From Arthrobacter sp. StoSoilB5 (GTDB taxonomy: Bacteria > Actinomycetota > Actinomycetes > Actinomycetales > Micrococcaceae): a stretch of 64,000 nucleotides of DNA. Every line of letters starts with the position of its first letter. Position 1 is the stretch's first letter. A program made the translations under genes and the position numbers. The DNA is taken from contig NZ_AP024646.1 in NCBI RefSeq assembly GCF_019977235.1, forward strand, positions 2,728,001 through 2,792,000. Direction: 5' to 3'. The notes below the pieces were generated by a model. It was given only the letters and a program-made list of their open reading frames with translations, did no database searches and was not told the origin of the DNA. This document shows, one piece after another, positions 1 through 64,000 of the stretch.

Positions 1-175
1 TTCGAGCACTTGTCCCTGCCCCGACCAGAATGGCTCGTGCCGCTACATCCCACCCGGAAGCGTCTTCGTTGTCGTCCTGAGGAGTGGCAGGCGCCAATTC
101 AGTAAACCTCACGCCGATGGCGCCGAACCCACCGGCCTCAACAGTTTCTGGTGCCCGAACACCGGCATTATGCAC
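1..175 (-). CDS. Possible partial coding frame running off the left edge
   Basis: On the minus strand one frame stays open from a GTG near 175 to the window edge. An in-frame TGA lies about 30 bases upstream of that GTG. The frame reads as a plausible protein (VHNAGVRAPETVEAGG near its start), and its codons favour G/C at third positions as real genes here do. No ribosome binding site is obvious and I recognise no family. It could be the 5' end of a minus-strand gene divergent from the hydantoinase pair, or chance. Confidence 0.25.
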   Translation of the reverse strand, partial: MHNAGVRAPETVEAGGFGAIGVRFTELAPATPQDDNEDASGWDVAARAILVGAGTSAR

Positions 176-290
176 ACTGCCCGTCCAGCTGTAGCCGAAT
201 CATGCAGTATGCCCACCATCTTGGTCGGCCCCGTATGTACCGTGATCTCTCACACACAAAGTTCCATTCCAAGACCATGAGGAGATACAC

Positions 291-2342
291 ATGCCGAACT
301 ACAGGGTGTCGATGGATATCGGCGGAACCTTTACTGACATTGTGGCGTACGACCAGGACGCGGGAACCTACGCGGCTACGAAAGCGTCCACCACACCGGG
401 GAACCTGAGTGCCGGAGTCATTGCCGGCCTCGAATCGATAGTTGATGATCTATCGGACATCGATTTCCTGGTCCACGGCACCACCCAGGGCCTGAACGCG
501 TTCCTGGAACGTCGTGGGGTTCCCGTGCTACTGCTGTCAACGGCCGGCATCGAAGATACCTATCACATTGCCCGCGGCCCCCGTCTGGAGCTCTACAATG
601 CTCAGTACCGCAAGCCTGCCCCGCTGATTGAGCGCAAGGACGTCATCGGCGTCGGTGGCAGGTTGGACAGTCAAGGCCAGGAACTCGTGCCCTTGGACGA
701 ACTGGCAGTTCGCCAGGCAGCGCGCCGGGCAGTGGATGAGGGGTACGGCGCCGTCGCGGTTGCATTCCTGTTCAGCTACAAGAACCCCTCGCATGAACTC
801 AGGGCCCGCGAAATCCTGATCGAGGAACTCGGACAAGACTTCACAGTCTCCCTTTCGCACGAAGCAGCCAAGGAATGGCGCGAATACGAACGCACGTCCT
901 CCGCCGTCGTGGAGGCTTATACGGGGCCGGTTGTACGCAACTACCTCCTGGACCTGGAAGAGAAACTCGCTCACCGGGGAGTGGAAGCCCCGCTGCACAT
1001 CATGCAGTCCTCCGGCGGCGTCCTTACCGCCGAGTCCGCCCGTAAGCGCCCGCTGCAGACGCTGCTTTCCGGCCCCGTCGGCGGTGCCATGGGCGATGTC
1101 GAACTGGCGGGTGTCTCGGGCAGCCGCAACCTCATCGGTGTGGACATGGGCGGCACATCCTTTGACGTTTCCTTAGTGGTTGACGGCAAGCCGGACGTCT
1201 CCACGGAGGCCCACCTTGAAGGTCTGCCGATGCTCATGAGCGTTGTCAATATCCACACCGTCGGCGCTGGTGGCGGCTCCGTCGCTTGGCTCGAAGCCGG
1301 CGGCCTCCGGGTCGGACCACGTTCCGCAGGAGCCAATCCCGGGCCGGCCTGCTACGGCCGCGGCGGGACGGAACCCACCGTTACCGACGCAAACCTCGTG
1401 CTCGGCCGTGTCGACCCCGACTGGTTCGCCGGCGGACAGGTCGCCTTGGACCGTGAAGCCGCGATAACAGCCCTGAAAACAGTCGGTGACCAACTCGGGC
1501 TGGACCCCATAGCCATGGCCGAAGGCATCTGCGACGTCGCCAACTCGCAGATGGCCCAGGCCATTCGGACCATCACCATCTCCCGGGGTATCGAACCCCG
1601 CGACTTCTCCCTCGTGGCATTCGGCGGAGCTGGACCCATGCACGCCGTCTTCCTCGCTAAGGAGCTTGGCATCCCGGAAACGGTCGTTCCCCGCTTCCCC
1701 GGCGCTTTCTCGGCCTGGGGCATGCTGCAAACCAACATCCGCAAGGACTTTTCCGAACCCTACTTCTACCTCGACGAAGACATCGATGTGGCAGATATGG
1801 CTGGCATCCTGCGCTCGATGGAAGTCGAAGGCCTGTCGTCACTGGTCTCGGAAGGGGTCCCGGAGGAAAGCCGCGCCACGACGGCGTCCGTGGACGTCCG
1901 TTATCAATCGCAGGAGTTCTCCCTGAACGTTCCGCTGACGTCCGCTGACGAACCCGAATCTCCCGGCTTCATCGCCAACCTCGCTGTTCGCTTTTCCGCG
2001 ATGTATCACGAGCGCTACGGCCACTCCAACCTCGGCGCCCCGATCGAAATCGTCACGTTGCGGACGCAGGCCGTCGGCGACCTGGGACGGCTGGAAGCTC
2101 CGAGCTACGTCACTGCACAGGGGCCGGAGTTCAAGCACGAAATCCGCCAAGTGGTCTTTGACCACGTCGAGCACGACACCATCGTAGTCCGCAGGGACGA
2201 CCTCGGCGCTGGCCACACATTCGAAGGACCCGCCATCATCGTGGAGCAGACCGCCACCACCGTGGTTCCCCCCGGGTTCAACGTCACGGTCGACGAGCTC
2301 GGCTCACTGGTCATCCGCTCTGAAAACGTCGAAGGAAACTGA
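291..2342 (+). CDS. Hydantoinase/oxoprolinase family protein, subunit A (HyuA-like)
   Basis: A 683-residue protein of the HyuA / acetone carboxylase beta / 5-oxoprolinase family. These enzymes use ATP to phosphorylate a carbonyl or amide substrate, which is then opened or carboxylated with a partner subunit. The ASKHA-fold phosphate motifs are visible: MDIGGTFTDI near residue 8 and GVDMGGTSFDVSL near 283. The family's C-terminal beta domain ends with FEGPAIIVEQTATTVVPPG near 643. The ATG follows a good AGGAG site. HyuB starts 11 bases after the stop, so the two should be co-translated as one complex. The exact substrate (hydantoin, oxoproline-like lactam, or ketone) cannot be read from sequence. 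Family assignment is firm, substrate open. Confidence 0.93.
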   Translation: MPNYRVSMDIGGTFTDIVAYDQDAGTYAATKASTTPGNLSAGVIAGLESIVDDLSDIDFLVHGTTQGLNAFLERRGVPVLLLSTAGIEDTYHIARGPRLELYNAQYRKPAPLIERKDVIGVGGRLDSQGQELVPLDELAVRQAARRAVDEGYGAVAVAFLFSYKNPSHELRAREILIEELGQDFTVSLSHEAAKEWREYERTSSAVVEAYTGPVVRNYLLDLEEKLAHRGVEAPLHIMQSSGGVLTAESARKRPLQTLLSGPVGGAMGDVELAGVSGSRNLIGVDMGGTSFDVSLVVDGKPDVSTEAHLEGLPMLMSVVNIHTVGAGGGSVAWLEAGGLRVGPRSAGANPGPACYGRGGTEPTVTDANLVLGRVDPDWFAGGQVALDREAAITALKTVGDQLGLDPIAMAEGICDVANSQMAQAIRTITISRGIEPRDFSLVAFGGAGPMHAVFLAKELGIPETVVPRFPGAFSAWGMLQTNIRKDFSEPYFYLDEDIDVADMAGILRSMEVEGLSSLVSEGVPEESRATTASVDVRYQSQEFSLNVPLTSADEPESPGFIANLAVRFSAMYHERYGHSNLGAPIEIVTLRTQAVGDLGRLEAPSYVTAQGPEFKHEIRQVVFDHVEHDTIVVRRDDLGAGHTFEGPAIIVEQTATTVVPPGFNVTVDELGSLVIRSENVEGN

Positions 2343-2352
2343 GGTACCAAAA

Positions 2353-4026
2353 ATGACAATTACAGCAGTCAAAACCCTGGATCCCGTCACCGTGGAAATC
2401 ATCCGCAACGCGCTCACCAGCGCCGCGGATGACATGAACGCCACCCTGATCCGTTCCGCTTACTCACCCATCCTCTACGAGGGCGGGGACTGCGTCGTGG
2501 CCCTGCTGGACACCGAACACCGCGTGCTCGGACAGTCCGCCGGCCTACCGCTGTTCCTCGGCAACCTCGAAACCTGTTCCATCGCCGTGGAGGAGATGTA
2601 CGGCCGCGCGGTCTGGCAGGAAGGAGACATTTGGATCCTCAACGACTCATACCTGGGCGGCACCCACCTGAACGATGTGACCCTTTTCGCTCCGATCTTC
2701 GACGAGGGCGCGGTGGTCGGATTCGCGGCCACCCGTGCGCACTGGATGGACATGGGGTCCAAAGATGTGGGCGGCTCGATGGATTCGACCGACATCTTCC
2801 AGGAAGGCTTCAGGATGGGGCCGGTCAAGCTGGTCGAAGCCGGTATAGAGACTTCTGTCGTTGACCTGATCCGGACCAACGTGCGCTTCCCCTACCAGAC
2901 CATTGGTGACATGCACGCGATGATCGCAGCCCTCCGGATGGGGACCACCCGCATGAAGGAGCTCGTGGGCCGGTACGGGATGGAGCAGTTGGATGCCGCC
3001 CGGGATGAGATCTTCCGCCAAACGGAGGAAATCGAGCGTGCGACCGTACGCAACATCCCGGACGGGGTTTACGAAGCCGAGGGCTTCCTGGACAACGACG
3101 GCATCAATCTGGACACTCCGATTCCGATCAAGCTGCGGATCACCGTAGCCGGCGACACCGTTGACTTCGACGTCACCGGTTCGGCGGACCAGACCATGGG
3201 GCCGGTCAACTGCGGCGCCGCCCAGGCCGTCTCGGCACTGCGCGTGGGCTACAAACTCCTTGTCAGCCCGGACTCCAACTCCAACGGCGGATCATTCCGG
3301 CCAATGACCACTCAGGTGCGGTCTGGCTCAGTGCTCGGGGCCGTAACGCCAGCCCCGTGCCAGTGGTACTTCTCCCACCTTGGGCTGCTGATCGACCTCG
3401 TCTCCAAGGCCATGGCCCCGGCCATGCCCGAACGCGTCGCCAGCGCCAGCCACGGTGACTCAATGATCATCACTGCCGCCGGTTTTGACACCCGCTTCGG
3501 CCGGAACTTCGTCACCATGGAAGCCACTCTGGGCGGCTGGGGTGCCTGGCAGGGCACGGATGGTGAATCCGCCATGATCAACAACGTCAACGGCTCACTC
3601 AAGGACCTGCCCATCGAGATGCTGGAGACCCGCTACCCGTTCCGGATCAACGAGTACTCCATCCGCCCGAACTCCGGCGGCCCCGGGCAGTACCGCGGCG
3701 GCAACGGCGTGGTGCGCGAATACGAATTCCTGGCCGACTGCGTGGTCGGGCTCTGGTTCGAACGGTCAAAGACGCCCGCCTGGGGGCTCTTCGGCGGCTC
3801 GGACGCCCAAGGCCCGGAAGTTGTGATCAACCCCGGGCGGCGTGATGAGGTCCGCACCCTGAAGGCGAACGCCCACAAGGTCAAGGCCGGCGACGTCGTC
3901 CGCCTCGCCGTGGGTGGCGGCGGCGGCTTCGGAGAGGTCTCCAAGCGCTCCCGCGAGGACATCACATACGACATAGTCAATGGATTCATCACCGAGGACT
4001 TCGCCAAGACGCACTACGGCTACTAA
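2353..4026 (+). CDS. Hydantoinase B/oxoprolinase family protein (HyuB-like)
   Basis: A 557-residue partner subunit of the HyuA-like protein, of normal family length. Family signatures include PVTVEIIRNAL at the N-terminus, NDSYLGGTHLNDV near residue 96 and a glycine-rich C-terminal stretch (VGGGGGFGEV near 519) typical of HyuB and acetone carboxylase alpha subunits. It starts with ATG eleven bases after hyuA, behind GAGGTACC. In the family this subunit completes ATP-dependent hydrolysis or carboxylation. A short perfect stem (GGATGG / CCATCC, 4035-4051) lies between this gene and the next. The complex is probably cytoplasmic, with no signal peptide or membrane segment. Confidence 0.93.
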   Translation: MTITAVKTLDPVTVEIIRNALTSAADDMNATLIRSAYSPILYEGGDCVVALLDTEHRVLGQSAGLPLFLGNLETCSIAVEEMYGRAVWQEGDIWILNDSYLGGTHLNDVTLFAPIFDEGAVVGFAATRAHWMDMGSKDVGGSMDSTDIFQEGFRMGPVKLVEAGIETSVVDLIRTNVRFPYQTIGDMHAMIAALRMGTTRMKELVGRYGMEQLDAARDEIFRQTEEIERATVRNIPDGVYEAEGFLDNDGINLDTPIPIKLRITVAGDTVDFDVTGSADQTMGPVNCGAAQAVSALRVGYKLLVSPDSNSNGGSFRPMTTQVRSGSVLGAVTPAPCQWYFSHLGLLIDLVSKAMAPAMPERVASASHGDSMIITAAGFDTRFGRNFVTMEATLGGWGAWQGTDGESAMINNVNGSLKDLPIEMLETRYPFRINEYSIRPNSGGPGQYRGGNGVVREYEFLADCVVGLWFERSKTPAWGLFGGSDAQGPEVVINPGRRDEVRTLKANAHKVKAGDVVRLAVGGGGGFGEVSKRSREDITYDIVNGFITEDFAKTHYGY

Positions 4027-4068
4027 GCCCCACCAGCGGATGGGTTCCCATCCAGAAGGGAGGACTCC

Positions 4069-4524
4069 ATGAGTTCCCAATATCAATCCTTCGACGACGT
4101 TTACGAAAACGCCCGGAAAGAAGTCGGCGTCACCCTCTTTACCGTCTCAGTCATCGCCGACGACGGCGCCAGCATGGCCCGCGTCTACACCACCCATCCG
4201 GATGTCTATCCGGTAGGCGGGAAGAAGACGCTCGACGGCGACACGAACCGGGTGTGGCTTGAACAGGTTCTCAAGGGACAGCAGCCGTTCCTGGGGGCGG
4301 ACAAGGAAGCGGTCCGCGCATTCTTCTTTGATTCGGAAACGATCGAGTCATTGGGCTGCGGGGCTATCGTGAACGTTCCGGTCGTGAGCAGCGGCCGGAC
4401 TATCGGATCCATGAACTTCCTCGCCCCTGAGGGCAGCTATGACCAGGACTCCGTAGAGGCAGCCGTGGATGTCGCCCGCCGTTCCGTCCATCTGCTTGAA
4501 GAAGCCCTTACCACCGCCAACTAG
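4069..4524 (+). CDS. GAF domain-containing protein
   Basis: A 151-residue protein that is essentially one GAF domain. The C-terminal half carries the usual GAF core (GCGAIVNVPVVSSGRTIGSMNF near residue 105, written here only to show the family strand-turn-strand), ending in a helix. It starts at ATG after AAGGGAGGA. It sits 42 bases after the HyuB-like gene and before the amidohydrolase, so it is probably part of the same operon. It may sense or bind the pathway's small molecule, as stand-alone GAF proteins can, but it has no DNA-binding or catalytic domain that I can see. GAF call good, role unknown. Confidence 0.75.
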   Translation: MSSQYQSFDDVYENARKEVGVTLFTVSVIADDGASMARVYTTHPDVYPVGGKKTLDGDTNRVWLEQVLKGQQPFLGADKEAVRAFFFDSETIESLGCGAIVNVPVVSSGRTIGSMNFLAPEGSYDQDSVEAAVDVARRSVHLLEEALTTAN

Positions 4525-4530
4525 TTCCTT

Positions 4531-4563
4531 CGCGGGCGGGTACCAATTGGGGGCCCGCCCGCG
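4531..4563. terminator. Intergenic GC-rich stem-loop between GAF and amidohydrolase genes
   Basis: Perfect 10-base arms, CGCGGGCGGG at 4531-4540 and CCCGCCCGCG at 4554-4563, with a 13-base loop. There is no T-tract, and the downstream gene starts 25 bases later on the same strand. It is therefore more likely an attenuating or mRNA-stabilising hairpin than a full terminator. Confidence 0.5.
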
Positions 4564-4587
4564 CTGGGCCACAGGAAGGACCTACAC

Positions 4588-5841
4588 GTGACCACTCCGG
4601 GAAGCCTGACAATACGGAATGCCCTGATCTTCGACGGTGAATCACCCGAACTGATTGAGGGCTCCATCAGCATCCGGGACGGCCGGATCACAGGGGCAGG
4701 GCAGGAGGTGGAAGAGGCCGGCATCGTCCTTGACGCCGGCGGCCGCACCGTGATTCCAGGACTTATCGATGCACATTTTCATGCTTACGCGCTCAGCCTG
4801 ACGTCTGCCACGAACGAGACGGGACCACTTAGCTATTCCGCACTGGCTGGGGCAAGGCGCCTCGCTGCTGCACTGCTCCGTGGATTCACAGCGGTTCGTG
4901 ACGTGGCGGGCGGTGACGTCGGCCTTGCCAACGCCATCGAGGAGGGACTGTACCCTGGTCCACGCTACTTCTTCACGGGACCGGCGCTAAGCCAAACAGG
5001 AGGCCACGGCGATATCCGGGCCGCGAACGACGGAGGATGCTTCCATGGCGGCCACATGTGCGAAGTGGTGGACGGCGCCGATGACCTGCTGCGGGCCGTG
5101 CGCCACCGATTCCGAACCGGCGCCACCGCGATAAAGCTCATGACCTCCGGAGGGGTCGTTTCACCGGTCGATCCGATTCGGGTTCCGCAGTACAGCGCGG
5201 AGGAAATCCGCGTCGTGACGGACGAGGCTTCCCGGCGGGGCAGCTACGCCACGGCCCACGCATATTCGCCCGAGGCCATTCGCCATTCAGTACTTAGTGG
5301 GGTCCGCTGCATCGAACACGGCAATCTGATGGATGCGGAAACCGCCCAGCTCATGGCTGATAACGATGTCTATCTCGTCCCCACCTTGGTGACCTACGAG
5401 GCCATGGAACGACGCGGAGAGGAAGTCGGCCTCACCAAGACGGGAGCGGCCAAGAACCGGGAAGTACTGGAGGCCGGGAGGAACGCGCTGGCACTGGCCC
5501 GGGACGCCGGGGTCCGGATCGGATTCGGAACAGACCTCATGGGTGAACTGGAGGACGAGCAACTGGCCGGACTCCGCCTGCAGTGTGAAGTGCTTGGCGT
5601 GTACGGCGCCCTCCGGTCGGCAACTTCCACCAACGCCACCCTGCTTCGGCGCGCTGACCTGGGAAGCATCACCGAAGGGGCCTGTGCTGACTTGGTTGTG
5701 CTGGACGGGAATCCCTTCCGTGACCCCTCGGTCCTCTGGGACGAAAGTAAGGCGCGCACTGTCATCAAGGCCGGGCAGATCGTCTCTCCCGGTGCCCTTC
5801 GGGGCGCGGCGGACTTCGCGTTAGAGGTATCGGTCGGCTGA
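4588..5841 (+). CDS. Imidazolonepropionase-like metal-dependent amidohydrolase
   Basis: A 417-residue amidohydrolase of the imidazolonepropionase / Xaa-Pro dipeptidase-like group. Visible metal and catalytic features are the HxH motif in DAHFHAY (near residue 60), a lysine in AIKLMTSGG near 181 that could be carboxylated, histidines in TAHAYS (near 224) and CIEHGNL (near 245), and the aspartate in GFGTDLMG (near 312). The start is GTG at 4588 behind AGGAAGGA. Such enzymes hydrolyse cyclic or peptide-like amides. Beside a hydantoinase-type pair, it may act on the same lactam or on the opened carbamoyl or amino-acid product. Convergent with the LysR gene that follows. Confidence 0.88.
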   Translation: MTTPGSLTIRNALIFDGESPELIEGSISIRDGRITGAGQEVEEAGIVLDAGGRTVIPGLIDAHFHAYALSLTSATNETGPLSYSALAGARRLAAALLRGFTAVRDVAGGDVGLANAIEEGLYPGPRYFFTGPALSQTGGHGDIRAANDGGCFHGGHMCEVVDGADDLLRAVRHRFRTGATAIKLMTSGGVVSPVDPIRVPQYSAEEIRVVTDEASRRGSYATAHAYSPEAIRHSVLSGVRCIEHGNLMDAETAQLMADNDVYLVPTLVTYEAMERRGEEVGLTKTGAAKNREVLEAGRNALALARDAGVRIGFGTDLMGELEDEQLAGLRLQCEVLGVYGALRSATSTNATLLRRADLGSITEGACADLVVLDGNPFRDPSVLWDESKARTVIKAGQIVSPGALRGAADFALEVSVG

Positions 5842-5902
5842 AGGTGGGGCATGGCTGCTGCAGCTGCCGGACGACTTCTTCGTTATCGCTGGAAGTTGTG
5901 GC

Positions 5903-6778
5903 TCACGAGGCTACAACGTCTATGAAGAGATCGGCGAGGCGGCTTCGCCGCCACCGGGCGTGAATCATCCATAGAGGGGCCATGATGTCATCTGGGTCGA
6001 TGTCCACGGCCACGACTCCGGTGCGGGAGATGTTCGCATTCGAGGTCGACAGGAGGGCGATGCCTACGTTGGCGGCTGTGAGGGCCAGCTGCGTCTCCAG
6101 GCTCGTGGCGTATCCCTTAACCAATGGCTCGAAGCCCGCAGACCTGCAGGCAGAGACGATCAGGTCGTGGTACGAAGGGTTGTACTCACGCGGCAGGAAG
6201 ACCATCGGCTGCTCACGCAGGTCTACGAGTTTGAGGCTGGTGCGTGCAGCAAGGGGATGTTCCTCAGGCATGAATGCCTTGAATGATTCGTCAAGAAGAT
6301 GTGTGGACACAACCTTGTCGTCCATCGCAGCCGAGCGTACGAATCCGATGTCGATGTTCCCTGCTACCACTGCGCGCACTTGGGCCCCGGCATCCAGGAA
6401 ATGCTGAAGTTCCACCATGCACCCCGGTTCCTTCCCAAGAAGGCGACGGATAAGGTCCGGCACTGGGCCATTGGCGGCGGCGCCGAGACACCCGATCACC
6501 AGGCGGCCAAAAAGCCCGTCCCGTGCATCGAGCACGGTCTCCCGCGCACGCTCCGCCTCGGCAAGAGTTCGACGGCATGACTGGAGGAACAGCTCGCCGA
6601 TCTGCGTCAGACCGACGTCCCGGCTGGTCCGTGTAAGCAGTTGAACGTTCAGCTCGTCTTCGAGCTTGCGGATCTTCTGACTGAGCGCCGGTTGACTTAT
6701 TTCCAACTGCTGGGCGGCCCTTCCGAAGTGCAATTCATCGGCGAGTGTACGGAAGGCCAGCATGTCCTTTAGGTCCAT
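5903..6778 (-). CDS. LysR family transcriptional regulator
   Basis: A 291-residue LysR-type regulator of normal length. The N-terminal winged helix-turn-helix covers about residues 1-60 (AAQQLEISQPALSQKIRKLE). The rest is the two-lobed effector-binding domain. It is transcribed divergently from the ABC transporter / sulfatase run starting at 6963, the standard arrangement for a LysR protein controlling its neighbour. It is convergent with the amidohydrolase gene. The effector is not readable; by position it is probably the imported sulfate ester or a breakdown product. It could also affect the hydantoinase operon, but that promoter is 6 kb away. Confidence 0.92.
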   Translation of the reverse strand: MDLKDMLAFRTLADELHFGRAAQQLEISQPALSQKIRKLEDELNVQLLTRTSRDVGLTQIGELFLQSCRRTLAEAERARETVLDARDGLFGRLVIGCLGAAANGPVPDLIRRLLGKEPGCMVELQHFLDAGAQVRAVVAGNIDIGFVRSAAMDDKVVSTHLLDESFKAFMPEEHPLAARTSLKLVDLREQPMVFLPREYNPSYHDLIVSACRSAGFEPLVKGYATSLETQLALTAANVGIALLSTSNANISRTGVVAVDIDPDDIMAPLWMIHARWRRSRLADLFIDVVAS

Positions 6779-6962
6779 AAGGACAGATTATCGCATGAGA
6801 ACCTGCACCCCATCGACTTATTGATCAGGGAGTTTCAGACTGGACTCATGTTAGAAAAAATCTCCTGCCGACCTGGGCTGGAACCGACGTTCTTGAGATC
6901 GAAAGGTCCTGTTCGCAGCTCTCTAGCTGAGTCATTCGTTCAATTGGAAAGAGGTGCATCTG
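6779..6962. promoter_or_regulatory. Divergent control region between LysR gene and ABC/sulfatase operon
   Basis: A 184-base divergent intergenic region. A partly symmetric T-N11-A type element, TTATCGCATGAGAA at 6788-6801, lies just upstream of the LysR start and resembles a LysR box. The ABC permease has a clear ribosome site (GGAAAGAGG, 6946-6954). I cannot name -35/-10 boxes with confidence. Confidence 0.4.
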
Positions 6963-7844
6963 ATGTTGTGGACCAAGGAATTTGAAGCTCCTCAGCGGCG
7001 GGCCGTCACGGAGACTGGTCCTTCCCGCCCGGCTCCAGCGTCCCCATCTGCGGGTCGACACGTTGGGACCTGGTTCGTACGGTTTGGCCCAACTGTCGTC
7101 TTGATAGTCCTCGGCCTGCTGTTTTGGCAGTTCGTGCTCACCCGGGTCAATTTCTTGGGGATTCCTTCGAGGTACCTGGGTTCTCCCGGGGGGATCCTCG
7201 ATGCACTCGTCACGCTCGTACAGTCCGGCTACACCGGAACCCCGTTGTGGCAGCACTTCCTGGCAAGTATCAGCAGAACACTTTTCGGGGTGGGGCTGGC
7301 TACGGTCATCGGGGTGCCGCTGGGACTGGGTATCGGCCTCAACAGGTTCCTTGACCGGCTGGTTAGCCCGATCATCGGCTTCCTTCGGCCCATCCCGGCA
7401 CTTGCCTGGATTCCGATTGTCGTGATCTGGCTGGGGATCGGTGAACAGTCGAAGGTCTTCGTCATCTTCATGACGGCGGTGCTGTTCGTGTCGACGGGCG
7501 CGGCTCTTGGTGTTCGGGCAGTACCTCAGGATTTCTACCTTGTAGCCCGCAATTATGGACTAAGCCGGTTGCAGTTCCTGAGGCAAGTCGTGCTTCCACC
7601 GGCACTCCCGCAGATCCTTGCGGGGCTGCGAACGGCCCTGACTGTCGGTTGGGCGGTTGTGGTCGCGGCGGAGTTGATCGGCGCATCGCAGGGCCTCGGC
7701 TACATGATCCGTAACTCATCCCAGGTTTTCGACGTCAACACGGGCTACGTGGGGATTCTCCTTATCGGCGTGGTTGGCGTTGCCTTCGAGTACGGGTTCC
7801 GTTACTTCGAGAACCGGCTGTTGCATTGGCAGGTCTCCCGATGA
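6963..7844 (+). CDS. ABC transporter permease, NitT/TauT (SsuC/TauC-like)
   Basis: A membrane permease of about 293 residues with several hydrophobic segments (first near residues 45-65) and the family's EAA-type cytoplasmic loop (ARNYGLSRLQFLRQVVLPP, around residue 190). It matches the nitrate/sulfonate/taurine permease family, which imports small sulfonates, sulfate esters, nitrate and similar anions. I take the ATG at 6963 because GGAAAGAGG sits eight bases before it; an in-frame GTG at 6954 lies inside that site. The stop overlaps the ATPase start (ATGA). A sulfatase three genes later fits a sulfur-containing substrate. Confidence 0.9.
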   Translation: MLWTKEFEAPQRRAVTETGPSRPAPASPSAGRHVGTWFVRFGPTVVLIVLGLLFWQFVLTRVNFLGIPSRYLGSPGGILDALVTLVQSGYTGTPLWQHFLASISRTLFGVGLATVIGVPLGLGIGLNRFLDRLVSPIIGFLRPIPALAWIPIVVIWLGIGEQSKVFVIFMTAVLFVSTGAALGVRAVPQDFYLVARNYGLSRLQFLRQVVLPPALPQILAGLRTALTVGWAVVVAAELIGASQGLGYMIRNSSQVFDVNTGYVGILLIGVVGVAFEYGFRYFENRLLHWQVSR

Positions 7845-8746
7845 ACCAGAAGAACATCCTCTCGTCCCGACCCATCAGAGAGCAGACCATGAACGGCATG
7901 GAGAAAACGCCGGCCCGCGCGATCGGCGACACGAAGATCACCTTGGCCGGTGCAGCCCAGGCATACTCCGTTCGCGGAGGACGCCGGGAAGTACTCACCG
8001 GCCTTGACATCGAAATCAAGACAAACGAAAGCGTCGCTGTTATCGGACCGACCGGCGTCGGCAAGAGCACGCTGCTCCGTCTGATCGCAGGGTTTGAGAG
8101 TCCGACCAGTGGCGAAGTGAAGCTATGGAATGACGGCAGGAGCAGCCTCGCGGAGCCCGCGGCGGACATCGGGTACCTCTTCCAGCAACCGGCTTTGTTC
8201 CCCTGGATGACGGTAAAGGAGAACGTGCTGTTTGGGGCCAGGCACGCAAAGACGTACGGTGCCGATAAGCAGGCCATGTTCTCCCAAGCCGAGTACTTCA
8301 TGGACCGGGTCGGGCTTTCCGACGCGGCGGACCTCTTCCCCTATCAGATCTCAGGGGGAATGCGGGCCCGTACGGCTCTGGCAAGGGTCTTCCTCACCCG
8401 GCCGAAGGTGCTGCTCATGGACGAACCGTTTGGCGCGCTGGATGCCCTGACCCGTCGCGAGATGTACGTGCTCCTGCGCGATCTCGTGTCGACATCACCC
8501 GAGCTCACTACGGTCATGGTCACCCACGACGTCGACGAGGCCATCACTCTGTGCGGAACCATCATGATCATCTCGGGTATCCCGGGAACCATTACCTCGG
8601 TATATCGCAGCGGACTCGCAGCGATGGCGGAGTCGGCGGAGGACCTGCAGCGTGAGCCCGACTACGTCGAGCTCAAAGCAGCGCTCCTCAGGTCGCTCAA
8701 CGCGCGCCGGAATGAAACCAGAACAACCACCGGCACCACATCCTAG
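7841..8746 (+). CDS. ABC transporter ATP-binding protein, NitT/TauT (SsuB/TauB-like)
   Basis: An ABC ATPase of about 301 residues that powers the importer. Order of motifs: Walker A GPTGVGKST (near residue 68), Q-loop LFQQPALFPW (near 112), signature SGGMRARTALAR (near 170), Walker B LLMDEPFGALDAL (near 190) and H-loop MVTHDVDEA (near 226). The ATG at 7841 overlaps the permease stop by four bases (ATGA). An upstream in-frame TTG at 7826 has no advantage. About 30 residues precede the usual domain start; an inner ATG at 7889 is an alternative. Confidence 0.92.
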   Translation: MNQKNILSSRPIREQTMNGMEKTPARAIGDTKITLAGAAQAYSVRGGRREVLTGLDIEIKTNESVAVIGPTGVGKSTLLRLIAGFESPTSGEVKLWNDGRSSLAEPAADIGYLFQQPALFPWMTVKENVLFGARHAKTYGADKQAMFSQAEYFMDRVGLSDAADLFPYQISGGMRARTALARVFLTRPKVLLMDEPFGALDALTRREMYVLLRDLVSTSPELTTVMVTHDVDEAITLCGTIMIISGIPGTITSVYRSGLAAMAESAEDLQREPDYVELKAALLRSLNARRNETRTTTGTTS

Positions 8747-8788
8747 CCAAACCCATAAACATCAATTACGAATCAACGGAGATCGAAA

Positions 8789-9826
8789 ATGTCTACCTTT
8801 CGTCTGCGTCGGTATGCCACTGCCCTGGCGGCGGCCCTGACGCTGGTCCTCGGACTTTCAGCTTGTTCTTCCGCCGGTTCCTCCGGCGGAAGAGGGGGCG
8901 AGACGCCCACCATCCGGGTTGCCTACGCACAGGGCCTGCAAGCCAACTTCTACTATGCCCTCCAGCATGATCTCTTCGCGAAGCACGGAGTCAAGGTTGA
9001 AGGCACGAAGTTTGATTCCGGGCCTGCCCTTATCTCCGCCCTGGTGGGCGGCAGCGCAGATGTGGGCTACTTCGGAGTTCCTGCCATGGCTACAGCCAAC
9101 GAGCAGGGCGCACAGCTCCAGGTCTTCAGCATCGCAAACAACGCCGGAGATATGGCTGCCCTATATGTGAAGCCGGACAGCGACATCAAATCCATTCAGG
9201 ATCTTCGAGGCAAGAAGGTGGCGACCACCCAGAACACAGTGGCGCACATCTTCCTGCTGATCGCCCTGGAAAAAGCGGGCATGACTCCCAAGGATGTTCA
9301 GATTGAGTTCTACGATCCGGCTGGCCTCGTGGCCGGCTTCGACCGCGGGGACCTTAACGCCGTGTTCATGTTCGCCTCGGTCGGCGCCAAGTTCCTGTCC
9401 AGCGGAGCAAAGATCGTGAAAGGCACGATGTCGACCGAGCTCGGCGTCCCGGATACCGGCAACTTCATCGCGTCGAAGGACTATATCAACGGCAACAAGG
9501 CTGCCTTGCAGAAGTTCCTTGCGGCCGTGGACGAGGCGACTCCCATCGTCAATCAGGACAAGGCGACCTACATCGAGGCGCTCCAGAAGGGCATCGGCCT
9601 TGCCGGCGATCAGGCCCAGATCATCTACGACAACCAGCCATCGCCTTGCCTGGTCTCTTCCACGCTTGCTGACCCTGGTTCGCCCGTTTCTCTGACGCCG
9701 GGCGCCGGCTTCACGAAGATAACCCAAAAGATGGTCGAAACGATGACCAAACTCGGCATTCTCAAGTCCGCTCCGAACGTCGCCGACTTCGTCACATCCT
9801 CCGTCGTGGAAGGTATGGGCAAATGA
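8789..9826 (+). CDS. ABC transporter substrate-binding lipoprotein, NitT/TauT (SsuA-like)
   Basis: A 345-residue extracytoplasmic binding protein. It has a lipoprotein signal peptide: basic start MSTFRLRRY, hydrophobic core, and lipobox LSAC with the lipidated cysteine near residue 26. The mature part is of the NMT1/SsuA type (IRVAYAQGLQANFYYALQH, then GGSADVGYFG), as in binding proteins for sulfonates, taurine and related compounds. It follows the ATPase by 42 bases, with a GGAGATCG ribosome site. Its four-base overlap with the sulfatase gene ties uptake directly to sulfate-ester cleavage. Confidence 0.92.
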   Translation: MSTFRLRRYATALAAALTLVLGLSACSSAGSSGGRGGETPTIRVAYAQGLQANFYYALQHDLFAKHGVKVEGTKFDSGPALISALVGGSADVGYFGVPAMATANEQGAQLQVFSIANNAGDMAALYVKPDSDIKSIQDLRGKKVATTQNTVAHIFLLIALEKAGMTPKDVQIEFYDPAGLVAGFDRGDLNAVFMFASVGAKFLSSGAKIVKGTMSTELGVPDTGNFIASKDYINGNKAALQKFLAAVDEATPIVNQDKATYIEALQKGIGLAGDQAQIIYDNQPSPCLVSSTLADPGSPVSLTPGAGFTKITQKMVETMTKLGILKSAPNVADFVTSSVVEGMGK

Positions 9827-11091
9827 CACAACCATCACATGCCCGGCCAAATGTAGTGATCGTCATCTGCGACGACCTCGGCTACGGTGACCTCTCTTGC
9901 AATGGCGGTACAGTCATCGGCACACCCCGGCTCGACGAGCTTGCAGCAGACGGAGTGCGTGCCACGGCCATGTATAGCGGGGGCCCCACATGTTCACCTT
10001 CCCGGGCGGCGCTGCTTACGGGCCGGGTGGCACCGCGCACTGGAGTAGGCAGGGTGCTCTTCCCGGACGAGGATACGGGTCTCCATAAGGACGAGATGAC
10101 CATCGCGTCCTACCTGTCCAGAGCCGGTTATGCCACCGGAGCATTCGGCAAATGGCATGTGGGACAGATGCCCGCAAGGGGTCCGCTTCGTTTCGGCTTT
10201 GATCATTACTTCGGCCTGCCGTTCAGTAATGACACGCCACCATACTTCCTGTATCGAAATGAGGAAGTGCTCGAGGACGGCCCGGAGATGTCGTCACTGA
10301 CTCGCCGCTATGTCGAAGAAGCCATCGAGTTCATTGACAACGTTCCCGAGGGACAGCCGTTTTTCACATATGTCGCCTTCACCACTCCGCACTACCCCTT
10401 GGAGCCGGACCCCGAGTTTGAGGGCAGGTCTGCGGGCGGTCCCTACGGGGACACTGTTGAGAGCATCGATCATCATGTCGGAGTGCTACGCGACGCCCTT
10501 GAGGAGCGAGGCATTCTCGAGGACACGATCTTCGTGTTCACCGCTGACCATGGCCCATGGTTCGAGGGGTCAACGGGCGGTATGCGAGGACGAAAGTTCG
10601 AGACGTGGGAAGGGGGTACGCGTGTCCCGTTCCTGGCGTCGTGGCCAAGGCAGCTTCCACGGTCAGTGGTTGTGGACGCGCCTCTGGCGTCGGTTGACCT
10701 ACTGCCGACCATTTGCCATTACCTTGGGCTGGATCCCGACGGAAAGCCAGTGGATGGCCAGATCATTGCGGATGCCCTTGAGGGCAGGGAAGCCTCCGAA
10801 CACGACCCCATCTGGTATTTCGACGGATATGAACTGAACGCGGTCCGCAAAGGCAAGTGGAAGCTGCACCGTCGTCGACAGACTTGGGGAGCGGAGCGAT
10901 TCGCCACCATGTCCCTGCCACAACTGTTCGATATCGAGGCTGATGCCGGCGAGTCCTATGACCTCAGCAGGAGGCATCCCGACGTCGTCGTCGAGCTTAG
11001 CCGCCTCATGGACCAGCAGGAGGGAACCATCGACAGGTCCCATGACGATGGACGCCTTTGGTGGCTCGAAGGCAATGTCGACGCCCGATGA
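9823..11091 (+). CDS. Cys-type sulfatase, cytoplasmic
   Basis: A 422-residue type I sulfatase that cleaves a sulfate ester to alcohol and sulfate. The modification site C57-S-P-S-R (GGPTCSPSRAALLTGR) is intact; Cys57 would be converted to formylglycine. Metal-binding residues appear as ICDDLGYGD near 16-23 and FTADHGPW near 240, and the active-site GKWHVG near 110. There is no signal peptide, so it should act in the cytoplasm after import. It overlaps the binding-protein gene by four bases. A formylglycine-generating enzyme is encoded three genes downstream. At 422 residues it is shorter than many arylsulfatases but keeps the C-terminal subdomain. Substrate unknown. Confidence 0.93.
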   Translation: MTQPSHARPNVVIVICDDLGYGDLSCNGGTVIGTPRLDELAADGVRATAMYSGGPTCSPSRAALLTGRVAPRTGVGRVLFPDEDTGLHKDEMTIASYLSRAGYATGAFGKWHVGQMPARGPLRFGFDHYFGLPFSNDTPPYFLYRNEEVLEDGPEMSSLTRRYVEEAIEFIDNVPEGQPFFTYVAFTTPHYPLEPDPEFEGRSAGGPYGDTVESIDHHVGVLRDALEERGILEDTIFVFTADHGPWFEGSTGGMRGRKFETWEGGTRVPFLASWPRQLPRSVVVDAPLASVDLLPTICHYLGLDPDGKPVDGQIIADALEGREASEHDPIWYFDGYELNAVRKGKWKLHRRRQTWGAERFATMSLPQLFDIEADAGESYDLSRRHPDVVVELSRLMDQQEGTIDRSHDDGRLWWLEGNVDAR

Positions 11092-11120
11092 ACGGAAACT
11101 TTCAAGAAAGGACTAAAACC

Positions 11121-11939
11121 ATGTATGCGTACCAGGTAAATGCCTGGGGTGACGTTGTGGGCACCCCGGGAGCGGTCACTGATGTGGCTTCCGGACACTA
11201 TTTCACGCCAGGAGATTTGGACCCCACACTCGAAGCGATAGCAACAGCAGGGTTTCCCGGCATCGAAATCTTCGACGGCAACCTGTTGGCCTTGGGTGAC
11301 GATGCGCAATCGTTCGGACGCCGCTTGGAAACCCATGGCCTTGCTCTGGCTGGTGTCTATTCCGGCGGCCACTTCATCTATCCAGACGCACACGAGGAGG
11401 AATACCTGCGTTTCGAGCGCTCCATCAAGGTTGCCGCTTCCTTGGGTGCCCGCCACTTCGTTATTGGGGGAGGTGGAGTGAGGACCCGTGGTCGGCTCGA
11501 TTCGGACTACCGGGTTATGGCGGAGTTGCTGGAGCGTGTAGCTGAAAGCGCGACGGCGGAGGGCCTCATCCCCAGCTACCACCCCCATCTGGGCAGCCTC
11601 GCTGAAAACCCGGAGCAGATTGATGCCCTCCTTGCGGCCTCATCCATTGGCCTCTGCGCCGACGTCGCCCATCTCGCCGCCGGTGGTGGCGATCCGATCA
11701 GGATCATCGACCGCTACGCAGACCGGCTCACCTATGTCCATCTCAAGAACTACGTCGCAGCTTCGGGCACGTTTGTCCCTCTGGCGGATGGGGATCTCGA
11801 CATTCGTGCCATCCTCGCTGCGATAACAACCCGGGGTTACTCCGACTGGATCGGAGTGGAACTCGACGGCTACCCGGGTGATCCGGGCGCTGCAGCTGCC
11901 GAAAATTTCAAATTCCTTCAGGAGGCTACCAATGCGTGA
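11121..11939 (+). CDS. Sugar phosphate isomerase/epimerase-like TIM barrel protein
   Basis: A protein of about 272 residues of the xylose-isomerase-like TIM-barrel (AP endonuclease family 2 / IolE-IolI) group. Likely metal ligands are visible: IEIFDGN near residue 50, SYHPHLG near 155, LCADVAHLAAGG near 180, TYVHLKNY near 205 and GVELDGY near 250. I place the start at ATG 11121 after AAGAAAGGA; the longer frame lacks a ribosome site. Family members isomerise, epimerise or dehydrate keto-sugars and inosose. It overlaps the next dehydrogenase gene by eight bases, suggesting consecutive steps. Confidence 0.85.
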   Translation: MYAYQVNAWGDVVGTPGAVTDVASGHYFTPGDLDPTLEAIATAGFPGIEIFDGNLLALGDDAQSFGRRLETHGLALAGVYSGGHFIYPDAHEEEYLRFERSIKVAASLGARHFVIGGGGVRTRGRLDSDYRVMAELLERVAESATAEGLIPSYHPHLGSLAENPEQIDALLAASSIGLCADVAHLAAGGGDPIRIIDRYADRLTYVHLKNYVAASGTFVPLADGDLDIRAILAAITTRGYSDWIGVELDGYPGDPGAAAAENFKFLQEATNA

Positions 11940-13122
11940 TGTAAATATCGCACTCATCGGCGGAGGCTTCATGGGCAAAGCCCATTCTCTGGCCTACGCC
12001 GCGATGCCAATGTTCTTCTGGCCGGCCCCGGCCCGCCCCATTCGAAAGGTGGTGGTCGACGCGACTGACGAACTGGCCCGGACCGCGGCCGATCGCTACG
12101 GCTGGGAGCGGCACTCCTCGTCCTGGCAGGAGATCGTTGAAGATCCAACCATTGACGTCGTCGACATCGCAACGCCCAATCATCTCCACGCGGAAATCGC
12201 AATTGCCGCCGCGAACGCGGGCAAGCACGTCATCTGCGAGAAGCCCTTGGCACCAACGGTAGACGAAGCACGGCTCATGCTCGAAGCAGTCGAAAGGGCC
12301 GGAGTGGTCAATGCCGTCGCCTTCAACTATCGGCGAACTCCTGCCGTGGTGCTGGCTAGGAAGTACATCGAGAACGGAGAGATTGGTGACATCCTCAACT
12401 TCCGCGGTACGTACTTGCAGGATTGGAGTGCGGACCCCAACTCACCCCTCAGTTGGCGTTTCCAGAAAAAGATCGCAGGTTCAGGTGCCATCGGCGACAT
12501 CGGCTCGCATGTCGTTGACCTCGCACGTTATCTCGTCGGAGAAATTGCCGAGGTAAATTCCGTAGTCTCGACCTGGATCAAGGAGCGTCCGCTGCAAAGT
12601 GGCGGTTTCGACTCCCTCGGCACCGCCAAGGTCTCCTCGGGACCACGCGGGACCGTGGACGTCGATGATGAGGCCGTGACTCTGGTCAGGTTCACCAATG
12701 GCGCAGTAGGGTCGCTGGAAGCCACGCGGAATGCCTGGGGCAGGAACAATTTCTTGACGTTTGAGATCCACGGCACCCGTGGCTCCCTGGTATTCAACTA
12801 CGAGCGCCGGGACGAACTCCAAGTCGCCTTCGCGGATGATCCTGCAGACCGGCGAGGCTTCCGGACCGTGTACACCGGGCCGGCCACGCCATACGGCGAA
12901 GCGCTCTGGCCCATTCCCGCACTGGGCATCGGATACGGCGAGACCAAGATCATCGAGGCCTACGAACTCATGAAGGCCGTGGAAACGGGAGAACGGATTC
13001 GGCCGGACTTCGCCGACGGCTACCAAGCGGCACTCGTCGATGAAGCGATCGCGACATCAGGAGCCACGCACGAGTGGGTAAAGGTGGAACCCGTGCAAAC
13101 GCGAGCCCACGCCCAGCGGTGA
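11932..13122 (+). CDS. Gfo/Idh/MocA family oxidoreductase
   Basis: A dehydrogenase of about 396 residues that oxidises or reduces a sugar or inositol hydroxyl with NAD(P). The N-terminal Rossmann motif is ALIGGGFMGKAHS, and the family's EKPLAPT follows near residue 103. The C-terminal domain contains SGAIGDIGSHVVDLARYL with the catalytic-region histidine. The ATG at 11932 lies behind a strong AGGAGG and overlaps the preceding stop. A second family member occurs at 16167 in the same run, sharing GFMGKAHS-like and GAxGDIxSH motifs. It may form the oxidised intermediate used by the TIM-barrel proteins. Confidence 0.9.
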   Translation: MRDVNIALIGGGFMGKAHSLAYAAMPMFFWPAPARPIRKVVVDATDELARTAADRYGWERHSSSWQEIVEDPTIDVVDIATPNHLHAEIAIAAANAGKHVICEKPLAPTVDEARLMLEAVERAGVVNAVAFNYRRTPAVVLARKYIENGEIGDILNFRGTYLQDWSADPNSPLSWRFQKKIAGSGAIGDIGSHVVDLARYLVGEIAEVNSVVSTWIKERPLQSGGFDSLGTAKVSSGPRGTVDVDDEAVTLVRFTNGAVGSLEATRNAWGRNNFLTFEIHGTRGSLVFNYERRDELQVAFADDPADRRGFRTVYTGPATPYGEALWPIPALGIGYGETKIIEAYELMKAVETGERIRPDFADGYQAALVDEAIATSGATHEWVKVEPVQTRAHAQR

Positions 13123-13149
13123 CGGGGGAAAGTAAGAAATAGGAGAAGC

Positions 13150-14106
13150 ATGATGGTCGGCTGCTGTTCCACATCCATCAGGCCGGGAAGTGACAACAAG
13201 AAGCGTCCCGTGGTTCAGGACGAGAATCGAAGTCCTCGGCCCTGCCTGTCAGTGAATGACGAAGTGCTGCTTTCGGGAGGAGTGTTCTCCATGGGCGACG
13301 TATTCGATGAGGGATACGCCGCCGACGGCGAGACACCGGTTCACAGCGTGCGGCTGGACGCCTTCCGAATCGACGCGACAGCGGTCACCAACAGCATGTT
13401 CGCCTGCTTTGTAAAGGAAACCGGTTATCGGACTGAGGCCGAGCAGTACGGCTCCTCCGCTGTCTTCCATCTGCTCGTCCGTGCCACGGGGCGGGATATC
13501 GTCGGCACCGCGGCGGGAGCGCCATGGTGGTTCAACGTTCGCGGTGCCGATTGGGCCCATCCTTTCGGCCCGGATTCCCACTGGTCCGAGAGCCCGGATC
13601 ATCCGGTCGTGCAGGTTTCCCACTTCGATGCCCTGGCCTATTGCGTCTGGGCCGGTCGGCGGCTACCCACGGAGGCGGAGTGGGAATACGCCGCCCGCGG
13701 GGGACTCGAAGGCAAGCGATACGCCTGGGGTGACGAGCTCACCCCAGGCGGGGAGCACCACTGCAACATCTGGCAAGGCGTCTTTCCCGGAGCAAACACC
13801 AGCGAAGACGGATATCTTGGAACCTCGCCGGTGAAGACCTTCCCCGCCAACGGCTACGGGCTCTACGAAATGGCCGGCAACGTCTGGGAATGGTGCGCCG
13901 ACTGGTTCTTGCCCAAGTACTACCGCCAGTCACCCATGGACAATCCGCAGGGGCCCACGATCGGTGCCGGACGCGTCATGCGCGGAGGCTCCTACCTCTG
14001 CCATGACTCCTACTGCAACCGCTACCGCGTCGCTGCACGCACCTTCAACACGCCCGATTCCTCCAGCGGCAACTGCGGCTTCCGGACCGTTAGGAACGCG
14101 TCATAA
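13150..14106 (+). CDS. Formylglycine-generating enzyme (sulfatase-modifying factor)
   Basis: A 318-residue FGE-sulfatase family protein that converts the sulfatase cysteine to C-alpha-formylglycine using oxygen. Family features are SGGVFSMGDVFDEGYAADG near residue 40, the signature WCADWF after MAGNVWEW, and the active-site pair Cys284 and Cys289 in SYLCHDSYCNRYRVAAR. This matches catalytic FGEs rather than EgtB-like or kinase-linked relatives. It starts at ATG 13150 after AGGAGA. No signal peptide is visible, consistent with activating the cytoplasmic sulfatase encoded 2 kb upstream. Linked sulfatase plus FGE strongly supports a working sulfatase system. Confidence 0.92.
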   Translation: MMVGCCSTSIRPGSDNKKRPVVQDENRSPRPCLSVNDEVLLSGGVFSMGDVFDEGYAADGETPVHSVRLDAFRIDATAVTNSMFACFVKETGYRTEAEQYGSSAVFHLLVRATGRDIVGTAAGAPWWFNVRGADWAHPFGPDSHWSESPDHPVVQVSHFDALAYCVWAGRRLPTEAEWEYAARGGLEGKRYAWGDELTPGGEHHCNIWQGVFPGANTSEDGYLGTSPVKTFPANGYGLYEMAGNVWEWCADWFLPKYYRQSPMDNPQGPTIGAGRVMRGGSYLCHDSYCNRYRVAARTFNTPDSSSGNCGFRTVRNAS

Positions 14107-14158
14107 TCCGGCGAAGCGTTCATCAGCATCATCGAATAAGGAACATGGAGAATTGAGA

Positions 14159-15187
14159 ATGAAAGCAGTCATCCTTCCCGGTGACGAGCGAGTCATCGTG
14201 GAAGAGCGGAAAATCCCTGACCTCGGCCCGCATGACGTATTGGTTCGCACCCGCGCGTCGGCCATTTGCCGCAGCGACATGAGCCTCTACCATGGCAGCC
14301 CGATTGTCGGTGGTGAAGGCGCCCGAGAAGGATCCGTGATCCCGGGACACGAAGCCGCGGGCGAAGTCGTCCGCATCGGCGATTCCGTCACCCAGGTAAA
14401 GGAAGGTGATCGCGTAGCGGGGTACCTCGCTCTGGGCTGCAACTTCTGCGAATACTGCCTCAGCGGCTACATGATGCTATGCAAGCAGTGGAAGTGTTTG
14501 GGATTCGATGTCGACGGCGGCGACGCCGACTACTTCGTCCTGCCTGAACGGAACTGCTTACATCTTCCCGATGAGCTCTCCTTCCGAGCAGGAGCAGTCA
14601 TGACCGACATGCTCGGCAGCCAGTACCACGTACAAAAGCAACTTGGAGTTGCAGGCGGTAAGACCGTCGCCGTCTTCGGCATGGGTCCAATGGGATTGGC
14701 CGCGGTACTTGTTGGGAGGGCGTTCGGCGCCCGTATCATCGCCGTCGATGTCATTGCCGACCGTCTGGAACAGGCTAGCCGGCTCGGGGCAGATGTCGTC
14801 ATCAACAGCGCGGCCGACGACGCCCTCCAGCGGGTCCTTGAGCTCACCCAAGGCCGTGGTGCCGAGATCTGCATCGATTGCTCCGGCAATCCGGCCGGGC
14901 AAAACTCTGCCCTGGATGCTGCGGCGAAGCTAGGAGCCGTCGCCTTCGTCGGAGAATCCCGAGCAACGGAAATCAACCCAAGCGAGCAGATCATACGCAA
15001 GCTTCTCACCGTCGTCGGGGGCTGGTACTTCCCTGCAGGTGACTGGGAAGGAATCGTTCGCCTTGTCCTTGATCACAAGGTCCCGGTTGAAAAGCTCATC
15101 AGCCACGAATTCTCCATCGACCAGGCAGAAGAAGCCTTCCAAGCCTTCGATCGTCGCGAAACCGAAAAAGCCCTCTTTATCTGGTAG
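14159..15187 (+). CDS. Zinc-dependent alcohol dehydrogenase (MDR family)
   Basis: A medium-chain dehydrogenase of about 342 residues. The catalytic zinc region is seen as SAICRSDMSLYHG and PGHEAAGEV. The structural zinc cysteines are in GCNFCEYCLSGYMMLC (C-x2-C-x2-C-x7-C). The nucleotide-binding turn is GMGPMG near residue 180. I place the start at ATG 14159; sequence upstream belongs to the FGE gene in another frame. It probably oxidises an alcohol of the desulfated product or an intermediate. It lies 52 bases after the FGE gene and 34 before the next TIM-barrel gene. Confidence 0.9.
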   Translation: MKAVILPGDERVIVEERKIPDLGPHDVLVRTRASAICRSDMSLYHGSPIVGGEGAREGSVIPGHEAAGEVVRIGDSVTQVKEGDRVAGYLALGCNFCEYCLSGYMMLCKQWKCLGFDVDGGDADYFVLPERNCLHLPDELSFRAGAVMTDMLGSQYHVQKQLGVAGGKTVAVFGMGPMGLAAVLVGRAFGARIIAVDVIADRLEQASRLGADVVINSAADDALQRVLELTQGRGAEICIDCSGNPAGQNSALDAAAKLGAVAFVGESRATEINPSEQIIRKLLTVVGGWYFPAGDWEGIVRLVLDHKVPVEKLISHEFSIDQAEEAFQAFDRRETEKALFIW

Positions 15188-15221
15188 TCCCAAGAAATCA
15201 GTTTCTTCGAAAGAAAAGTCT

Positions 15222-16082
15222 ATGTTCAGATATGCTGCCGAACTGGTCCCCTTCCACGATTACGACTTGGAGGATTCGCTCCGCGTCCTCGCTGACATCG
15301 GCTTCAAAGAAGTCAACCTTTGGTCGTCAGCGGCACCGCTGGCCCATCACGTCAACCCCGGCGACGACCCGGGCACCATCCGTGGATTGCTCAATAAATA
15401 CAGACTCACCCCGTGCGGACTGACCGTCTACGGCAAGACCCAAGACGAAATCCTGGAACGCGTCGATTTCGCCGCCGACCTGGGCATCGACACCCTGATC
15501 TTTGACTGTGAGGCGAACTATTCCGATTTCGTCTCCACCTTCCTGCCTCCAATCGTTGAGGCTGGAGCCCGCAGGGGTGTGCGGATAGCCGTTGAGAACC
15601 ATCTCACGATGCCTTTCTCTGAGGACTTCGAATCCGGCGCCAATGAAGACAATCGGTGGCACGAAGGCGTAGACACCCTGGCCCAGATGAAGCGACTGAT
15701 CCGCGACATCGACCACCCCTACCTTGGAGTATGCATTGCACCCCCGCACCTATGGGTTATGCAGGAGACCATCAGCGAGGCCATCACCTTCCTCGCCGAG
15801 CGCAAACGGCTCTTCTATTACTACATCTGGGATATAGACCGGGCCTACCGTCACGGCAGGGACGGACTCAACTTCGGCCCCGCTGAACAACAACTTCCCC
15901 GCTCCGATGGGACGCTGGACCACTACGTCATGCTGGGCACTCTGCGCCGTGTCGGATATGAAGGCGTGGCTAGCCTTAAATGCCACGGAACGGGGGGCTG
16001 GAGTTTTGAAAAGATCAGCAAACACCTCCGCGCCTCCGACGCTTACATCAAAGAATGCATGAAACGAGATTCAGCGCCCTGA
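15222..16082 (+). CDS. Sugar phosphate isomerase/epimerase-like TIM barrel protein
   Basis: A protein of about 286 residues, the second TIM-barrel member in the run. Opening strand FRYAAELVPFHDYDLED, then VNLWSS near residue 32, the probable metal ligand glutamate in RIAVENHLTMPF near 128, and GVCIAPPHLWV near 172. The start is ATG 15222; the preceding sequence is the end of the dehydrogenase. Compared with the 11121 gene it is clearly a different subfamily, so a different step is likely. It could be an isomerase, epimerase or lyase on a keto-sugar; the sequence alone does not decide. Confidence 0.82.
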   Translation: MFRYAAELVPFHDYDLEDSLRVLADIGFKEVNLWSSAAPLAHHVNPGDDPGTIRGLLNKYRLTPCGLTVYGKTQDEILERVDFAADLGIDTLIFDCEANYSDFVSTFLPPIVEAGARRGVRIAVENHLTMPFSEDFESGANEDNRWHEGVDTLAQMKRLIRDIDHPYLGVCIAPPHLWVMQETISEAITFLAERKRLFYYYIWDIDRAYRHGRDGLNFGPAEQQLPRSDGTLDHYVMLGTLRRVGYEGVASLKCHGTGGWSFEKISKHLRASDAYIKECMKRDSAP

Positions 16083-16166
16083 TTACGACCATCGGAGGCC
16101 ACCAAGCACGGAGTCCATCCCAAACAAACTCTTACCAGCAGCAAACCCCAGGCAGGAGAAACAGCA

Positions 16167-17327
16167 GTGAAAGACAAACGGCTCGGCATAGCGGCTATCG
16201 GCTACGCCTTCATGGGGAAGGCCCATTCGAATGCGTGGCGGAACGTGGCCAGTTTCTTCGATGTCCCGGCCTTCGAGCAGAAAGTGCTCGTGGGCCGGGA
16301 CGCCACCCAGGTAGCCGAGGCCGCAGCCAAGTACGGCTGGGCAGAGTCCGCCACCGACTGGCGCTCCGTAATTGAACGCGACGACATCGACATCGTGGAC
16401 ATCTGCGCCCCGGGGTGGATGCACGCCGAAATCGCCATCGCCGCGCTCGAAGCCGGCAAGCACGTGCTGGTGGAGAAGCCGCTGGCGAACACTCTGGGTG
16501 AGGCGGAGCTGATGACAGCGGCTGCTGCCAGGGCCCGCGCCAAGGGGGTGCAGTCGATGATCGGTTTCAACTACCGTCGCGTTCCTGCCCTGGCTCTGGC
16601 CCGGGAGCTCATTGCCGAGGGCCGGCTCGGCACTATCCGGCACGTGCGCGCCGCGTACTTGCAGGACTGGCTCTCCGACGCCGAGTCCCCGATGAGTTGG
16701 CGGCTCCGGAAGGAAACGGCCGGTTCCGGTGCCCTCGGCGACATCGCTTCCCACGCCATCGACCAAATCCAGTACCTGACCGGGCAGACCATCCTCGAGG
16801 CATCGGGGGTGCTGAAAACGTTCGTGTCTCAGCGGCCCGGTCCGGGCGGTTTAGAAAACGTCACTGTGGACGACGCGGTATGGGCAACGTTCTGGCTTAC
16901 CGGTGACATGGGCGCCTCGGTCGAAGCATCCCGCGTCGCGACCGGCCAGAAGAACAGCCTTTCGATCGAGGTCTACGGCACCGCAGGTTCCCTGACGTTC
17001 GACCTGGAAAACCTGAACGAACTGAACTTCCTGGACGCGACCGCACCTGTCCGTGAGCAGGGTTTCCGCCGGATCCTGGTCAATGAACCCGAACACCCCT
17101 ATATGGAAGCGTGGTGGCCGCAGGGTCACATCATCGGCTGGGAACACACCTTCACGCACCAGATCCGGGACTTCCTTTTGGCCGTCCAGACCAGGGAGGC
17201 GCCGTCACCGTCGTTCGAAGACGGGCTGCAGGTCCAACGTGTCCTGGATGCTGTGGAAGCCTCAGCCAAGAACAAAAGCATCATTACCGCCGTCGAGCAC
17301 AAGTCACTCATCACTGAAGGAGCCTGA
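16167..17327 (+). CDS. Gfo/Idh/MocA family oxidoreductase
   Basis: A 386-residue NAD(P)-dependent dehydrogenase. Rossmann motif AAIGYAFMGKAHSNAW at the start, VEKPLAN near residue 103, and the substrate-domain motif SGALGDIASHAIDQIQYL near 190. The start is GTG 16167 behind GCAGGAGA. It resembles the 11932 product along its length, including the LQDW and SWR segments, and may be an older duplicate. It is followed after one base by a third TIM-barrel gene, a pairing found for enzymes that make and then process 3-keto-sugars or inososes. Confidence 0.9.
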   Translation: MKDKRLGIAAIGYAFMGKAHSNAWRNVASFFDVPAFEQKVLVGRDATQVAEAAAKYGWAESATDWRSVIERDDIDIVDICAPGWMHAEIAIAALEAGKHVLVEKPLANTLGEAELMTAAAARARAKGVQSMIGFNYRRVPALALARELIAEGRLGTIRHVRAAYLQDWLSDAESPMSWRLRKETAGSGALGDIASHAIDQIQYLTGQTILEASGVLKTFVSQRPGPGGLENVTVDDAVWATFWLTGDMGASVEASRVATGQKNSLSIEVYGTAGSLTFDLENLNELNFLDATAPVREQGFRRILVNEPEHPYMEAWWPQGHIIGWEHTFTHQIRDFLLAVQTREAPSPSFEDGLQVQRVLDAVEASAKNKSIITAVEHKSLITEGA

Positions 17328-17328
17328 C

Positions 17329-18330
17329 ATGCCCCGCCCGTACACCCTGTTCACCGGCCAGTGGGCCGACCTCCCTTTCGAGGAAGTCGCGCGCCTAGCC
17401 TCGGGCTGGGGCTACGACGGCCTGGAAATCGCCGTCTCCGGAGACCACCTGGACGCCTGGCGCTGGGACGAACCCGGCTACATCGAGTCCAAACTCGCCG
17501 TCCTGGAAAAGTACAACCTGAAGGTCTGGGCCATCTCCAACCACCTCAAAGGCCAAGCCGTCTGCGATGACCCCATCGACTTCCGCCACGAAGCCATCGT
17601 CGGCTCCCGCGTGTGGGGCGACGGGGAGCCCGAAGGCGTCCGCCAACGCGCCGCCGAAGAAATGAAACACACCGCCCGCCTCGCCCGCGCCCTGGGTGTG
17701 GACACTGTGGTCGGGTTCACCGGCTCCTCCATCTGGCAGTACGTGGCCATGTTCCCGCCCGTCCCCGAAAAAGTCATCGACGCCGGCTACCAGGACTTCG
17801 CCGACCGGTGGAACCCCATCCTGGACGTCTTCGACGAATGCGGTGTCCGCTTCGCCCACGAAGTCCACCCCAGTGAGATCGCCTACGACTACTGGACCAC
17901 CGTCCGGACCCTCGAAGCGATCGGCCACCGGCCAGCGTTCGGCCTGAACTGGGACCCCTCCCACTTCATGTGGCAGGGCATCGATCCCGTGTCCTTCATC
18001 TGGGACTTCAAGGACCGGATCTACCACGTGGACTGCAAGGACACCAAGCTCCGCCCCACCGGCCGGAACACCGTCATGGGCTCCCACCTGCCGTGGGGCG
18101 ACCCGCGCCGCGGCTGGGACTTCGTCTCCGCCGGACGCGGCGACGTGCCCTGGGAATCATCCTTCCGCGCCCTCACCGCGATCGGCTACAACGGACCCAT
18201 CAGCGTGGAATGGGAAGACGCCGGCATGGACCGCCTCCACGGCGCCCCCGAAGCCCTCGCCGCCCTCAAGAAGTTCGACTTCCCCGCATCCCAAACCAGC
18301 TTCGACGCAGCCTTCAGCAGCAAGGACTGA
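17329..18330 (+). CDS. Sugar phosphate isomerase/epimerase-like TIM barrel protein, conserved actinobacterial type
   Basis: A TIM-barrel protein of about 333 residues, longer than the other two in the run. Likely metal and active-site residues lie in FAHEVHPSEIAYDY (near 182), LNWDPSHFMWQG (near 207), YHVDCKDTKL (near 235) and ISVEWEDAGMD (near 288). The start is ATG 17329, one base after the preceding stop, with GAAGGAG upstream. The gene is visibly more GC-rich at third positions than its neighbours. It closely resembles a group commonly paired with Gfo/Idh dehydrogenases. Possible roles include isomerisation of a keto-sugar or cleavage of a 3-keto-glycoside; neither is proven. Confidence 0.87.
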   Translation: MPRPYTLFTGQWADLPFEEVARLASGWGYDGLEIAVSGDHLDAWRWDEPGYIESKLAVLEKYNLKVWAISNHLKGQAVCDDPIDFRHEAIVGSRVWGDGEPEGVRQRAAEEMKHTARLARALGVDTVVGFTGSSIWQYVAMFPPVPEKVIDAGYQDFADRWNPILDVFDECGVRFAHEVHPSEIAYDYWTTVRTLEAIGHRPAFGLNWDPSHFMWQGIDPVSFIWDFKDRIYHVDCKDTKLRPTGRNTVMGSHLPWGDPRRGWDFVSAGRGDVPWESSFRALTAIGYNGPISVEWEDAGMDRLHGAPEALAALKKFDFPASQTSFDAAFSSKD

Positions 18331-18489
18331 TCAGTGCGGAGCGCGAAACTTTGACTGTCCGCAAGACCGGACATCCCGGGCGAGCGTCCGCCGATACGGG
18401 GAGTACCTCCGCCTCTCGGCGGCGGCGCTCGAAGTCAGACGTAAGCACGGCGTCGGGGGCCGTTCCAAACCGACCCCAAGGGGACCGCA

Positions 18490-19620
18490 TTGCCAGCCGA
18501 CCTTTACCTACCTTTGGGCCATGCCGAGTGGTCAGCGCGGTACGAATCACTTGCTCCGCTAGTCGTTGGGTCAAGCGCCATAGCTCCACTCACGATGGGG
18601 GAGCTGACCACCATCGCCCGCATCGACCCAGACCCCCTTCTGGCCACAGGGCTCAGCCTCGATTACACGGCACTTGGCGGCTCGGTGGAGCTCCGTCAAC
18701 GAATCGCCGCCATAATGCCTGGCGTCATCTCAGATAACATCACCGTCACCGTTGGAGCCGGCGAAGCGCTGGCCATGGTCGCCGAAGCGGCCTGCCTTCC
18801 TGGCGCCCATGTTGTTATCGAAACTCCGGCTCCCCGAAGTGCCCTTATGGCAGCACAAAGACTAGGCGCGTCCGTCACCTTGCTCCAGGGCCCGATCACT
18901 TGGGAATTGGTCGTTAGCAGCTTACGTCCAACCACAAGGGCCGTTTTCCTGACTTCCCCGCACAGCCCGACCGGTCAAGTACTGGGTGCTGACGCCCTGA
19001 CCCGGATCGCAGCGGAGTTGGCTAAGGTCGACGCGCTCCTTGTTGTTGATGAGAGCTATCGAGGACTGCCCCTGGGAATGTCACAGGTCCCTCCAGCCGT
19101 TGCCGCCCTCGTCCCCAACGGTGTATCTATAGGTAGCCTCTCCAAGGTATACGGACTTCCTGGGTTGCGCCTCGGGTGGGTAGCAGGCCCCGCCCTGTTG
19201 GTCGATGACGTGAAATCCATGCAGCGCTGGACTTCGCGGTCTCCGGCAGCCACCAGCGAAGTGATCGCCACGATCGCCTTGGACAACAGCGAGGCTCTTC
19301 TCTCCCGCGCCCGATCAATCGTGTACGACAGCTACGCCGAACTGGCCGCCATCTGCGACAGGTCACCGCTAATGCAGCTGACGGCGCCGGACGGAGGGAC
19401 TACCGCCTTCCCGCAGATTGATGTTGCTGATGTGGATGCATGGTGTGGACGGGTCGCAGAGCAGTACGGGGTCCTGTTAGCGCCTGGCAACGCATGCTTC
19501 GGAATCCCGGGCCGGATCCGCATCAACCTGGGCTTACGGCCGGAGGTGAGGGCGAAGGCCTTTCCAGTTCTCGCTCAAGCCCTTAAGGGAACCCCACGCT
19601 CCGGCGTTAGGAGCCGCTGA
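18490..19620 (+). CDS. Class I/II aminotransferase-fold PLP enzyme, paralog A
   Basis: A 376-residue fold-type I PLP protein. The PLP lysine is in GSLSKVYGLPGLRLGW near residue 218, and the cofactor aspartate/tyrosine in LLVVDESYRGL near 178. The carboxylate-binding arginine is probably in GRIRINLGLRPE near the C-terminus. The usual NPTG cofactor motif reads HSPTG here, with serine replacing the asparagine. I use a TTG start at 18490 after AAGGGGA; a near-identical TTG arrangement occurs in the paralog at 30740. The two proteins are very similar over their whole length. It lies 159 bases after the sulfatase run and may use its own promoter. Amino donor and acceptor unknown. Confidence 0.88.
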   Translation: MPADLYLPLGHAEWSARYESLAPLVVGSSAIAPLTMGELTTIARIDPDPLLATGLSLDYTALGGSVELRQRIAAIMPGVISDNITVTVGAGEALAMVAEAACLPGAHVVIETPAPRSALMAAQRLGASVTLLQGPITWELVVSSLRPTTRAVFLTSPHSPTGQVLGADALTRIAAELAKVDALLVVDESYRGLPLGMSQVPPAVAALVPNGVSIGSLSKVYGLPGLRLGWVAGPALLVDDVKSMQRWTSRSPAATSEVIATIALDNSEALLSRARSIVYDSYAELAAICDRSPLMQLTAPDGGTTAFPQIDVADVDAWCGRVAEQYGVLLAPGNACFGIPGRIRINLGLRPEVRAKAFPVLAQALKGTPRSGVRSR

Positions 19621-19724
19621 GGTTTGACCCAAGAGGAGTCTGCTTGTCCCAGGAGCGCAGGGCTGGTATGAATCCGGTACATGCAATGCCCGGAATTTCG
19701 GCGTGGCGGTGATAGCCTTGGTGC

Positions 19725-20753
19725 ATGGATGGGACGACGCAGCAGGGCCTGACTGACGAGCTTCCCGTCTCTGGAGCCTTGACGGCTGTGGATTCGGCGA
19801 TAGTCACTGATGTAGCGAAGAGGGTGGACGTCTCAGACCGCCGCGATCTGCGCCGGCGTCTGGCTGATGGCCTCGAAGAGTGGCTATTGGAACATCGCGC
19901 GCCCCATCAACTGCTTCCTTCAGCGCGGCACTTCTCGGACGCATGGGGCGTTCATCGGGCCACCGTTCAGGGGGCCTTCGAAATCCTGGTCGACAGGGGA
20001 ACCCTCGCCAGAATTGCTAATGGGCGCTTTGTCGCAAACTTCGTGGCCACAGTTCGAGAAGATGGAGCAGCAGCCCTTGCCGGGCGCCTAAGGACGACGG
20101 CCGGCCTGGCTGTCCGCGATGGGCTTTCCGAATCCGCATTCATCGAATTGGCACGGCAAATGTTCCGCGCCGCGGCTATGGCGGACATACGCGTCGTCTT
20201 TGTTGAACCCGAGGTCGAGGTTCCGGGCATGGGTGCCGAGGATCTTTCCCGCCTTCTCGACTATCCGGTTTCCAGCGAACGCCTTGAGGCCATCGAGCCC
20301 GCCCCACGAACGGTGTTCGTCGCGTTGGCGTCCGATGCCACCAAGGCCCGAGCCAGGATGGCCGGCCGCGCAGACGTCTTTGCCATCGGCCTGACACTAG
20401 AGACCGACCTCCGGCTTGCGGTGGCCGGCCTTCCCTCGGAGACAAGTGTGGCAGTTGTCTCGGAGGACCAACGGGTTTTGAGGGCCGTGATGGACAAGGT
20501 CTCAGAACTGCGATCGGACCTTTCCATCCATAGCCATACGGAAATACCACGGGAGCTCGGAGATACATCGCTCCTGCTCCTGCCCGAGGCGATGGTGGCC
20601 GACACCGGCAATCTCCCGACGGCCCGCTACCGGTGCCAAATCTCCCTTGCGGAGCTCACTTTCCTGCGGTCCCGGCTTGCAGGTTCGCTGGGGCAAGCGG
20701 CAACAGCCGAGACCACGACTGACCACACGAAGATCGAACTGCCTGCACAGTGA
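19725..20753 (+). CDS. GntR-like transcriptional regulator with unknown sensor domain
   Basis: A 342-residue regulator. Residues about 45-105 form a GntR-type winged helix (LLPSARHFSDAWGVHRATVQ, then a wing around RGTLARIANGRFV). The C-terminal 230 residues look like an alpha/beta sensor domain that I do not recognise; it is neither an aminotransferase (MocR) nor an FCD domain. It sits between aminotransferase paralog A and the convergent flavin oxidoreductase gene, and is the only regulator between 18.5 and 31.9 kb. It may therefore control the aminotransferase and sugar ABC genes. No clear Shine-Dalgarno precedes ATG 19725. Confidence 0.75.
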   Translation: MDGTTQQGLTDELPVSGALTAVDSAIVTDVAKRVDVSDRRDLRRRLADGLEEWLLEHRAPHQLLPSARHFSDAWGVHRATVQGAFEILVDRGTLARIANGRFVANFVATVREDGAAALAGRLRTTAGLAVRDGLSESAFIELARQMFRAAAMADIRVVFVEPEVEVPGMGAEDLSRLLDYPVSSERLEAIEPAPRTVFVALASDATKARARMAGRADVFAIGLTLETDLRLAVAGLPSETSVAVVSEDQRVLRAVMDKVSELRSDLSIHSHTEIPRELGDTSLLLLPEAMVADTGNLPTARYRCQISLAELTFLRSRLAGSLGQAATAETTTDHTKIELPAQ

Positions 20754-20819
20754 CCTGGGTGGCGTCGTTGCTGCCGGGGGATCGGGTAAGGGTACCGGCA
20801 ATGTTCAAGCCGCCAACAC

Positions 20820-20863
20820 AACAATGTTCCAGCCACCATTTTTGTGGTGGCCGGAACATTGTT
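20820..20863. terminator. Bidirectional terminator-like hairpin between convergent genes
   Basis: Two 19-base arms (20820-20838 and 20845-20863), paired except for one A/C mismatch, with a six-base TTTTTG loop. It lies between the convergent regulator (ends 20753) and flavin oxidoreductase (ends 20910). Its symmetry suits transcription ending from both sides. Confidence 0.7.
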
Positions 20864-20909
20864 TGGTGTCAGCGCCCGGACTTTTGTCTTTTCGGGGCGG
20901 CTTCGGGGA

Positions 20910-22910
20910 TCAACGGATGCCCACCCCGGCCTCTGCGGGAGCTGCGCGGCGTTCCAAACTCCGCAAACGAATGAGCTCCACCACCTCCGCAGCCTCTTGG
21001 GTTCCTTCGTGGATATCCCGCGGCTCAATGCAGTCCCCGATGCGGTAAACCTCCAGTTCGGGATTGATTTCCATCAGGCTCTCGTAAAGCTCAACGTTGG
21101 AAACCCGCCCACCGGTTACAACATCCTGGACGTCATTCCAGGTTTCCGGCACGCCCCGGTGTTGTAGGCGGATGAACCCATCCCCAACTTCCTCGACAGT
21201 GCGTTCCGGATGCAGGTGGACGTTCTCCAGTGCGTCGACCTGGGCAATCAACAGATTGCGTGCGGGCGCGGCCTTGTTGAGCGCGAACCCACTGTCAGGG
21301 TCCACGATGTCGATCCGGAGATCCGGCCTTGCTGTACCAAGACGTACGGCGAGAAAGCAGCTTTCGGCATCTCCGCCGATTATCACGACTCGGCCGGACC
21401 AAGCGGTGATGTCACGATCAAAGGCCGAGATGACGTTGAAGACCGGGCGGCCGCCACTGGTCGTCGCGTAGGTGTAACCGCCGCGTGCGCCCGTGGCGAT
21501 GATGATCGCATCTGTGTCGTGGTCCGCCAGTGTGGCTGCGTCCAGTGTCTGGCCGAGCTTTACGTCGACATGGAGTTTTTCCATCTGCCGGGAAAGATAG
21601 CTGACGAAGTAGCCATAGTCGTGCGCGGCGAGGGCGGCCTGGTTCAGCTGACCACCAAGCACAGGCCGCGCCTCATAAAGCTCCACGCTGTTTCCTTGGC
21701 GTGCCAAGAGCCGGGCGGCGGTCATTCCGGCCGGCCCGCCGCCGATCACCGTCACGTGGCGGGGACGTTCCGTGATGCGTAGGGCCCGCGTGCGCTCAAA
21801 CGTCGATTGGGGATTCACGGCGCAATGCGCCACCTTGCGGCCGAAAAATAGATTCAGGCAGGTGTGGCAGGCGATGCAGGGGACGATGTCCTCGGCCCGG
21901 TCCTGCTCGATCTTGCGTACGAAATGGGGATCCGCGTGGAAAGCACGTGTCATGGAAATGAAATCGGCCCGGCCGTCCGCCAGCACGGATTCAGCAAGGT
22001 CAGGATCGTTGAGTTTCTGCGTCACGCTGACCGGTACTGTGTCTCCAACCGCCTTCTTCAGCTGTTCGGCGATGGGTACGAAACCACCGTGTCCCCTTTC
22101 GGGGCCCTGAAAGATTTCGCTTCCCGTCTCGTAGATGCCGGCGGTGATGTCGATCAGGTTGATGCCGGCCTTTACAAGGAGCTTGCAGAAGGGAATGGTG
22201 TCGGCTGTCGTGAGGCCACCCTCCACGTATTCCTCCATGGAGATGCGGTAGCCGATGGGATAGTCCGGCCCGACGACGTTCCTGACAGCGGCGACGACCT
22301 CGAGGGCGAATCGGGCCCGGTTTTCGGCCGACCCTCCATACTTGTCAGTCCGCTTGTTACTCCAGGGAGAAAGGAACTGTTCCAGGAGATAACCGTGCGA
22401 ACCGTGCAGATGGATCATGTCGACGCCGGCCTTGAGGCACCGCGCTGCGGCGTCTGCGAAGGCGCGGACAACGTCGTCGATATCGGCCTGGGTCATTTCC
22501 AGTGGAAGCGGCATGGGGTCGAAGAAGCTGCACGGTATCGCGGTTGGCGCCAAGGGCTGACGCAGCGTTGCGGTCGATGCAGACTGTCGACCCGCGAAAT
22601 ACAGCTCAACCGAAACTACTGCCCCTTCGTTGTGGAGCGCGTCGACGAGCCGGGTGAAGCCTGGGATAACCCGATCGTCGTGGCACCCGACCTGGAACGG
22701 ATTCCCTTGGCCACGAGGGTCAACGTATGTGGACTCGACATTCACCAGGCCCGCACCGCCCCGGGCCCGTTCGACCAAGTAGTCGATGTAGCGCTGGTTC
22801 AGGGTGCCATCGCGATTAGCCATGGCCCGTTCCATCGGACCGGTGATGATGCGGTTCTTTGTCCGCATGCGGTTGATTCTGCCCTCGCGTAGCAGGTTTG
22901 GGTACGCCAT
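20910..22910 (-). CDS. NADH:flavin oxidoreductase / FAD-dependent oxidoreductase (2,4-dienoyl-CoA reductase type)
   Basis: An enzyme of about 666 residues with the three-cofactor layout of the 2,4-dienoyl-CoA reductase / trimethylamine dehydrogenase family. It has an N-terminal OYE-like FMN barrel, cysteines for a 4Fe-4S cluster (CIACHTC plus a fourth Cys eleven residues on), then an FAD/NAD domain opening with VTVIGGGPAGMTAARLL. I set the start at the ATG at 22910, which has AAAGGTAGG upstream; the longer frame would reach into the divergent control region. It probably reduces an activated C=C or removes electrons from a pathway intermediate. Substrate unknown. Divergent from the epimerase gene. 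Confidence 0.88.
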   Translation of the reverse strand: MAYPNLLREGRINRMRTKNRIITGPMERAMANRDGTLNQRYIDYLVERARGGAGLVNVESTYVDPRGQGNPFQVGCHDDRVIPGFTRLVDALHNEGAVVSVELYFAGRQSASTATLRQPLAPTAIPCSFFDPMPLPLEMTQADIDDVVRAFADAAARCLKAGVDMIHLHGSHGYLLEQFLSPWSNKRTDKYGGSAENRARFALEVVAAVRNVVGPDYPIGYRISMEEYVEGGLTTADTIPFCKLLVKAGINLIDITAGIYETGSEIFQGPERGHGGFVPIAEQLKKAVGDTVPVSVTQKLNDPDLAESVLADGRADFISMTRAFHADPHFVRKIEQDRAEDIVPCIACHTCLNLFFGRKVAHCAVNPQSTFERTRALRITERPRHVTVIGGGPAGMTAARLLARQGNSVELYEARPVLGGQLNQAALAAHDYGYFVSYLSRQMEKLHVDVKLGQTLDAATLADHDTDAIIIATGARGGYTYATTSGGRPVFNVISAFDRDITAWSGRVVIIGGDAESCFLAVRLGTARPDLRIDIVDPDSGFALNKAAPARNLLIAQVDALENVHLHPERTVEEVGDGFIRLQHRGVPETWNDVQDVVTGGRVSNVELYESLMEINPELEVYRIGDCIEPRDIHEGTQEAAEVVELIRLRSLERRAAPAEAGVGIR

Positions 22911-23079
22911 AGTCCTACCTTTCTTGGATGGAGATACAAGCGGCCGAATGGCTTCGCCCGCGTCTGCCAGCGACAAGCGTGCGACCACTCTGACGCTAAA
23001 GCATGTGTACCAGTTATGTTCCAGGTTGGTCAATGGATGCTGTCATTTGCGGGTTTTCAAAAAGAAAAGTCAAAATTCC

Positions 23080-23107
23080 TTGACTCTCGGTACAGTGTTG
23101 GTACATT
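23080..23107 (+). promoter_or_regulatory. Predicted promoter for the epimerase/ABC operon
   Basis: TTGACT at 23080-23085 and TACATT at 23102-23107, separated by 16 bases, close to a housekeeping sigma promoter. It overlaps two copies of GGTACA (23089 and 23100), and the inverted TGTACCA occurs near 23006, so a regulator could bind here. The rest of the 314-base divergent region (22911-23224) shows no gene. Confidence 0.5.
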
Positions 23108-23224
23108 TGCTGCAGGTCGCCCCGCAATGGGTGAAACCACCGGCCCGGGCCTTCTTCTCCGGGCAGCACACCCCTCTAGATGGCCGCTTCCGTTGGAGGG
23201 CCACCAGGAAAGTGAGAAAAGCAA

Positions 23225-24181
23225 ATGAGTAACATCGTCGTTACCGGCGGCTCCGGCCGCCTCGGACGTGAGTTCGTTGTACCGGAACTCGCGAAGGACC
23301 ACTCCATCAAAGTGTTCGACGCCATTGAACCCCCGAACTCAGAATGGGATTTCCACAAGGGCGACATCCTGTCCATCGATGACCTGGCAAGCGCCTTCGA
23401 GGGCGCCGACGCCATAGTCCACCTGGCCGCTATCCCCGTTTACACCGGGCAAGGCGAAGAAGAAAAGATTTGGCGCGTGAATAGCGACGGCACGTTCAAC
23501 GTCCTCGAAGCTGCGCGTCGGGCCGGTGTCCAGGACATCGTTCTGACCAGCAGCGTATGCGCCTGGGGCCCGATCTTCTGGTCCACCCCGCAGACTCCGG
23601 AATACTTCCCGATTGACGAGGAAATATCCAACCGCCCCGACGACATGTACGGGATGAGCAAGATCATCGGCGAAGTCCTCGGTTACGGGTATAGCCGCCG
23701 CTACAAGCAGCGCATCGCGTCCCTCCGCTTGGCAACGGTGGGTCTCTTCGACCAGGACTACTGGATCGACGCCGTTGCCGACATCGACAACCCGGAACAT
23801 GTGCTCCCAGCCGTGGCCAACCCGGAACTACCCTCCGCGGGAGACATGACGATGACCGACTTCGTCTACCAGTATGTCGACCCGCGGGACGTTGCGCAGG
23901 CATTCCGTCTCGCACTGGAGTCAGTGCAGACGGGCCGGATCGGTAACGAAGACGTGCAGTGGGACAACTTCAACATCGGGGCCGGCGATGTCTTCTCGAC
24001 CCGGGACTCGCTGGACCTCATCAGGAAGTACTACCCGGAGGCACGGGTGAACGAGGACCTGTACCGGGCGGAACCCCAGTACCCCCTCTACGACATCAGC
24101 AAGGCTCGCAATCTCCTCGGCTATGACCCCCAGTACACGTGGCGCGACTTCACGCCGCGGCCAGCCGCCGCGTCGAAGTAA
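23225..24181 (+). CDS. NAD(P)-dependent epimerase/dehydratase (extended SDR)
   Basis: A 318-residue extended short-chain dehydrogenase. The NAD-binding TGGSGRLG lies at residues 7-14, VHLAAIPVYTG near 74, a serine in LTSSVCAWG near 110 and the catalytic YGMSK near 142-146. It resembles UDP-sugar epimerases and uronate dehydrogenases. It opens a plus-strand run leading into the sugar ABC transporter and probably oxidises or epimerises the imported sugar or sugar acid. GTGAGAAAAGC precedes the ATG. No signal peptide, cytoplasmic. Confidence 0.87.
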   Translation: MSNIVVTGGSGRLGREFVVPELAKDHSIKVFDAIEPPNSEWDFHKGDILSIDDLASAFEGADAIVHLAAIPVYTGQGEEEKIWRVNSDGTFNVLEAARRAGVQDIVLTSSVCAWGPIFWSTPQTPEYFPIDEEISNRPDDMYGMSKIIGEVLGYGYSRRYKQRIASLRLATVGLFDQDYWIDAVADIDNPEHVLPAVANPELPSAGDMTMTDFVYQYVDPRDVAQAFRLALESVQTGRIGNEDVQWDNFNIGAGDVFSTRDSLDLIRKYYPEARVNEDLYRAEPQYPLYDISKARNLLGYDPQYTWRDFTPRPAAASK

Positions 24182-24209
24182 CCAAACAGGAGCATGCAGC
24201 TGCCCGGTC

Positions 24210-24270
24210 TGCCTGCTGATTCGTTCGCATAGGCGTAGATAGATGGCCGATGCAGTGGAATCAGCAGGCA
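24210..24270. repeat. Inverted repeat upstream of the sugar-binding protein gene
   Basis: Perfect 13-base arms, TGCCTGCTGATTC (24210-24222) and GAATCAGCAGGCA (24258-24270), with 35 bases between. It lies between the epimerase stop and the binding-protein start. It could be an RNA hairpin that ends or protects transcripts, or a regulator site. Confidence 0.45.
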
Positions 24271-24366
24271 CCCGGACACCTGCGGCAGGGTCCGTCGCTT
24301 TCCTGCGCCGCCGCCCTCAGGGCTCCCCTCCACCTTTGCCATCCATTCGCTAGGAGCACATTCAGA

Positions 24367-25554
24367 ATGTCGATAAAGAGCCGAATCAAAGGCGCAGCAT
24401 TCGTGGCGGCCTCCGCCATGACAATTACCATGTTCGCCGGTTGTAGTGCCGGCGGTACCGGGGCTGGCACAGCAGTCGCCACCGTCGACCCGGCCATCCA
24501 GAGCAAGGTCGAAAAATGCCTCACCGAGGTAGCCCAAAAGGTCTACAACAAGGGTCCACAAGGCGAGACGGCGACGCCCGCTTCGCAACTGACATTGACG
24601 CAGGAAGAAATCGACAAAGTCAGGGCTATGAAGAAGACGGTCGCCATCGCATGGCATGTCTTTGGCAGCGACTATTCCACAGCCCAGGTAGCGGCCCTGA
24701 AAGACACGTTTAATAAGCTGGGCATCGAGGTCCTGACTACCACGGACGGCCAGTTCCAAGTCAACAAACAGACCAACGACATTCAGACGATCCTGGCACG
24801 CAAGCCGGATTTCATGGTGTCCCTTCCGGTTGACGCGCCCTCCGAGACAGGCATCTACCAGCAGGCTGCCGCAGCCGGAGTGAAGCTCGTCTTCGCGCTC
24901 AATGCGCCGCCCGAGATGAAAGCAGGCAAGGACTACCTCACGGTCGTCGGTTCCGACGATTACGGTACCGGCGTGGCCTCGGCATGCCAGTTGGTGAAAG
25001 CGGTAAACGGCAAGGGGAAGGTCGGCATTATCTACCACGCCGCCCACTACTACGCCACGCAGCAGCGGCTTGATGCGGTGCATGCAGTGTTGAAGGAATA
25101 CCCCGACATCCAGGTCGTGGAGGAAAAGGGGAGCCCGGGCCCTGACTTTACCGGTCAGGGTGCAGCCGCTACGAACAGCATGCTAAGCCAGCACCCGGAT
25201 CTCGACGGAATCTGGGCTGTCTGGGATACCCACGCCGAGGGCGTCATCGCAGCAGCGCGCGAGAGGGGTAAGAACGGTTCGAACTTCGCCATCACCACGA
25301 TCGACCTCGGTAAGACGGTTGCCGTGAGCACAGCCAGGGACGACATGGTGAAGGGAGTCGGCGGGTCGCAGCCATACAACCAGGGCGTGGCCGAAGCGAT
25401 GGCCGTTGCCTACTCGCTGCTCGGAAAAGATCTCAACCCCTACTACGCATGGAACGCACTCCCGGTTGACCGTTCCAACGTGGTGGAGCAGTGGAAACAG
25501 ATCTACAACGCTGAAGCGCCGAAGGAAATCACTGACGCAGTCAACAAGAAATAG
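24367..25554 (+). CDS. Sugar ABC transporter substrate-binding lipoprotein (RbsB-like)
   Basis: A periplasmic-binding-protein type 1 of about 395 residues. A lipoprotein signal (MSIKSRIKGAAF, then lipobox FAGC with the cysteine near residue 26) anchors it outside the membrane. The two-lobed sugar-binding fold appears after about residue 90 (KTVAIAWHVFGSDYS, PDFMVSLPVDAPSETG, and LDGIWAVWDTHAEGV near 280). I start at ATG 24367 with TAGGAG upstream; the longer frame has no signal sequence. With the following ATPase and permease it forms a ribose/inositol-type importer. Ligand unknown. A stem-loop follows the gene. Confidence 0.9.
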   Translation: MSIKSRIKGAAFVAASAMTITMFAGCSAGGTGAGTAVATVDPAIQSKVEKCLTEVAQKVYNKGPQGETATPASQLTLTQEEIDKVRAMKKTVAIAWHVFGSDYSTAQVAALKDTFNKLGIEVLTTTDGQFQVNKQTNDIQTILARKPDFMVSLPVDAPSETGIYQQAAAAGVKLVFALNAPPEMKAGKDYLTVVGSDDYGTGVASACQLVKAVNGKGKVGIIYHAAHYYATQQRLDAVHAVLKEYPDIQVVEEKGSPGPDFTGQGAAATNSMLSQHPDLDGIWAVWDTHAEGVIAAARERGKNGSNFAITTIDLGKTVAVSTARDDMVKGVGGSQPYNQGVAEAMAVAYSLLGKDLNPYYAWNALPVDRSNVVEQWKQIYNAEAPKEITDAVNKK

Positions 25555-25562
25555 GAGGCTCG

Positions 25563-25605
25563 GGCGGGTTTCCGGATGCCTTTTGGGGGCCTCCGGACAC
25601 CCGCC
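25563..25605 (+). terminator. Intra-operon stem-loop after the binding-protein gene
   Basis: GGCGGGT plus TTCCGGA (25563-25576) pair with TCCGGA plus CACCCGCC (25592-25605) around a T/G-rich loop, eight bases after the stop. Such hairpins after binding-protein genes raise their mRNA level relative to the ATPase and permease. It is probably partial termination or 3' protection. Confidence 0.55.
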
Positions 25606-25654
25606 GGAACTTTCGAACCTACCCACACAACAGTTCCCAAAGGGGTGAACACGG

Positions 25655-27220
25655 GTGCAGGAAACAGAAACCACAGAGACTGCCGGACCGCCGGTGGCGG
25701 TGGCCATGCGCGGAATGAAGATGAGCTTCGCCGGCGTGCAGGTCCTGAAGGAAGTCGACTTCGAAGTGACTCGGGGTGAAGTCCACGCTCTTCTGGGCGA
25801 AAACGGTGCCGGCAAATCAACATTGATGAAGATCCTTGAGGGCGTTTACACTCCCGACGGCGGAGAAGTCCTTATTAACGGAAAGTCAGTGCCGCTTGAA
25901 TCCGGCTTGGATGCCAAGGCAAACGGCATCACCATGGTTTTCCAGGAGTTCAGCCTCATTCCCACGTTGACGGTGGCGCAAAACATCCTTTTGGGGCGGG
26001 AGCCCCGAACCAGTCTGGGATTCATCGATGAACGCATGATGATTTCACAAGCCAGGAAAATCCTGGCCGAGCTGAACGTCGAACTGGACCCCCGCTCCGA
26101 GGTAGGGCCGCTCCCTGCCAGCTACTGGCAGATTACGGAAATTGCGAAGGCACTGTCCCAGGACGCGAACGTCCTCGTTCTGGATGAACCAACCGCATCG
26201 CTGACGAAGGATGAAACGGAGACGCTCTTCCAGCGGATCAGGATGCTGCGCGACGCCGGTATGTCAATCGTCTACATCTCGCATCGCATGGCGGAGATCT
26301 ACGACATCGCCGATCGAATCACCGTGATGCGCAACGGCCGCAGGGTCCGGACCGAGGCTGTCTCCGATTACCCCGTCGGTGAAGTTATTGCTGACATGCT
26401 TGGCGAGCAAAAGAAGCAACACGGATCCACCGCGCCCGATCCGCTGGTGTCCAGTCCGGCGTCGTCCGTTCCAGCGCCGAAAGGTCCGCGACAGACCACT
26501 CCGCTCCTGCAAATCCGCGACCTGCATTGCGCCAATGGCATCAGCGGCCTTGACCTCGACGTCCGCGCTGGTGAGGTGGTCGGTCTCGCCGGGTTGATGG
26601 GCAGCGGGCGTAGCGAACTGGTGCGCGCCATATTCGGGATCGACAGGATTACAAAGGGCACCATACGGGTCCAGGGCCAGGAGGTGAAGATCCAGAACCC
26701 CCGCGACGCCATCCGGGCAGGCATTGCCCTCGTGCCCGAAGACCGTCGCATGGAGGGCTTGGTCTTGGACCATTCCGTTGAGATGAACTCCGAACTGCCC
26801 CTCATAGCGTCGGGGCGCAGGAGTTGGATCAACAAAAGCGAGACGCTCCGCTCCGCCCAGGCCGTCATCAAGCGCCTGGACGTTCGAACGTCGTCCACCG
26901 GGAAAGCCGTAGGGCTGCTTTCCGGCGGTAACCAGCAGAAGATCGTCATCGGCAAATGGCTCCTGACGGAGCCGAAAGTGTTCCTGCTCGACGAGCCCAC
27001 GGCGGGGATCGACATCGGCGCCAAAAAGGAGATCATGCGGATTCTCCGTCAGTTTGCCGCATCGGGCAAAGCAGTCATCGTGATCTCGTCAGAGCTTGAA
27101 GAACTTTTGGAGGTCAGTGACCGCATCCTAGTGCTTCGAAACGGGCGCGTTGATAACGCGTATCGAGGCCATCAATTCACATCAGAAGAGGCACTCCATC
27201 GTGCCATTCAGGGAGTCTGA
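25655..27220 (+). CDS. Sugar ABC transporter ATP-binding protein (RbsA-like, two domains)
   Basis: A 521-residue double ATPase of a ribose/inositol-type importer. The first domain has Walker A GENGAGKST near residue 47 and Walker B VLVLDEPTAS near 178, with a weak signature (PASYWQITEIAKAL). The second domain, from about 285, has the usual degenerate loop GLMGSGRSELVR and a full LSGGNQQKIVIGKWL signature near 425. This asymmetry is normal for RbsA proteins. The start is GTG 25655 after AAAGGGGTGAA. It precedes the permease by two bases. Confidence 0.92.
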   Translation: MQETETTETAGPPVAVAMRGMKMSFAGVQVLKEVDFEVTRGEVHALLGENGAGKSTLMKILEGVYTPDGGEVLINGKSVPLESGLDAKANGITMVFQEFSLIPTLTVAQNILLGREPRTSLGFIDERMMISQARKILAELNVELDPRSEVGPLPASYWQITEIAKALSQDANVLVLDEPTASLTKDETETLFQRIRMLRDAGMSIVYISHRMAEIYDIADRITVMRNGRRVRTEAVSDYPVGEVIADMLGEQKKQHGSTAPDPLVSSPASSVPAPKGPRQTTPLLQIRDLHCANGISGLDLDVRAGEVVGLAGLMGSGRSELVRAIFGIDRITKGTIRVQGQEVKIQNPRDAIRAGIALVPEDRRMEGLVLDHSVEMNSELPLIASGRRSWINKSETLRSAQAVIKRLDVRTSSTGKAVGLLSGGNQQKIVIGKWLLTEPKVFLLDEPTAGIDIGAKKEIMRILRQFAASGKAVIVISSELEELLEVSDRILVLRNGRVDNAYRGHQFTSEEALHRAIQGV

Positions 27221-27222
27221 CC

Positions 27223-28209
27223 ATGACAACTATTCTCGAACCGGTCGACCAGTCATCGAAGAATTCGATCAAGCGGATCGTCTCGACCTTCAGCTGGCGC
27301 CAGAACCTTATTTACGTTGGCTTCGCAGTCATCTTCGTCCTCTTTTCGATCACTCTCAATGACCGTGGTTTCCTCACGTCGGACAACCTGCTCAACATCG
27401 TCCGGCAGACCTCAACCATCTCAGTCATGGCAGTCGGCGTCGTATTCGTCATAGCCGCGGCGCAGATCGATCTCTCGGTGGGCGCCACCGCGGGCCTCGC
27501 ATCCGTCACGACGGCGATGACGATCAACTCTGTGGGACTGGTGCCAGGCATCGTAGCCGGCCTGGCCACGGGCGTGATCGTTGGGCTACTTAATGGCTTC
27601 TTCGTCAGCGTCGTGGGAGTCCCGTCATTCCTTGCAACACTGGGCATGCTCGGCATGGCCCAGGGTGCGGCGATGTGGATAACCGGCGCGGCGCCCCAGG
27701 CCATCAACGACCTCGACTTCACTTTCCTCTTCGGCGACAGCAACATCGGGCCTATTCCCGGGCTGCTCCTGTGGACTTTGTTGATAGTGCTGATCGGGCA
27801 TTTCGGCCTTCGCCGGACGGGTTTCGGCCGCCAGGTGCTGGCCACCGGCGGCAACAGCAAAGCCGCGGCTTTCAGTGGCGTCCACACCAAGCGCGTGGTC
27901 TTCCTGGTACTGCTCTTGTCCAGCGTCCTCGCGGCACTTGCCGGAATGCTCTACGCGGGGCGGTTCCATACCGGCAGCTACAACACGGGCACCGGTGACG
28001 AATTGTCGGTTATCGCAGCCGTGATCCTGGGCGGCACGAGCCTCTTCGGCGGCCGCGCCTCCGTGGTCGGTGCACTTCTTGGGTCATTGATGATCGGCCT
28101 TCTGAACAACGGGCTGATCCTCATGGGCCTCGACAGCGCCCAGCAGCAGGTAGCCCGAGGGGCGATCATTATCCTCGCCGTCGCAGTCACCGCCCGCCGT
28201 CGGGTTTAG
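27223..28209 (+). CDS. Sugar ABC transporter permease (RbsC-like)
   Basis: A 328-residue integral membrane protein of the ribose/xylose/galactoside permease family. Many hydrophobic segments; family landmarks are AAQIDLSVGATAGLASV near residue 82 and ELSVIAAVILGGTSLFGGRAS near 262. It starts two bases after the ATPase gene and completes the importer. The downstream gene begins 53 bases later with a good ribosome site, so the run probably continues into the Tm-1-like pair. Confidence 0.92.
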   Translation: MTTILEPVDQSSKNSIKRIVSTFSWRQNLIYVGFAVIFVLFSITLNDRGFLTSDNLLNIVRQTSTISVMAVGVVFVIAAAQIDLSVGATAGLASVTTAMTINSVGLVPGIVAGLATGVIVGLLNGFFVSVVGVPSFLATLGMLGMAQGAAMWITGAAPQAINDLDFTFLFGDSNIGPIPGLLLWTLLIVLIGHFGLRRTGFGRQVLATGGNSKAAAFSGVHTKRVVFLVLLLSSVLAALAGMLYAGRFHTGSYNTGTGDELSVIAAVILGGTSLFGGRASVVGALLGSLMIGLLNNGLILMGLDSAQQQVARGAIIILAVAVTARRRV

Positions 28210-28262
28210 GCGCTCCTCCGCAATCCGCTGCAATACCAAACCCATGCACTTAAGGAGTAATC

Positions 28263-29513
28263 ATGAGGCCAACAGTTGTTTTGTTGGGCACGCTGGACAC
28301 GAAGGGTACCGAGTACGACTATTTCAGGCGGTGCCTGGCCGAAGCGGAAGTCGACGTCATCCTGGTCGACACGGGCATCCACGAGCCGCAGGGCCCTGAA
28401 CCCGACGTCGATCGCAATGAAGTCTCGCGGCTGGGAGGCTCAAGCATCGCTGAGCTGATCGAGGCAAACGACAGGGCCCACGCACTGGATGTGATGTCGC
28501 TCGGCGCTTCGGCCATCTTGCGGCGTCTGCATGGCGACGGAAAGCTCGACGCCGTGGCGGGCCTGGGTGGCACTGGAGGCTCCACCCTGATCAGCCGCGC
28601 CATGCAGACCCTGCCTGTCGGCGTTCCCAAACTGCTGGTATCCACTGTTGCCTCCGGAGATACACGCCCTTACGTCGGGGACACGGACATTACCATGATG
28701 AATTCGATCGTCGATATCGCAGGCATCAACCGAATCTCCAGCAGAATAATCGCCAACGCCGCTGGAGCTGTGGCAGGCATGGCCAAGGTTGTTCCCCCCG
28801 AGGATACTAGCCAGCGGCCGGTGGTAGGGGCAACGATGTTCGGGCTCACAACACCTTGCGTAACGACTGCCAGGCAGTACCTGGAAGAACGCGGCTACGA
28901 GGTGATCGTTTTCCACGCCACGGGTTCCGGTGGACGCGCCTTGGAGAACCTTGTCGACGCCGGCATGGTCGACGCGATGCTCGACATCACCACCACTGAA
29001 CTTGCCGACAACCTTGTTGGGGGCGTCTTCTCGGCGGGTCCGGAGCGCCTGACCGCCGCCGCACGGGCGGGAATCCCGCAGGTCGTGTCCGTTGGGGCCA
29101 TCGACATGGTGAACTTCGGGGCGGCCTCAACGGTGCCGCAAAAGTTCGAGAACCGCACCTTCCATCGCCACAACGACACTGTCACGCTCATGCGGACAAC
29201 AGGCGAAGAGTGCGATCAGCTCGGGCGGGAAATTGCCGTGAAGCTGAACGCCGCCAAGGGGCCCGTGGCCCTCTACCTGCCGTTGAAGGGCACGTCCGGC
29301 ATCGCAACCGAAGGCAAGACATTCCACGATCCCGCCGCGGACGCCCGGTTGTGGACCGCCATCCAGGAAAACAGCGGAGACGGGATCGAGATCCACGCCC
29401 ATGACTGTGACATCAACGAACCCGGGTTCGGCCTAGCCATGGCCACCCGCCTGCACAACATGTACACCGATATCCACAACGAAGCCGATCACGATAGGAC
29501 AATCACGCCATGA
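28263..29513 (+). CDS. Tm-1-like ATP-binding domain protein (UPF0261)
   Basis: A 416-residue protein of the UPF0261 / Tm-1 N-terminal domain family. Recognisable features are [17 protein letters not shown] at the start, [16 protein letters not shown] near residue 100 and [14 protein letters not shown] near 125. Plant Tm-1 is an antiviral protein, but the bacterial role is not established to my knowledge. It overlaps the next gene by four bases (ATGA), and the same two domains are joined in Tm-1 proteins. Behind a sugar importer it is likely catabolic. AAGGAG precedes the ATG. Confidence 0.85.
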
Positions 29514-30346
29514 CACGACACCCACTAGTCCAGCGACTCCAGGACGAGATCGCAGCCAACCGCGTCATTGTTGGCGCCGGTGCGGGAACCGGGCTCTCAG
29601 CCAAGTGCGCGGAAGCCGGCGGAGCCGACCTCATCATCATCTACAACTCCGGTCGTTACCGGATGGCCGGGCGTGGGTCCCTCGCAGGACTGCTTTCCTA
29701 CGGTGACGCCAACGCAGTGGTGGTCGACATGGCCCGTGAGGTCCTCACTATCGTGAAGGATGTCCCCGTCCTGGCCGGCGTATGTGGCACTGATCCGTTC
29801 CGGAACATGAACGTTTTTCTGCGCGAACTGCAGGGACTGGGGTTCGCCGGCGTTCAGAACTTCCCGACGGTGGGACTCATCGACGGGACCTTCCGGCAGA
29901 ACCTCGAGGAAACAGGAATGAGCTATAGCCTCGAAGTCGAGATGATCCGCCAGGCCAGCAGCCTGGGACTGCTGACGTCGCCCTACGTCTTCTCCGCCGA
30001 GGACGCCCGCGCCATGGCCGAAGCGGGCGCGGACATCCTCGTGGCACACATGGGGCTGACAACCTCGGGGACCATCGGTGCCCGGACGGCAAAAAGCCTT
30101 GACGAATGTGTCGCAGAGGTCCAGGCCATTGCCGATGCAGGTCACGCGATAAATCCGGAAGTCATCGTCCTCTGCCACGGCGGGCCAATCGCTGACGCAG
30201 ACGACGTGGCGTACGTCCTGGACCGTACAAGCGGCGTGGTGGGGTTCTTCGGAGCCTCGAGCGTGGAGCGCCTGCCTACGGAAACGGCAATGACACAACA
30301 CATGCGCAAGCTAAAGGCCACGTCATTCGAGCGCGCCGCCGTTTAG
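29510..30346 (+). CDS. Phosphoenolpyruvate hydrolase-like TIM barrel protein
   Basis: A 278-residue protein of the PEP-hydrolase-like family, related to the PEP mutase / isocitrate lyase TIM-barrel group. Family stretches include [20 protein letters not shown] near residue 22, [15 protein letters not shown] near 46 and [15 protein letters not shown] near 85. It overlaps the Tm-1-like gene (ATGA), so the two are translated together. Family members have been suggested to act on PEP-like or 2-keto acid C-C or P-C bonds; here it may cleave the final keto acid of the sugar pathway. Its reaction is inferred only. Confidence 0.82.
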
Positions 30347-30437
30347 GTTCCGGCCGTCCCGGGGCGCGGGGGAAGGGACAGCGAAGACGCCAGCCGGGCC
30401 GGCATACCCGGCCGGGGAGAGCAGAGGGGCCGGGCGA

Positions 30438-30701
30438 ATGAATCAGGAACAGTGCCAGGCTTGCCGGGCACCGGTCTGGTACGCCCAGCATGAACTCACG
30501 AGGAAGACAGTGAGGCTGGACCGTGATCCGAAACCGGGCGGCACCTACGTCGTCGTTAGGGATATGCAGGGACGTCTGGTGGTGCGGAGCGTCTACGGTC
30601 ATTCGGCAACCGGGGATGCCCAGCACTTGTTCACCGCGCATTCCTGCGGCGCCGGGTCGGGCACAGGCAGCTTCGAACACTTCGTGGTCCTGCCGGATTG
30701 A
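30438..30701 (+). CDS. Small zinc-ribbon-like protein
   Basis: An 87-residue protein with an N-terminal C-x2-C (QCQACRAPVWYA) and a later TAHSCG that could give two more ligands, with a variable middle (VRLDRDPKPGGTYVV). It resembles small Cys/His proteins common in actinobacteria and their phages. Start ATG 30438 after a GGGGCCGGGC stretch. It lies between the PEP-hydrolase-like gene and aminotransferase paralog B and shows no clear link to either. Possibly nucleic-acid binding; function unknown. Confidence 0.6.
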   Translation: MNQEQCQACRAPVWYAQHELTRKTVRLDRDPKPGGTYVVVRDMQGRLVVRSVYGHSATGDAQHLFTAHSCGAGSGTGSFEHFVVLPD

Positions 30702-30739
30702 AACCGGGATCCAAGGAGCCCAAATCAAAGGGGATTGAA

Positions 30740-31885
30740 TTGCAAAGCGATATTCGGCGTCCGTTTGGCCACTCGGCTTGGGCGGCGCCCTACCAATCCG
30801 TTGCCCCGCTCGTGCTTGGCTCCAGCGTCGTCGCACCCTTGGAGCTCAGCGAACTGGCGGCAATCGCCGGCTTGGCTGTCACGGACCTGGCCCCGCCGGG
30901 ATTGCTGTTTGAATACGGTCCACCAGGCGGTTCCTTGGAGCTCCGGGAGCAAATAGCCTCCGCCATGCCGGGGCTTGTCGCGGACAACGTGACAGTCACT
31001 GCCGGGGCCGGGGACGCACTGGCGATGGTCGCCGAGCTCCTCTGCCATCCGGACGCTCACGTGATCATCGAAATCCCCACGCATGAGAGTGCCTTGATGA
31101 CTGCGCAGAGGCGGGGTTGCGCTGTCTCCCTGCTAAGGGCCCCAGTGACCGCGGAGTCGATTAGCGAACATGTGCGTTCGTCGACCACCGCGGTGTTCCT
31201 GAGTTCCCCACATAATCCCACCGGCCAAGTTCTGACCGCGGGCATGCTGACAGAGATCGCCACCAAGCTCGCCAGCGTCGGCGCGCTTCTAGTCGTTGAC
31301 GAGGTCTACCGCGGTTTGCCACTGGGGGTCCAGGAGGTACCGCCGGCTGTTGCCGCTTTGGTGCCCAACGGTGTCTCGATCGGAAGCCTTTCCAAGGTTT
31401 ATGGTCTTCCGGGACTCCGTTTGGGCTGGGCAGCCGGGCCAATGATGGTTGTTGACGACCTGCGCTCAATCCAGCGCTGGACGTCCCGGTCGCCCGCCGT
31501 GACCAGCGAGGTGATCGGGAAGGTAGCACTGGACAACAGCGAAGGACTGCTGTCCCGGGCCAAATCATTGGTCTACGACAGTTACGTCGAACTCGCGGCA
31601 CTGTGCGACAGGGTGCCCGGAATTCGGCTCACGGTGCCCGACGGCGGCACCACCGTTTTTCCCGAAGTGGACGTTCCTGACGTGGATGTGTGGTGCGGCA
31701 GCATAGCGGAGGAGTTTGGCCTCCTGGTGGCGCCGGGGAATGCGTGCTTCGGTGTCCCCGGGCGGGTGCGGATCAACCTCGGTCTCCGTCCGGAAACAAG
31801 GGCAGAGGCGTTTCCCTTGCTGGCGCAGGCGCTCATGAAGCTTCATCGAGAGGCAGCCACCAGCGGGTTGGCAGGGCAAGGATGA
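30740..31885 (+). CDS. Class I/II aminotransferase-fold PLP enzyme, paralog B
   Basis: An aminotransferase-fold protein of about 381 residues, closely similar to the 18490 product. It keeps the intact PHNPTG motif near residue 157, cofactor residues in LLVVDEVYRGLPLG near 180 and the PLP lysine in GSLSKVYGLPGLRLGW near 220. I choose the TTG at 30740 because AAAGGGGA sits just before it, exactly as at paralog A; the frame is open further up to 30698. It follows the small zinc-ribbon gene. Which amino compound it handles is unknown. The pair may be a duplication with diverging roles. Confidence 0.88.
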   Translation: MQSDIRRPFGHSAWAAPYQSVAPLVLGSSVVAPLELSELAAIAGLAVTDLAPPGLLFEYGPPGGSLELREQIASAMPGLVADNVTVTAGAGDALAMVAELLCHPDAHVIIEIPTHESALMTAQRRGCAVSLLRAPVTAESISEHVRSSTTAVFLSSPHNPTGQVLTAGMLTEIATKLASVGALLVVDEVYRGLPLGVQEVPPAVAALVPNGVSIGSLSKVYGLPGLRLGWAAGPMMVVDDLRSIQRWTSRSPAVTSEVIGKVALDNSEGLLSRAKSLVYDSYVELAALCDRVPGIRLTVPDGGTTVFPEVDVPDVDVWCGSIAEEFGLLVAPGNACFGVPGRVRINLGLRPETRAEAFPLLAQALMKLHREAATSGLAGQG

Positions 31886-31990
31886 GCTAGCTACGGGTGC
31901 CGGGGGCCACTAGCCAGCTCGTCCCCACGTTTCGCGTTGGACTGGCGTGAGAAGATTTGTTCCCACACTGTGATGGCCTGCAGCGCGCGC

Positions 31991-32290
31991 TCAAGCTGTG
32001 TTCTGTTTCGGGACATCCCACTGGTAGCGGGCGAAGACCTCCCGGCTGCCTGACTTTTCGACCATTTCCCGGGGCCATGGCCCCTCGGCTGAAAGCCAAA
32101 TGATCGAGTTGTCGGGCATCACGGAGTCCACGATGCCGCTTCTGACAAAGTGTCCGGCCTGGCGGATTTCCACATGTTGGCCCAAGAGTCGGCCCCAGTC
32201 CGGTTGTGGGTGCAAGTCCACGGTTTGGCTCCTCTTTTCTTCAAGGGCTCTGGCTGCACGAGCAGCATCAAAAAAGCGGAGGCGGGGCAC
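31991..32290 (-). CDS. Conserved-looking hypothetical protein
   Basis: A 99-residue protein with ordinary composition (LGQHVEIRQAGHFVRSGIVD, then NSIIWLSAEGPWPREMVEKS), reading as a small beta-rich fold. No signal peptide, membrane segment or known motif. It lies between convergent aminotransferase B and prpC, where no other gene fits. Codon bias looks right for this genome, but the ribosome site is poor. I do not recognise it. Confidence 0.5.
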   Translation of the reverse strand: MPRLRFFDAARAARALEEKRSQTVDLHPQPDWGRLLGQHVEIRQAGHFVRSGIVDSVMPDNSIIWLSAEGPWPREMVEKSGSREVFARYQWDVPKQNTA

Positions 32291-32367
32291 CGAAACGTTG
32301 CGATAGATGTGATGATCCGGGTGATCATCCGGTGCCCCACCACCAGTTCAGGGGCTCGACGGCGGCA

Positions 32368-33504
32368 TTAGAGTGAGCGTTGCTCCGCACCGTTGTATGC
32401 GCTCAGGGGTCGGATGAGGGAGTTCGATGCCAGTTGTTCCATGATGTGGGCTGTCCAGCCGGTGATGCGGCTGGCGACGAACAAGGGGGTGAAGGTCTGG
32501 GTGTCGAAGCCCATGAGGTGGTATGTGGGCCCGGCGGGGTAGTCGAGGTTGGGTTTGATGGCCTTGGCCTCGTCCATGGCCTGTTCGAGGCCGTTGTAGA
32601 GGCCCAGGAGTTCGGGTCGTCCGTAGTGGGCGATCATTTTGTCCAGTGCGGCTTTCATGGTGGGCACGCGGGAGTCGCCGTGCTTGTAGACGCGGTGTCC
32701 GAAGCCCATGACTTTTTTCTTTTTCGCCAGGGCGTCTTCCATCCAGGCACGGGCCCGGACCGCGGCTTCATCGAGGGATTCTTCGCTGCGGATGCCGATC
32801 TCGTCGAAGGTGTGCATGACGGCTTCGTTGGCGCCGCCGTGCAGTGGGCCTTTGAGGGCGCCGATGGCAGCGGTCACAGCCGAGTGCAGGTCAGAGAGCG
32901 TGGAGGTGACCACGCGGGCCGTGAAGGTGGAGGCGTTGAAGGAGTGTTCCGCGTAGAGGATCATCGAGACGTTGAACGCCGCAACTACCTCGTGCACAGG
33001 TTCTTCGCCGAATGTCATCCAGAGGAAGTTCGCGGAGTAGTCCAGGTCTTCCCGCGGTTCGACCACGTCCTGGCCGCGCCGGCGGCGCTGGTCGTAGGCG
33101 ACTACCGCGGGCATCGCAGCCCAGAGGTCGATTGCCTTCTTCATGTTGGCTTCTGGTGAGGAATCCTCAGCCAGCTCATGCCGGGCTCCCATTACCGAAG
33201 CTGCGGTACGGCAAACATCCATGGGGTGGGAGGTGGCGGGCAAGCCATCGATGACGTCCTTTACGGCTGGGGCCAGCGCGCGATGGGCGCGTTCCACAGC
33301 AACGAGCGCCGCGAGTTCTTCATCGCTTGGCAGTTCCCCGTTCCATAGCAGGTAGGCGACCTCTTCAAAGCTGCACTTGGCGGCCAGTTCCTGGACCGGG
33401 TATCCCCGGTACAGCAGGGAGTTGGTGTCCGGGTTGACCTTTGAGACCGCGGTGTAGTCCACCACGACGCCGGCAAGGCCCCTGCGGATGTCTGATTCAG
33501 GCAT
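32368..33504 (-). CDS. prpC: 2-methylcitrate synthase
   Basis: A 378-residue citrate-synthase-family enzyme that joins propionyl-CoA and oxaloacetate. Active-site residues: histidine in YAEHSFNAST, GPLHGGANE and GFGHRVYKHGDSR, and aspartate in NLDYPAGPTY. It is the last gene of the gntR-prpD-prpB-prpC run, 31 bases after prpB, with GAAGGAG before its ATG. Its place in the run, rather than its motifs, separates it from housekeeping citrate synthase. It acts in the cytoplasm. The neighbouring valine genes would supply propionyl-CoA. Confidence 0.92.
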   Translation of the reverse strand: MPESDIRRGLAGVVVDYTAVSKVNPDTNSLLYRGYPVQELAAKCSFEEVAYLLWNGELPSDEELAALVAVERAHRALAPAVKDVIDGLPATSHPMDVCRTAASVMGARHELAEDSSPEANMKKAIDLWAAMPAVVAYDQRRRRGQDVVEPREDLDYSANFLWMTFGEEPVHEVVAAFNVSMILYAEHSFNASTFTARVVTSTLSDLHSAVTAAIGALKGPLHGGANEAVMHTFDEIGIRSEESLDEAAVRARAWMEDALAKKKKVMGFGHRVYKHGDSRVPTMKAALDKMIAHYGRPELLGLYNGLEQAMDEAKAIKPNLDYPAGPTYHLMGFDTQTFTPLFVASRITGWTAHIMEQLASNSLIRPLSAYNGAEQRSL

Positions 33505-33535
33505 GTTTGAACTCCTTCGTTCTGTGTTGAATGCG

Positions 33536-34441
33536 TTACCGGACGCCCGGTACTGCGAAGTTGAAGACGCCGGTATCGAATTGGTTGTAGGCCTCGTAAT
33601 CCACGAGTTCGTAGAGGCGTGCCCGTGTGAGCATCTGGGGAACCCGAACCTCTTGGGTGCCCAAGCTTTTCAAGGTATTCAAGACCTCCGCTGCGGCCCC
33701 CATGGCGCTGCGGAGCAGGGTGACGGGGTAGATGACCATGTTCACGCCGACGCCTTGGAGTTGGTGCACGGTGAAGAGGTCGCTTTTGCCGAATTCGGTC
33801 ATGTTGGCCAGGATGGGCACGTCGACGGCGTCGCGGATGGCTTGGAATTCGTCCAGGGTGGCCATGGCTTCGGGGAAGATGGCGTCGGCGCCGGCGTCGA
33901 CGAGGGCTTTGGCGCGGTTCTGGGCGGCGTGGATTCCTTCGACGGCGCGGATGTCGGTGCGGGCCATGATGAGGAAGTTCGGGTCCCGGCGGGAGTCTGC
34001 TGCAGCGCGGATGCGTTTGGTGGCGGTGTCGAGGTCGACGACGTTTTTGCCGTCGAGGTGCCCGCAGCGTTTGGGGTTGAATTGGTCTTCGATGTGGCAG
34101 CCGGCCAGGCCCGCGTTTTCGAGTTCCTGGATGGTGCGGGCTACGTTCATGGGTTCACCGAAGCCGGTGTCTGCGTCCACGAGTGAGGGCAGGTCGGTCA
34201 TGCGGGCGATCTGCCCGGCGCGGGTGGCGACTTCGGTGAGGGTGGTCAGGCCGATGTCGGGCAGGCCGAGGTCGTTGGCGAGGACGGCGCCGGAGATGTA
34301 GACCCCGGCGAAGCCTTTTTCCTCGATGAGCCGGGCGGAGAGCGGGTTGAACGCGCCGGGGAATTGCTGCACGGTCCCGGAGTTCAGCAGTTCGCGGAGT
34401 TTGAGGCGTTTCTGTTCGGGTGTGGTTGTGGAGTACAGCAT
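33536..34441 (-). CDS. prpB: Methylisocitrate lyase
   Basis: A 301-residue PEP-mutase/isocitrate-lyase family enzyme. It cleaves 2-methylisocitrate to pyruvate and succinate. Metal residues appear in VDADTGFG near 90 and the catalytic loop KRCGHLDGK near 125. It starts immediately after the prpD stop with no gap, so translation is coupled. It ends 31 bases before prpC. Length is normal for PrpB. Confidence 0.95.
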   Translation of the reverse strand: MLYSTTTPEQKRLKLRELLNSGTVQQFPGAFNPLSARLIEEKGFAGVYISGAVLANDLGLPDIGLTTLTEVATRAGQIARMTDLPSLVDADTGFGEPMNVARTIQELENAGLAGCHIEDQFNPKRCGHLDGKNVVDLDTATKRIRAAADSRRDPNFLIMARTDIRAVEGIHAAQNRAKALVDAGADAIFPEAMATLDEFQAIRDAVDVPILANMTEFGKSDLFTVHQLQGVGVNMVIYPVTLLRSAMGAAAEVLNTLKSLGTQEVRVPQMLTRARLYELVDYEAYNQFDTGVFNFAVPGVR

Positions 34442-35962
34442 TTAGAACAGTCCCTTCGGAGCTGCTTCGAGGTTGATGACGCCGGGTGCTGCGGTGATGT
34501 TCAGCTGGTCCAGCTCGCCTGCAGCGAGTTCGGGGAGGCGTTCGACGGCGGTGAGGAACCGTTCGATTTCGGCTTCCTCCACCAACCCGGCAGCAAGCGT
34601 GCGGAACTTGTTGATGTATTGCTCGCGGGCGAACGGCCGGGCACCGAGCGGGTGCGCGTCGGCCACGGCGATCTCGTCCGTGACAACCGACCCGTCCGTG
34701 AGTGTGATGACAACAGTGCCGCCGAAGGCTTTTTCGGCGATGTCCAGGGAGTGGTAGCGGCGGGTCCATTCCGGGTCTTCGACGGTGGTGACTTTGTGCC
34801 AGAGTTCCACGGTGTCCGGGCGGGCGGCGCGTTCGGGGGCGTAGGAGTCTACGTGGTGCCAGGACCCGTCCTGCAGGGCGACGGTGAAGATGTAGGGGAT
34901 GGAGTGGTCCAGGGTTTCCCGGGACGCGGTGGGGGAGTATTTTTGGGGGTCGTTCGCGCCGGAGCCGATGACGTAGTGGGTGTGGTGGCTGGTCTTGATC
35001 AGGACCGAGGCCACGTTGGCCGGGTCGGTGGTTTCGGGGTGTTCGTTGTGGAGTTTGCGGGCGAGGTCGATCCAGGCCTGGGCCTGGTATTCGGCGGAGT
35101 GTTCCTTGGTGTAGGTGTCCAGGATGGCGCGCTTGGCTTCGCCGGGCAGCGGCAGGGGCACTTCGTAGGAGGCGTCGGGTCCATCGAGCATCCAGGCGAT
35201 CACGCCGTCTTCGCCTTCGTAGATCGGCACGGGGGAGGTCTGCCCGCGCATGGAACGGTCCACGGCTTCGATGGCCATCTTCCCGGCGAAGGCCGGGGCG
35301 TGGGCTTTCCAGGTGGAGATTTCGCCCTTGCGGGACTGGCGGGTGGCGGTGGTGGTGTGCAGGGCCTGGCCTATGGACTGGAAGATCGTCTCAACGTCCA
35401 GGCCAAGGAGCGTGCCGATGCCGGCGGCGGCGGAGGGGCCCAGGTGGGCGACGTGGTCGATCTTGTGCTTGTGCAGGCAGATGGCCTTGACCAGGTTCAC
35501 CTGGATTTCATACCCGGTGGCGATGGCACGGACCAGGTCCTTGCCGTTGGAACCGACGTGCTGCGCGACGGCGAGGATCGGCGGGATGTTGTCCCCGGGG
35601 TGGGAGTAGTCCGCGGCCAGGAACGTGTCGTGGTAGTCCAGTTCGCGCACGGCAACACCGTTGGCCCAGGCTCCCCACTCAGGGGAGACCCGGTCGGTGA
35701 TGCCGAAAACGTGGGCGCCCTTGCCGTTCGCGGACGGGGCGTGGGTCAGGGCCTGGGCGCGGGCTGCGATGATCGGTGCACGGTTCAACGACGCGATCGC
35801 TACCGAGGCGTTGTCGATGATGCGGTTGATCACCATGTCCGTCACCTCGGCGGTGACCTCGACAGGGTCGGCGGCGACCACGGCGATCTTGTGCGCCAGT
35901 TGCTCCTCACGCGGGAGGTTCTCTTCGGACTTGTAGACACGGACGTGGTTGTTCTTGACCAT
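34442..35962 (-). CDS. prpD: 2-methylcitrate dehydratase (MmgE/PrpD family)
   Basis: A 506-residue MmgE/PrpD protein that dehydrates 2-methylcitrate in the methylcitrate cycle. Family landmarks include [14 protein letters not shown] near residue 42, [12 protein letters not shown] near 440, and a largely helical body. It is the first enzyme gene of the operon, 23 bases after the GntR gene, with GAAGGAG before the ATG. A methylaconitase (AcnB or AcnD plus PrpF) is not encoded nearby, so the genomic aconitase probably supplies hydration. Confidence 0.95.
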
Positions 35963-35985
35963 GGTGCTCCTTCTGGTGGGACGGT

Positions 35986-36627
35986 TCAGTGCGCCCAGCG
36001 GGCGGCTTTGACGTGGGTGAGGCTGCGGTGCAAATGAAGTGTGGTGGCGGCCTCGGCCAGCCTGGGATTCCCGGCGGCGATGGCCTCGGCAATGGCCGCA
36101 TGCTCCGCGGCAGCAGCGTGGAGCCTGGCAGTGTCGTCCGCTGCCAGCCGGCGGACCCGGACCAAATGGACGCGCAGGCTCCGCATGGCCTGGGCAAGGT
36201 AGGAGTTGGAGACCGCAGCATCGATGGCCTCATCCAGCCGTCCCACCAACGCGTAATACTCGTGACGGGCAGGATCCTTCTCGCTGAGCATCTCCGGCGC
36301 CTGCAGAAGCTGCGCATGCAGCTCGGCGAAAACGGCCGGCTCTCCCCGCTCAGCGGCCAGGGCCGCAGCCCTCACCTCCAGCGTTTCGCGCAACTCGAAC
36401 AATTCATCAATGCTCTCCAGCGAAATATCGGTCACGACGACGCCACGGCCGCCGGCCGCCGTCGTCAATCCCTCAGCACTCAACCGGCCCAACGCCTCCC
36501 GCACCGGCGTCCGGGACACCCCCAGCCGCTCGGACTGTTCCACCTCGGCAAGGACGGTTCCTGGCCTCAGGCGCCACTCAATGATGTCTTCACGGAGAGC
36601 CGCATAGGCCCGATCACTGGCGCGCAC
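35986..36627 (-). CDS. GntR family (FCD) regulator of the methylcitrate operon
   Basis: A 213-residue FadR-subfamily GntR regulator. The winged helix is at about residues 8-70 ([18 protein letters not shown]) and the FCD effector domain follows, with ligand-type histidines late in the chain ([14 protein letters not shown]). It starts at GTG 36627 with no Shine-Dalgarno; a TATACAT box lies just upstream, so the mRNA may be leaderless. The same box overlaps a TGTATACA palindrome, suggesting self-repression. It is co-directional with prpDBC and divergent from the MHS transporter. Confidence 0.88.
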
Positions 36628-36635
36628 GCAACCAA

Positions 36636-36696
36636 TGTATACACAGGTGCTGCATTATGGCAATCGACACGACTATTTGCAGGTTTTTGTATACAT
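36636..36696. promoter_or_regulatory. Two TGTATACA operator-like sites in the prp / MHS transporter divergent region
   Basis: The perfect palindrome TGTATACA occurs at 36636-36643 and 36689-36696, extended as AATGTATACAC and TTGTATACATTG. This is the style of operator bound by FadR-type GntR proteins. One copy sits nine bases before the gntR start, the other about 115 bases before the transporter start, so one regulator could control both directions. Confidence 0.65.
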
Positions 36697-36810
36697 TGGG
36701 GTGATGTTCGTGAATACCTCCTTCGGGAGGTAGTTGGATGTCCTCGCTTCTCGCTAAGGTGCTCTGCATCACACTGTGAGAAAACGAGCCGGACATCAAA
36801 GGAGATTCCC

Positions 36811-38172
36811 ATGAGCTCAGCTTCATCCCTTGCATTTTCACCGCCGCACAGCCGCAAGACGCTTAGGAAAGTAGCGTTCGCCAGTGCGGCCGGCACCACC
36901 ATCGAGTTCTACGACTTTTTCATCTACGGAACTGCAGCGGCGTTGGTCTTTCCGGTAGTCTTCTTTCCCGCCTTAGGTGCCGCCGCCGGAACCGTCGCAT
37001 CTTTCGGCACCTTTGCCGTCGCGTTCATCGCGCGGCCGGTGGGGGCGATCATCTTCGGACACTACGGAGACAGGATCGGACGCAAAAAGACGCTGATCAC
37101 AACCCTGCTCATGATGGGAATCGCCACGGTGCTGATCGGCCTGATCCCGGATGCCAGCACCATCGGCATTGCAGCACCGATCCTGCTGGTGGTCCTTCGA
37201 TTCGTACAGGGCTTGGCTGTCGGCGGGGAATGGGCGGGGGCCACCCTGCTGACAGCCGAATACGCGCCACAAGGCAGGCGAGGAATGTTCGGCTCTTTCC
37301 CGCAGCTAGGTCCATCGGTGGCTTTCGCATTGGCCAGTGGCACGTTTCTGGTTACCAGCCTCACCCTGGGCGATAAGTCCGAGGCATTTATCACCATTGG
37401 CTGGCGGGTGCCCTTTATTCTCAGCGCCGTCCTGGTTCTGGTGGGCTTCTGGGTGCGGACCAGCATCGAGGAAACCCCGGTATTCAGGAATGCCAGCCGC
37501 CCCGCAACGACTGCCAAGCTGCCCATCGTGGAATCCATCAAGGGCCAGCCCAAGGAAATCCTCTTGGCCGGCGGTTCCCTGACACTGCTGTTTGCCCTCT
37601 TCTATATCGGAACGGCGTTCCTGACCAGCTACGCCACAAGTCCCACCGGCATGCAGTTGAGCCGTCCGGTTGTCCTTACCACTGGAATCATCGCATCAGT
37701 CTTCGTTGCCGCCGCCACGATGGCCTCCGGCATCCTTTCCGATCGATTCGGTCGCAAGAAGGTCATCGCAGCGTCCTGCATTTTCGCTGTGCCATGGTCC
37801 CTGGTGCTGTTCCCATTGCTGAACACGGGCACTGTTCTGGCCTTCGGCATTGGCCTCACCGTCACTCTTGTGATTTTCGCGATCGCCTACGGCCCGGCAG
37901 GTGCGCTCCTTCCCGAGCTGTTTGAGACCAAGTACCGCTACACCGGTGCCGGCATGGGCTACAACCTCGCCGGCGTCCTGGGCGGTGGAATTGTTCCGCT
38001 CGTCGCGGCGCAGCTGATTACCAGCACAGGAGGCTGGGGCATCGGCGTCCTGCTCGCCGCGATTGGCGTGTTCAGCATCGCTTGCACCATGGCCCTGCCC
38101 AACAAGGAAAAGACGGGACTTGAAGAACGTCCCGGTGGAACCCTGACGGAAGACCGTACTACGGTGGCATAG
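36811..38172 (+). CDS. MHS family MFS transporter
   Basis: A permease of about 453 residues with twelve predicted membrane segments, of the metabolite:H+ symporter group. Diagnostic features are GTTIEFYDFFIYGTAAAL near residue 28 and GHYGDRIGRKKTL near 85. I start at ATG 36811 after AAAGGAG; the open frame upstream runs antisense to the GntR gene and is not coding. Related carriers take up shikimate, proline betaine or organic acids. Divergence from the methylcitrate operon suggests propionate, a tricarboxylate or another acid feeding it. Two hairpins follow. Confidence 0.9.
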   Translation: MSSASSLAFSPPHSRKTLRKVAFASAAGTTIEFYDFFIYGTAAALVFPVVFFPALGAAAGTVASFGTFAVAFIARPVGAIIFGHYGDRIGRKKTLITTLLMMGIATVLIGLIPDASTIGIAAPILLVVLRFVQGLAVGGEWAGATLLTAEYAPQGRRGMFGSFPQLGPSVAFALASGTFLVTSLTLGDKSEAFITIGWRVPFILSAVLVLVGFWVRTSIEETPVFRNASRPATTAKLPIVESIKGQPKEILLAGGSLTLLFALFYIGTAFLTSYATSPTGMQLSRPVVLTTGIIASVFVAAATMASGILSDRFGRKKVIAASCIFAVPWSLVLFPLLNTGTVLAFGIGLTVTLVIFAIAYGPAGALLPELFETKYRYTGAGMGYNLAGVLGGGIVPLVAAQLITSTGGWGIGVLLAAIGVFSIACTMALPNKEKTGLEERPGGTLTEDRTTVA

Positions 38173-38189
38173 AAACCCCACTGGACGAC

Positions 38190-38219
38190 GCGGGGCCGCC
38201 GACACGTCGGCGGCCCCGC
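38190..38219 (+). terminator. Terminator hairpin after the MHS transporter
   Basis: Perfect 13-base GC-rich arms, GCGGGGCCGCCGA (38190-38202) and TCGGCGGCCCCGC (38207-38219), with a four-base loop, 17 bases after the stop. No long T-tract, as is common in high-GC actinobacteria. Confidence 0.75.
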
Positions 38220-38287
38220 ACTCGTTGATGCTCGGTGTTCCATGGAGCCCCAGGAACCAAAGGGCCCGCACAAGGGCAGAGACAGGA

Positions 38288-38315
38288 ATGTCCTCCCGGG
38301 AATCCGGGAGGACAT
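38288..38315 (-). terminator. Terminator hairpin after the LuxR-type gene
   Basis: Perfect 12-base arms, ATGTCCTCCCGG (38288-38299) and CCGGGAGGACAT (38304-38315), loop of four. It lies 22 bases beyond the stop of the minus-strand regulator and faces the other terminator at this convergent junction. Confidence 0.7.
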
Positions 38316-38337
38316 GGACAGCGGTTTCAGCGGTCAA

Positions 38338-39192
38338 CTACGGCAGCAGGCCGAGCCTTCGTGCCGCCGACACCGCTTCGAGCCGGTTATGCACCGAAAG
38401 CTTGGCCATGGCGTTTTGAAGGTAACTCTTCACGGTGACAGGCCTCAGACTCAGCCTGTCTGCGGTTTCGGCATAGGAGCAGCCCAGGGCAATCTGAGCC
38501 AGCACATCCAGTTCCCGTGGTGCGAGCCGGACATGGGGCTCCTTCCCGCTGGCGGGGGACGGGGCCAGGCGCGCGCCGATGCCATCGAGCTGCTGGGCGA
38601 GTTCTACATCTGTGACGATGCTGGCAAGTGACCGCAACTCGGCGTGTGCCTGCCGGACTTCCTCCAGCCAGTTGAGGTCGTACGCCAAGGCTGGTTCGGC
38701 CTGGACATGCTTCATGACGGAAACTCGCCGGTCCACCTCATCCCTGATCCGGAGTTCCGAAGCTATTGCCGTGGCCGCAGCCATTGCATTCTCCATGGCG
38801 CGCTCACCGAGGGGGACGTTCTCCCGACTTCCGACGTACAGGACGGAGCGCGGCTCGCCCCGTACTAGAACGGGGACCGCAGTCAGCGACCTAATGCGCT
38901 CGTTTTTCACCGCAGCATCGTATTCGTGGGTAATCCGGTCGGAACCGATGTAGTCCGTCACCAGACAGGGTTGGCGCTGACTGACTACCCAGCCACCCAG
39001 ACCAGTGCCAGGAAAAACACTGACGTTGCGCAGGCTAGCTGTGGTCGTCCCGATGAAATCCGAGAGCTGGAGGCTGTCGCGGGCCACCATTCCACTGAAC
39101 AACACTGCCGGGCGGAACCGTTGGGCCAGTTCGCGCATCGCGGCGCGGAGCAACTCGCGGTCATCGGGGCGGTAGTAGTCGTTAGGCTGCAT
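38338..39192 (-). CDS. GAF and LuxR-type HTH transcriptional regulator
   Basis: A 284-residue regulator. Residues about 25-150 look like a GAF sensor domain (TGLGGWVVSQRQPCLV, then LTAVPVLVRGEPRSVLYVG), followed by a helical linker. A C-terminal LuxR helix-turn-helix follows (LAPRELDVLAQIALGCSYAE, then RLSLRPVTVKSYLQNAMAKL). It begins 12 bases after the stop of the enoyl-CoA hydratase remnant, so it ends the valine operon. Similar GAF-LuxR proteins regulate acyl-CoA or aromatic catabolism. Its target is not known. Confidence 0.87.
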   Translation of the reverse strand: MQPNDYYRPDDRELLRAAMRELAQRFRPAVLFSGMVARDSLQLSDFIGTTTASLRNVSVFPGTGLGGWVVSQRQPCLVTDYIGSDRITHEYDAAVKNERIRSLTAVPVLVRGEPRSVLYVGSRENVPLGERAMENAMAAATAIASELRIRDEVDRRVSVMKHVQAEPALAYDLNWLEEVRQAHAELRSLASIVTDVELAQQLDGIGARLAPSPASGKEPHVRLAPRELDVLAQIALGCSYAETADRLSLRPVTVKSYLQNAMAKLSVHNRLEAVSAARRLGLLP

Positions 39193-39203
39193 GAACGTAC
39201 CCG

Positions 39204-39420
39204 CTACTGGTGAAGGAAGCTCGGCGGACGCTTCTCAATAAAGGCGAGAGCTTGGATATAGCGGTTGCTGTCTCCAGAGCGTGCGACATGAGTTCCGCCG
39301 CTGGCAGAACCTGGCTCACCAAACCTGAACGTTCAGCTTCTTCTGCCCAATCATAAGATCAGTCAGTAGCATGTCCATTCCCTTGGACTTGCCGACAGCC
39401 CTGTTTTTGTAGTCCGTCAT
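39204..39420 (-). pseudogene. Enoyl-CoA hydratase (crotonase) remnant, deleted and frameshifted
   Basis: The minus strand here carries pieces of a crotonase-family gene in three frames. From ATG 39420 it reads MTDY, then KNRAVGKSKGMDMLLTD, typical of the middle of the protein. The next frame reads AEEAERSGLVSQVLPAAELM, and the third ends NRYIQALAFIEKRPPSFLHQ and a TAG at 39204. The normal protein is about 260 residues; around 190 are missing after MTDY, and two frameshifts follow. The ATG overlaps the mmsB stop (ATGA), so the gene was once translationally coupled. No function expected. Confidence 0.75.
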
Positions 39421-40373
39421 GAGGCGTCCGTCGCAGTAACCGTAGGCTGACCGGCGAAGTCTGATTCGTCCGCTTTTGCCCTCATGGCGTTGATGATCGC
39501 AGAAAAGTCCTGTTCTGCACCGCCGCCGTCGGAAAACGCGCGATACATATCGGCAGCCCTTCCCCCAAGTCCAACGTCCTGCAGGCCGGCGTAAGCCTGC
39601 GCGTCGGCTGCCAAGTCCAGGTCTTTGGCCATGAGGGCACTCGCGAAACCGGGACGGAAATCGTGGTTCGCCGGGCTGGCAGGCACAGGACCTGGTACGG
39701 GGCAGTTGGAGGTCAGCGCCCAGCACTGACCGGACGCATTTGCCATCACATCGAACAGTGCGTCGTTGCCAACCCCAAGTTGCTCGCCCAAGACAAAGGC
39801 TTCACTGACGGCGATCATGGTGATGCCCAAAATCATGTTGTTGCAAATCTTGGCTGCTTGGCCGGCTCCGGGCCCGCCGCAGTACACCTTCCGTTTGCCC
39901 ATAGTGTCGAGCAGCGGGCCCGCTTGGGCAAAGTCAGCGTCAAGTCCTCCAACCATGAACGTCAATGTGCCGGCAGTGGCGCCGGCAACCCCACCGGAAA
40001 CAGGAGCCTCCAAGCACCTTTGGCCCGCCGAAGCCGCCAACTCGTGTGCGGCCAGGGAATCTCCCACCGCAATGGTGGAACAGTCAATAAAGAGGGTTCC
40101 TGGGGAGGCTGCCGACAACAGCCCCCTGGAATCATCCGTTCCTTTGTAAAGTTCCAGAACGTGGCGGCCTGCTGGGAGCATCGTGATAACCACATCGGCA
40201 GCGTCAACGGCCGATACCGCGGACTCAGCAATCTTGATTCCGTGGGTGCGGGCCTGATCGAGGGAAGAAGCTGCCAGGTCAAACCCAGTTACCTCATACC
40301 CGGCATTTGCGAGATTGGCTGCCATTGGACCACCCATGTGGCCCAGTCCGATAAAGGCGATTCGTGTTGTCAT
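39417..40373 (-). CDS. mmsB: 3-hydroxyisobutyrate dehydrogenase
   Basis: A 318-residue beta-hydroxyacid dehydrogenase that oxidises 3-hydroxyisobutyrate to methylmalonate semialdehyde with NAD. The Rossmann motif IGLGHMGGPMAANL lies at residues 8-21, the substrate motif EAPVSGGVAGATAGT near 122, and the catalytic lysine in GQAAKICNNMILG near 173. It is about 20 residues longer than usual, with an extra tail after INAMRAKAD. It works with mmsA, encoded upstream in the same operon, in valine breakdown. Confidence 0.93.
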   Translation of the reverse strand: MTTRIAFIGLGHMGGPMAANLANAGYEVTGFDLAASSLDQARTHGIKIAESAVSAVDAADVVITMLPAGRHVLELYKGTDDSRGLLSAASPGTLFIDCSTIAVGDSLAAHELAASAGQRCLEAPVSGGVAGATAGTLTFMVGGLDADFAQAGPLLDTMGKRKVYCGGPGAGQAAKICNNMILGITMIAVSEAFVLGEQLGVGNDALFDVMANASGQCWALTSNCPVPGPVPASPANHDFRPGFASALMAKDLDLAADAQAYAGLQDVGLGGRAADMYRAFSDGGGAEQDFSAIINAMRAKADESDFAGQPTVTATDAS

Positions 40374-40423
40374 GAGTTTTCCTCGCGTTTCGATGAGTGC
40401 TTTTGGTCGGGCATGTCGAGCGA

Positions 40424-42313
40424 CTAGTGATTGGCGTGCTTACCCTGAAGTATTGGGCTCAGCGAAGTGAAGATTTCGGGATTCTCGATGGTCGCCGGCA
40501 GCGCTTCACTGCGCCCTTCGGCGATTGCCCGCATGCTGCGGCGCAGAATCTTTCCCGAGCGCGTCTTCGGGAGGCCGTCCACGACGTATAGTTCGCGAAA
40601 GGCCGCAACCGGTCCAACCTCTGCGCGGACAGAGGCGATGATCTGTTCTCGCAAGGTGTCCTCGGCAATGTTGGCCCCGGTTTTCAAGACCACGAAGCCC
40701 CGGGCCACCTGTCCCTTCAACGCGTCGGGTACTCCGATGACCGCGCATTCAGCGACGGCCGGATGAGCAGCCAATACCGCTTCCATGACCCCAGTGGACA
40801 AACGGTGGCCGGCAACGTTGATGACATCATCAGTGCGTCCCATGACAAACACGTATCCGTCCTCATCGATCAGGCCGCTGTCGCCGGTGAGATAGTACCC
40901 GTCAAACCGGCTCAAGTACGCCTTCCGATAGCGTTCTTTGTCTTTCCAGAGGGTGCTCAGCATGCCTGGGGGTTGCGGCAGTCTAATACAAAGCATCCCC
41001 TCGCTACCGGCCTCAACCGGATTGCCGTCCGGTGAGAGCACCCGAATGTCGAACCCGGGAACAGGAACCGAGGGCGACCCCGGCTTGAGGGGCATAGGGT
41101 CCAGACCGCGGAGGTTCGCGCATGCGGGCCATCCGGTTTCCGTTTGCCACCAGTGGTCGACCACCGGAACGCCCAGGATGTTGCCAGCCCACGAGTAAGT
41201 GTCTGGATCAAGCCTTTCGCCTGCGAGGAACAGGGTCTCCAGACTGCTGAGATCGTGCCCGTCCAACCACTTCCCGTCGGGGTCAACCCGTTTAATTGCC
41301 CGGATGGCCGTAGGTGCAGTGAGCAATACTTTGACTTTGTACTTCTCGATGATGCGCCAGAACGCACCTGCGTCCGGAGTTCCAACAGGCTTTCCCTCGA
41401 ACATGACAGTAGTGGCTCCGCAAATAAGGGGCCCATACACCGTGTAAGTGTGGCCGACCTGCCATCCGACATCTGAGGCCGCCCACATGGTTTCCCCTGG
41501 TTGAACGTTGTACACGTTGGGCAGGGACCAAGCCAGGGCGACGGCGTGGCCGCCGTTGTCCCGGACTACACCTTTGGGTTTTCCTGTGGTTCCCGAGGTG
41601 TAAAGGATGTAGAGGGGATCGGTTGACATGACGGGTTCGCATTCGGCCGGTTCGGCAGCGGCAATGACGGCATCCCAATCGAATTCGCCTTCTCCCAGTT
41701 CCGACATGGACTGTTCACGTTGAAGGATGATCGTGGCATCGGGACGGTGGCTGGTCTTTTCCAATGCAGCCCGGATGATAGGGGTATATTCCACAACACG
41801 GCCTGGCTCGAGGCCACAGGATGCAGCCACGATGACTGTTGGCTCGGCATCGTCGATTCGCGAGGCAAGTTCAGGAGCGGCAAAACCACCAAAGACCACC
41901 GAGTGAATTGCGCCTAGCCGAGCACACGCCAGCATCGCAATGGCGGCTTCGGGAACCATCGGCATGTAGATCAGCACGCGGTCTCCGCGGCCTACGCCCA
42001 GGTCGCGAAGGGCGCCTGCGAACCGGCTGACCAGGTCAAGGAGTTCGGTGTATGTATAGCGTTCCGTTCGATTGGCCATTGCCGATTCCCAGACGAGGGC
42101 CAGTCGGTCACCTTTCCCTTGGACCACGTGCCGGTCAAGCGCGTTGTAACAGGTGTTGAGTACGCCGTCCGGGAACCAGTTGAAGAACGGCGCCTCGGAG
42201 TCGTCGAGCGCGCGATGGGGCTTTTCATACCAGTCGATCGCGCCGGCGGCTTCGAGCCAGAACGATTGGGGGTCGGCCATACTGCGTGAGTAGCTATCAG
42301 CGTATGCAGACAT
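40424..42313 (-). CDS. Propionyl/acetyl-CoA synthetase-like acyl-CoA ligase (PrpE-like)
   Basis: An AMP-forming acyl-CoA synthetase of about 629 residues. Features: the N-terminal ACS segment (DPQSFWLEAAGAIDWYEKPH), ATP motif YTSGTTGKPKGV near 240, and the C-terminal PKTRSGKILRR with the acylatable lysine. It best fits the PrpE group by its opening and by context. I use the ATG at 42313; an in-frame GTG at 42325 overlaps the upstream stop (GTGA), is the alternative, and would add four residues. It may activate propionate, isobutyrate or 3-hydroxyisobutyrate for the valine/methylcitrate routes. Confidence 0.88.
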   Translation of the reverse strand: MSAYADSYSRSMADPQSFWLEAAGAIDWYEKPHRALDDSEAPFFNWFPDGVLNTCYNALDRHVVQGKGDRLALVWESAMANRTERYTYTELLDLVSRFAGALRDLGVGRGDRVLIYMPMVPEAAIAMLACARLGAIHSVVFGGFAAPELASRIDDAEPTVIVAASCGLEPGRVVEYTPIIRAALEKTSHRPDATIILQREQSMSELGEGEFDWDAVIAAAEPAECEPVMSTDPLYILYTSGTTGKPKGVVRDNGGHAVALAWSLPNVYNVQPGETMWAASDVGWQVGHTYTVYGPLICGATTVMFEGKPVGTPDAGAFWRIIEKYKVKVLLTAPTAIRAIKRVDPDGKWLDGHDLSSLETLFLAGERLDPDTYSWAGNILGVPVVDHWWQTETGWPACANLRGLDPMPLKPGSPSVPVPGFDIRVLSPDGNPVEAGSEGMLCIRLPQPPGMLSTLWKDKERYRKAYLSRFDGYYLTGDSGLIDEDGYVFVMGRTDDVINVAGHRLSTGVMEAVLAAHPAVAECAVIGVPDALKGQVARGFVVLKTGANIAEDTLREQIIASVRAEVGPVAAFRELYVVDGLPKTRSGKILRRSMRAIAEGRSEALPATIENPEIFTSLSPILQGKHANH

Positions 42314-42321
42314 GGAATGCT

Positions 42322-43428
42322 TCACACTCCTGAAAAAGTTGAAAATTGGTTGGTTGCTGGCCTCGGTTGCGTCAACTGATTGCCAAGCCCGAGCTCACGT
42401 CGGCCGAGGGATGCGAAGCACGCCGCAACCATGTCGTTGGTCACGTCGACCGTGGTTGCCGGGTTCCAGCGGGGACTCCGGTCTTTGTCGATGACTTGTG
42501 CGCGGATGCCCTCACGGAAGTCGTTGCCTTCCAGAAAACGGAGACCGATGCGGTATTCCATGTCCAGTGCTTCCTCAAGAGCCAGATCCCGCGCCCGCGC
42601 AAATCTAAGTGCCTGAAGTGTGACTTTGAGGGCCGTCGGTGACTTGGCCTCGATAGTGTCCGCTGCGTGGTCCGCCTCCGGTACCGATGCGGTCCGTAGA
42701 CGACGCACGATTTCGCCGACGTCGTCGCTCGCGTAGGCATGGTCTATCCAGGTCCTCTCTGCAGCCAGGCTGGAAGGCGGTGGCTCCTGGACGAAGCGCG
42801 CGACGGCGTCGTCGGCAGACTCCTCTTCCAGCGCCGTCGCAAGTGAGTCCAGTCTGTCGCCCGCAACGAAGTGGTCAGCGAGGCCAAGGTGCAGGACGTC
42901 GGCGCCGTCGAGGTGGGCACCTGTCAGGGCCGCATGGGTTCCGGACTCACCAGGGGCTGCCGCGAGCAAGAAGGTACCGCCGACGTCGGGAACGAAACCA
43001 ATCGTTGTCTCCGGCATCCCCATTCGTGTGCGCTCGGTAACGACACGGTGGGAGCCGTGGGCCGAAATGCCCACACCGCCGCCGAGCACCAGACCGTCCA
43101 TAAACGCCACGTACGGCTTGGGATAGCGGCTGATGAGCGAGTTGAGACGGTACTCCCTGGCCCAGAACTGCGCAGTGGCGCTGCCGCCGTCGTCGACTAT
43201 GTCCCGGTAGATCGCCACGATGTCGCCGCCGGCGCAGAGGCCGCGTTCCCCGGCGCCCCGCATCAGGACCGTCCTCACCGCATCGTCTTCGGCCCACTCG
43301 CCAAGCTTGGCGAGCATTGCTTCCACCATCTGTGGGGTTAGCGCGTTGATGTTCCGGGGCCGGTTGAGCACGATGATGCCGAGCCGGCCTCGACGTTCGA
43401 AGAGGACTTGGTCGGTGGGCATGTTCAA
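42322..43428 (-). CDS. 3-hydroxyisobutyryl-CoA hydrolase (crotonase family)
   Basis: A 368-residue crotonase-superfamily protein. Its length and motifs mark it as a 3-hydroxyisobutyryl-CoA hydrolase rather than a 260-residue hydratase. The oxyanion region is GLCAGGDIVAIYRD near residue 63, then MDGLVLGGGVGISAHGSHRV near 108 and MPETTIGFVPDVGG near 135 with the catalytic glutamate. It releases 3-hydroxyisobutyrate from its CoA ester in valine breakdown. The ATG overlaps the mmsA stop by four bases, giving tight co-expression. Confidence 0.93.
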   Translation of the reverse strand: MNMPTDQVLFERRGRLGIIVLNRPRNINALTPQMVEAMLAKLGEWAEDDAVRTVLMRGAGERGLCAGGDIVAIYRDIVDDGGSATAQFWAREYRLNSLISRYPKPYVAFMDGLVLGGGVGISAHGSHRVVTERTRMGMPETTIGFVPDVGGTFLLAAAPGESGTHAALTGAHLDGADVLHLGLADHFVAGDRLDSLATALEEESADDAVARFVQEPPPSSLAAERTWIDHAYASDDVGEIVRRLRTASVPEADHAADTIEAKSPTALKVTLQALRFARARDLALEEALDMEYRIGLRFLEGNDFREGIRAQVIDKDRSPRWNPATTVDVTNDMVAACFASLGRRELGLGNQLTQPRPATNQFSTFSGV

Positions 43429-44927
43429 CTTCCGGCAGGCATGACGAAGCTGGCGCCCCCGCGGATGCCCGACGGCCAGCGGCTGGTGACAGTCTTGGTT
43501 TTTGTGTAGAAGCGGAACGCATCCGGTCCGTGCTGGTTAAGGTCGCCGAAGCCAGATGCTTTCCAGCCGCCGAAAGTGTAGTAAGCAATCGGGACCGGGA
43601 GCGGAACGTTGATTCCCACCATGCCGACCTCGACCCGGCTGGAAAAGTCGCGCGCCGCATCGCCGTCGCGTGTGAAGACCGCGACGCCGTTGCCGAACTC
43701 GTGCTCGTTGCACAAGCGCAGTGCTTCGTCGTAGTCCTCGGCGCGGACAACGCTCAGCACGGGACCAAAGATCTCCTCTTTGTAGATGCTCATTTCCGGC
43801 GTCACGTGGTCGAACAGGGTGGGGCCTACCCAGAATCCGCCCTCATAGCCCTCTACGGTTGGTCCACGCCCGTCCACCACCAGGGTGGCTCCTGAGTCCT
43901 GACCGGCGGCAATGTAGGACTCGATGCGGTCCTTCGCTGATGCAGCAATGACCGGACCGAAGTCGCTGGCCTTATTCATGCTGTGCCCGACGGTGAGTTT
44001 GTTGATCCGCTCTTTGAGCTTGGCAACCAGCGCGTCGGCCGTCTTTTCGCCCACCGGCACTGCGACTGATATCGCCATGCAGCGTTCGCCCGCGGAGCCG
44101 TAAGCCGCGCCGATCAAGGCGTCAGCGGTCATATCCAGATCGGCGTCCGGAAGGATCACCATGTGGTTCTTGGCTCCGCCGAAGCACTGGGCACGCTTGC
44201 CCTGCGCGGCGGCCGTCGCGTAGATGTACTGAGCGATCGGCGTGGAGCCAACGAAACCAATTGCTTTGACGCGCGGGTCCTCAAGGAGAGCGTCAACGGC
44301 TTCCTTGTCGCCGTTGATCACGTTGAACACGCCGTCCGGCAACCCTGCTTCGGTGAGTAGTTCCGCCAGACGAAGAGGAACGGACGGATCGCGTTCGGAA
44401 GGCTTGAGGACGAAGGCGTTGCCGGCAGCCAACGCGGGTCCAGCCTGCCACAGGGGGATCATGGCTGGAAAATTGAAGGGGCTGATGCCCGCGACGACGC
44501 CGAGCGGCTTCCGCAGGGAGTGGACGTCGATTCCCGTCCCGACACTGTCGGAGAACTCACCCTTCAACAAATGAGCAGCCGCTCCAGCTGAGAATTCCAC
44601 GACCTCAAGGCCACGCTGGATGTCCCCCTTCGCATCGGCAAAGGTCTTGCCGTGCTCAGATGAGAGCATTTCAGCGAGCTCGTCCAGATGTTCATTGACG
44701 AGTGCGACGAACTTCAGCAGGATTCGGCCGCGGCGCTGCGGGTTCATCGCTGACCATTCCGCGTGACCCTTTTCGGCATTGGCCACAGACTCGCTTACCT
44801 CTGCGGGGGTGGCAAGCGGGACACGTGCCTGCACCTGTCCGGTGCAGGGGTCAAAGACGTCGCCGAAGCGCTTGGACGTGCCCTCCGTGCGTGTTCCGCC
44901 AATGTAGTGCGTGAGTACGTTGACCAT
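43425..44927 (-). CDS. mmsA: Methylmalonate-semialdehyde dehydrogenase (CoA-acylating)
   Basis: An aldehyde dehydrogenase of about 500 residues that turns methylmalonate semialdehyde into propionyl-CoA. The family motif GSAGERCMAISVAVPVG near residue 285 holds the catalytic cysteine; QCFGGAKNHMVILPDADLD lies before it. I begin at ATG 44927, where AAAGGAGC lies just upstream, instead of a longer frame with no ribosome site. It opens the four-gene minus-strand valine operon. Its product, propionyl-CoA, is the substrate of the prp genes 10 kb away in this window. Confidence 0.94.
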   Translation of the reverse strand: MVNVLTHYIGGTRTEGTSKRFGDVFDPCTGQVQARVPLATPAEVSESVANAEKGHAEWSAMNPQRRGRILLKFVALVNEHLDELAEMLSSEHGKTFADAKGDIQRGLEVVEFSAGAAAHLLKGEFSDSVGTGIDVHSLRKPLGVVAGISPFNFPAMIPLWQAGPALAAGNAFVLKPSERDPSVPLRLAELLTEAGLPDGVFNVINGDKEAVDALLEDPRVKAIGFVGSTPIAQYIYATAAAQGKRAQCFGGAKNHMVILPDADLDMTADALIGAAYGSAGERCMAISVAVPVGEKTADALVAKLKERINKLTVGHSMNKASDFGPVIAASAKDRIESYIAAGQDSGATLVVDGRGPTVEGYEGGFWVGPTLFDHVTPEMSIYKEEIFGPVLSVVRAEDYDEALRLCNEHEFGNGVAVFTRDGDAARDFSSRVEVGMVGINVPLPVPIAYYTFGGWKASGFGDLNQHGPDAFRFYTKTKTVTSRWPSGIRGGASFVMPAGS

Positions 44928-45137
44928 GAAATGCTCCTTTGCTTCTGGATCACTGGCCTCGGTTCCGTGGGCTGGGTGATCCATCATCTGGTCGAAGGTC
45001 TGGGGGATTCCAGCTTTCTGCTGGGCCGTTGATTCAGCGTCCCACCGCCTCAACGGTGCGAACAAGCGCAGTTAAAGCAGATGCCATGTGCATACGTGCA
45101 CATGGCATCAGCGATGGGTCGGCCCTTGTTCCGACGG

Positions 45138-46043
45138 TTAGGCCATCAGTTCGTCTTGGCGGCTGCGGACTTCCGACAGAACGGCCTTGATGACGGCCTG
45201 GACGGCAGGGGAGCGAAGTGATTCTGGTCTGGCCGCGGCCCAGAAACTGAGCCGCCGTTCAAAACCATGCGGCAGTACGGGGACAAAACCCGGGAGTCCG
45301 TAGACCATGAAGGAGGGCAGGAGGCCGATTCCGCCGTTATGTCGAACCGCCTCCAGCTGGGCAAAGAGGCTTGTTGCCTGAAAGTTTGCCGGACTCTCTG
45401 TCAGGGTTTGCGAACGGTGCCCTATTTCGACAACTTGAAGAAGTGACTCCACGTAGGACACGAAGCTGTGGCTTTGAAGTTCCGGAAGTGTTTGGGGCGT
45501 CCCGCGCTCTTTCAGGTAATTTGGGCTGGCATAAAGGCGGAGGACGTAGTCAGCGAGGAAGATTGTCTCAGTTCTCCCCGCCTCCACGATGCCGGCGACA
45601 ATCTCAAGATCCACGCCGGACCTGTTCCGGCTCAGCTTGCGTGTGGCATTGAGCATTTCGATCCGGAGCAAGGGGTTTCTGCGCTGAAGCCGCACGAGCG
45701 CCGGCGTCACGAACATGGGTCCGAACACGTCGGGGGTGCTGATCCTGACCAAACCCGAGAGCGAATCGGAAGTGCGTTCCAAGCCGGCCGCAAGGCCTCC
45801 CAAGCTTCGCTCAACGCCCTCTGCCGCAGCGACCGCCTGTCGTCCCAACTCGGTCAGCTCCCAACCATAGGGAGTGCGTTCCAGGGTGCGGCCGCCCAGA
45901 CGTTTATCCAAGGCGATGATCCGCCTCGAGATGGTGGTGTGGGTGGTTTCCAGCGCCTCAGCGACCGCGTTGAATCTACCCAAGCGGGCAACAGTGAGCA
46001 GGACGAGAAGATCGTCTGCGCTTGGAAGTCCTTTAAAGTCCAA
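45138..46043 (-). CDS. LysR family transcriptional regulator
   Basis: A 301-residue LysR protein with an N-terminal winged helix (FNAVAEALETTHTTISRRII near residues 24-43) and an effector domain. It lies upstream of mmsA on the same strand (about 210 bases apart) and is divergent from the acyl-CoA dehydrogenase. The shared region includes a perfect 18-bp inverted repeat. It is the natural candidate regulator for the acyl-CoA dehydrogenase and perhaps the valine operon. Normal length. Confidence 0.92.
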   Translation of the reverse strand: MDFKGLPSADDLLVLLTVARLGRFNAVAEALETTHTTISRRIIALDKRLGGRTLERTPYGWELTELGRQAVAAAEGVERSLGGLAAGLERTSDSLSGLVRISTPDVFGPMFVTPALVRLQRRNPLLRIEMLNATRKLSRNRSGVDLEIVAGIVEAGRTETIFLADYVLRLYASPNYLKERGTPQTLPELQSHSFVSYVESLLQVVEIGHRSQTLTESPANFQATSLFAQLEAVRHNGGIGLLPSFMVYGLPGFVPVLPHGFERRLSFWAAARPESLRSPAVQAVIKAVLSEVRSRQDELMA

Positions 46044-46094
46044 CGTTTCGCCTCCTGTGCATCAACGCACACTATGTCTGCCTAAACAAACCTT

Positions 46095-46132
46095 TAGTAG
46101 GACTTCCTAGTATCTACTAGGAAGTCCTACTA
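46095..46132. promoter_or_regulatory. Perfect 18-bp inverted repeat in the LysR / acyl-CoA dehydrogenase divergent region
   Basis: Arms TAGTAGGACTTCCTAGTA (46095-46112) and TACTAGGAAGTCCTACTA (46115-46132) match perfectly, with a two-base spacer. The site is about 50 bases upstream of the LysR start and about 75 upstream of the dehydrogenase start. It is too long and exact for a typical LysR box; it could be a repressor operator or a DNA cruciform. Confidence 0.65.
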
Positions 46133-46207
46133 TGAGGACCTGGTGCGTTTCTGCTGCCAGTAAGCCCAGTCAAGCTACTCCTGTCAAGGATGAAAGGACA
46201 CATGCCC

Positions 46208-47422
46208 ATGAAACTGGAAGAAAGAGTCCGCAACCTGCCCGACGAAGTGGCGCCAACCATAGTGCCGCCTTTCCCTGATGCCGACATGATGCATATCTTG
46301 GATCTGCTCCCACCGGCCGAGCGTTCCCGGCTGTTGGACATCCGTAGATTTCTTCAGGAGGACGTCCGGGCAGCAACCATTGACTATTGGAACAGGGAGG
46401 AGTTCCCGTTCGAGCTCCTGCCCAAGCTCGGAGCCTATGGATTGGGAGGCTTGCAAACGGACGGAACATCAGTCCTGTTTAAGGGACTCGTATATGTTGA
46501 GGTCGCTCGAGCGGACGTCTCACTGTCAGCCCTGGTAGGCATCCACAATGAACTCATCGTGGGAATGATTAACGCATTGGGGTCGCAGGCCCAAAAAGAC
46601 CGTTGGCTCCCTGGTCTGACCTCATTCCGGCAACTCGGCGCATTTGCCCTCACGGAGCCGGACCATGGTTCAGATATAGCCGGCGGCGTTGAGACTACTG
46701 CCCGCCTTGAAGGCGGGGAATGGGTCATCGATGGTGCAAAACGCTGGATAGGCTCGGGTACTGTCGCCGACTTCGCTTTGGTCTGGGCCCGGGATGTCGC
46801 GGATGGGCAGATTAAGGGCTTCATTGTTGAGACGGATCGCCCCGGATACTCGGCAACGAAAATCTGCAACAAGATCGGTTTGCGGATCATGCAAAACGCC
46901 CACATCGAGTTGCGGTCCGTGCGGATTCCCGAAGCAAACCTCCTGCCGGGAGCGACCGACTTCTCGAAAGCAAACGACCTCTTGCGGGATTCCCGGGCAT
47001 GGGTAGGCTGGCAGGCCGCCGGCATTCAGCTCGCGGCATTTGATATCGCCCGCGCCTACTCGCTGAAGCGAAAGCAGTTTGGTCGGGAACTCGCTAAGTT
47101 CCAACTGGTACAGCAACAGCTGGCCGAGATCATCGGGAACGCCACGGCGTCGCTCGGATTGATGGCACACCTGGCGAGAATACAGACCGATGGAAAGCTT
47201 GAGATGGCCCAAGCCGCCATGAGCAAGGCAACCACCACCCGGATGGCGAGGGCTTCGGTAGCCATGGGCAGATCCCTGCTTGGCGGAAACGGGATAAGCA
47301 GCGACTACGAAATGGGCAAGCTGCTGGGGGACGCCGAGATCCTCTACACATACGAGGGAACCTACGAGATGAATTCACTCATTGTCGGCCGTGCCGTCAC
47401 CGGAAAATCCGCATTCGTCTAG
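46208..47422 (+). CDS. Acyl-CoA dehydrogenase (glutaryl-CoA dehydrogenase-like group)
   Basis: An FAD acyl-CoA dehydrogenase of about 404 residues. Family motifs are FALTEPDHGSDIAGG near residue 144, a WVIDGAKRWIGSGTVADF stretch, and the C-terminal catalytic glutamate region YTYEGTYEMNSLIVGRAVTG. The EGTYEMN form resembles the glutaryl-CoA dehydrogenase position rather than short-chain enzymes. I prefer ATG 46208, nine bases from AAGGA; ATGs at 46190 and 46202 are alternatives. It is divergent from the LysR gene and may begin branched-chain acyl-CoA oxidation, but the substrate is uncertain. Confidence 0.88.
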   Translation: MKLEERVRNLPDEVAPTIVPPFPDADMMHILDLLPPAERSRLLDIRRFLQEDVRAATIDYWNREEFPFELLPKLGAYGLGGLQTDGTSVLFKGLVYVEVARADVSLSALVGIHNELIVGMINALGSQAQKDRWLPGLTSFRQLGAFALTEPDHGSDIAGGVETTARLEGGEWVIDGAKRWIGSGTVADFALVWARDVADGQIKGFIVETDRPGYSATKICNKIGLRIMQNAHIELRSVRIPEANLLPGATDFSKANDLLRDSRAWVGWQAAGIQLAAFDIARAYSLKRKQFGRELAKFQLVQQQLAEIIGNATASLGLMAHLARIQTDGKLEMAQAAMSKATTTRMARASVAMGRSLLGGNGISSDYEMGKLLGDAEILYTYEGTYEMNSLIVGRAVTGKSAFV

Positions 47423-47536
47423 TCCTGAGCTGATCGGAACGCACTATACGTATGCGGCGGCATTCACCGTGAGCGTTGGACGGTGGAATCGCGGGAGGAG
47501 GACTAGTTCCACCGCTTTGGGGGCTGGGATGTGTGG

Positions 47537-47746
47537 TCAGTGCGCAGAGCTGGTGTCGAGGTCTTCCATGGCCCAGGTGAGGACCCGGAGATCGAATCGT
47601 GGCAACCGCAGTGCTCCGTGAACGAAGGCGTCGAATTCGGGTTCGGAAGCGTTCCCGCCTTCAGCCCAGTACCTGAGCCATAGACGCTCAAGGGTGATTT
47701 CGTGTTTCGCTATGAGCTGTCGTGCTGTCTTCCGTGGGTCATCCAT
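47537..47746 (-). CDS. Small hypothetical protein
   Basis: A 69-residue protein starting MDDPRKTARQLIAKHEI, predicted mostly helical, rich in Leu/Trp/Arg with an acidic end. No membrane segment, metal site or known motif. GGGGATACGG precedes the ATG. Composition and codon use look genuine, and small proteins like it occur in related genomes in my general experience. It lies between the acyl-CoA dehydrogenase and the MepB-like gene with no clear partner. The bases between 47747 and 48016 show no convincing gene. Confidence 0.5.
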   Translation of the reverse strand: MDDPRKTARQLIAKHEITLERLWLRYWAEGGNASEPEFDAFVHGALRLPRFDLRVLTWAMEDLDTSSAH

Positions 47747-48016
47747 GCCGTATCCCCAGTGTCGTTGATGATCTTCAGCGGCTCAATGGTCAGTTTACTT
47801 ACGATGCCGGATTTCCTCGACATCCGCGCCCAAAAAGCTGATGCGAAAAGGGGAATGGATTCCCAACATCAGCGGGATTCTGCTGGGAGTGACAGGATTC
47901 GCTTCGAACGCTGTGGATCGAGGCGGTAGAGCAACTGAACGCTGACCTTAAGGCGGCTATGACCTCCCGGACCACCATAGTCCTGGCTTGCGGCGGGCAG
48001 GTTTCAGGCCGGATTC

Positions 48017-48487
48017 TTGAGCGATTACAGTTTGAGAGTGAATTTCCACGCATTCAAGCGCTTCATCGATCTCGCACCTGCTGCTGTCGATGCAGAGCCT
48101 GTCGTCCAGGTTGAAGAACAGAACAGCGACTACGAATCCGGGGTTGCACGCATCGGGAACGAGCAGTGGCGAATCCGCACCGCCCGGATCACACCGACGA
48201 AGCCGGGCGCCTTCGTCGCGGTCTGGAAACGCGGCGAAGGCGGATCCACCAGGCCCTTCACGGCTAACGAGTCGATGTCTGGACTGCTCGTCTTCGTAGA
48301 GGAGCAGGAGCGGTTCGGGGTCTTCCAATTCACCACGGAGCACCTGACCTCGCTCGGATACGTCAGCTCCGACTGGCATCCCGGCAAACGCGGATTCCGC
48401 GTCTATCCCGCATGGTGCACCGACCTGAATTCTCAAGCGTCACGCACTCAGCGCGCGCAGGGGTCTGTGTTCGTCGAGCTTCCTTGA
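48017..48487 (+). CDS. MepB family protein
   Basis: A 156-residue MepB-like protein. The conserved family core is present: RTARITPTKPGAFVAVWKR near residue 55, FGVFQFTTEHLTSLGY near 98 and KRGFRVYPAWCTDLNSQA near 122. Staphylococcal MepB is encoded with the MepRA efflux system but has no proven activity; no such pump is beside this gene. The start is uncertain: TTG 48017 has no ribosome site, and GTG 48038 is possible. Full-length for the family. Confidence 0.75.
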   Translation: MSDYSLRVNFHAFKRFIDLAPAAVDAEPVVQVEEQNSDYESGVARIGNEQWRIRTARITPTKPGAFVAVWKRGEGGSTRPFTANESMSGLLVFVEEQERFGVFQFTTEHLTSLGYVSSDWHPGKRGFRVYPAWCTDLNSQASRTQRAQGSVFVELP

Positions 48488-48628
48488 AGCAACGCGTCGA
48501 GGACCGTAACTGAAAACGAGCAGGCAATCCAACATCTCCCGTAAGCCGACCGCTGACCGTGCCGACCGGACCCTGCGACTCGTTCCGCGGTGGTCGGTCC
48601 GACGCCCTCGGGAGGCGAGCCTGACGAC

Positions 48629-48662
48629 GCCTTCGGCTCGCTGCAAGCACCGAGCCGAAGGC
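48629..48662. terminator. Stem-loop downstream of the MepB-like gene
   Basis: Perfect 12-base arms GCCTTCGGCTCG (48629-48640) and CGAGCCGAAGGC (48651-48662), loop of ten. It is about 140 bases past the MepB stop, with no T-tract. It could be a terminator or a leftover element in this decayed stretch. Otherwise 48488-49397 holds only the ABC remnant. Confidence 0.45.
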
Positions 48663-49042
48663 AACGTCCGGGAGACACGCTCCTCGGGCAAGTACCCGAT
48701 GTGATCAGCGAACCGTGAATATCGTTCGGTGCCGGTCCCTTTCTACTGTCCCGGTGAGGTCGAACATCAGTTCACATGATGTCAAGCAAATGCTTAAACT
48801 TGGCAACTCGCGCGACCTCGAAGGCATGTTGACTCATCCCATGCGCGTCAGGCTTGGGCTAGCGGGGGAGCGGGCCACATTGGCCTTTTTGGCGGACTTC
48901 AATGCGGTGGAAGGGGATGTATATGGAATCCGAGGTGGCTCTATGGTTCGGGGTGTGCCACTCAGGCGGCCGGTCCGTCCTCCCGTGCGCCAATGGGGCC
49001 GGCGGTCTTCGCGATCATCCTGAAGGTCTTACCGGCAGCCGG

Positions 49043-49184
49043 GGCAAGATCCTGGAGCGGCTCACCGGCGAAGAACTCGCTGCCGGCAAGGTGAAGCACC
49101 CCTACACGAAAGCCCTTCTCGCCGCTACGCCCTCCATCGCAGAACGCAAGGCAGAGCTCGTCACGGTTTCGGCCAAGGACTTCG
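49043..49184 (+). pseudogene. Oligopeptide-type ABC transporter ATPase fragment
   Basis: About 47 residues match the C-terminal end of Dpp/Opp-type ATPases: GKILERLTGEELAAGKVKHP, then YTKALLAATPS. This is the segment after the H-loop where these proteins read 'HPYT..LL...P'. No Walker A, signature or Walker B occurs upstream, and the frame continues into unrelated sequence until about 49384. It is a gene end left by a deletion or recombination. Nothing complete is encoded between 48488 and 49397. Confidence 0.65.
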
Positions 49185-49397
49185 CATTGGATGAGGTTTT
49201 CGACGACGATTCCGCCACTGGCACCCGTATACCCGACGCCTTATTGACTCCGTGCCTGGAGGGCCTGGTTTCGACATCGGAGAACGGAGGGTGGCGGTTC
49301 GTTAAGCGGGACAAACCGCTGCGAAATCCGCATTTTAGGCCCGGGGCGGATTGTGTCCTGATGTTGCCGGAGACATGCGTGTGAGCGCAATGGCCCG

Positions 49398-50513
49398 TTA
49401 GCGTCGGTGCCCTTGGGCGAGGGGGCAGGTGAACGGGTCTGCGGCCTTGAGTCCTACCTTGTTGAGGTAGCGGATAACGATTCCGTAGGAGCTCATCAGC
49501 CCAGTCTCGGTGTAGGGGATGCCTGTGAGAGCGCAGTGTGCTTTGACCAACTGGCTGGCTTCGCGAAGATGCCGACGGGGCATGTCGGGAAACAAATGGT
49601 GTTCGATCTGGTAGTTGAGCCCACCCATGAAGAACGTGACGAATCCACCGCCGGTGATATTTCGGGAAGTGAGCACCTGCCGGGTCAGGAAGTCGGCACG
49701 GCTGTTTTCGGGAAGTATCGGCATTCCTTTGTGGTTTGGTGCAAAGGTTCCGCCCATATACAACCCGAAGACGGCGACCTGAACCCCGATAAACGCTGCG
49801 GCGACACCAGGGGACAGCACAAGGAACAGCAATCCGATGTAGGTGCCGAGGCGCAGACCCAGCAGGCCAAGCTCAAGCCATCGGTACTTCACCGGCCCGC
49901 GACGCAGCAGATACTTCAGCGAGTCGATGTGCAATGTCCATCCAAGGAACAAAAGCAGCGGGAAAAGGAGAAAGCCCTGTCGCTTGCCGTAGGCCCGGGA
50001 AAAGCGCCCACGCTTGGTCGGCACTTCGTTGTGGAAGACGATGGCGCCGGGAGCGATGTCCGGATCCTTATTAACCACGTTCGGTCGGGCGTGGTGCCTT
50101 GAGTGCTTGTCGGTCCAGTAGGCATAACTCATACCCACCATCAGGGTGGCGATCAGGCGTGCAGTCCACTCATTTGCAGCCCGGGAGGAGAACACCTGAA
50201 GGTGCGCAGCTTCGTGGCCGACCAACGCGAACTGCGTGAACACGACACCGAGCACGGCCGCGACTGCAAGCTGGAGCCAAGAGTCGCCTAGAAGGAAGAA
50301 CGCCACCCAGACAGCGGCGCCCGCGACGACCAGGAGCATCAAGAGCAGGAGGTAATAGCGCCGGCACCGCTCAAGCAGCCCGGCCTCCTTGACTGACGTC
50401 AAGAGGCCCGCGTAGCTGTTGGTGACTTTGTTGATCCGGATTCCGGGCGTTGCATGCTTGGATATTGGCGTGAGCGTGGGTACGACCGGCGGGGGCTGAT
50501 GGGTTGAGGTCAA
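49398..50513 (-). CDS. Membrane fatty acid desaturase
   Basis: A desaturase of about 371 residues. The three histidine boxes of membrane di-iron enzymes are visible: VGHEAAH, then DKHSRHHARP, and NYQIEHHLFPDMPRR near the end, separated by hydrophobic segments. It inserts a double bond in a membrane lipid acyl chain, probably needing ferredoxin or a similar donor. The start is TTG 50513 with AGGAGG seven bases before; the longer frame to 50582 has no ribosome site. The two GAF-ANTAR genes lie upstream on the same strand, so it may be in their control region. Confidence 0.9.
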   Translation of the reverse strand: MTSTHQPPPVVPTLTPISKHATPGIRINKVTNSYAGLLTSVKEAGLLERCRRYYLLLLMLLVVAGAAVWVAFFLLGDSWLQLAVAAVLGVVFTQFALVGHEAAHLQVFSSRAANEWTARLIATLMVGMSYAYWTDKHSRHHARPNVVNKDPDIAPGAIVFHNEVPTKRGRFSRAYGKRQGFLLFPLLLFLGWTLHIDSLKYLLRRGPVKYRWLELGLLGLRLGTYIGLLFLVLSPGVAAAFIGVQVAVFGLYMGGTFAPNHKGMPILPENSRADFLTRQVLTSRNITGGGFVTFFMGGLNYQIEHHLFPDMPRRHLREASQLVKAHCALTGIPYTETGLMSSYGIVIRYLNKVGLKAADPFTCPLAQGHRR

Positions 50514-50655
50514 GGTGTTGCCTCCTCGTGCGCGCTGGTGATGCGCTGCCGAGGTCTGGGGCAACAACACCAGCGTAGGCACGAAGGGCGATGTGAGTCC
50601 AGAGGGAATGGACCTTGCCGGGCAATCCTTTCAAGTGGGGCGTGCCCGGAAAGTG

Positions 50656-51369
50656 CTAGATCATCAAAGTGCGCTTGATGATGCTTTCGGCGACGTCGTG
50701 AAGGTTTTGCCGGGAGGAGCGGGCATGTGCGCGTAGCACATTGAAAGCACTGTCCATGTCGAGGTTCTTGGTCTGTGCGATGACACCCTTGGCCTGCTCG
50801 ATGAGCACCCGGGTGGTTAGCGCGCGTTGCAGTTGGTCGTTGAGGACGCCCGCTTCGCGGATGGTGCGTTCCTGGAGAAGGCTGATGGTCGCCACGTCGG
50901 CCATGGCCTGGGCGATGGAGGCGTCTTCGGGGGTTAGGGCGCCGGTTTCGGCGCCGAACAGGCCCATGGCGCCGATGACCCTGGTGTGGACGCGCATTGG
51001 CACGGCGTGCACTGACCTGAATCCCATGTCCAAGGCAATGTGTTGGAATGCCGGCCAGCGGTCACCAAGGGTGCCGATGTCATCGACGGTGATGACGGTT
51101 CCGGTGCGGTAGCACTCCACGCAGGGGCCAGCTCCGGCTTCGAGTTGCAGCAGCTCCACCAGTTGGCTTTGCTCGCTGGTGGAGGCGAGCAGTTGCAGGT
51201 TCCCGTCGGCGTCGGAGAGCAACAGTCCGGCATGGGCGGCGTCGAGCAAGTCGACGGCGTCCTCCACGAGGGTGTGGAGGAGGTCCAGGACGTCGTAGTC
51301 AGCAACGAGGGTGTCGGTAAGCTTCACGAACGTATCGCTGAGACGCTCGGCTCTGCTTTTGTTTACCAT
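50656..51369 (-). CDS. GAF and ANTAR domain antiterminator-type regulator
   Basis: A 237-residue protein. An N-terminal GAF domain (LLDAAHAGLLLSDADGNLQL near 36, then GFRSVHAVPMRVHTRVIGAM) is followed by a C-terminal ANTAR domain (LIEQAKGVIAQTKNLDMDSA, then RAHARSSRQNLHDVAESII). ANTAR domains bind paired RNA hairpins and prevent termination. It starts nine bases after its neighbour of the same architecture, so they form an operon and may form heterodimers. Signals sensed are unknown; related proteins respond to stress. Its target could be the desaturase mRNA just downstream. Confidence 0.9.
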   Translation of the reverse strand: MVNKSRAERLSDTFVKLTDTLVADYDVLDLLHTLVEDAVDLLDAAHAGLLLSDADGNLQLLASTSEQSQLVELLQLEAGAGPCVECYRTGTVITVDDIGTLGDRWPAFQHIALDMGFRSVHAVPMRVHTRVIGAMGLFGAETGALTPEDASIAQAMADVATISLLQERTIREAGVLNDQLQRALTTRVLIEQAKGVIAQTKNLDMDSAFNVLRAHARSSRQNLHDVAESIIKRTLMI

Positions 51370-51378
51370 GTCAGCATT

Positions 51379-52065
51379 TTACTGTGGACCGCTATCGGCG
51401 GCGTCCGGTGCCGGGGTGAAATTCAGCCGTCGGTTCACCACGTCCACGGCGGTGTCCTGCAGGGAACGTCCGCTGGCGAAGGCATGACCGCGGAGCAACA
51501 GCAACGCTTCGGCGGCGGTGCTTCCGGTCTGGACCAGCACCATACCGGTTGCCTGGTGGATTTCCCGACGGGCCACTGGAATGGCCGCGGATTCGGTCTC
51601 ATGGTCTGGCATCAATCCCCGCAGCAAAGTCCAGGCGGTCCGGCTGGCGATGTGGGTGGCCCGGCTGATCTGGGCGGGACTGAATTCGCGCGGAGAAGTG
51701 CAGTAAAGTTCCGCCACACCGATGACCAGGCCACCGGCGAGCAACGGGAAGACAAAGAGCGCGGCTGCGTCGGTCGTGGCCGCAGCTTCGGCGAACGCCG
51801 GCCATAAGCGCACTCCGGCGGCGCTGAGGTCTGGGATCATGACCGGCAGTTGGGTGCGGAAAACATCCCACCGTGGTCCGTCCCCGAGATCGTACTGGAG
51901 CTCATCAAGCCGGGCGGCCGTAACGTCGGACGCGCACATCAATGTTTCGGCTGCAGAACCACCGAAAATGGAAACAGCTGCGCCGTCGATGGGCAGTTCC
52001 TGGAGGAATGCGGCACACAGATCGCCGTGGGGTCCATACGCCGCCGCTGAGGTCACCTCAGGCAC
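51379..52065 (-). CDS. GAF and ANTAR domain antiterminator-type regulator
   Basis: A 228-residue GAF-ANTAR protein. The GAF part includes DGAAVSIFGGSAAETLMCAS near residue 28 and FVFPLLAGGLVIGVAELYC near 98. The ANTAR part holds EIHQATGMVLVQTGSTAAEA and LLRGHAFASGRSLQDTAVDV. It differs enough from the next gene to be an old duplicate. The start is GTG 52065. It is first in the two-gene operon. 52066-52285 upstream shows no gene. Confidence 0.88.
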   Translation of the reverse strand: MPEVTSAAAYGPHGDLCAAFLQELPIDGAAVSIFGGSAAETLMCASDVTAARLDELQYDLGDGPRWDVFRTQLPVMIPDLSAAGVRLWPAFAEAAATTDAAALFVFPLLAGGLVIGVAELYCTSPREFSPAQISRATHIASRTAWTLLRGLMPDHETESAAIPVARREIHQATGMVLVQTGSTAAEALLLLRGHAFASGRSLQDTAVDVVNRRLNFTPAPDAADSGPQ

Positions 52066-52285
52066 GCTTTGTCAGCTCTTACGCGATGGCTCGGCTGCAC
52101 CAACGACCACCATTCCTGTTTTTTGGAAGACAGCCGGACTCTGACTGCTTCCTCAACCATAAACCCGCCGGCGCTGGTGACTCTCGACGGCGGCTGTCAT
52201 CACGGTCTGTTCACTCCCTTTCGCGGGGTTCGCCATTTTTCGAAGTAGGTTGAGGTGTGGGATTTGCTGACCCATTGGGCCGCAC

Positions 52286-52573
52286 TTGGCCCGGCTGATG
52301 TTTGTTCTTCGGTGGTCGATCGAGCCAAACGAAGTGTGGACAATATCCACATTTCTGAACAACCAGGTGATGCGCGACTATTTGACCGGACAGGAATTTG
52401 CCAACCTGATGACCTCCCGAGGTATTTCACGGGACAGTACCGTTGTCATTTATGGTGACAAGCACAACTGGTGGGCGGCCTATATCCGCAACAACCCTGA
52501 GGAATACACGGGCGAGCGAACTTCAATCCCCGATTACCCGCAGGAGGGGGTCCTCCGCGGCGGGAAACTATGA
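52286..52573 (+). pseudogene. Rhodanese (thiosulfate sulfurtransferase) remnant
   Basis: Two rhodanese segments are fused by deletion. RDYLTGQEFANLMTSRGIS, then DSTVVIYGDKHNWWAAY, comes from the first domain. The downstream RNNPEEYTGERTSIPDYPQE, then GVLRGGKL, belongs to the second domain of SseA-like enzymes. The linker, the N-terminus and the catalytic Cys loop are gone, and the frame stops at 52573. No functional sulfurtransferase is expected. It lies in the rearranged stretch between the ANTAR pair and the quinone reductase. Confidence 0.7.
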
Positions 52574-52679
52574 CGGCTCATGGACGGAATGGGGCAATGC
52601 TGTTCGGCTCCCATAGCAGTAGGTCATTGAATTTCCTGTTTGGGCCCCGACCCGGTTGGCCTGGAGGCCATGGCGAGTC

Positions 52680-53708
52680 TCAGGATGATGGTGCGACGTC
52701 GATGAGCACCTTCCCGATGGTGCCCTGCTCCACGGCATCATGTGCCGCGGCGGTATCTTCGAGCGGGAAGCGGGTCAGCGGCAGGCCGTGCGCTTCGCCG
52801 ACGCGCAACGCGCCGGCCTTCAGCGCCTCAAAGACGGCTGCCACGGCGTGCTCTTTCTGCTCGTCCGTCACGGTGTAAGTGAGAATGAACTGGTATCGGA
52901 CGTTCTTGGTCATGCTTTCGCGGATTGGAACTGTCACTGTTTCTCCGGGGTTCGCCGCGTAGATGGCTATGGTTCCGCTTGGCTTGAGCACCTTCACGTC
53001 GGAATCGATGTTGGCTGGAGCGTTGACGTCAACGATGGTGTCGACCCCGCCGGGGGCGGAGCGACGGACGGCAGCCACGACGTCGTCGGTGCGGTAGTTC
53101 ACGATGGTATGGGCTCCCGCGAGGCGTGCGAGTTCAGCTTTCCGATCTCCGCTGACAGTCGTGATGATGGTTGCTCCGGCCCAATTTGCGAGCTGAATCG
53201 CAGCGTGTCCCACTGCGCCTGCACCGCCGGTGACCAGTACCGTTCGTCCCGCCAACGCGCCGGGGGAGAGCCTGGCAGGGCCGTCCTCGTTCGAGGTCAG
53301 CGCCCGGTGCGCTGTCAGGGCGGGGATGCCGATGGACGCCCCCGTATCGAAGGACTCTGCGTCCGGAAGCGCCACTGCTTTGGCGGCCGGTACAACCGCA
53401 TACTCCTGTGCTGTGCCCTCATGGCTGTCCCAGGCGACGTCCCAGAGCCAGACTCGGTCGCCGACGCTGAGTCCTGTCACTCCGGAGCCGATCTCGTCGA
53501 TCACGCCGGCGCCGTCCTGGTTAGGAACCTTCGGCGCTTCCAGCGGGATGTTTCGTCCTCCGCCTGCCCGGGCCTTCCAGTCGGTGGGGTTCACCCCGGA
53601 GACGACGATGCGAACCCGAACCTCACCCGCGCCGGGGTCAGCCAGCGGCTTGTCCTGAAACTTCAGCACTGAGGACGAACCTGTTTCTTCGTACACAATC
53701 GCTTTCAT
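52680..53708 (-). CDS. NADPH:quinone reductase-like MDR oxidoreductase
   Basis: A zinc-independent medium-chain dehydrogenase of about 342 residues, quinone oxidoreductase type. MKAIVYEETGSSSVLKF at the start, PNQDGAGVIDEIGSGV near residue 63, and nucleotide motif VLVTGGAGAVGHAAIQLA near 160. Structural zinc cysteines are absent. The ATG at 53708 follows GGGAGAAGAC; an upstream ATG at 53720 is less well placed. It probably reduces quinones or enones with NADPH. Single-gene unit with no clear partner. Confidence 0.88.
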   Translation of the reverse strand: MKAIVYEETGSSSVLKFQDKPLADPGAGEVRVRIVVSGVNPTDWKARAGGGRNIPLEAPKVPNQDGAGVIDEIGSGVTGLSVGDRVWLWDVAWDSHEGTAQEYAVVPAAKAVALPDAESFDTGASIGIPALTAHRALTSNEDGPARLSPGALAGRTVLVTGGAGAVGHAAIQLANWAGATIITTVSGDRKAELARLAGAHTIVNYRTDDVVAAVRRSAPGGVDTIVDVNAPANIDSDVKVLKPSGTIAIYAANPGETVTVPIRESMTKNVRYQFILTYTVTDEQKEHAVAAVFEALKAGALRVGEAHGLPLTRFPLEDTAAAHDAVEQGTIGKVLIDVAPSS

Positions 53709-53756
53709 GTCTTCTCCCATGAGCCGGGTACCCGTGGCCGAACCTACCGAACCACC

Positions 53757-54180
53757 CTATCGAAGGACGACGGCGGCAACTTCCTGCAACAGGTCCAATG
53801 ATCCTGGCGGACCATCTGGTAGCCACATCAGATACCAGACGGCTGCGCCAAGAAGCCCTGCGAGGCCGTCATGTTGCCCCAGTGCCCGGTTTGTGGGGAA
53901 ACACGAGCAGCGTGCTCGTGGCAGTGGCGAGGAGTTCTCCGTCGGCTGTGCTGAGGCGGGCTGAATCCTGCCTGGCGGCAGGCTGCCACCATTTCGTCGT
54001 GATAATCCGGCGAGATCGCGCGCGGAAGCCACACCCAGCTGTCGTCCCTGAACGGAGCCAGGTCCGCTGGCCTCTCGTCGGTGGCTTGCGCGTGCGTCGT
54101 CGGGAGTGCCAGGACGAAGTGTGCCTGCGGGCCACGACGCCCAGCAGGAAGCTGATACTCGTGGGGCCAACCCCACGCTG
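53757..54180 (-). pseudogene. LysR regulator remnant in several frames, possibly mixed with a thioesterase piece
   Basis: Minus-strand fragments read as the effector domain of a LysR protein. One frame gives FVLALPTTHAQATDERPADL and APFRDDSWVWLPRAISPDYH. Another gives AVWYLMWLPDGPPGSLDLLQ, like a LysR C-terminus. Between them a third frame reads LSTADGELLATATSTLLVF, which looks more like the end of a hotdog-fold thioesterase. The DNA-binding half is absent; the AAA ATPase gene starts where it should be, on the opposite strand. Decayed, non-functional. Confidence 0.55.
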
Positions 54181-54208
54181 GTCGGAAATCGAGTACTACA
54201 GTGGATGT

Positions 54209-55246
54209 ATGGCTGCCAGCCGCAATCCGCTCGATGACCTGCGCGAAACCATCGGTCATCTAGCCAACCAGCTCAAGCTGTCCGGTTCGGAGCGCGTCGA
54301 CGACCTGGTCGGCGACCTCATGGGTGCGAAGCCCGGGCCGGGCCGGCCACTGTCAGAGGTGCAGGCCGAACTCGATGCGCTGGTTGGACTGGAGACCGTG
54401 AAGGAACAGGTGCGGGCGCTCGTCGCATTGCTCCAGGTCCAAGCCCGCCGTAAGATGCACGGCCTGCCGGAAGTGGCCACATCGCAGCATCTGGTGTTCC
54501 TCGGAAACCCGGGCACGGGCAAGACCACCGTGGCGCGGCTCCTGGCCGAGATGTACCGAGCAGTTGGTCTGCTGCAGAAAGGGCACCTGGTCGAGGTCGA
54601 CCGTTCGGGCCTGGTGGGGCAGTACGTCGGCGCAACCGCCATCAAGACGGACCGGGTGATCCGGCGTGCGCTGGACGGCGTCCTGTTCATCGACGAAGCG
54701 TACGCGTTGACCCCGGAGGACGGCCGGATGGACTTCGGCCCGGAAGCCATCGAGGTCCTGCTCAAGCGGATGGAGGACCATCGCCACCGCTTGGTGGTGA
54801 TCGTGGCCGGGTACCCGCGGCTGATGGAGTCCTTCTTGCTCTCCAACCCCGGACTGCGGTCCAGGTTCGCCCGAGAGATCACGTTCCCCGACTACTCCGT
54901 CGACGCACTCCAGACGATTTTCCACCAGATGCTGGTCCAGCACGAGTACACGCTGGAGCCGGGTGCGGACCAGATGCTGCGCCGCATCCTCACCGGGCTC
55001 CACGCGGGCGAGGACTCCGGCAACGCACGGTTCGCCCGCACGCTGTTCGAGCAGGCGCTCAACCGCCAGGCGCTGCGGCTGTCGCGCGACAAGGAACAAA
55101 GTCTCGACGCGCTCGATCGTGAGGCCGTCATGACGCTCACGGAGGACGACATCGTCGAGGCCGCGCTGGCCTTGGGCGAGGAGCCGGAGCCGGAACCGAC
55201 ACCGCCACGACCGGAACAGTCACGCTGGTGGCGCTGGCTGGTCTGA
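54209..55246 (+). CDS. CbxX/CfqX-type AAA family ATPase
   Basis: An AAA ATPase of about 345 residues. The N-terminal helical region is followed by Walker A LGNPGTGKTTVARLL near residue 98, Walker B GVLFIDEAYAL near 155 and the arginine-rich sensor area RSRFAREITFPDYS near 220. It belongs to the CbxX / SpoVK-like group, known as rubisco activase in some bacteria and of varied roles elsewhere. The ATG at 54209 lacks a strong ribosome site, and an upstream open frame has no support. Acidic, proline-rich tail. Partner unknown. Confidence 0.87.
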   Translation: MAASRNPLDDLRETIGHLANQLKLSGSERVDDLVGDLMGAKPGPGRPLSEVQAELDALVGLETVKEQVRALVALLQVQARRKMHGLPEVATSQHLVFLGNPGTGKTTVARLLAEMYRAVGLLQKGHLVEVDRSGLVGQYVGATAIKTDRVIRRALDGVLFIDEAYALTPEDGRMDFGPEAIEVLLKRMEDHRHRLVVIVAGYPRLMESFLLSNPGLRSRFAREITFPDYSVDALQTIFHQMLVQHEYTLEPGADQMLRRILTGLHAGEDSGNARFARTLFEQALNRQALRLSRDKEQSLDALDREAVMTLTEDDIVEAALALGEEPEPEPTPPRPEQSRWWRWLV

Positions 55247-55585
55247 GCGGATCCTGTGGCAACTGTCAGGCCAATGCCTGTCATTGGGGGAAGTCAGGTG
55301 TATCTGGCCGCCCAACGCAACCCAGAGATACCCATAGCGTTCTCGAGCCCTTTGGCATCCAGGCCACCGACACAACCCGTGCTGCCAGAAGCGACGTACG
55401 ACCGCACGCAGGTGGCACCGGGGACCGGAAATGAATGTTGCCTTCCCAAGGCGGGGCCCGCCGTCGTTCCTTTGCGATCCCTGCCGCCTGCCCGGCCACG
55501 GATTCATGGAAGGCAGTGAGGGGGACCTGCAGAATACTGTTGGGCCGGCGCGCCCCGCTGGGCGGTCTGCTGATCTGGCCGGTTC
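55247..55585. other. Intergenic stretch without a recognised gene
   Basis: 339 bases between the AAA ATPase stop and the convergent monooxygenase stop. Short frames here have odd composition and no ribosome sites. I see no convincing terminator, RNA or repeat. Confidence 0.6.
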
Positions 55586-56773
55586 TTAGACGAGGTGTGA
55601 GGCTGACTTCAGGGGGAAACGTAGGTTGCGCTGGTCGATGCCGGCCTGGGTTTCGGGAACCATGAAGTCGCGCGCCTCACTGACGCCCTCCTGGGCTTTT
55701 TGGACTGCTGGCCGCAGACGCGTTTCGTAGCGCTCGAAGGCCGCGGATGGTTCATGTCCTGATTCCGTGAGAGCCTCGGCCAGGATGGCGGCGCCCATCA
55801 TTGCCAATGACGTTCCTCGTCCAGAGAACAGTGAGGCTGCGTGGGCCGCATCCCCGACCAGAACGAAGCGGCCATGCGACCAACGCGGCATGTGGACTTG
55901 GCTGACGGAGTCGAAGTAAATGTCTTCGGCATCACTTACTGCATCCAGGAGGAACGGTACGTGCCAGCCTTGCTCATTGTCGAACGCCTCGATCAGAAGG
56001 CCTTTCTGTGCCGCTGTATTACGGTAGTCGTAGTCTCTCTCGGGCGCCCGGAAGGCAAAGACACCAAACGCACGATCCCCGTAGTCGTTGATCCCCACCA
56101 TGCCGCCGGGACAGTTATAGGTCCGGCTTTCATTGACTATATTTTTGGTGCCAGTCGGAAGATCGACGATGGCGTAGTAGACACCAAGGTGTTTCCTGAA
56201 GATGGATTCAGGCCCGAAAACCAGCTTGCGGATGGATGAATGGATTCCGTCCGCCCCGACGACAATCTGGTATCTATCATTCCTTCCACTGGCGAAGGCC
56301 ACAGCCACCCCTGCGCCGTCCTCCGTCACGCTGACAGGCCAATCGCCATAAACGAAGTCTGTCGCCGTTCCGATTCTCGAGTGGAGGACGTTGATGAGGG
56401 CTTCGCGTGAAATTTCGATGTCGTCCACGGAATCGTTCGCCATTTCCACGGGCAACTCGGCTACTGCTTGTCCTTTGAAGTCGACGAAGGTGGTGAACAC
56501 GGGCCGTTCGTCACTGGCGACCTTGTGTTGGCGTATGGTGTCCAGAATGCCCATCTTGTCGGCCACAGTCAGGGCTTCACCTCGGACGTCAATGGGGGAG
56601 CCAACGAGCCGCAGGTGTGGCGCCCGTTCCACAACGGTGACTTTGTAACCGATATCTGTCAGCTGGGCCGCAGTTGAAAGTCCAGCCATGCTCGCGCCCA
56701 CGACGAGGGCTGTGGTTGGGGAGTTGGCGGCCCCTGTGTGGAGGTCATGGACGGAGGGTGTTGAGTGTGGCAT
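55586..56773 (-). CDS. FAD-dependent aromatic-type monooxygenase
   Basis: A 395-residue flavoprotein hydroxylase of the PHBH/TetX-like class. FAD motifs: ALVVGASMAGLSTAAQL near residue 22, the DG motif VVGADGIHSSIRK near 170 and GRFVLVGDAAHAASLFSG near 300. Such enzymes hydroxylate small aromatics or modify compounds such as tetracycline; substrate unknown. It lies downstream of an undefined fragment and the alpha/beta hydrolase on the same strand. Hydroxylase plus hydrolase suggests breakdown of an aromatic ester, but this is inference. Confidence 0.88.
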   Translation of the reverse strand: MPHSTPSVHDLHTGAANSPTTALVVGASMAGLSTAAQLTDIGYKVTVVERAPHLRLVGSPIDVRGEALTVADKMGILDTIRQHKVASDERPVFTTFVDFKGQAVAELPVEMANDSVDDIEISREALINVLHSRIGTATDFVYGDWPVSVTEDGAGVAVAFASGRNDRYQIVVGADGIHSSIRKLVFGPESIFRKHLGVYYAIVDLPTGTKNIVNESRTYNCPGGMVGINDYGDRAFGVFAFRAPERDYDYRNTAAQKGLLIEAFDNEQGWHVPFLLDAVSDAEDIYFDSVSQVHMPRWSHGRFVLVGDAAHAASLFSGRGTSLAMMGAAILAEALTESGHEPSAAFERYETRLRPAVQKAQEGVSEARDFMVPETQAGIDQRNLRFPLKSASHLV

Positions 56774-56827
56774 TGGTGTCTTTCAGTGTTTGGAGTGGAA
56801 GAGTCTTCGTTTGGTGGCTCCGGCTGG

Positions 56828-57010
56828 CTAGGGCGCCAGGAGTCGGAAGCCAGATAGTTGAGCCAGTTTCATAAGTTCTCGTTCATAGGTGACCCTGTCG
56901 GGAAAGCCGTCGTACATGTGCTTGGGGTCCGAAACGGTGCCCAGAGAAGTGACCCGCATAAGCAGGCTTTGTACGACGATTTCGTAGAGAATGTCGATTT
57001 TCGCTGTGGC
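56828..57010 (-). other. Possible remnant or small gene of unknown family
   Basis: Between the monooxygenase and the hydrolase one minus-strand frame ends with protein-like sequence: KIDILYEIVVQSLLMRVTSL, then KHMYDGFPDRVTYERELMKL. This part looks coding, but the frame above it turns basic and disordered and no good start exists. It may be the C-terminal end of a deleted gene. No other gene is visible in 56774-57143. Confidence 0.4.
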
Positions 57011-57143
57011 TGCCAGGGCAGGGCAGCTCCCCAACAGAGAATGACGCAGAAGCGTCTTGCAATTCTGATGGAACTGAAAGCCCCGGCGTCGCATGCCAGC
57101 AGTTCGCATGCTTCGCGGCTGGGAGGCTCTGGGACGCGCAGTG

Positions 57144-58124
57144 CTAGTCATCGGAACCCGACGGGTTTCTGCCGGCTGCCTTGGCCCAGCAGCTACGCAG
57201 AAAGGCCACCGCTCGGCCCACCACGTCCTCTTCCTCAAAAATCTTGTCCCCGTGGTCGGCCCCGGGCACGGTTACCAGAGTCGAAGAACGGCCCAGCTGC
57301 AACAGTCCTTGGTGGAAACGAAGACTTTGTCTGTAACCCACGCGGCGGTCTCTGTCGCCGTGCATGAAGAGGAAAGGTGGAGTGTCCGGATGCTCCGCGG
57401 CCAACCTCATCGGGTTGGCATCCAAGGCTCTCTCGCGGTCGAGGGCAGGATCAAATCCAAGAAACTGGCGGACGATGCGGGCCAACGCTTCCTTCTCCGC
57501 TACGTCGTCTTCGAGCGCATCGTCGCCAAGAGCAGCGAAGTCGGAAATCCCATAATGGTTGACAACGCATGTCACCCGTGCGGAGGTAGTGGTTTCCTGA
57601 CCCACGGGGCGACCGAGAGGGAAGTCTCCGGTGACTGCGGCCATGGAAGCCAAGTACGCACCTGCTGAGCTACCCCACAGAGCCAATGCATCAGGGGCGA
57701 GATTGAACTGCGCCGCGTTGGCACGCGTCCATCGAACTGCGGCACGGACATCTTCAACGGGCTCCGGGTATTGGGCTTCGCCAGAGAACCTATATGAGAT
57801 GGATACAACCGCAATCCCCGCTAAAGGTAGCGAACGCCATGGTCCCATGGCCTTGATCCCCCCCAGGAAACTGCCGCCATGTACATAGATAACTGCAGGA
57901 AATGGACCTTGTCCCCTGTCCGGCAAATGAACATCAAGCAGCAGTGGCCGCCAGCCCAATGGTGATGCGTACGGAATGTTTAGGAAGCTGGCGGTACCGG
58001 GAAGCAACCTCTGCGGCTGCGCCACGAGCAGTTCCGCAGGGGCCAATTTCTCATAATCGAAGGCCGGCATGAGTGATGATATGTGCGCTTGGCCGTCAGT
58101 TACGAGTGAGTCGTTCGTTGGCAT
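57144..58124 (-). CDS. Alpha/beta hydrolase (esterase/lipase, HSL-like)
   Basis: A 326-residue carboxylesterase-type hydrolase. The oxyanion hole motif VIYVHGGSFLGG near residue 78, the nucleophile serine in LWGSSAGAYLAS near 145 and the catalytic histidine in VPGADHGDKIF near 293 are all present. GGAGGCAGCA precedes the ATG. It has no signal peptide. It probably cleaves an ester or lactone. The cupin gene and operator-like sites lie upstream; the monooxygenase is downstream. Confidence 0.88.
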   Translation of the reverse strand: MPTNDSLVTDGQAHISSLMPAFDYEKLAPAELLVAQPQRLLPGTASFLNIPYASPLGWRPLLLDVHLPDRGQGPFPAVIYVHGGSFLGGIKAMGPWRSLPLAGIAVVSISYRFSGEAQYPEPVEDVRAAVRWTRANAAQFNLAPDALALWGSSAGAYLASMAAVTGDFPLGRPVGQETTTSARVTCVVNHYGISDFAALGDDALEDDVAEKEALARIVRQFLGFDPALDRERALDANPMRLAAEHPDTPPFLFMHGDRDRRVGYRQSLRFHQGLLQLGRSSTLVTVPGADHGDKIFEEEDVVGRAVAFLRSCWAKAAGRNPSGSDD

Positions 58125-58247
58125 TGCTGCCTCCGTTCTGCTGGTTTGGGGAGCACGGAAAGCGAATTCTGTTTCGAAATCATGGGCACGAAGATGCCGT
58201 GAACTAGCGTGGCCGTGGACGGGTCCGGGCTTTCGGCCCTTGGAAAG

Positions 58248-58649
58248 TCAGTATCTGTTGCGCAGGTCCCTGACTTTGCCGAGGTCATTCGAAACGGTGG
58301 GGAGATCGGTGCTGCTAGGGGAAGGTTCGCTGATGAGCTCCACAATGTAGTGAGTCGTTGGATGGTCGTCCAGGCTACGCACCCGGTGCGGAACCAATGG
58401 GCCAGATGCTCCAACGGTCTTGAATGCCACGTAGCCCGGCTCGGCGATCTGTTCAAGTGACCAGTCAGGGTCCCCGAGTTCCTGCCCTTGAACATGGCCG
58501 GCCTCTGGCCACAGAATAACGTGGTCGTGAAAATGTTGGTGGTAGTCGAACATTCCATGGGCGGGAATTGTCATCGACCACACACGCACGCGTTCATTCT
58601 CGAATATCAGCTTGTCGCCGGGAGTGGGTGGAAAAGTTCCCTGGGTCAT
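58248..58649 (-). CDS. Cupin domain protein
   Basis: A 133-residue single-cupin protein. Metal-binding features include AHGMFDYHQHFHDHVILW near residue 30 and the beta-strand core GYVAFKTVGA. Small cupins may be isomerases, dioxygenases or sugar and polyketide-type modifying enzymes; no subfamily is clear. It starts about 83 bases from the first TTGGATCC site and may belong to the local GntR regulon. The alpha/beta hydrolase is downstream on the same strand. Confidence 0.78.
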   Translation of the reverse strand: MTQGTFPPTPGDKLIFENERVRVWSMTIPAHGMFDYHQHFHDHVILWPEAGHVQGQELGDPDWSLEQIAEPGYVAFKTVGASGPLVPHRVRSLDDHPTTHYIVELISEPSPSSTDLPTVSNDLGKVRDLRNRY

Positions 58650-58731
58650 GACTCTCCAATAGGTCGATCAATCACTAGCGATGGCAGACACAAGGCCTCG
58701 CGCCGAGCATGGATTGGATGTAAACATGTAG

Positions 58732-58745
58732 AATTGGATCCGATC
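58732..58745. promoter_or_regulatory. Operator-like site 1 of the TTGGATCC family
   Basis: AATTGGATCCGATC at 58732-58745 matches the ATTGGATCCNAT pattern seen again near 61409, 63327 and 63981. It lies between the divergent cupin and DapA-like genes, 83 and about 140 bases from their starts, where a GntR protein could control both. Confidence 0.5.
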
Positions 58746-58883
58746 TGATGTGATGAATATCGCATGAGAAGCCTCTCCACGTCAAGTTGTTTCGGAAGTT
58801 CGTTCTCTGCCGCAGGCGTGGACGGGCGGCTGGCTCGCGGAGGTCTACCAGGTGCCTCCTTCCCCCACTAGATAGGTTCGAAG

Positions 58884-59798
58884 ATGAATGCCAAGGGCAA
58901 CCCTTCCACTCCACGCGTTTCTGGCAAGCAGGAAACACTTGAGCTTTGGGGCATGGTGGCGACGCCATTCGGGCCTGGTGGGGGAGTAATCGACTTGGAG
59001 TCGCTGTCGCGGCTGTCACGGGTCTTGGTTGAACGTGGATGCACCAGCCTCGTGGGGTTGGGCGTGATTGCGGAGCCTGCGAGTCTGACCATGCGGGAAA
59101 AGGTCATGGCCATGGAAGCCATTGCCGGCAGCGCGGGGGGCTTACCAGTCGTAGCAAGTGTTATGAACCCCGGGTGGGCTGAGGCTCTGCTTGAGGCGCG
59201 TCAACTGACCTCGGCTCTGCCTGGGAAGCTGTCGGCCATCATGGTGCCCGTCTCCAGTAGCGACCCCCGAGAGTTTAGGGACTCTCTCCGTGCTGTTCAC
59301 AAATCCACGGGCTTACCGGTGATAGTCCAGGACCTGCCCAGGGCCACAGGAATCCGAATCAGTGTCGAAGACCTCGCGGACACTCTCTCGGGTTTGGATT
59401 TCATCCAAGCGGTCAAGTGTGAATCGGAACCCACCTTCACGCGGATCAACTTTCTGGAATCGAGGATATCCTCGCGACTCATCGGCGGGTTCGGCGGCAT
59501 CGGCTTGATTGATGATCTGCGCTCCGGAGCTGTTGGAATGGCCGCTGGCATTTCGAAGCCGGAAGTGCTGGCTTCAGCGTTGCAGAAGTGGCGGATGGGT
59601 GATGAACTTGGTGCAGCCAAAACGGTGGGCGAGATTGCAGGCCTTATTAACTTTGAGACCCAGCAGGGTGCCAGCATTGCAATTCGTAAAGAGCATTGGC
59701 GTCGACAAGGTGTCATTGAGCATGCTGCAGTAAGGCCGCCGACCACTGCCTGGTCGGCGGCCTTTGATGCGCATAGCCGGTTTTACGGATTTGTGTAG
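58884..59798 (+). CDS. Dihydrodipicolinate synthase family protein, divergent
   Basis: A 304-residue DapA/NAL-superfamily TIM-barrel protein. The Schiff-base lysine is likely in DFIQAVKCES near residue 177. The usual N-terminal G-x-x-G-E motif is altered (VGLGVIAEPASL near 55), and the catalytic-triad tyrosine motif is replaced (IVQDLPRATG near 150). It is therefore unlikely to be a lysine-biosynthetic DapA; an aldolase or dehydratase for another acid is more likely. The start is ATG 58884. Divergent from the cupin gene and convergent with DUF1275. Confidence 0.78.
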   Translation: MNAKGNPSTPRVSGKQETLELWGMVATPFGPGGGVIDLESLSRLSRVLVERGCTSLVGLGVIAEPASLTMREKVMAMEAIAGSAGGLPVVASVMNPGWAEALLEARQLTSALPGKLSAIMVPVSSSDPREFRDSLRAVHKSTGLPVIVQDLPRATGIRISVEDLADTLSGLDFIQAVKCESEPTFTRINFLESRISSRLIGGFGGIGLIDDLRSGAVGMAAGISKPEVLASALQKWRMGDELGAAKTVGEIAGLINFETQQGASIAIRKEHWRRQGVIEHAAVRPPTTAWSAAFDAHSRFYGFV

Positions 59799-59807
59799 GC
59801 GACGGTC

Positions 59808-60521
59808 CTACGCGTGTATTTTCTGTGAATCCCTTGTCGGCGCGCTGGCGACCCGTCCATAGAAATGGCCAGCGAGTGCAGCAGCGAGCGTGATGGCTCC
59901 AGATAGCCCAACCCCCGTCGCCAGGTGCAGCCTCAGCAGCAGTGCGCCGACGGTGGCGCCTGCGCTAATCAGGAGAATCGCCAATAGCCGCCGGACCCAG
60001 GGCTGGGCCACGCGGCCACCGAGCCATGAGTCTGCGGAGAGCCCTGTGATGGTCGAAGTAACGACCACAGTTGTAACGTCCTTGACTGCCAAGTGACGTG
60101 CTGTGGCAGCTTGTGCGCCCATCGTCGTCGCGAGCACGCCTGCAACGATCACGTGGTTCGCGCCACGTGTGGCGTTGGGTTCAATCGCCAGGTAAACGGT
60201 CATTGCGCAAAGTATCAGGCCGATTGTCAACAAGATGGTCGTGGTAATTGAATTCCATGATGCTTCTATTCCCCTTAGGGCCCGCCCTGCAACGGCGGCG
60301 CCTGCCATGAAGCCTGCGAGGGCCACTGCCGGCCCGACTACCGGCAGCCCGTCCGCGCCAGCCAGTGCCATTCCGAGTATCACCACGTTTCCGGTCATGT
60401 TGCCCGTAAACACTTTATCGAGGCCCAAATAGCCCACGGCATCAGCAATACCTGTCGAGAAGGTCAGTGCGAGCATCAACCCCAAATGAATGGTTTGGAC
60501 CGTGGGACGCCTACGGCTCAC
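59808..60521 (-). CDS. DUF1275 (YoaK-like) membrane protein
   Basis: A 237-residue integral membrane protein with about six hydrophobic segments, of the DUF1275/YoaK family. Typical stretches are GIADAVGYLGLDKVFTGNMT near residue 22 and GLSADSWLGG near 160. Its role is unknown in general, though transport or membrane stress has been suggested for relatives. The operator-like pair 60589-60622 lies about 70-100 bases upstream of its start. The regulator gene immediately precedes it on the same strand. Confidence 0.85.
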   Translation of the reverse strand: MSRRRPTVQTIHLGLMLALTFSTGIADAVGYLGLDKVFTGNMTGNVVILGMALAGADGLPVVGPAVALAGFMAGAAVAGRALRGIEASWNSITTTILLTIGLILCAMTVYLAIEPNATRGANHVIVAGVLATTMGAQAATARHLAVKDVTTVVVTSTITGLSADSWLGGRVAQPWVRRLLAILLISAGATVGALLLRLHLATGVGLSGAITLAAALAGHFYGRVASAPTRDSQKIHA

Positions 60522-60588
60522 AGTTGTCCTCCCTTTCCAAGCAGGTGGGCAGGAACTGAGTGAGGATGCCTGAAAATAGTCATGACAG

Positions 60589-60622
60589 GATAGTATCCAA
60601 GAAAACCAATATTGAATCCAAT
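60589..60622. promoter_or_regulatory. Operator-like sites 2, imperfect pair
   Basis: ATTGAATCCAAT at 60611-60622 differs by one base from the perfect palindrome ATTGGATCCAAT. GATAGTATCCAA starts at 60589. They lie upstream of the DUF1275 gene and near the end of the GntR gene. Confidence 0.4.
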
Positions 60623-60644
60623 GTGTCGGAGAAAGTTCTTCGGA

Positions 60645-61370
60645 TCACCGCTGAGGGGTGGAACGTTGCACGTGAATTTCGACGAGCTCGCGGGCATGTG
60701 CACTGTGCTCTATTGTCAGCTCCCGGGCAGACTGAGCATCGCGGTTCTCAATCGCTTGGGCGATTTTCATATGCTCCGCAGCATTGTCGGCCAACAGCCG
60801 CGAATCCCCGCCAAGAGCCGACCAGGTGAGGTTTCTGGGCATTCGGTGGTGGAGTGCGCTGATACTTGTGCTGAGCTGTGCATTTCCGGCGGCTTGGATA
60901 ACGGTGCTGTGAAAGAGTTCATTTGCTTTGTACCAGAGGTCCTTGGCCGCTGCCTTGGCTCCGGCTCGCGCCTGGGCAGCAGCTTCATCGAACCACTTAC
61001 CTGCCTGGTGCAGGCGGTCGATATCCGCCTGTGTGCAGGCTCGCGCGGCCCGGTATGCTGCGTGGCCCTCAAGAACACCGCGAACTTCATAGGCCTCGGC
61101 AATGTCACGCATGGAGGGCATCTGAACCCGGGCGCCCCTGTTGGCGACAATTTCGACGACCCCGAGCGCCTGCAGTCGGTGCAGCGCTTCCCTGATGGGC
61201 ATCCGGCTGACTCCGTATTCTTCGGCCAGCCGCTCCTGGCGGATCCAGGAGCCGACGCCGAATTCTCCGTCGCTGATTCGTTCCTGCAGGGCGTCGACCA
61301 ATGACTCCACAGTTTTTGCGCGGACGTCCACCTGCTGATGTCTGGCTCCGAGCTCAATGGGATCCGTCAT
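60645..61370 (-). CDS. FadR-type GntR regulator
   Basis: A GntR-family regulator of about 241 residues with an FCD effector domain. The winged helix spans about residues 15-80 (RLAEEYGVSRMPIREALHRL). FCD metal-type histidines appear in ANELFHSTVIQAAGN, AEHMKIAQAIENRD and EHSAHAREL. The start at ATG 61370 follows GGAGGG. A TTGGATCC site 36 bases upstream suggests autoregulation. The related sites near other genes in 58.7-64 kb suggest that it governs the gamma-glutamyltransferase-like, cupin, DapA-like and perhaps DUF1275 genes. Confidence 0.88.
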   Translation of the reverse strand: MTDPIELGARHQQVDVRAKTVESLVDALQERISDGEFGVGSWIRQERLAEEYGVSRMPIREALHRLQALGVVEIVANRGARVQMPSMRDIAEAYEVRGVLEGHAAYRAARACTQADIDRLHQAGKWFDEAAAQARAGAKAAAKDLWYKANELFHSTVIQAAGNAQLSTSISALHHRMPRNLTWSALGGDSRLLADNAAEHMKIAQAIENRDAQSARELTIEHSAHARELVEIHVQRSTPQR

Positions 61371-61405
61371 GAAAGCCCTCCGGTGTCGATGCTTGTGGTC
61401 CAATC

Positions 61406-61419
61406 AATTGGATCCTATC
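61406..61419. promoter_or_regulatory. Operator-like site 3 before the GntR gene
   Basis: AATTGGATCCTATC at 61406-61419, almost identical to site 1, including the following CTGA. Its position 36 bases before the GntR start suits autorepression. Confidence 0.55.
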
Positions 61420-61482
61420 TGAGTTGCGAGCCTTGTGCCCTCCGCAGATATAGGACGCGTCCGTTATGCAGGAGCACAGGGA

Positions 61483-63297
61483 TTATCGGCCGGCGGCATA
61501 CCCTTGATTTCCACGGGGGTTGGCGGCTGCCCCTAATTCGCCAGTGGATGGCTCCCTCGTCACGGTAGACATCCTTCCCAGAGACCAGCCGTCCACCACG
61601 GTGACATCATGGCCACGCTCTCGCAGTTCAGCGATTACGTCGGCTGGAAGGCGGCTCTCGGCTACGACTCCGGTCGCGTTCCACGTGCGGGGCCAGAATG
61701 AACTCGCCAAGGCGCTGGTATGGAAGGTTGGAGCATCGATGGCCTCCTGAGGCGTATAGCCACCCACAAGGGTCCGGAGGAGATAGAGCAGCTGCCACTG
61801 GTCCTGCTGGTCTCCCCCCGGCGAACCGAGGGCAGCCACGGCATGCCCCCTGCGCATAAGAAGCGTCGGGCTCAGCGTTGTCCTTGGCCTTCTGCCCGGC
61901 CGGAGCGCCGACGGGGAAGTCTCGTCCAGCCAGGACATTTGGAGTCGCGTCCCCAGGGGGAACCCGAGCTCGGGTATGACGGGCGAGGACTGTAACCATC
62001 CGCCGGAGGGCGTTGCGCTGATCATATTGCCGTCCTTGTCGACGACATCCAAATGGCAGGTGTCGCCACGGGTTTCTCCGGATATCCGAACTGTAGGTTC
62101 GCCCGCCCCGAGTACAGACGGCTCGTCAGCGGATGCTCTAAGCTCGGGAGGTCGGGGAGAGATCCCGTGCAAGGATCCAGGCCTGAAGGACGTCGACGCG
62201 TAGTCCGAGATTTGGCTGGCTCTTTCTTTGCCGTATGCATCGGAGAAGAGCTCAGCGAGATTCACCTTTGGCGTGCACGAGTCACCGTAATAGGAATCAC
62301 GATCGGCCATTGCCAACTTCATGGCTTCTATGACGGTGTGCGCGCCGAGAGCTGTTGAGGGGTCAAGATGCCTGTCGTCAAAATTCTTTAAGATCGACAG
62401 GACTTGCAACAGTACGGGACCCTGGGACCAGAACCCGGCCTTTACGATTTCTGTGCCATGGAATTCCAAGGCCAGCGGACTTTCGATGGAAGCGGCGAAG
62501 TTTGCGAAATCGCTGAGCTGAATCACTCCTGCATGGTCGGTGCCGGACGAGTGGCGGTGGGGAGCGCGGGCGAATTCCACCAGAGACTTAGCTACGAAGC
62601 CCTCCTTCCATTCCGTCAGTGCTGCCTGGATGCGCGCTTCACGTGTACTCGCGTTGTGGCCTGCTGCGATCAGTTTGCGCAAGACCATGGCATAGGCGCT
62701 GTTCTTGACGTTCTCGCCCGCCGCTGGCAGTCTGCCCTGTGGTGTCCACTGGGCCGCGGAGCTGGGCCAGTGTTCTTCGAAATGACCAGCCATGGTCTCA
62801 ATGACCGTGGCTGCTTGCTTACCTATGGGATGGCCGTTTTCGGCATAGTGGATGGCATACCCGAGCACTTCGGCCAGCTCCCAGGTTCCCTGTTTGGCTA
62901 GCAGGAGCAGCCAGGCCTCCACGGCTCCAGGGACGGCGGCCGCCAGAGCGCCAGCACCGGGCACCGAGGTGAGCCCTTCAGAGGTGAAGTGCTCGATGGT
63001 TGCCTTCGCGGGGGCAGGTCCCTGGCCCATGAGGACCTGAGGTTCACGTCCGTGGGGTGCGTAAATGGCTACCAAGTCGCCGGCAGGACCATTCAAATGC
63101 GGTTCAACGACGTGCAGGACGAAGCCGGCGGCCGCAGCAGCGTCGAACGCGTTTCCGCCCCGTTCCAAAACCGACTGCGCGCTGGCTGTCGCCAGCCAAT
63201 GCGTTGAGGCGCTCATCCCAAAGGATCCCTTCAGTGTGGGGCGCGTCGGAGAAGCCGGCGGTGTTGAGGTCATGGAGGAGAAAGTCGTCTGCGTCAT
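61483..63297 (-). CDS. Gamma-glutamyltransferase family hydrolase
   Basis: An Ntn-hydrolase of about 604 residues of the gamma-glutamyltranspeptidase family. The self-cleavage/nucleophile threonine is near residue 413 in GDTCHLDVVDKDGN, giving subunits of roughly 412 and 192 residues. Substrate-region motifs GGNAFDAAAAAGFVLHVVEP (near 31) and the C-terminal GSPGGDQQDQ are present. The start is ATG 63297, just after the operator. It lacks a clear signal peptide, unlike secreted GGTs, so a cytoplasmic role on gamma-glutamyl or acyl amides is likely. Probably controlled by the GntR protein. Confidence 0.87.
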   Translation of the reverse strand: MTQTTFSSMTSTPPASPTRPTLKGSFGMSASTHWLATASAQSVLERGGNAFDAAAAAGFVLHVVEPHLNGPAGDLVAIYAPHGREPQVLMGQGPAPAKATIEHFTSEGLTSVPGAGALAAAVPGAVEAWLLLLAKQGTWELAEVLGYAIHYAENGHPIGKQAATVIETMAGHFEEHWPSSAAQWTPQGRLPAAGENVKNSAYAMVLRKLIAAGHNASTREARIQAALTEWKEGFVAKSLVEFARAPHRHSSGTDHAGVIQLSDFANFAASIESPLALEFHGTEIVKAGFWSQGPVLLQVLSILKNFDDRHLDPSTALGAHTVIEAMKLAMADRDSYYGDSCTPKVNLAELFSDAYGKERASQISDYASTSFRPGSLHGISPRPPELRASADEPSVLGAGEPTVRISGETRGDTCHLDVVDKDGNMISATPSGGWLQSSPVIPELGFPLGTRLQMSWLDETSPSALRPGRRPRTTLSPTLLMRRGHAVAALGSPGGDQQDQWQLLYLLRTLVGGYTPQEAIDAPTFHTSALASSFWPRTWNATGVVAESRLPADVIAELRERGHDVTVVDGWSLGRMSTVTREPSTGELGAAANPRGNQGYAAGR

Positions 63298-63325
63298 ACC
63301 CTCATTGTATTCAAAGCAAGACGTT

Positions 63326-63337
63326 TTGGATCCAATT
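63326..63337. promoter_or_regulatory. Operator-like site 4 before the gamma-glutamyltransferase gene
   Basis: TTGGATCCAATT at 63326-63337, beginning at the Lrp stop and ending about 30 bases before the transferase start. This is the position expected for a repressor site. Confidence 0.6.
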
Positions 63338-63866
63338 AATCGAATCTTTTTGGTGGATGAGATTCCACGGGCAAAGGTGTTGACCTTCCCCAACCGGAAT
63401 CCCTCGTCAGGTGGTCCAAAAGCGGCTGAACCCGATAGGGCAAGGGCGTCGAAACTGTGAGTGTCGTGTTGGTGTGCCGCACTCCGGGGATGTCCACCAT
63501 TCTGGCAGCGGCGGACTGCACTCCTTGAAGGGTTGTCGACGCGACTCTGACCATGAGGTCCTCCCGGCCAGCTTGAGTGGTGACCTCCAAGACCTCGGGA
63601 ATGCGACTAAGCGCTTCTACGACACTGGAGAGTTTTCGTTGGTCCAGCTCCAAGCCAATGAATGCCTGAACGGGTATGCCGGCGGCCTCCAGGTCCATGA
63701 CAGGCCTGAAGCCCTTCAATATCCCCGCAGTTTCCAGGCGCTGGAGTCTACCCAGGACGGTATTGCGGGAGATGCCCAAGAGCCCCGCAAGTTCTGCTAC
63801 GCCTGCCCGCGCGTTGCCGTGAAGGCGCCTAAGGAGCTCGGCGTCAAGCCGATCAATGCTGATCAT
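63336..63866 (-). CDS. Lrp/AsnC family transcriptional regulator
   Basis: A 176-residue Lrp/AsnC-type regulator. The N-terminal helix-turn-helix lies at about residues 5-60 (LDAELLRRLHGNARAGVAEL, then LGISRNTVLGRLQRLE). The C-terminal RAM ligand domain follows (EVTTQAGREDLMVRVAS). It is upstream of the gamma-glutamyltransferase on the same strand by 38 bases. It probably senses an amino acid and could add a second control on that gene. Slightly longer than typical, with an extra tail after LLDHLTRD. Confidence 0.9.
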   Translation of the reverse strand: MISIDRLDAELLRRLHGNARAGVAELAGLLGISRNTVLGRLQRLETAGILKGFRPVMDLEAAGIPVQAFIGLELDQRKLSSVVEALSRIPEVLEVTTQAGREDLMVRVASTTLQGVQSAAARMVDIPGVRHTNTTLTVSTPLPYRVQPLLDHLTRDSGWGRSTPLPVESHPPKRFD

Positions 63867-63979
63867 TTTGTTCAGATGCCTTCCATGCCAAGCCCATCGA
63901 CCTGAACATTTCGATTCGTTCGAGAGAAATCAGTTGACCACATCGTCCCCCTTGGCTCAAGGTTGGGGAACACATTGGT

Positions 63980-63991
63980 ATTGGATCCAAT
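63980..63991. promoter_or_regulatory. Operator-like site 5, perfect palindrome at the right edge
   Basis: ATTGGATCCAAT at 63980-63991 is a perfect 12-base palindrome, the best copy in the window. It lies about 115 bases before the Lrp start and may also serve a gene beyond the edge. No gene is visible in 63867-64000. Confidence 0.6.
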
Positions 63992-64000
63992 GCTTGAGCA

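Follow-up and report, generated by a model that had tools for sequence, protein, structure and literature searches.

Levoglucosan, a wood-smoke sugar, is degraded by a pathway described as LgdA-LgdB1-LgdB2-LgdC in Bacillus smithii S-2701M and with LgdB3 in Paenarthrobacter LG01 and LG02. As set out in the available portions of the published work, this chemistry proceeds by oxidation, elimination, hydration and reduction, with LgdA, LgdB1, a hydratase for the ketoglucal and a Gfo/Idh-type reductase (PMC7676230, PMC10066097, PMC10628242). In Agrobacterium tumefaciens, a non-hydrolytic 3-keto-glucoside pathway (GlycDH, AtOGE, AtHYD and Gfo) has the chemistry that is expected here too. We analysed a locus in a 64,000-nucleotide stretch of Arthrobacter sp. 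StoSoilB5 DNA (the window) in which four of the sugar genes fit these four roles of the published route; the view of the initial annotation that it knew of no named pathway with these genes is not supported. The lgd sugar core is already known; what this locus adds is a sulfatase, its activator (a formylglycine-generating enzyme, FGE) and a different importer. We read the cluster, with confidence that is evenly balanced, as a non-hydrolytic glycoside pathway of the levoglucosan (lgd) type that has been adapted to a sulfated substrate, a glucoside or anhydrosugar that would be imported, desulfated and opened to glucose.

Eleven open reading frames occupy positions 6963-18330, all on the plus strand and adjoined by a divergent LysR gene, an arrangement already seen in the initial annotation and recovered here for every reading frame and family. 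Pfam assigns the eleven to BPD_transp_1, ABC_tran, an NMT1-type binding protein, Sulfatase, FGE-sulfatase, Zn-ADH, three AP_endonuc_2 TIM barrels and two Gfo/Idh/MocA families. The starts of TIM-A (11121), LgdA (11932), ADH (14159), TIM-B (15222) and TIM-C (17329) are the likely ones, judged from translations:

5903-6778, minus strand: divergent LysR-type regulator (PF03466 and PF00126)
6963-7844, plus strand: ABC permease, NitT/TauT type (PF00528)
7841-8746, plus strand: ABC ATPase (PF00005)
8789-9826, plus strand: substrate-binding lipoprotein, SsuA/TauA-like (NMT1, PF09084)
9823-11091, plus strand: Cys-type sulfatase, probably cytoplasmic (PF00884, 6e-61)
11121-11939, plus strand: TIM-A, candidate LgdB1-type 3-keto-glucoside beta-eliminase (from position and residues)
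11932-13122, plus strand: LgdA, levoglucosan-dehydrogenase family (NF052479)
13150-14106, plus strand: formylglycine-generating enzyme (PF03781, 2e-83)
14159-15187, plus strand: zinc-dependent alcohol dehydrogenase, ADH (PF08240 and PF00107)
15222-16082, plus strand: TIM-B, xylose-isomerase-like barrel (PF01261)
16167-17327, plus strand: gfo2, Gfo/Idh/MocA enzyme, candidate 3-ketoglucose reductase (from family and PDB match)
17329-18330, plus strand: TIM-C, 2-hydroxy-3-keto-glucal hydratase-like (PDB 8ro4 and 2zds)

The widest gap within the run is 84 bases (16083-16166). Where several four-base overlaps had been claimed, two exist, both ATGA (7841-7844 between permease and ATPase, and 9823-9826 between binding protein and sulfatase), and a third junction, between TIM-A and LgdA, overlaps by eight bases (11932-11939). 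From spacing only, we infer a single transcript for the eleven genes; a promoter and terminator scan gave chance-level results (3 against a mean of 3.2 in shuffles, and 9 against 10.3). The best NCBIfam model for the LysR gene is AlsR, at 208 bits against a cut-off of 430.

LgdA scores 713.6 bits with the curated equivalog model NF052479, passing the NCBI cut-off of 650, and matches PDB 6a3f at E 1.9e-194. It is 69-73% identical to the LgdA proteins of relatives and carries, at identical numbers, Glu103 and His193, the proposed catalytic residues of LG01 LgdA in the available text of that study (PMC10066097). A TIM-A homologue of 40-44% identity adjoins lgdA in all 29 short lgdA loci of relatives. 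Across 27 alignment rows His154, His156, Asp181, His207 and Glu247 of TIM-A are invariant, and this His-Pro-His, Asp, His and Glu pattern repeats the set given for AtOGE (His132, His134, Asp163, His189 and Glu233) in the accessible part of its description (PMC10628242). Position and residues together make TIM-A a candidate LgdB1-type beta-eliminase.

TIM-C matches the solved hydratase AtHYD (PDB 8ro4; E 2.7e-37) and SCO6571 (PDB 2zds; E 4.9e-167), and is predicted to be a hydratase-type TIM barrel of the LgdB2/LgdB3 or AtHYD-like kind; two additional copies, 98-99% identical, lie within the same genome. Its neighbour gfo2 matches PDB 4h3v (E 1e-138) and reaches 334 bits with NF052479, below the cut-off of 650. 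The two genes adjoin in 12 of 13 cases in one set of stretches and in one of six timC-bearing LG stretches. Assignment of gfo2 as the 3-ketoglucose reductase equivalent to LgdC is uncertain, because among 20 LG stretches from relatives, 12 have a different Gfo/Idh gene, 33-39% identical to LgdA, ahead of the TIM-A homologue, and one has gfo2. ADH adjoins TIM-B in four relatives and, going by the annotation, also in two named plasmids. A PDB sequence search with TIM-B found nothing up to E 1; its fold is nearest to Art22 and SCO6571.

These families bear on the substrate class. The initial annotation had inferred a small sulfated polyol or sugar that is desulfated, oxidised and isomerised, and had put forward inositol esters for testing. 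TIM-A and TIM-C do show weak IolE resemblance, with ADH resembling IolM at 193 bits, below the cut-off of 450. The iol models nevertheless score far under their cut-offs (IolE, 88.2 and 41.6 bits against 290; IolG, 131.1 and 114.5 bits against 355), whereas LgdA passes its own, and the gene order is akin to that of lgd operons. We consider a sulfated inositol or other polyol highly improbable as substrate and reject an inositol pathway on the iol cut-offs. LgdA passes its cut-off, and TIM-A, TIM-C and the candidate reductase gfo2 fit the published route, so reading the core as an unnamed polyol pathway is mistaken.

The front of the cluster is unusual: where ordinary lgd operons have a sugar importer it has one of the NitT/TauT type, and a cytoplasmic-looking sulfatase and an FGE are woven into the lgd genes. 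A sugar-type importer is the usual companion of lgd genes and not part of their chemistry; sugar ABC genes occur in three lgd stretches of named strains, and here subunits of the sulfonate/taurine kind stand in their place, with no sugar importer accompanying the lgd genes among the eleven. The permease matches the TauC and SsuC models, both below cut-off. The binding protein, with an N-terminus that looks lipoprotein-like by eye, scores 152.6 bits with TIGR01728 (SsuA, aliphatic sulfonate) under a curated cut-off of 163.5, a resemblance only; it falls just below the family cut-off, and the family score therefore does not fix its ligand. In 94 other genomes nothing matches it at E<=1e-40, and all 608 plasmid records lie under 60%.

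The sulfatase combines the PF00884 fold with a C-x-P-x-R motif, CSPSRAALLTGR, starting at Cys57 (CSPSR at residue 57). It shows no obvious signal peptide by eye and is probably cytoplasmic; its structure model is closest to human arylsulfatase A, with S1_19 carrageenan sulfatases next. The FGE has the PF03781 fold, matches PDB 6muj and 2q17 at E about 1e-130, and carries Cys284 and Cys289 within LCHDSYCNRYR, which we take to be the active-site pair. An activator is present, as the initial annotation stated, but calling it the sulfatase's own overstates its exclusivity, since the genome holds a second FGE gene elsewhere (64% identical) and four further Cys-type sulfatase genes. The intact sulfatase and FGE motifs, together with the sulfonate/taurine-type importer and the missing sugar ABC genes, argue against a plain levoglucosan operon in which the sulfatase and FGE would only ride along and an uncharged sugar would be taken up by the importer. 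The LgdA family score and the operon core are what such an operon would have, yet we regard it as very unlikely.

Import, intracellular desulfation by an FGE-activated Cys-type sulfatase and then Gfo/Idh oxidation, the order already proposed in the initial annotation, is the most economical reading, and the organism probably feeds on a sulfated sugar. In our preferred lgd-type pathway, for which we infer both the sulfated substrate and the order of steps, the NitT/TauT-type ABC importer would bring in a glucoside or anhydroglucose as its anionic sulfate ester. Either the cluster FGE or the genome's second FGE would provide the formylglycine at Cys57 that activates the sulfatase, which would take the sulfate off in the cytoplasm. 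LgdA would oxidise the freed sugar at C3, TIM-A would catalyse beta-elimination at the C1 bond to give 2-hydroxy-3-keto-glucal, TIM-C would hydrate this to 3-ketoglucose, and gfo2, the second Gfo/Idh enzyme, may reduce 3-ketoglucose to glucose. ADH and TIM-B, a pair that accompanies the same hydratase in other genomes, could form an optional second oxidation-and-TIM-barrel pair.

The sulfate may instead sit on the aglycone of a glycoside such as a glucosinolate. The sulfatase would then act on the aglycone side, and oxidation and elimination would free the sugar either ahead of desulfation or following it. The 3-keto eliminase AtOGE is reported to cut glucosides with large aglycones (PMC10628242), and glucosinolate-acting sulfatases are reported from insects (PMC8212129). 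LgdA, however, is closest to the enzyme of a small anhydrosugar, and no aglycone-breakdown gene was recognised among the eleven; we judge an aglycone sulfate a distinctly unlikely substrate.

The sulfatase has no match above 44% in 198 relatives, and a GTDB genome scan with the sulfatase alignment found at least 583 relatives, of which 80 were kept, the best at 45% identity among the matches listed. Twelve other sulfatases at 48-50% (E<=1e-100) occur in 394 genomes of the class, their short flanks yielding sulfatase matches only; none was found at E<=1e-120 in 120 Microbacteriaceae, in a search without a positive control. All 770 plasmid records fall under 60%, and viral contigs hold sulfatase matches at eight loci (25-33%) and no TIM-B match. 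Closer sulfatases, at 64-80% identity, come from metagenome contigs in five sulfatase clusters. The gene order, which the initial annotation had proposed seeking elsewhere, recurs for the core in one relative (G063), where the TIM-A homologue, lgdA, gfo2 and timC follow one another without the inserted genes. No lgd-like cluster at >=120 bits surrounds the sulfatase in any of the 80 kept loci. Single matches there are to FGE (L026, L042 and L057), gfo2 (L025) and timC (L033), and, more weakly, to lgdA (L050) and adh (L073), both at 30%. TIM-A with LgdA, and ADH with TIM-B, are each found elsewhere without a sulfatase match. For the nearest relative of TIM-A (Paenarthrobacter sp. YIM B13468, 92%), the 120 matches listed include no corresponding sulfatase. 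Comparing the 30 closest sulfatase clusters with TIM-B clusters (120 among the matches listed) gave three equal-sized longest contigs (9966, 4466 and 4690), whereas 600 shifted controls gave 0.15 on average and never more than 2. Of the three sizes, 9966 alone has agreeing source labels, and sulfatase and TIM-A clusters have no equal-sized longest contigs. This agreement is a weak hint of association. Among the genomes read, no other unites sulfatase, FGE and lgd genes, and the link between sulfatase and lgd genes rests on one locus and one consistent contig-size coincidence.

This scattering of module parts is what would be seen if importer, sulfatase and FGE scavenged sulfate from organosulfates while the lgd genes were mere neighbours serving levoglucosan or plain glucosides. 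In soil organic sulfur, sulfate esters are a major form, and soil bacteria liberate the sulfur from them, sometimes under sulfate limitation, as stated in the available part of one article (PMC4267179). FGE and sulfatase are nevertheless interleaved with the lgd genes, within the eleven-gene run and not at its edge, rather than forming one block, and the lgd genes would be left without a sugar importer among the eleven; we judge scavenging to be rather unlikely. Going beyond the lgd-type pathway preferred above, we suggest only tentatively that the cluster is a dedicated sulfated-glucoside or anhydrosugar route, coupling desulfation to redox (oxidation-elimination-hydration-reduction) sugar cleavage behind a sulfonate-type importer; LgdA/TIM-A and ADH/TIM-B would be two interchangeable front pairs for a single hydratase-reductase pair. 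Its candidate substrates would include sulfated esters of sugars resembling levoglucosan and glycosides of the glucosinolate kind. If true, the redox glycoside-opening route, itself described only recently, would combine exchangeable front ends with one shared back end, one front end serving sulfated sugars, and would predict an actinobacterium that takes carbon and sulfur from one sulfated glucoside.

Among sulfur systems, AtsRBC/AtsA is the sulfate-ester system of Pseudomonas. The cluster has its kind of importer in common with SsuABC/TauABC and Asf, and asf also comprises a LysR regulator and an ABC importer in the available text (PMC4267179). These sulfonate systems cut C-S bonds by oxygenases, whereas the cluster encodes an O-sulfate hydrolase; a sulfonate pathway was rejected, there being no desulfonating oxygenase among the eleven genes. 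With aerobic FGE and Cys-type sulfatase systems it shares the canonical Cys pair and the C-x-P-x-R motif; its FGE and sulfatase genes stand out only in being placed within an lgd operon. The A. tumefaciens pathway is echoed in the AtOGE metal and catalytic residue set of TIM-A and the AtHYD match of TIM-C; the available part of its description includes no sulfatase, FGE or NitT/TauT importer, and the first dehydrogenase here is of the LgdA type. Common to the cluster and the lgd pathway are the LgdA family, an adjoining LgdB1-type TIM barrel, a hydratase-type TIM barrel and a second Gfo/Idh enzyme; the cluster differs in having a NitT/TauT-type importer, not a sugar ABC, and in the addition of sulfatase, FGE, ADH and a third TIM barrel.

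The eleven genes at 6963–18330, typed by Pfam from their open reading frames, have the strand, order and divergent LysR gene (5903–6778, minus strand) reported in the initial annotation:

6963–7844, plus strand, importer permease
7841–8746, plus strand, importer ATPase
8789–9826, plus strand, importer binding protein
9823–11091, plus strand, sulfatase
11121–11939, plus strand, TIM-A, an LgdB1-type candidate
11932–13122, plus strand, LgdA
13150–14106, plus strand, formylglycine-generating enzyme (FGE)
14159–15187, plus strand, zinc alcohol dehydrogenase (ADH)
15222–16082, plus strand, TIM-B
16167–17327, plus strand, gfo2, the second Gfo/Idh/MocA gene
17329–18330, plus strand, timC, encoding hydratase-like TIM-C

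The host genome is a single contig of 5.30 Mb, and G+C across the cluster region (0.59–0.63 in 2-kb steps) is unremarkable against its surroundings. The 64-kb window yielded no tRNA and no Rfam match at or above the gathering threshold of its family.

LgdA scores 713.6 bits on the NCBI levoglucosan-dehydrogenase equivalog (cut-off 650) and matches PDB 6a3f at E = 1.9e-194. 6a3f has the same sequence as 6a3i, the Pseudarthrobacter phenanthrenivorans LGDH studied in PMC10066097. That paper proposes Glu103 and His193 to be catalytic in LG01 LgdA; both residues are found at identical numbers in the window protein. Sequence matches of TIM-A are IolE-like and weak, and its identity is drawn from gene position and residues: His154, His156, Asp181, His207 and Glu247 are invariant in a TIM-A/LgdB1 alignment of 27 rows (27 of 28 used, the over-long L126 being left out). 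Matched by eye at the sequence level, these residues agree in kind and near spacing with those of AtOGE, the β-eliminase of the Agrobacterium tumefaciens non-hydrolytic glucoside route. PMC10628242 assigns metal binding in AtOGE to His132, Asp163, His189 and, weakly, Glu233, and catalysis to His134.

Of the 198 other relatives searched, 30 have an LgdA homologue at E ≤ 1e-150, with 69–73% identity. The comparison covered 29 short lgdA loci in other genomes, two more matches having yielded no locus, and a TIM-A homologue (40–44%) lies beside lgdA in all 29. The pair recurs in 19 of 20 longer stretches, the exception being the second locus of genome G064; timC is present in six, gfo2 in one, and another Gfo/Idh gene (33–39% identical to LgdA) stands ahead of the TIM-A homologue in 12. 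The stretch with gfo2, in genome G063, runs TIM-A homologue, lgdA, gfo2 (83%) and timC (98%), which is the core of the window's cluster minus FGE, ADH and TIM-B. Sugar ABC genes with TIM-barrel and Gfo/Idh genes are annotated on the Arthrobacter agilis plasmid pAAG24-80, and the same combination is found on Deinococcus gobiensis P2 and A. tumefaciens pAtCFBP6626a. On Metabacillus dongyingensis pBY2G20, lgdA has several TIM-barrel genes and one for a zinc alcohol dehydrogenase nearby; the stretch includes binding proteins, but neither an ATPase nor a permease. A Shinella record from the same comparison is unannotated.

In both the LgdA and TIM-A trees (29 and 28 rows, under a long-branch warning that includes the window), the window clusters with three genomes of another family of the order at 100/100 support, apart from the lgdA loci of its own genus. 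Most of the named TIM-A relatives at 60–67% are Microbacterium, so the family in question is probably Microbacteriaceae. At the three grouping loci TIM-A is 60–63%, LgdA 77–80% and TIM-C 71–74% identical to the window, ATPase-like matches adjoin lgdA, and no sulfatase match was found; in arrangement these loci are similar to the sugar-importer operon annotated on pAtCFBP6626a. TIM-A homologues are rare, occurring in two of 244 others of a family sample (E ≤ 1e-70, both 43–44%), two of 296 others of an order sample (E ≤ 1e-80) and three of 209 in a second family (E ≤ 1e-85), a sample that overlaps that of the order. The closest database relative of TIM-A belongs to Paenarthrobacter sp. YIM B13468 (92%); none of the 120 sulfatase matches listed comes from this strain, which may therefore be without a sulfatase of this kind.

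NitT/TauT-type subunits stand where a sugar importer would be. The binding protein falls just under the SsuA-family cut-off (152.6 against 163.5 bits), and a search of 94 other genomes at E ≤ 1e-40 brought no match to it. Five sulfatase matches (39–44%, E ≤ 1e-60) were found among 198 other relatives, and matches at 48–50% in 12 of 393 other genomes of a class sample; the nearest database relatives, among 120 listed, are metagenome clusters, one at 99%, two at 79–80% and one at 72%, with others at 68% or less. The cluster had been credited with its own sulfatase activator. The FGE is indeed canonical, but the pairing need not be exclusive, for the genome has a second FGE (64% identical to that of the cluster) and five sulfatase genes in all, every one with a Cys-type motif (six rows, two merged as parts of one gene in a single 595-residue frame). 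Among the 80 distant sulfatase loci listed from other phyla, three (L026, L042 and L057) have an FGE gene 50–61% identical to the window's within about 2 kb of the sulfatase, so it is not remarkable as such for the two to lie together.

TIM-C matches the solved hydratase AtHYD (8ro4) at E = 2.7e-37 and SCO6571 (2zds) at E = 4.9e-167, and timC (E ≤ 1e-100) occurs in 89 of 118 other relatives. gfo2 reaches 334 bits on the levoglucosan-dehydrogenase model, under the cut-off, and its assignment as a reductase is uncertain. The window's genome (G000) has four timC matches, three of them at 98–100%. The two copies outside the window lie near sugar-type (SBP_bac_1) importer genes, and next to each is a gfo2 of 80–87%:

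G000:C1:2198627-2199625, further timC copy
G000:C1:685712-686710, further timC copy

Overall, gfo2 adjoins timC in 12 of 13 stretches of a sample picked for timC, and another Gfo/Idh gene takes its place in three of four timC stretches of a further locus set. From match frequencies in relatives, we infer that gfo2/timC forms a back-end module which genomes of the genus commonly share, whereas the importer, sulfatase and TIM-A/LgdA branch look acquired.

TIM-B occurs in four of 118 relatives, together with ADH in all four. Three have ADH at 83–84% and TIM-B at 87–88% with timC adjoining, and the fourth has ADH at 67% and TIM-B at 76% with a gfo2-timC pair about 5 kb off; none of these four loci has a sulfatase match, and the importer genes of one (L196) are sugar-type by Pfam. 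On plasmids pSI-1 and pP27867_2 an annotated dehydrogenase adjoins TIM-B, with sugar-importer genes present, and the named close relatives of TIM-B are Arthrobacter. Together with the Paenarthrobacter relative of TIM-A, these make Arthrobacter in the broad sense the probable genus of the window. Given the company of ADH, timC/gfo2 and sugar importers in other genomes, TIM-B is probably part of the same kind of glycoside chemistry. The TIM-B family keeps Glu125-Asn-His127 and, judged by eye from the alignment and predicted strands, seemingly does without the usual later-strand Asp, His and Glu (around Ala173, Asp204 and Lys253); its metal site is possibly altered. Hydantoinase/oxoprolinase A and B genes lie at 291–4026, and their 93–94% homologues in genome G051 adjoin a Gfo-timC-TIM-B-ADH module (L197), which hints at such a module having occupied this place before the sulfatase genes did.

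Immediately 3′ of the cluster, 18490–20753 holds a weakly GntR-like gene and an aminotransferase-fold gene, the latter below cut-off on both the GntC and the capreomycidine synthase model. Sugar-type ABC genes at 24250–31885, with genes for UPF0261, a PEP-hydrolase-like protein and then an aminotransferase behind them, may make up another catabolic operon. At 32368–35962 lie citrate-synthase, PEP-mutase/isocitrate-lyase-type and MmgE/PrpD genes that resemble a methylcitrate cycle set, and at 39417–46043 hydroxyisobutyrate-dehydrogenase-like, acyl-CoA synthetase, enoyl-CoA hydratase-like and aldehyde dehydrogenase genes, together with one LysR gene, resemble a set for valine breakdown.

In the proposed pathway, removal of sulfate first, before the LgdA step, would fit better than removal last, because LgdA is conserved and its characterised relatives act on the unsubstituted anhydrosugar; sulfate would thus come off before sugar oxidation. 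Against this pathway stand its occurrence at a single locus, the presence of each half alone elsewhere, the uncertain assignment of the reductase and a contig-length hint that is weak. Among the titles and abstract openings listed from the open-licence literature, none describes a sulfatase inside an lgd (levoglucosan pathway) operon, and the available part of the PMC10066097 text has no word starting 'sulf'. The initial annotation knew of no named pathway for this gene set, a view that fails for the core, which was already known. The cluster is real: a known levoglucosan-type core whose combination with a sulfatase, an FGE and a NitT/TauT-type importer was not encountered in the open-licence literature searched.
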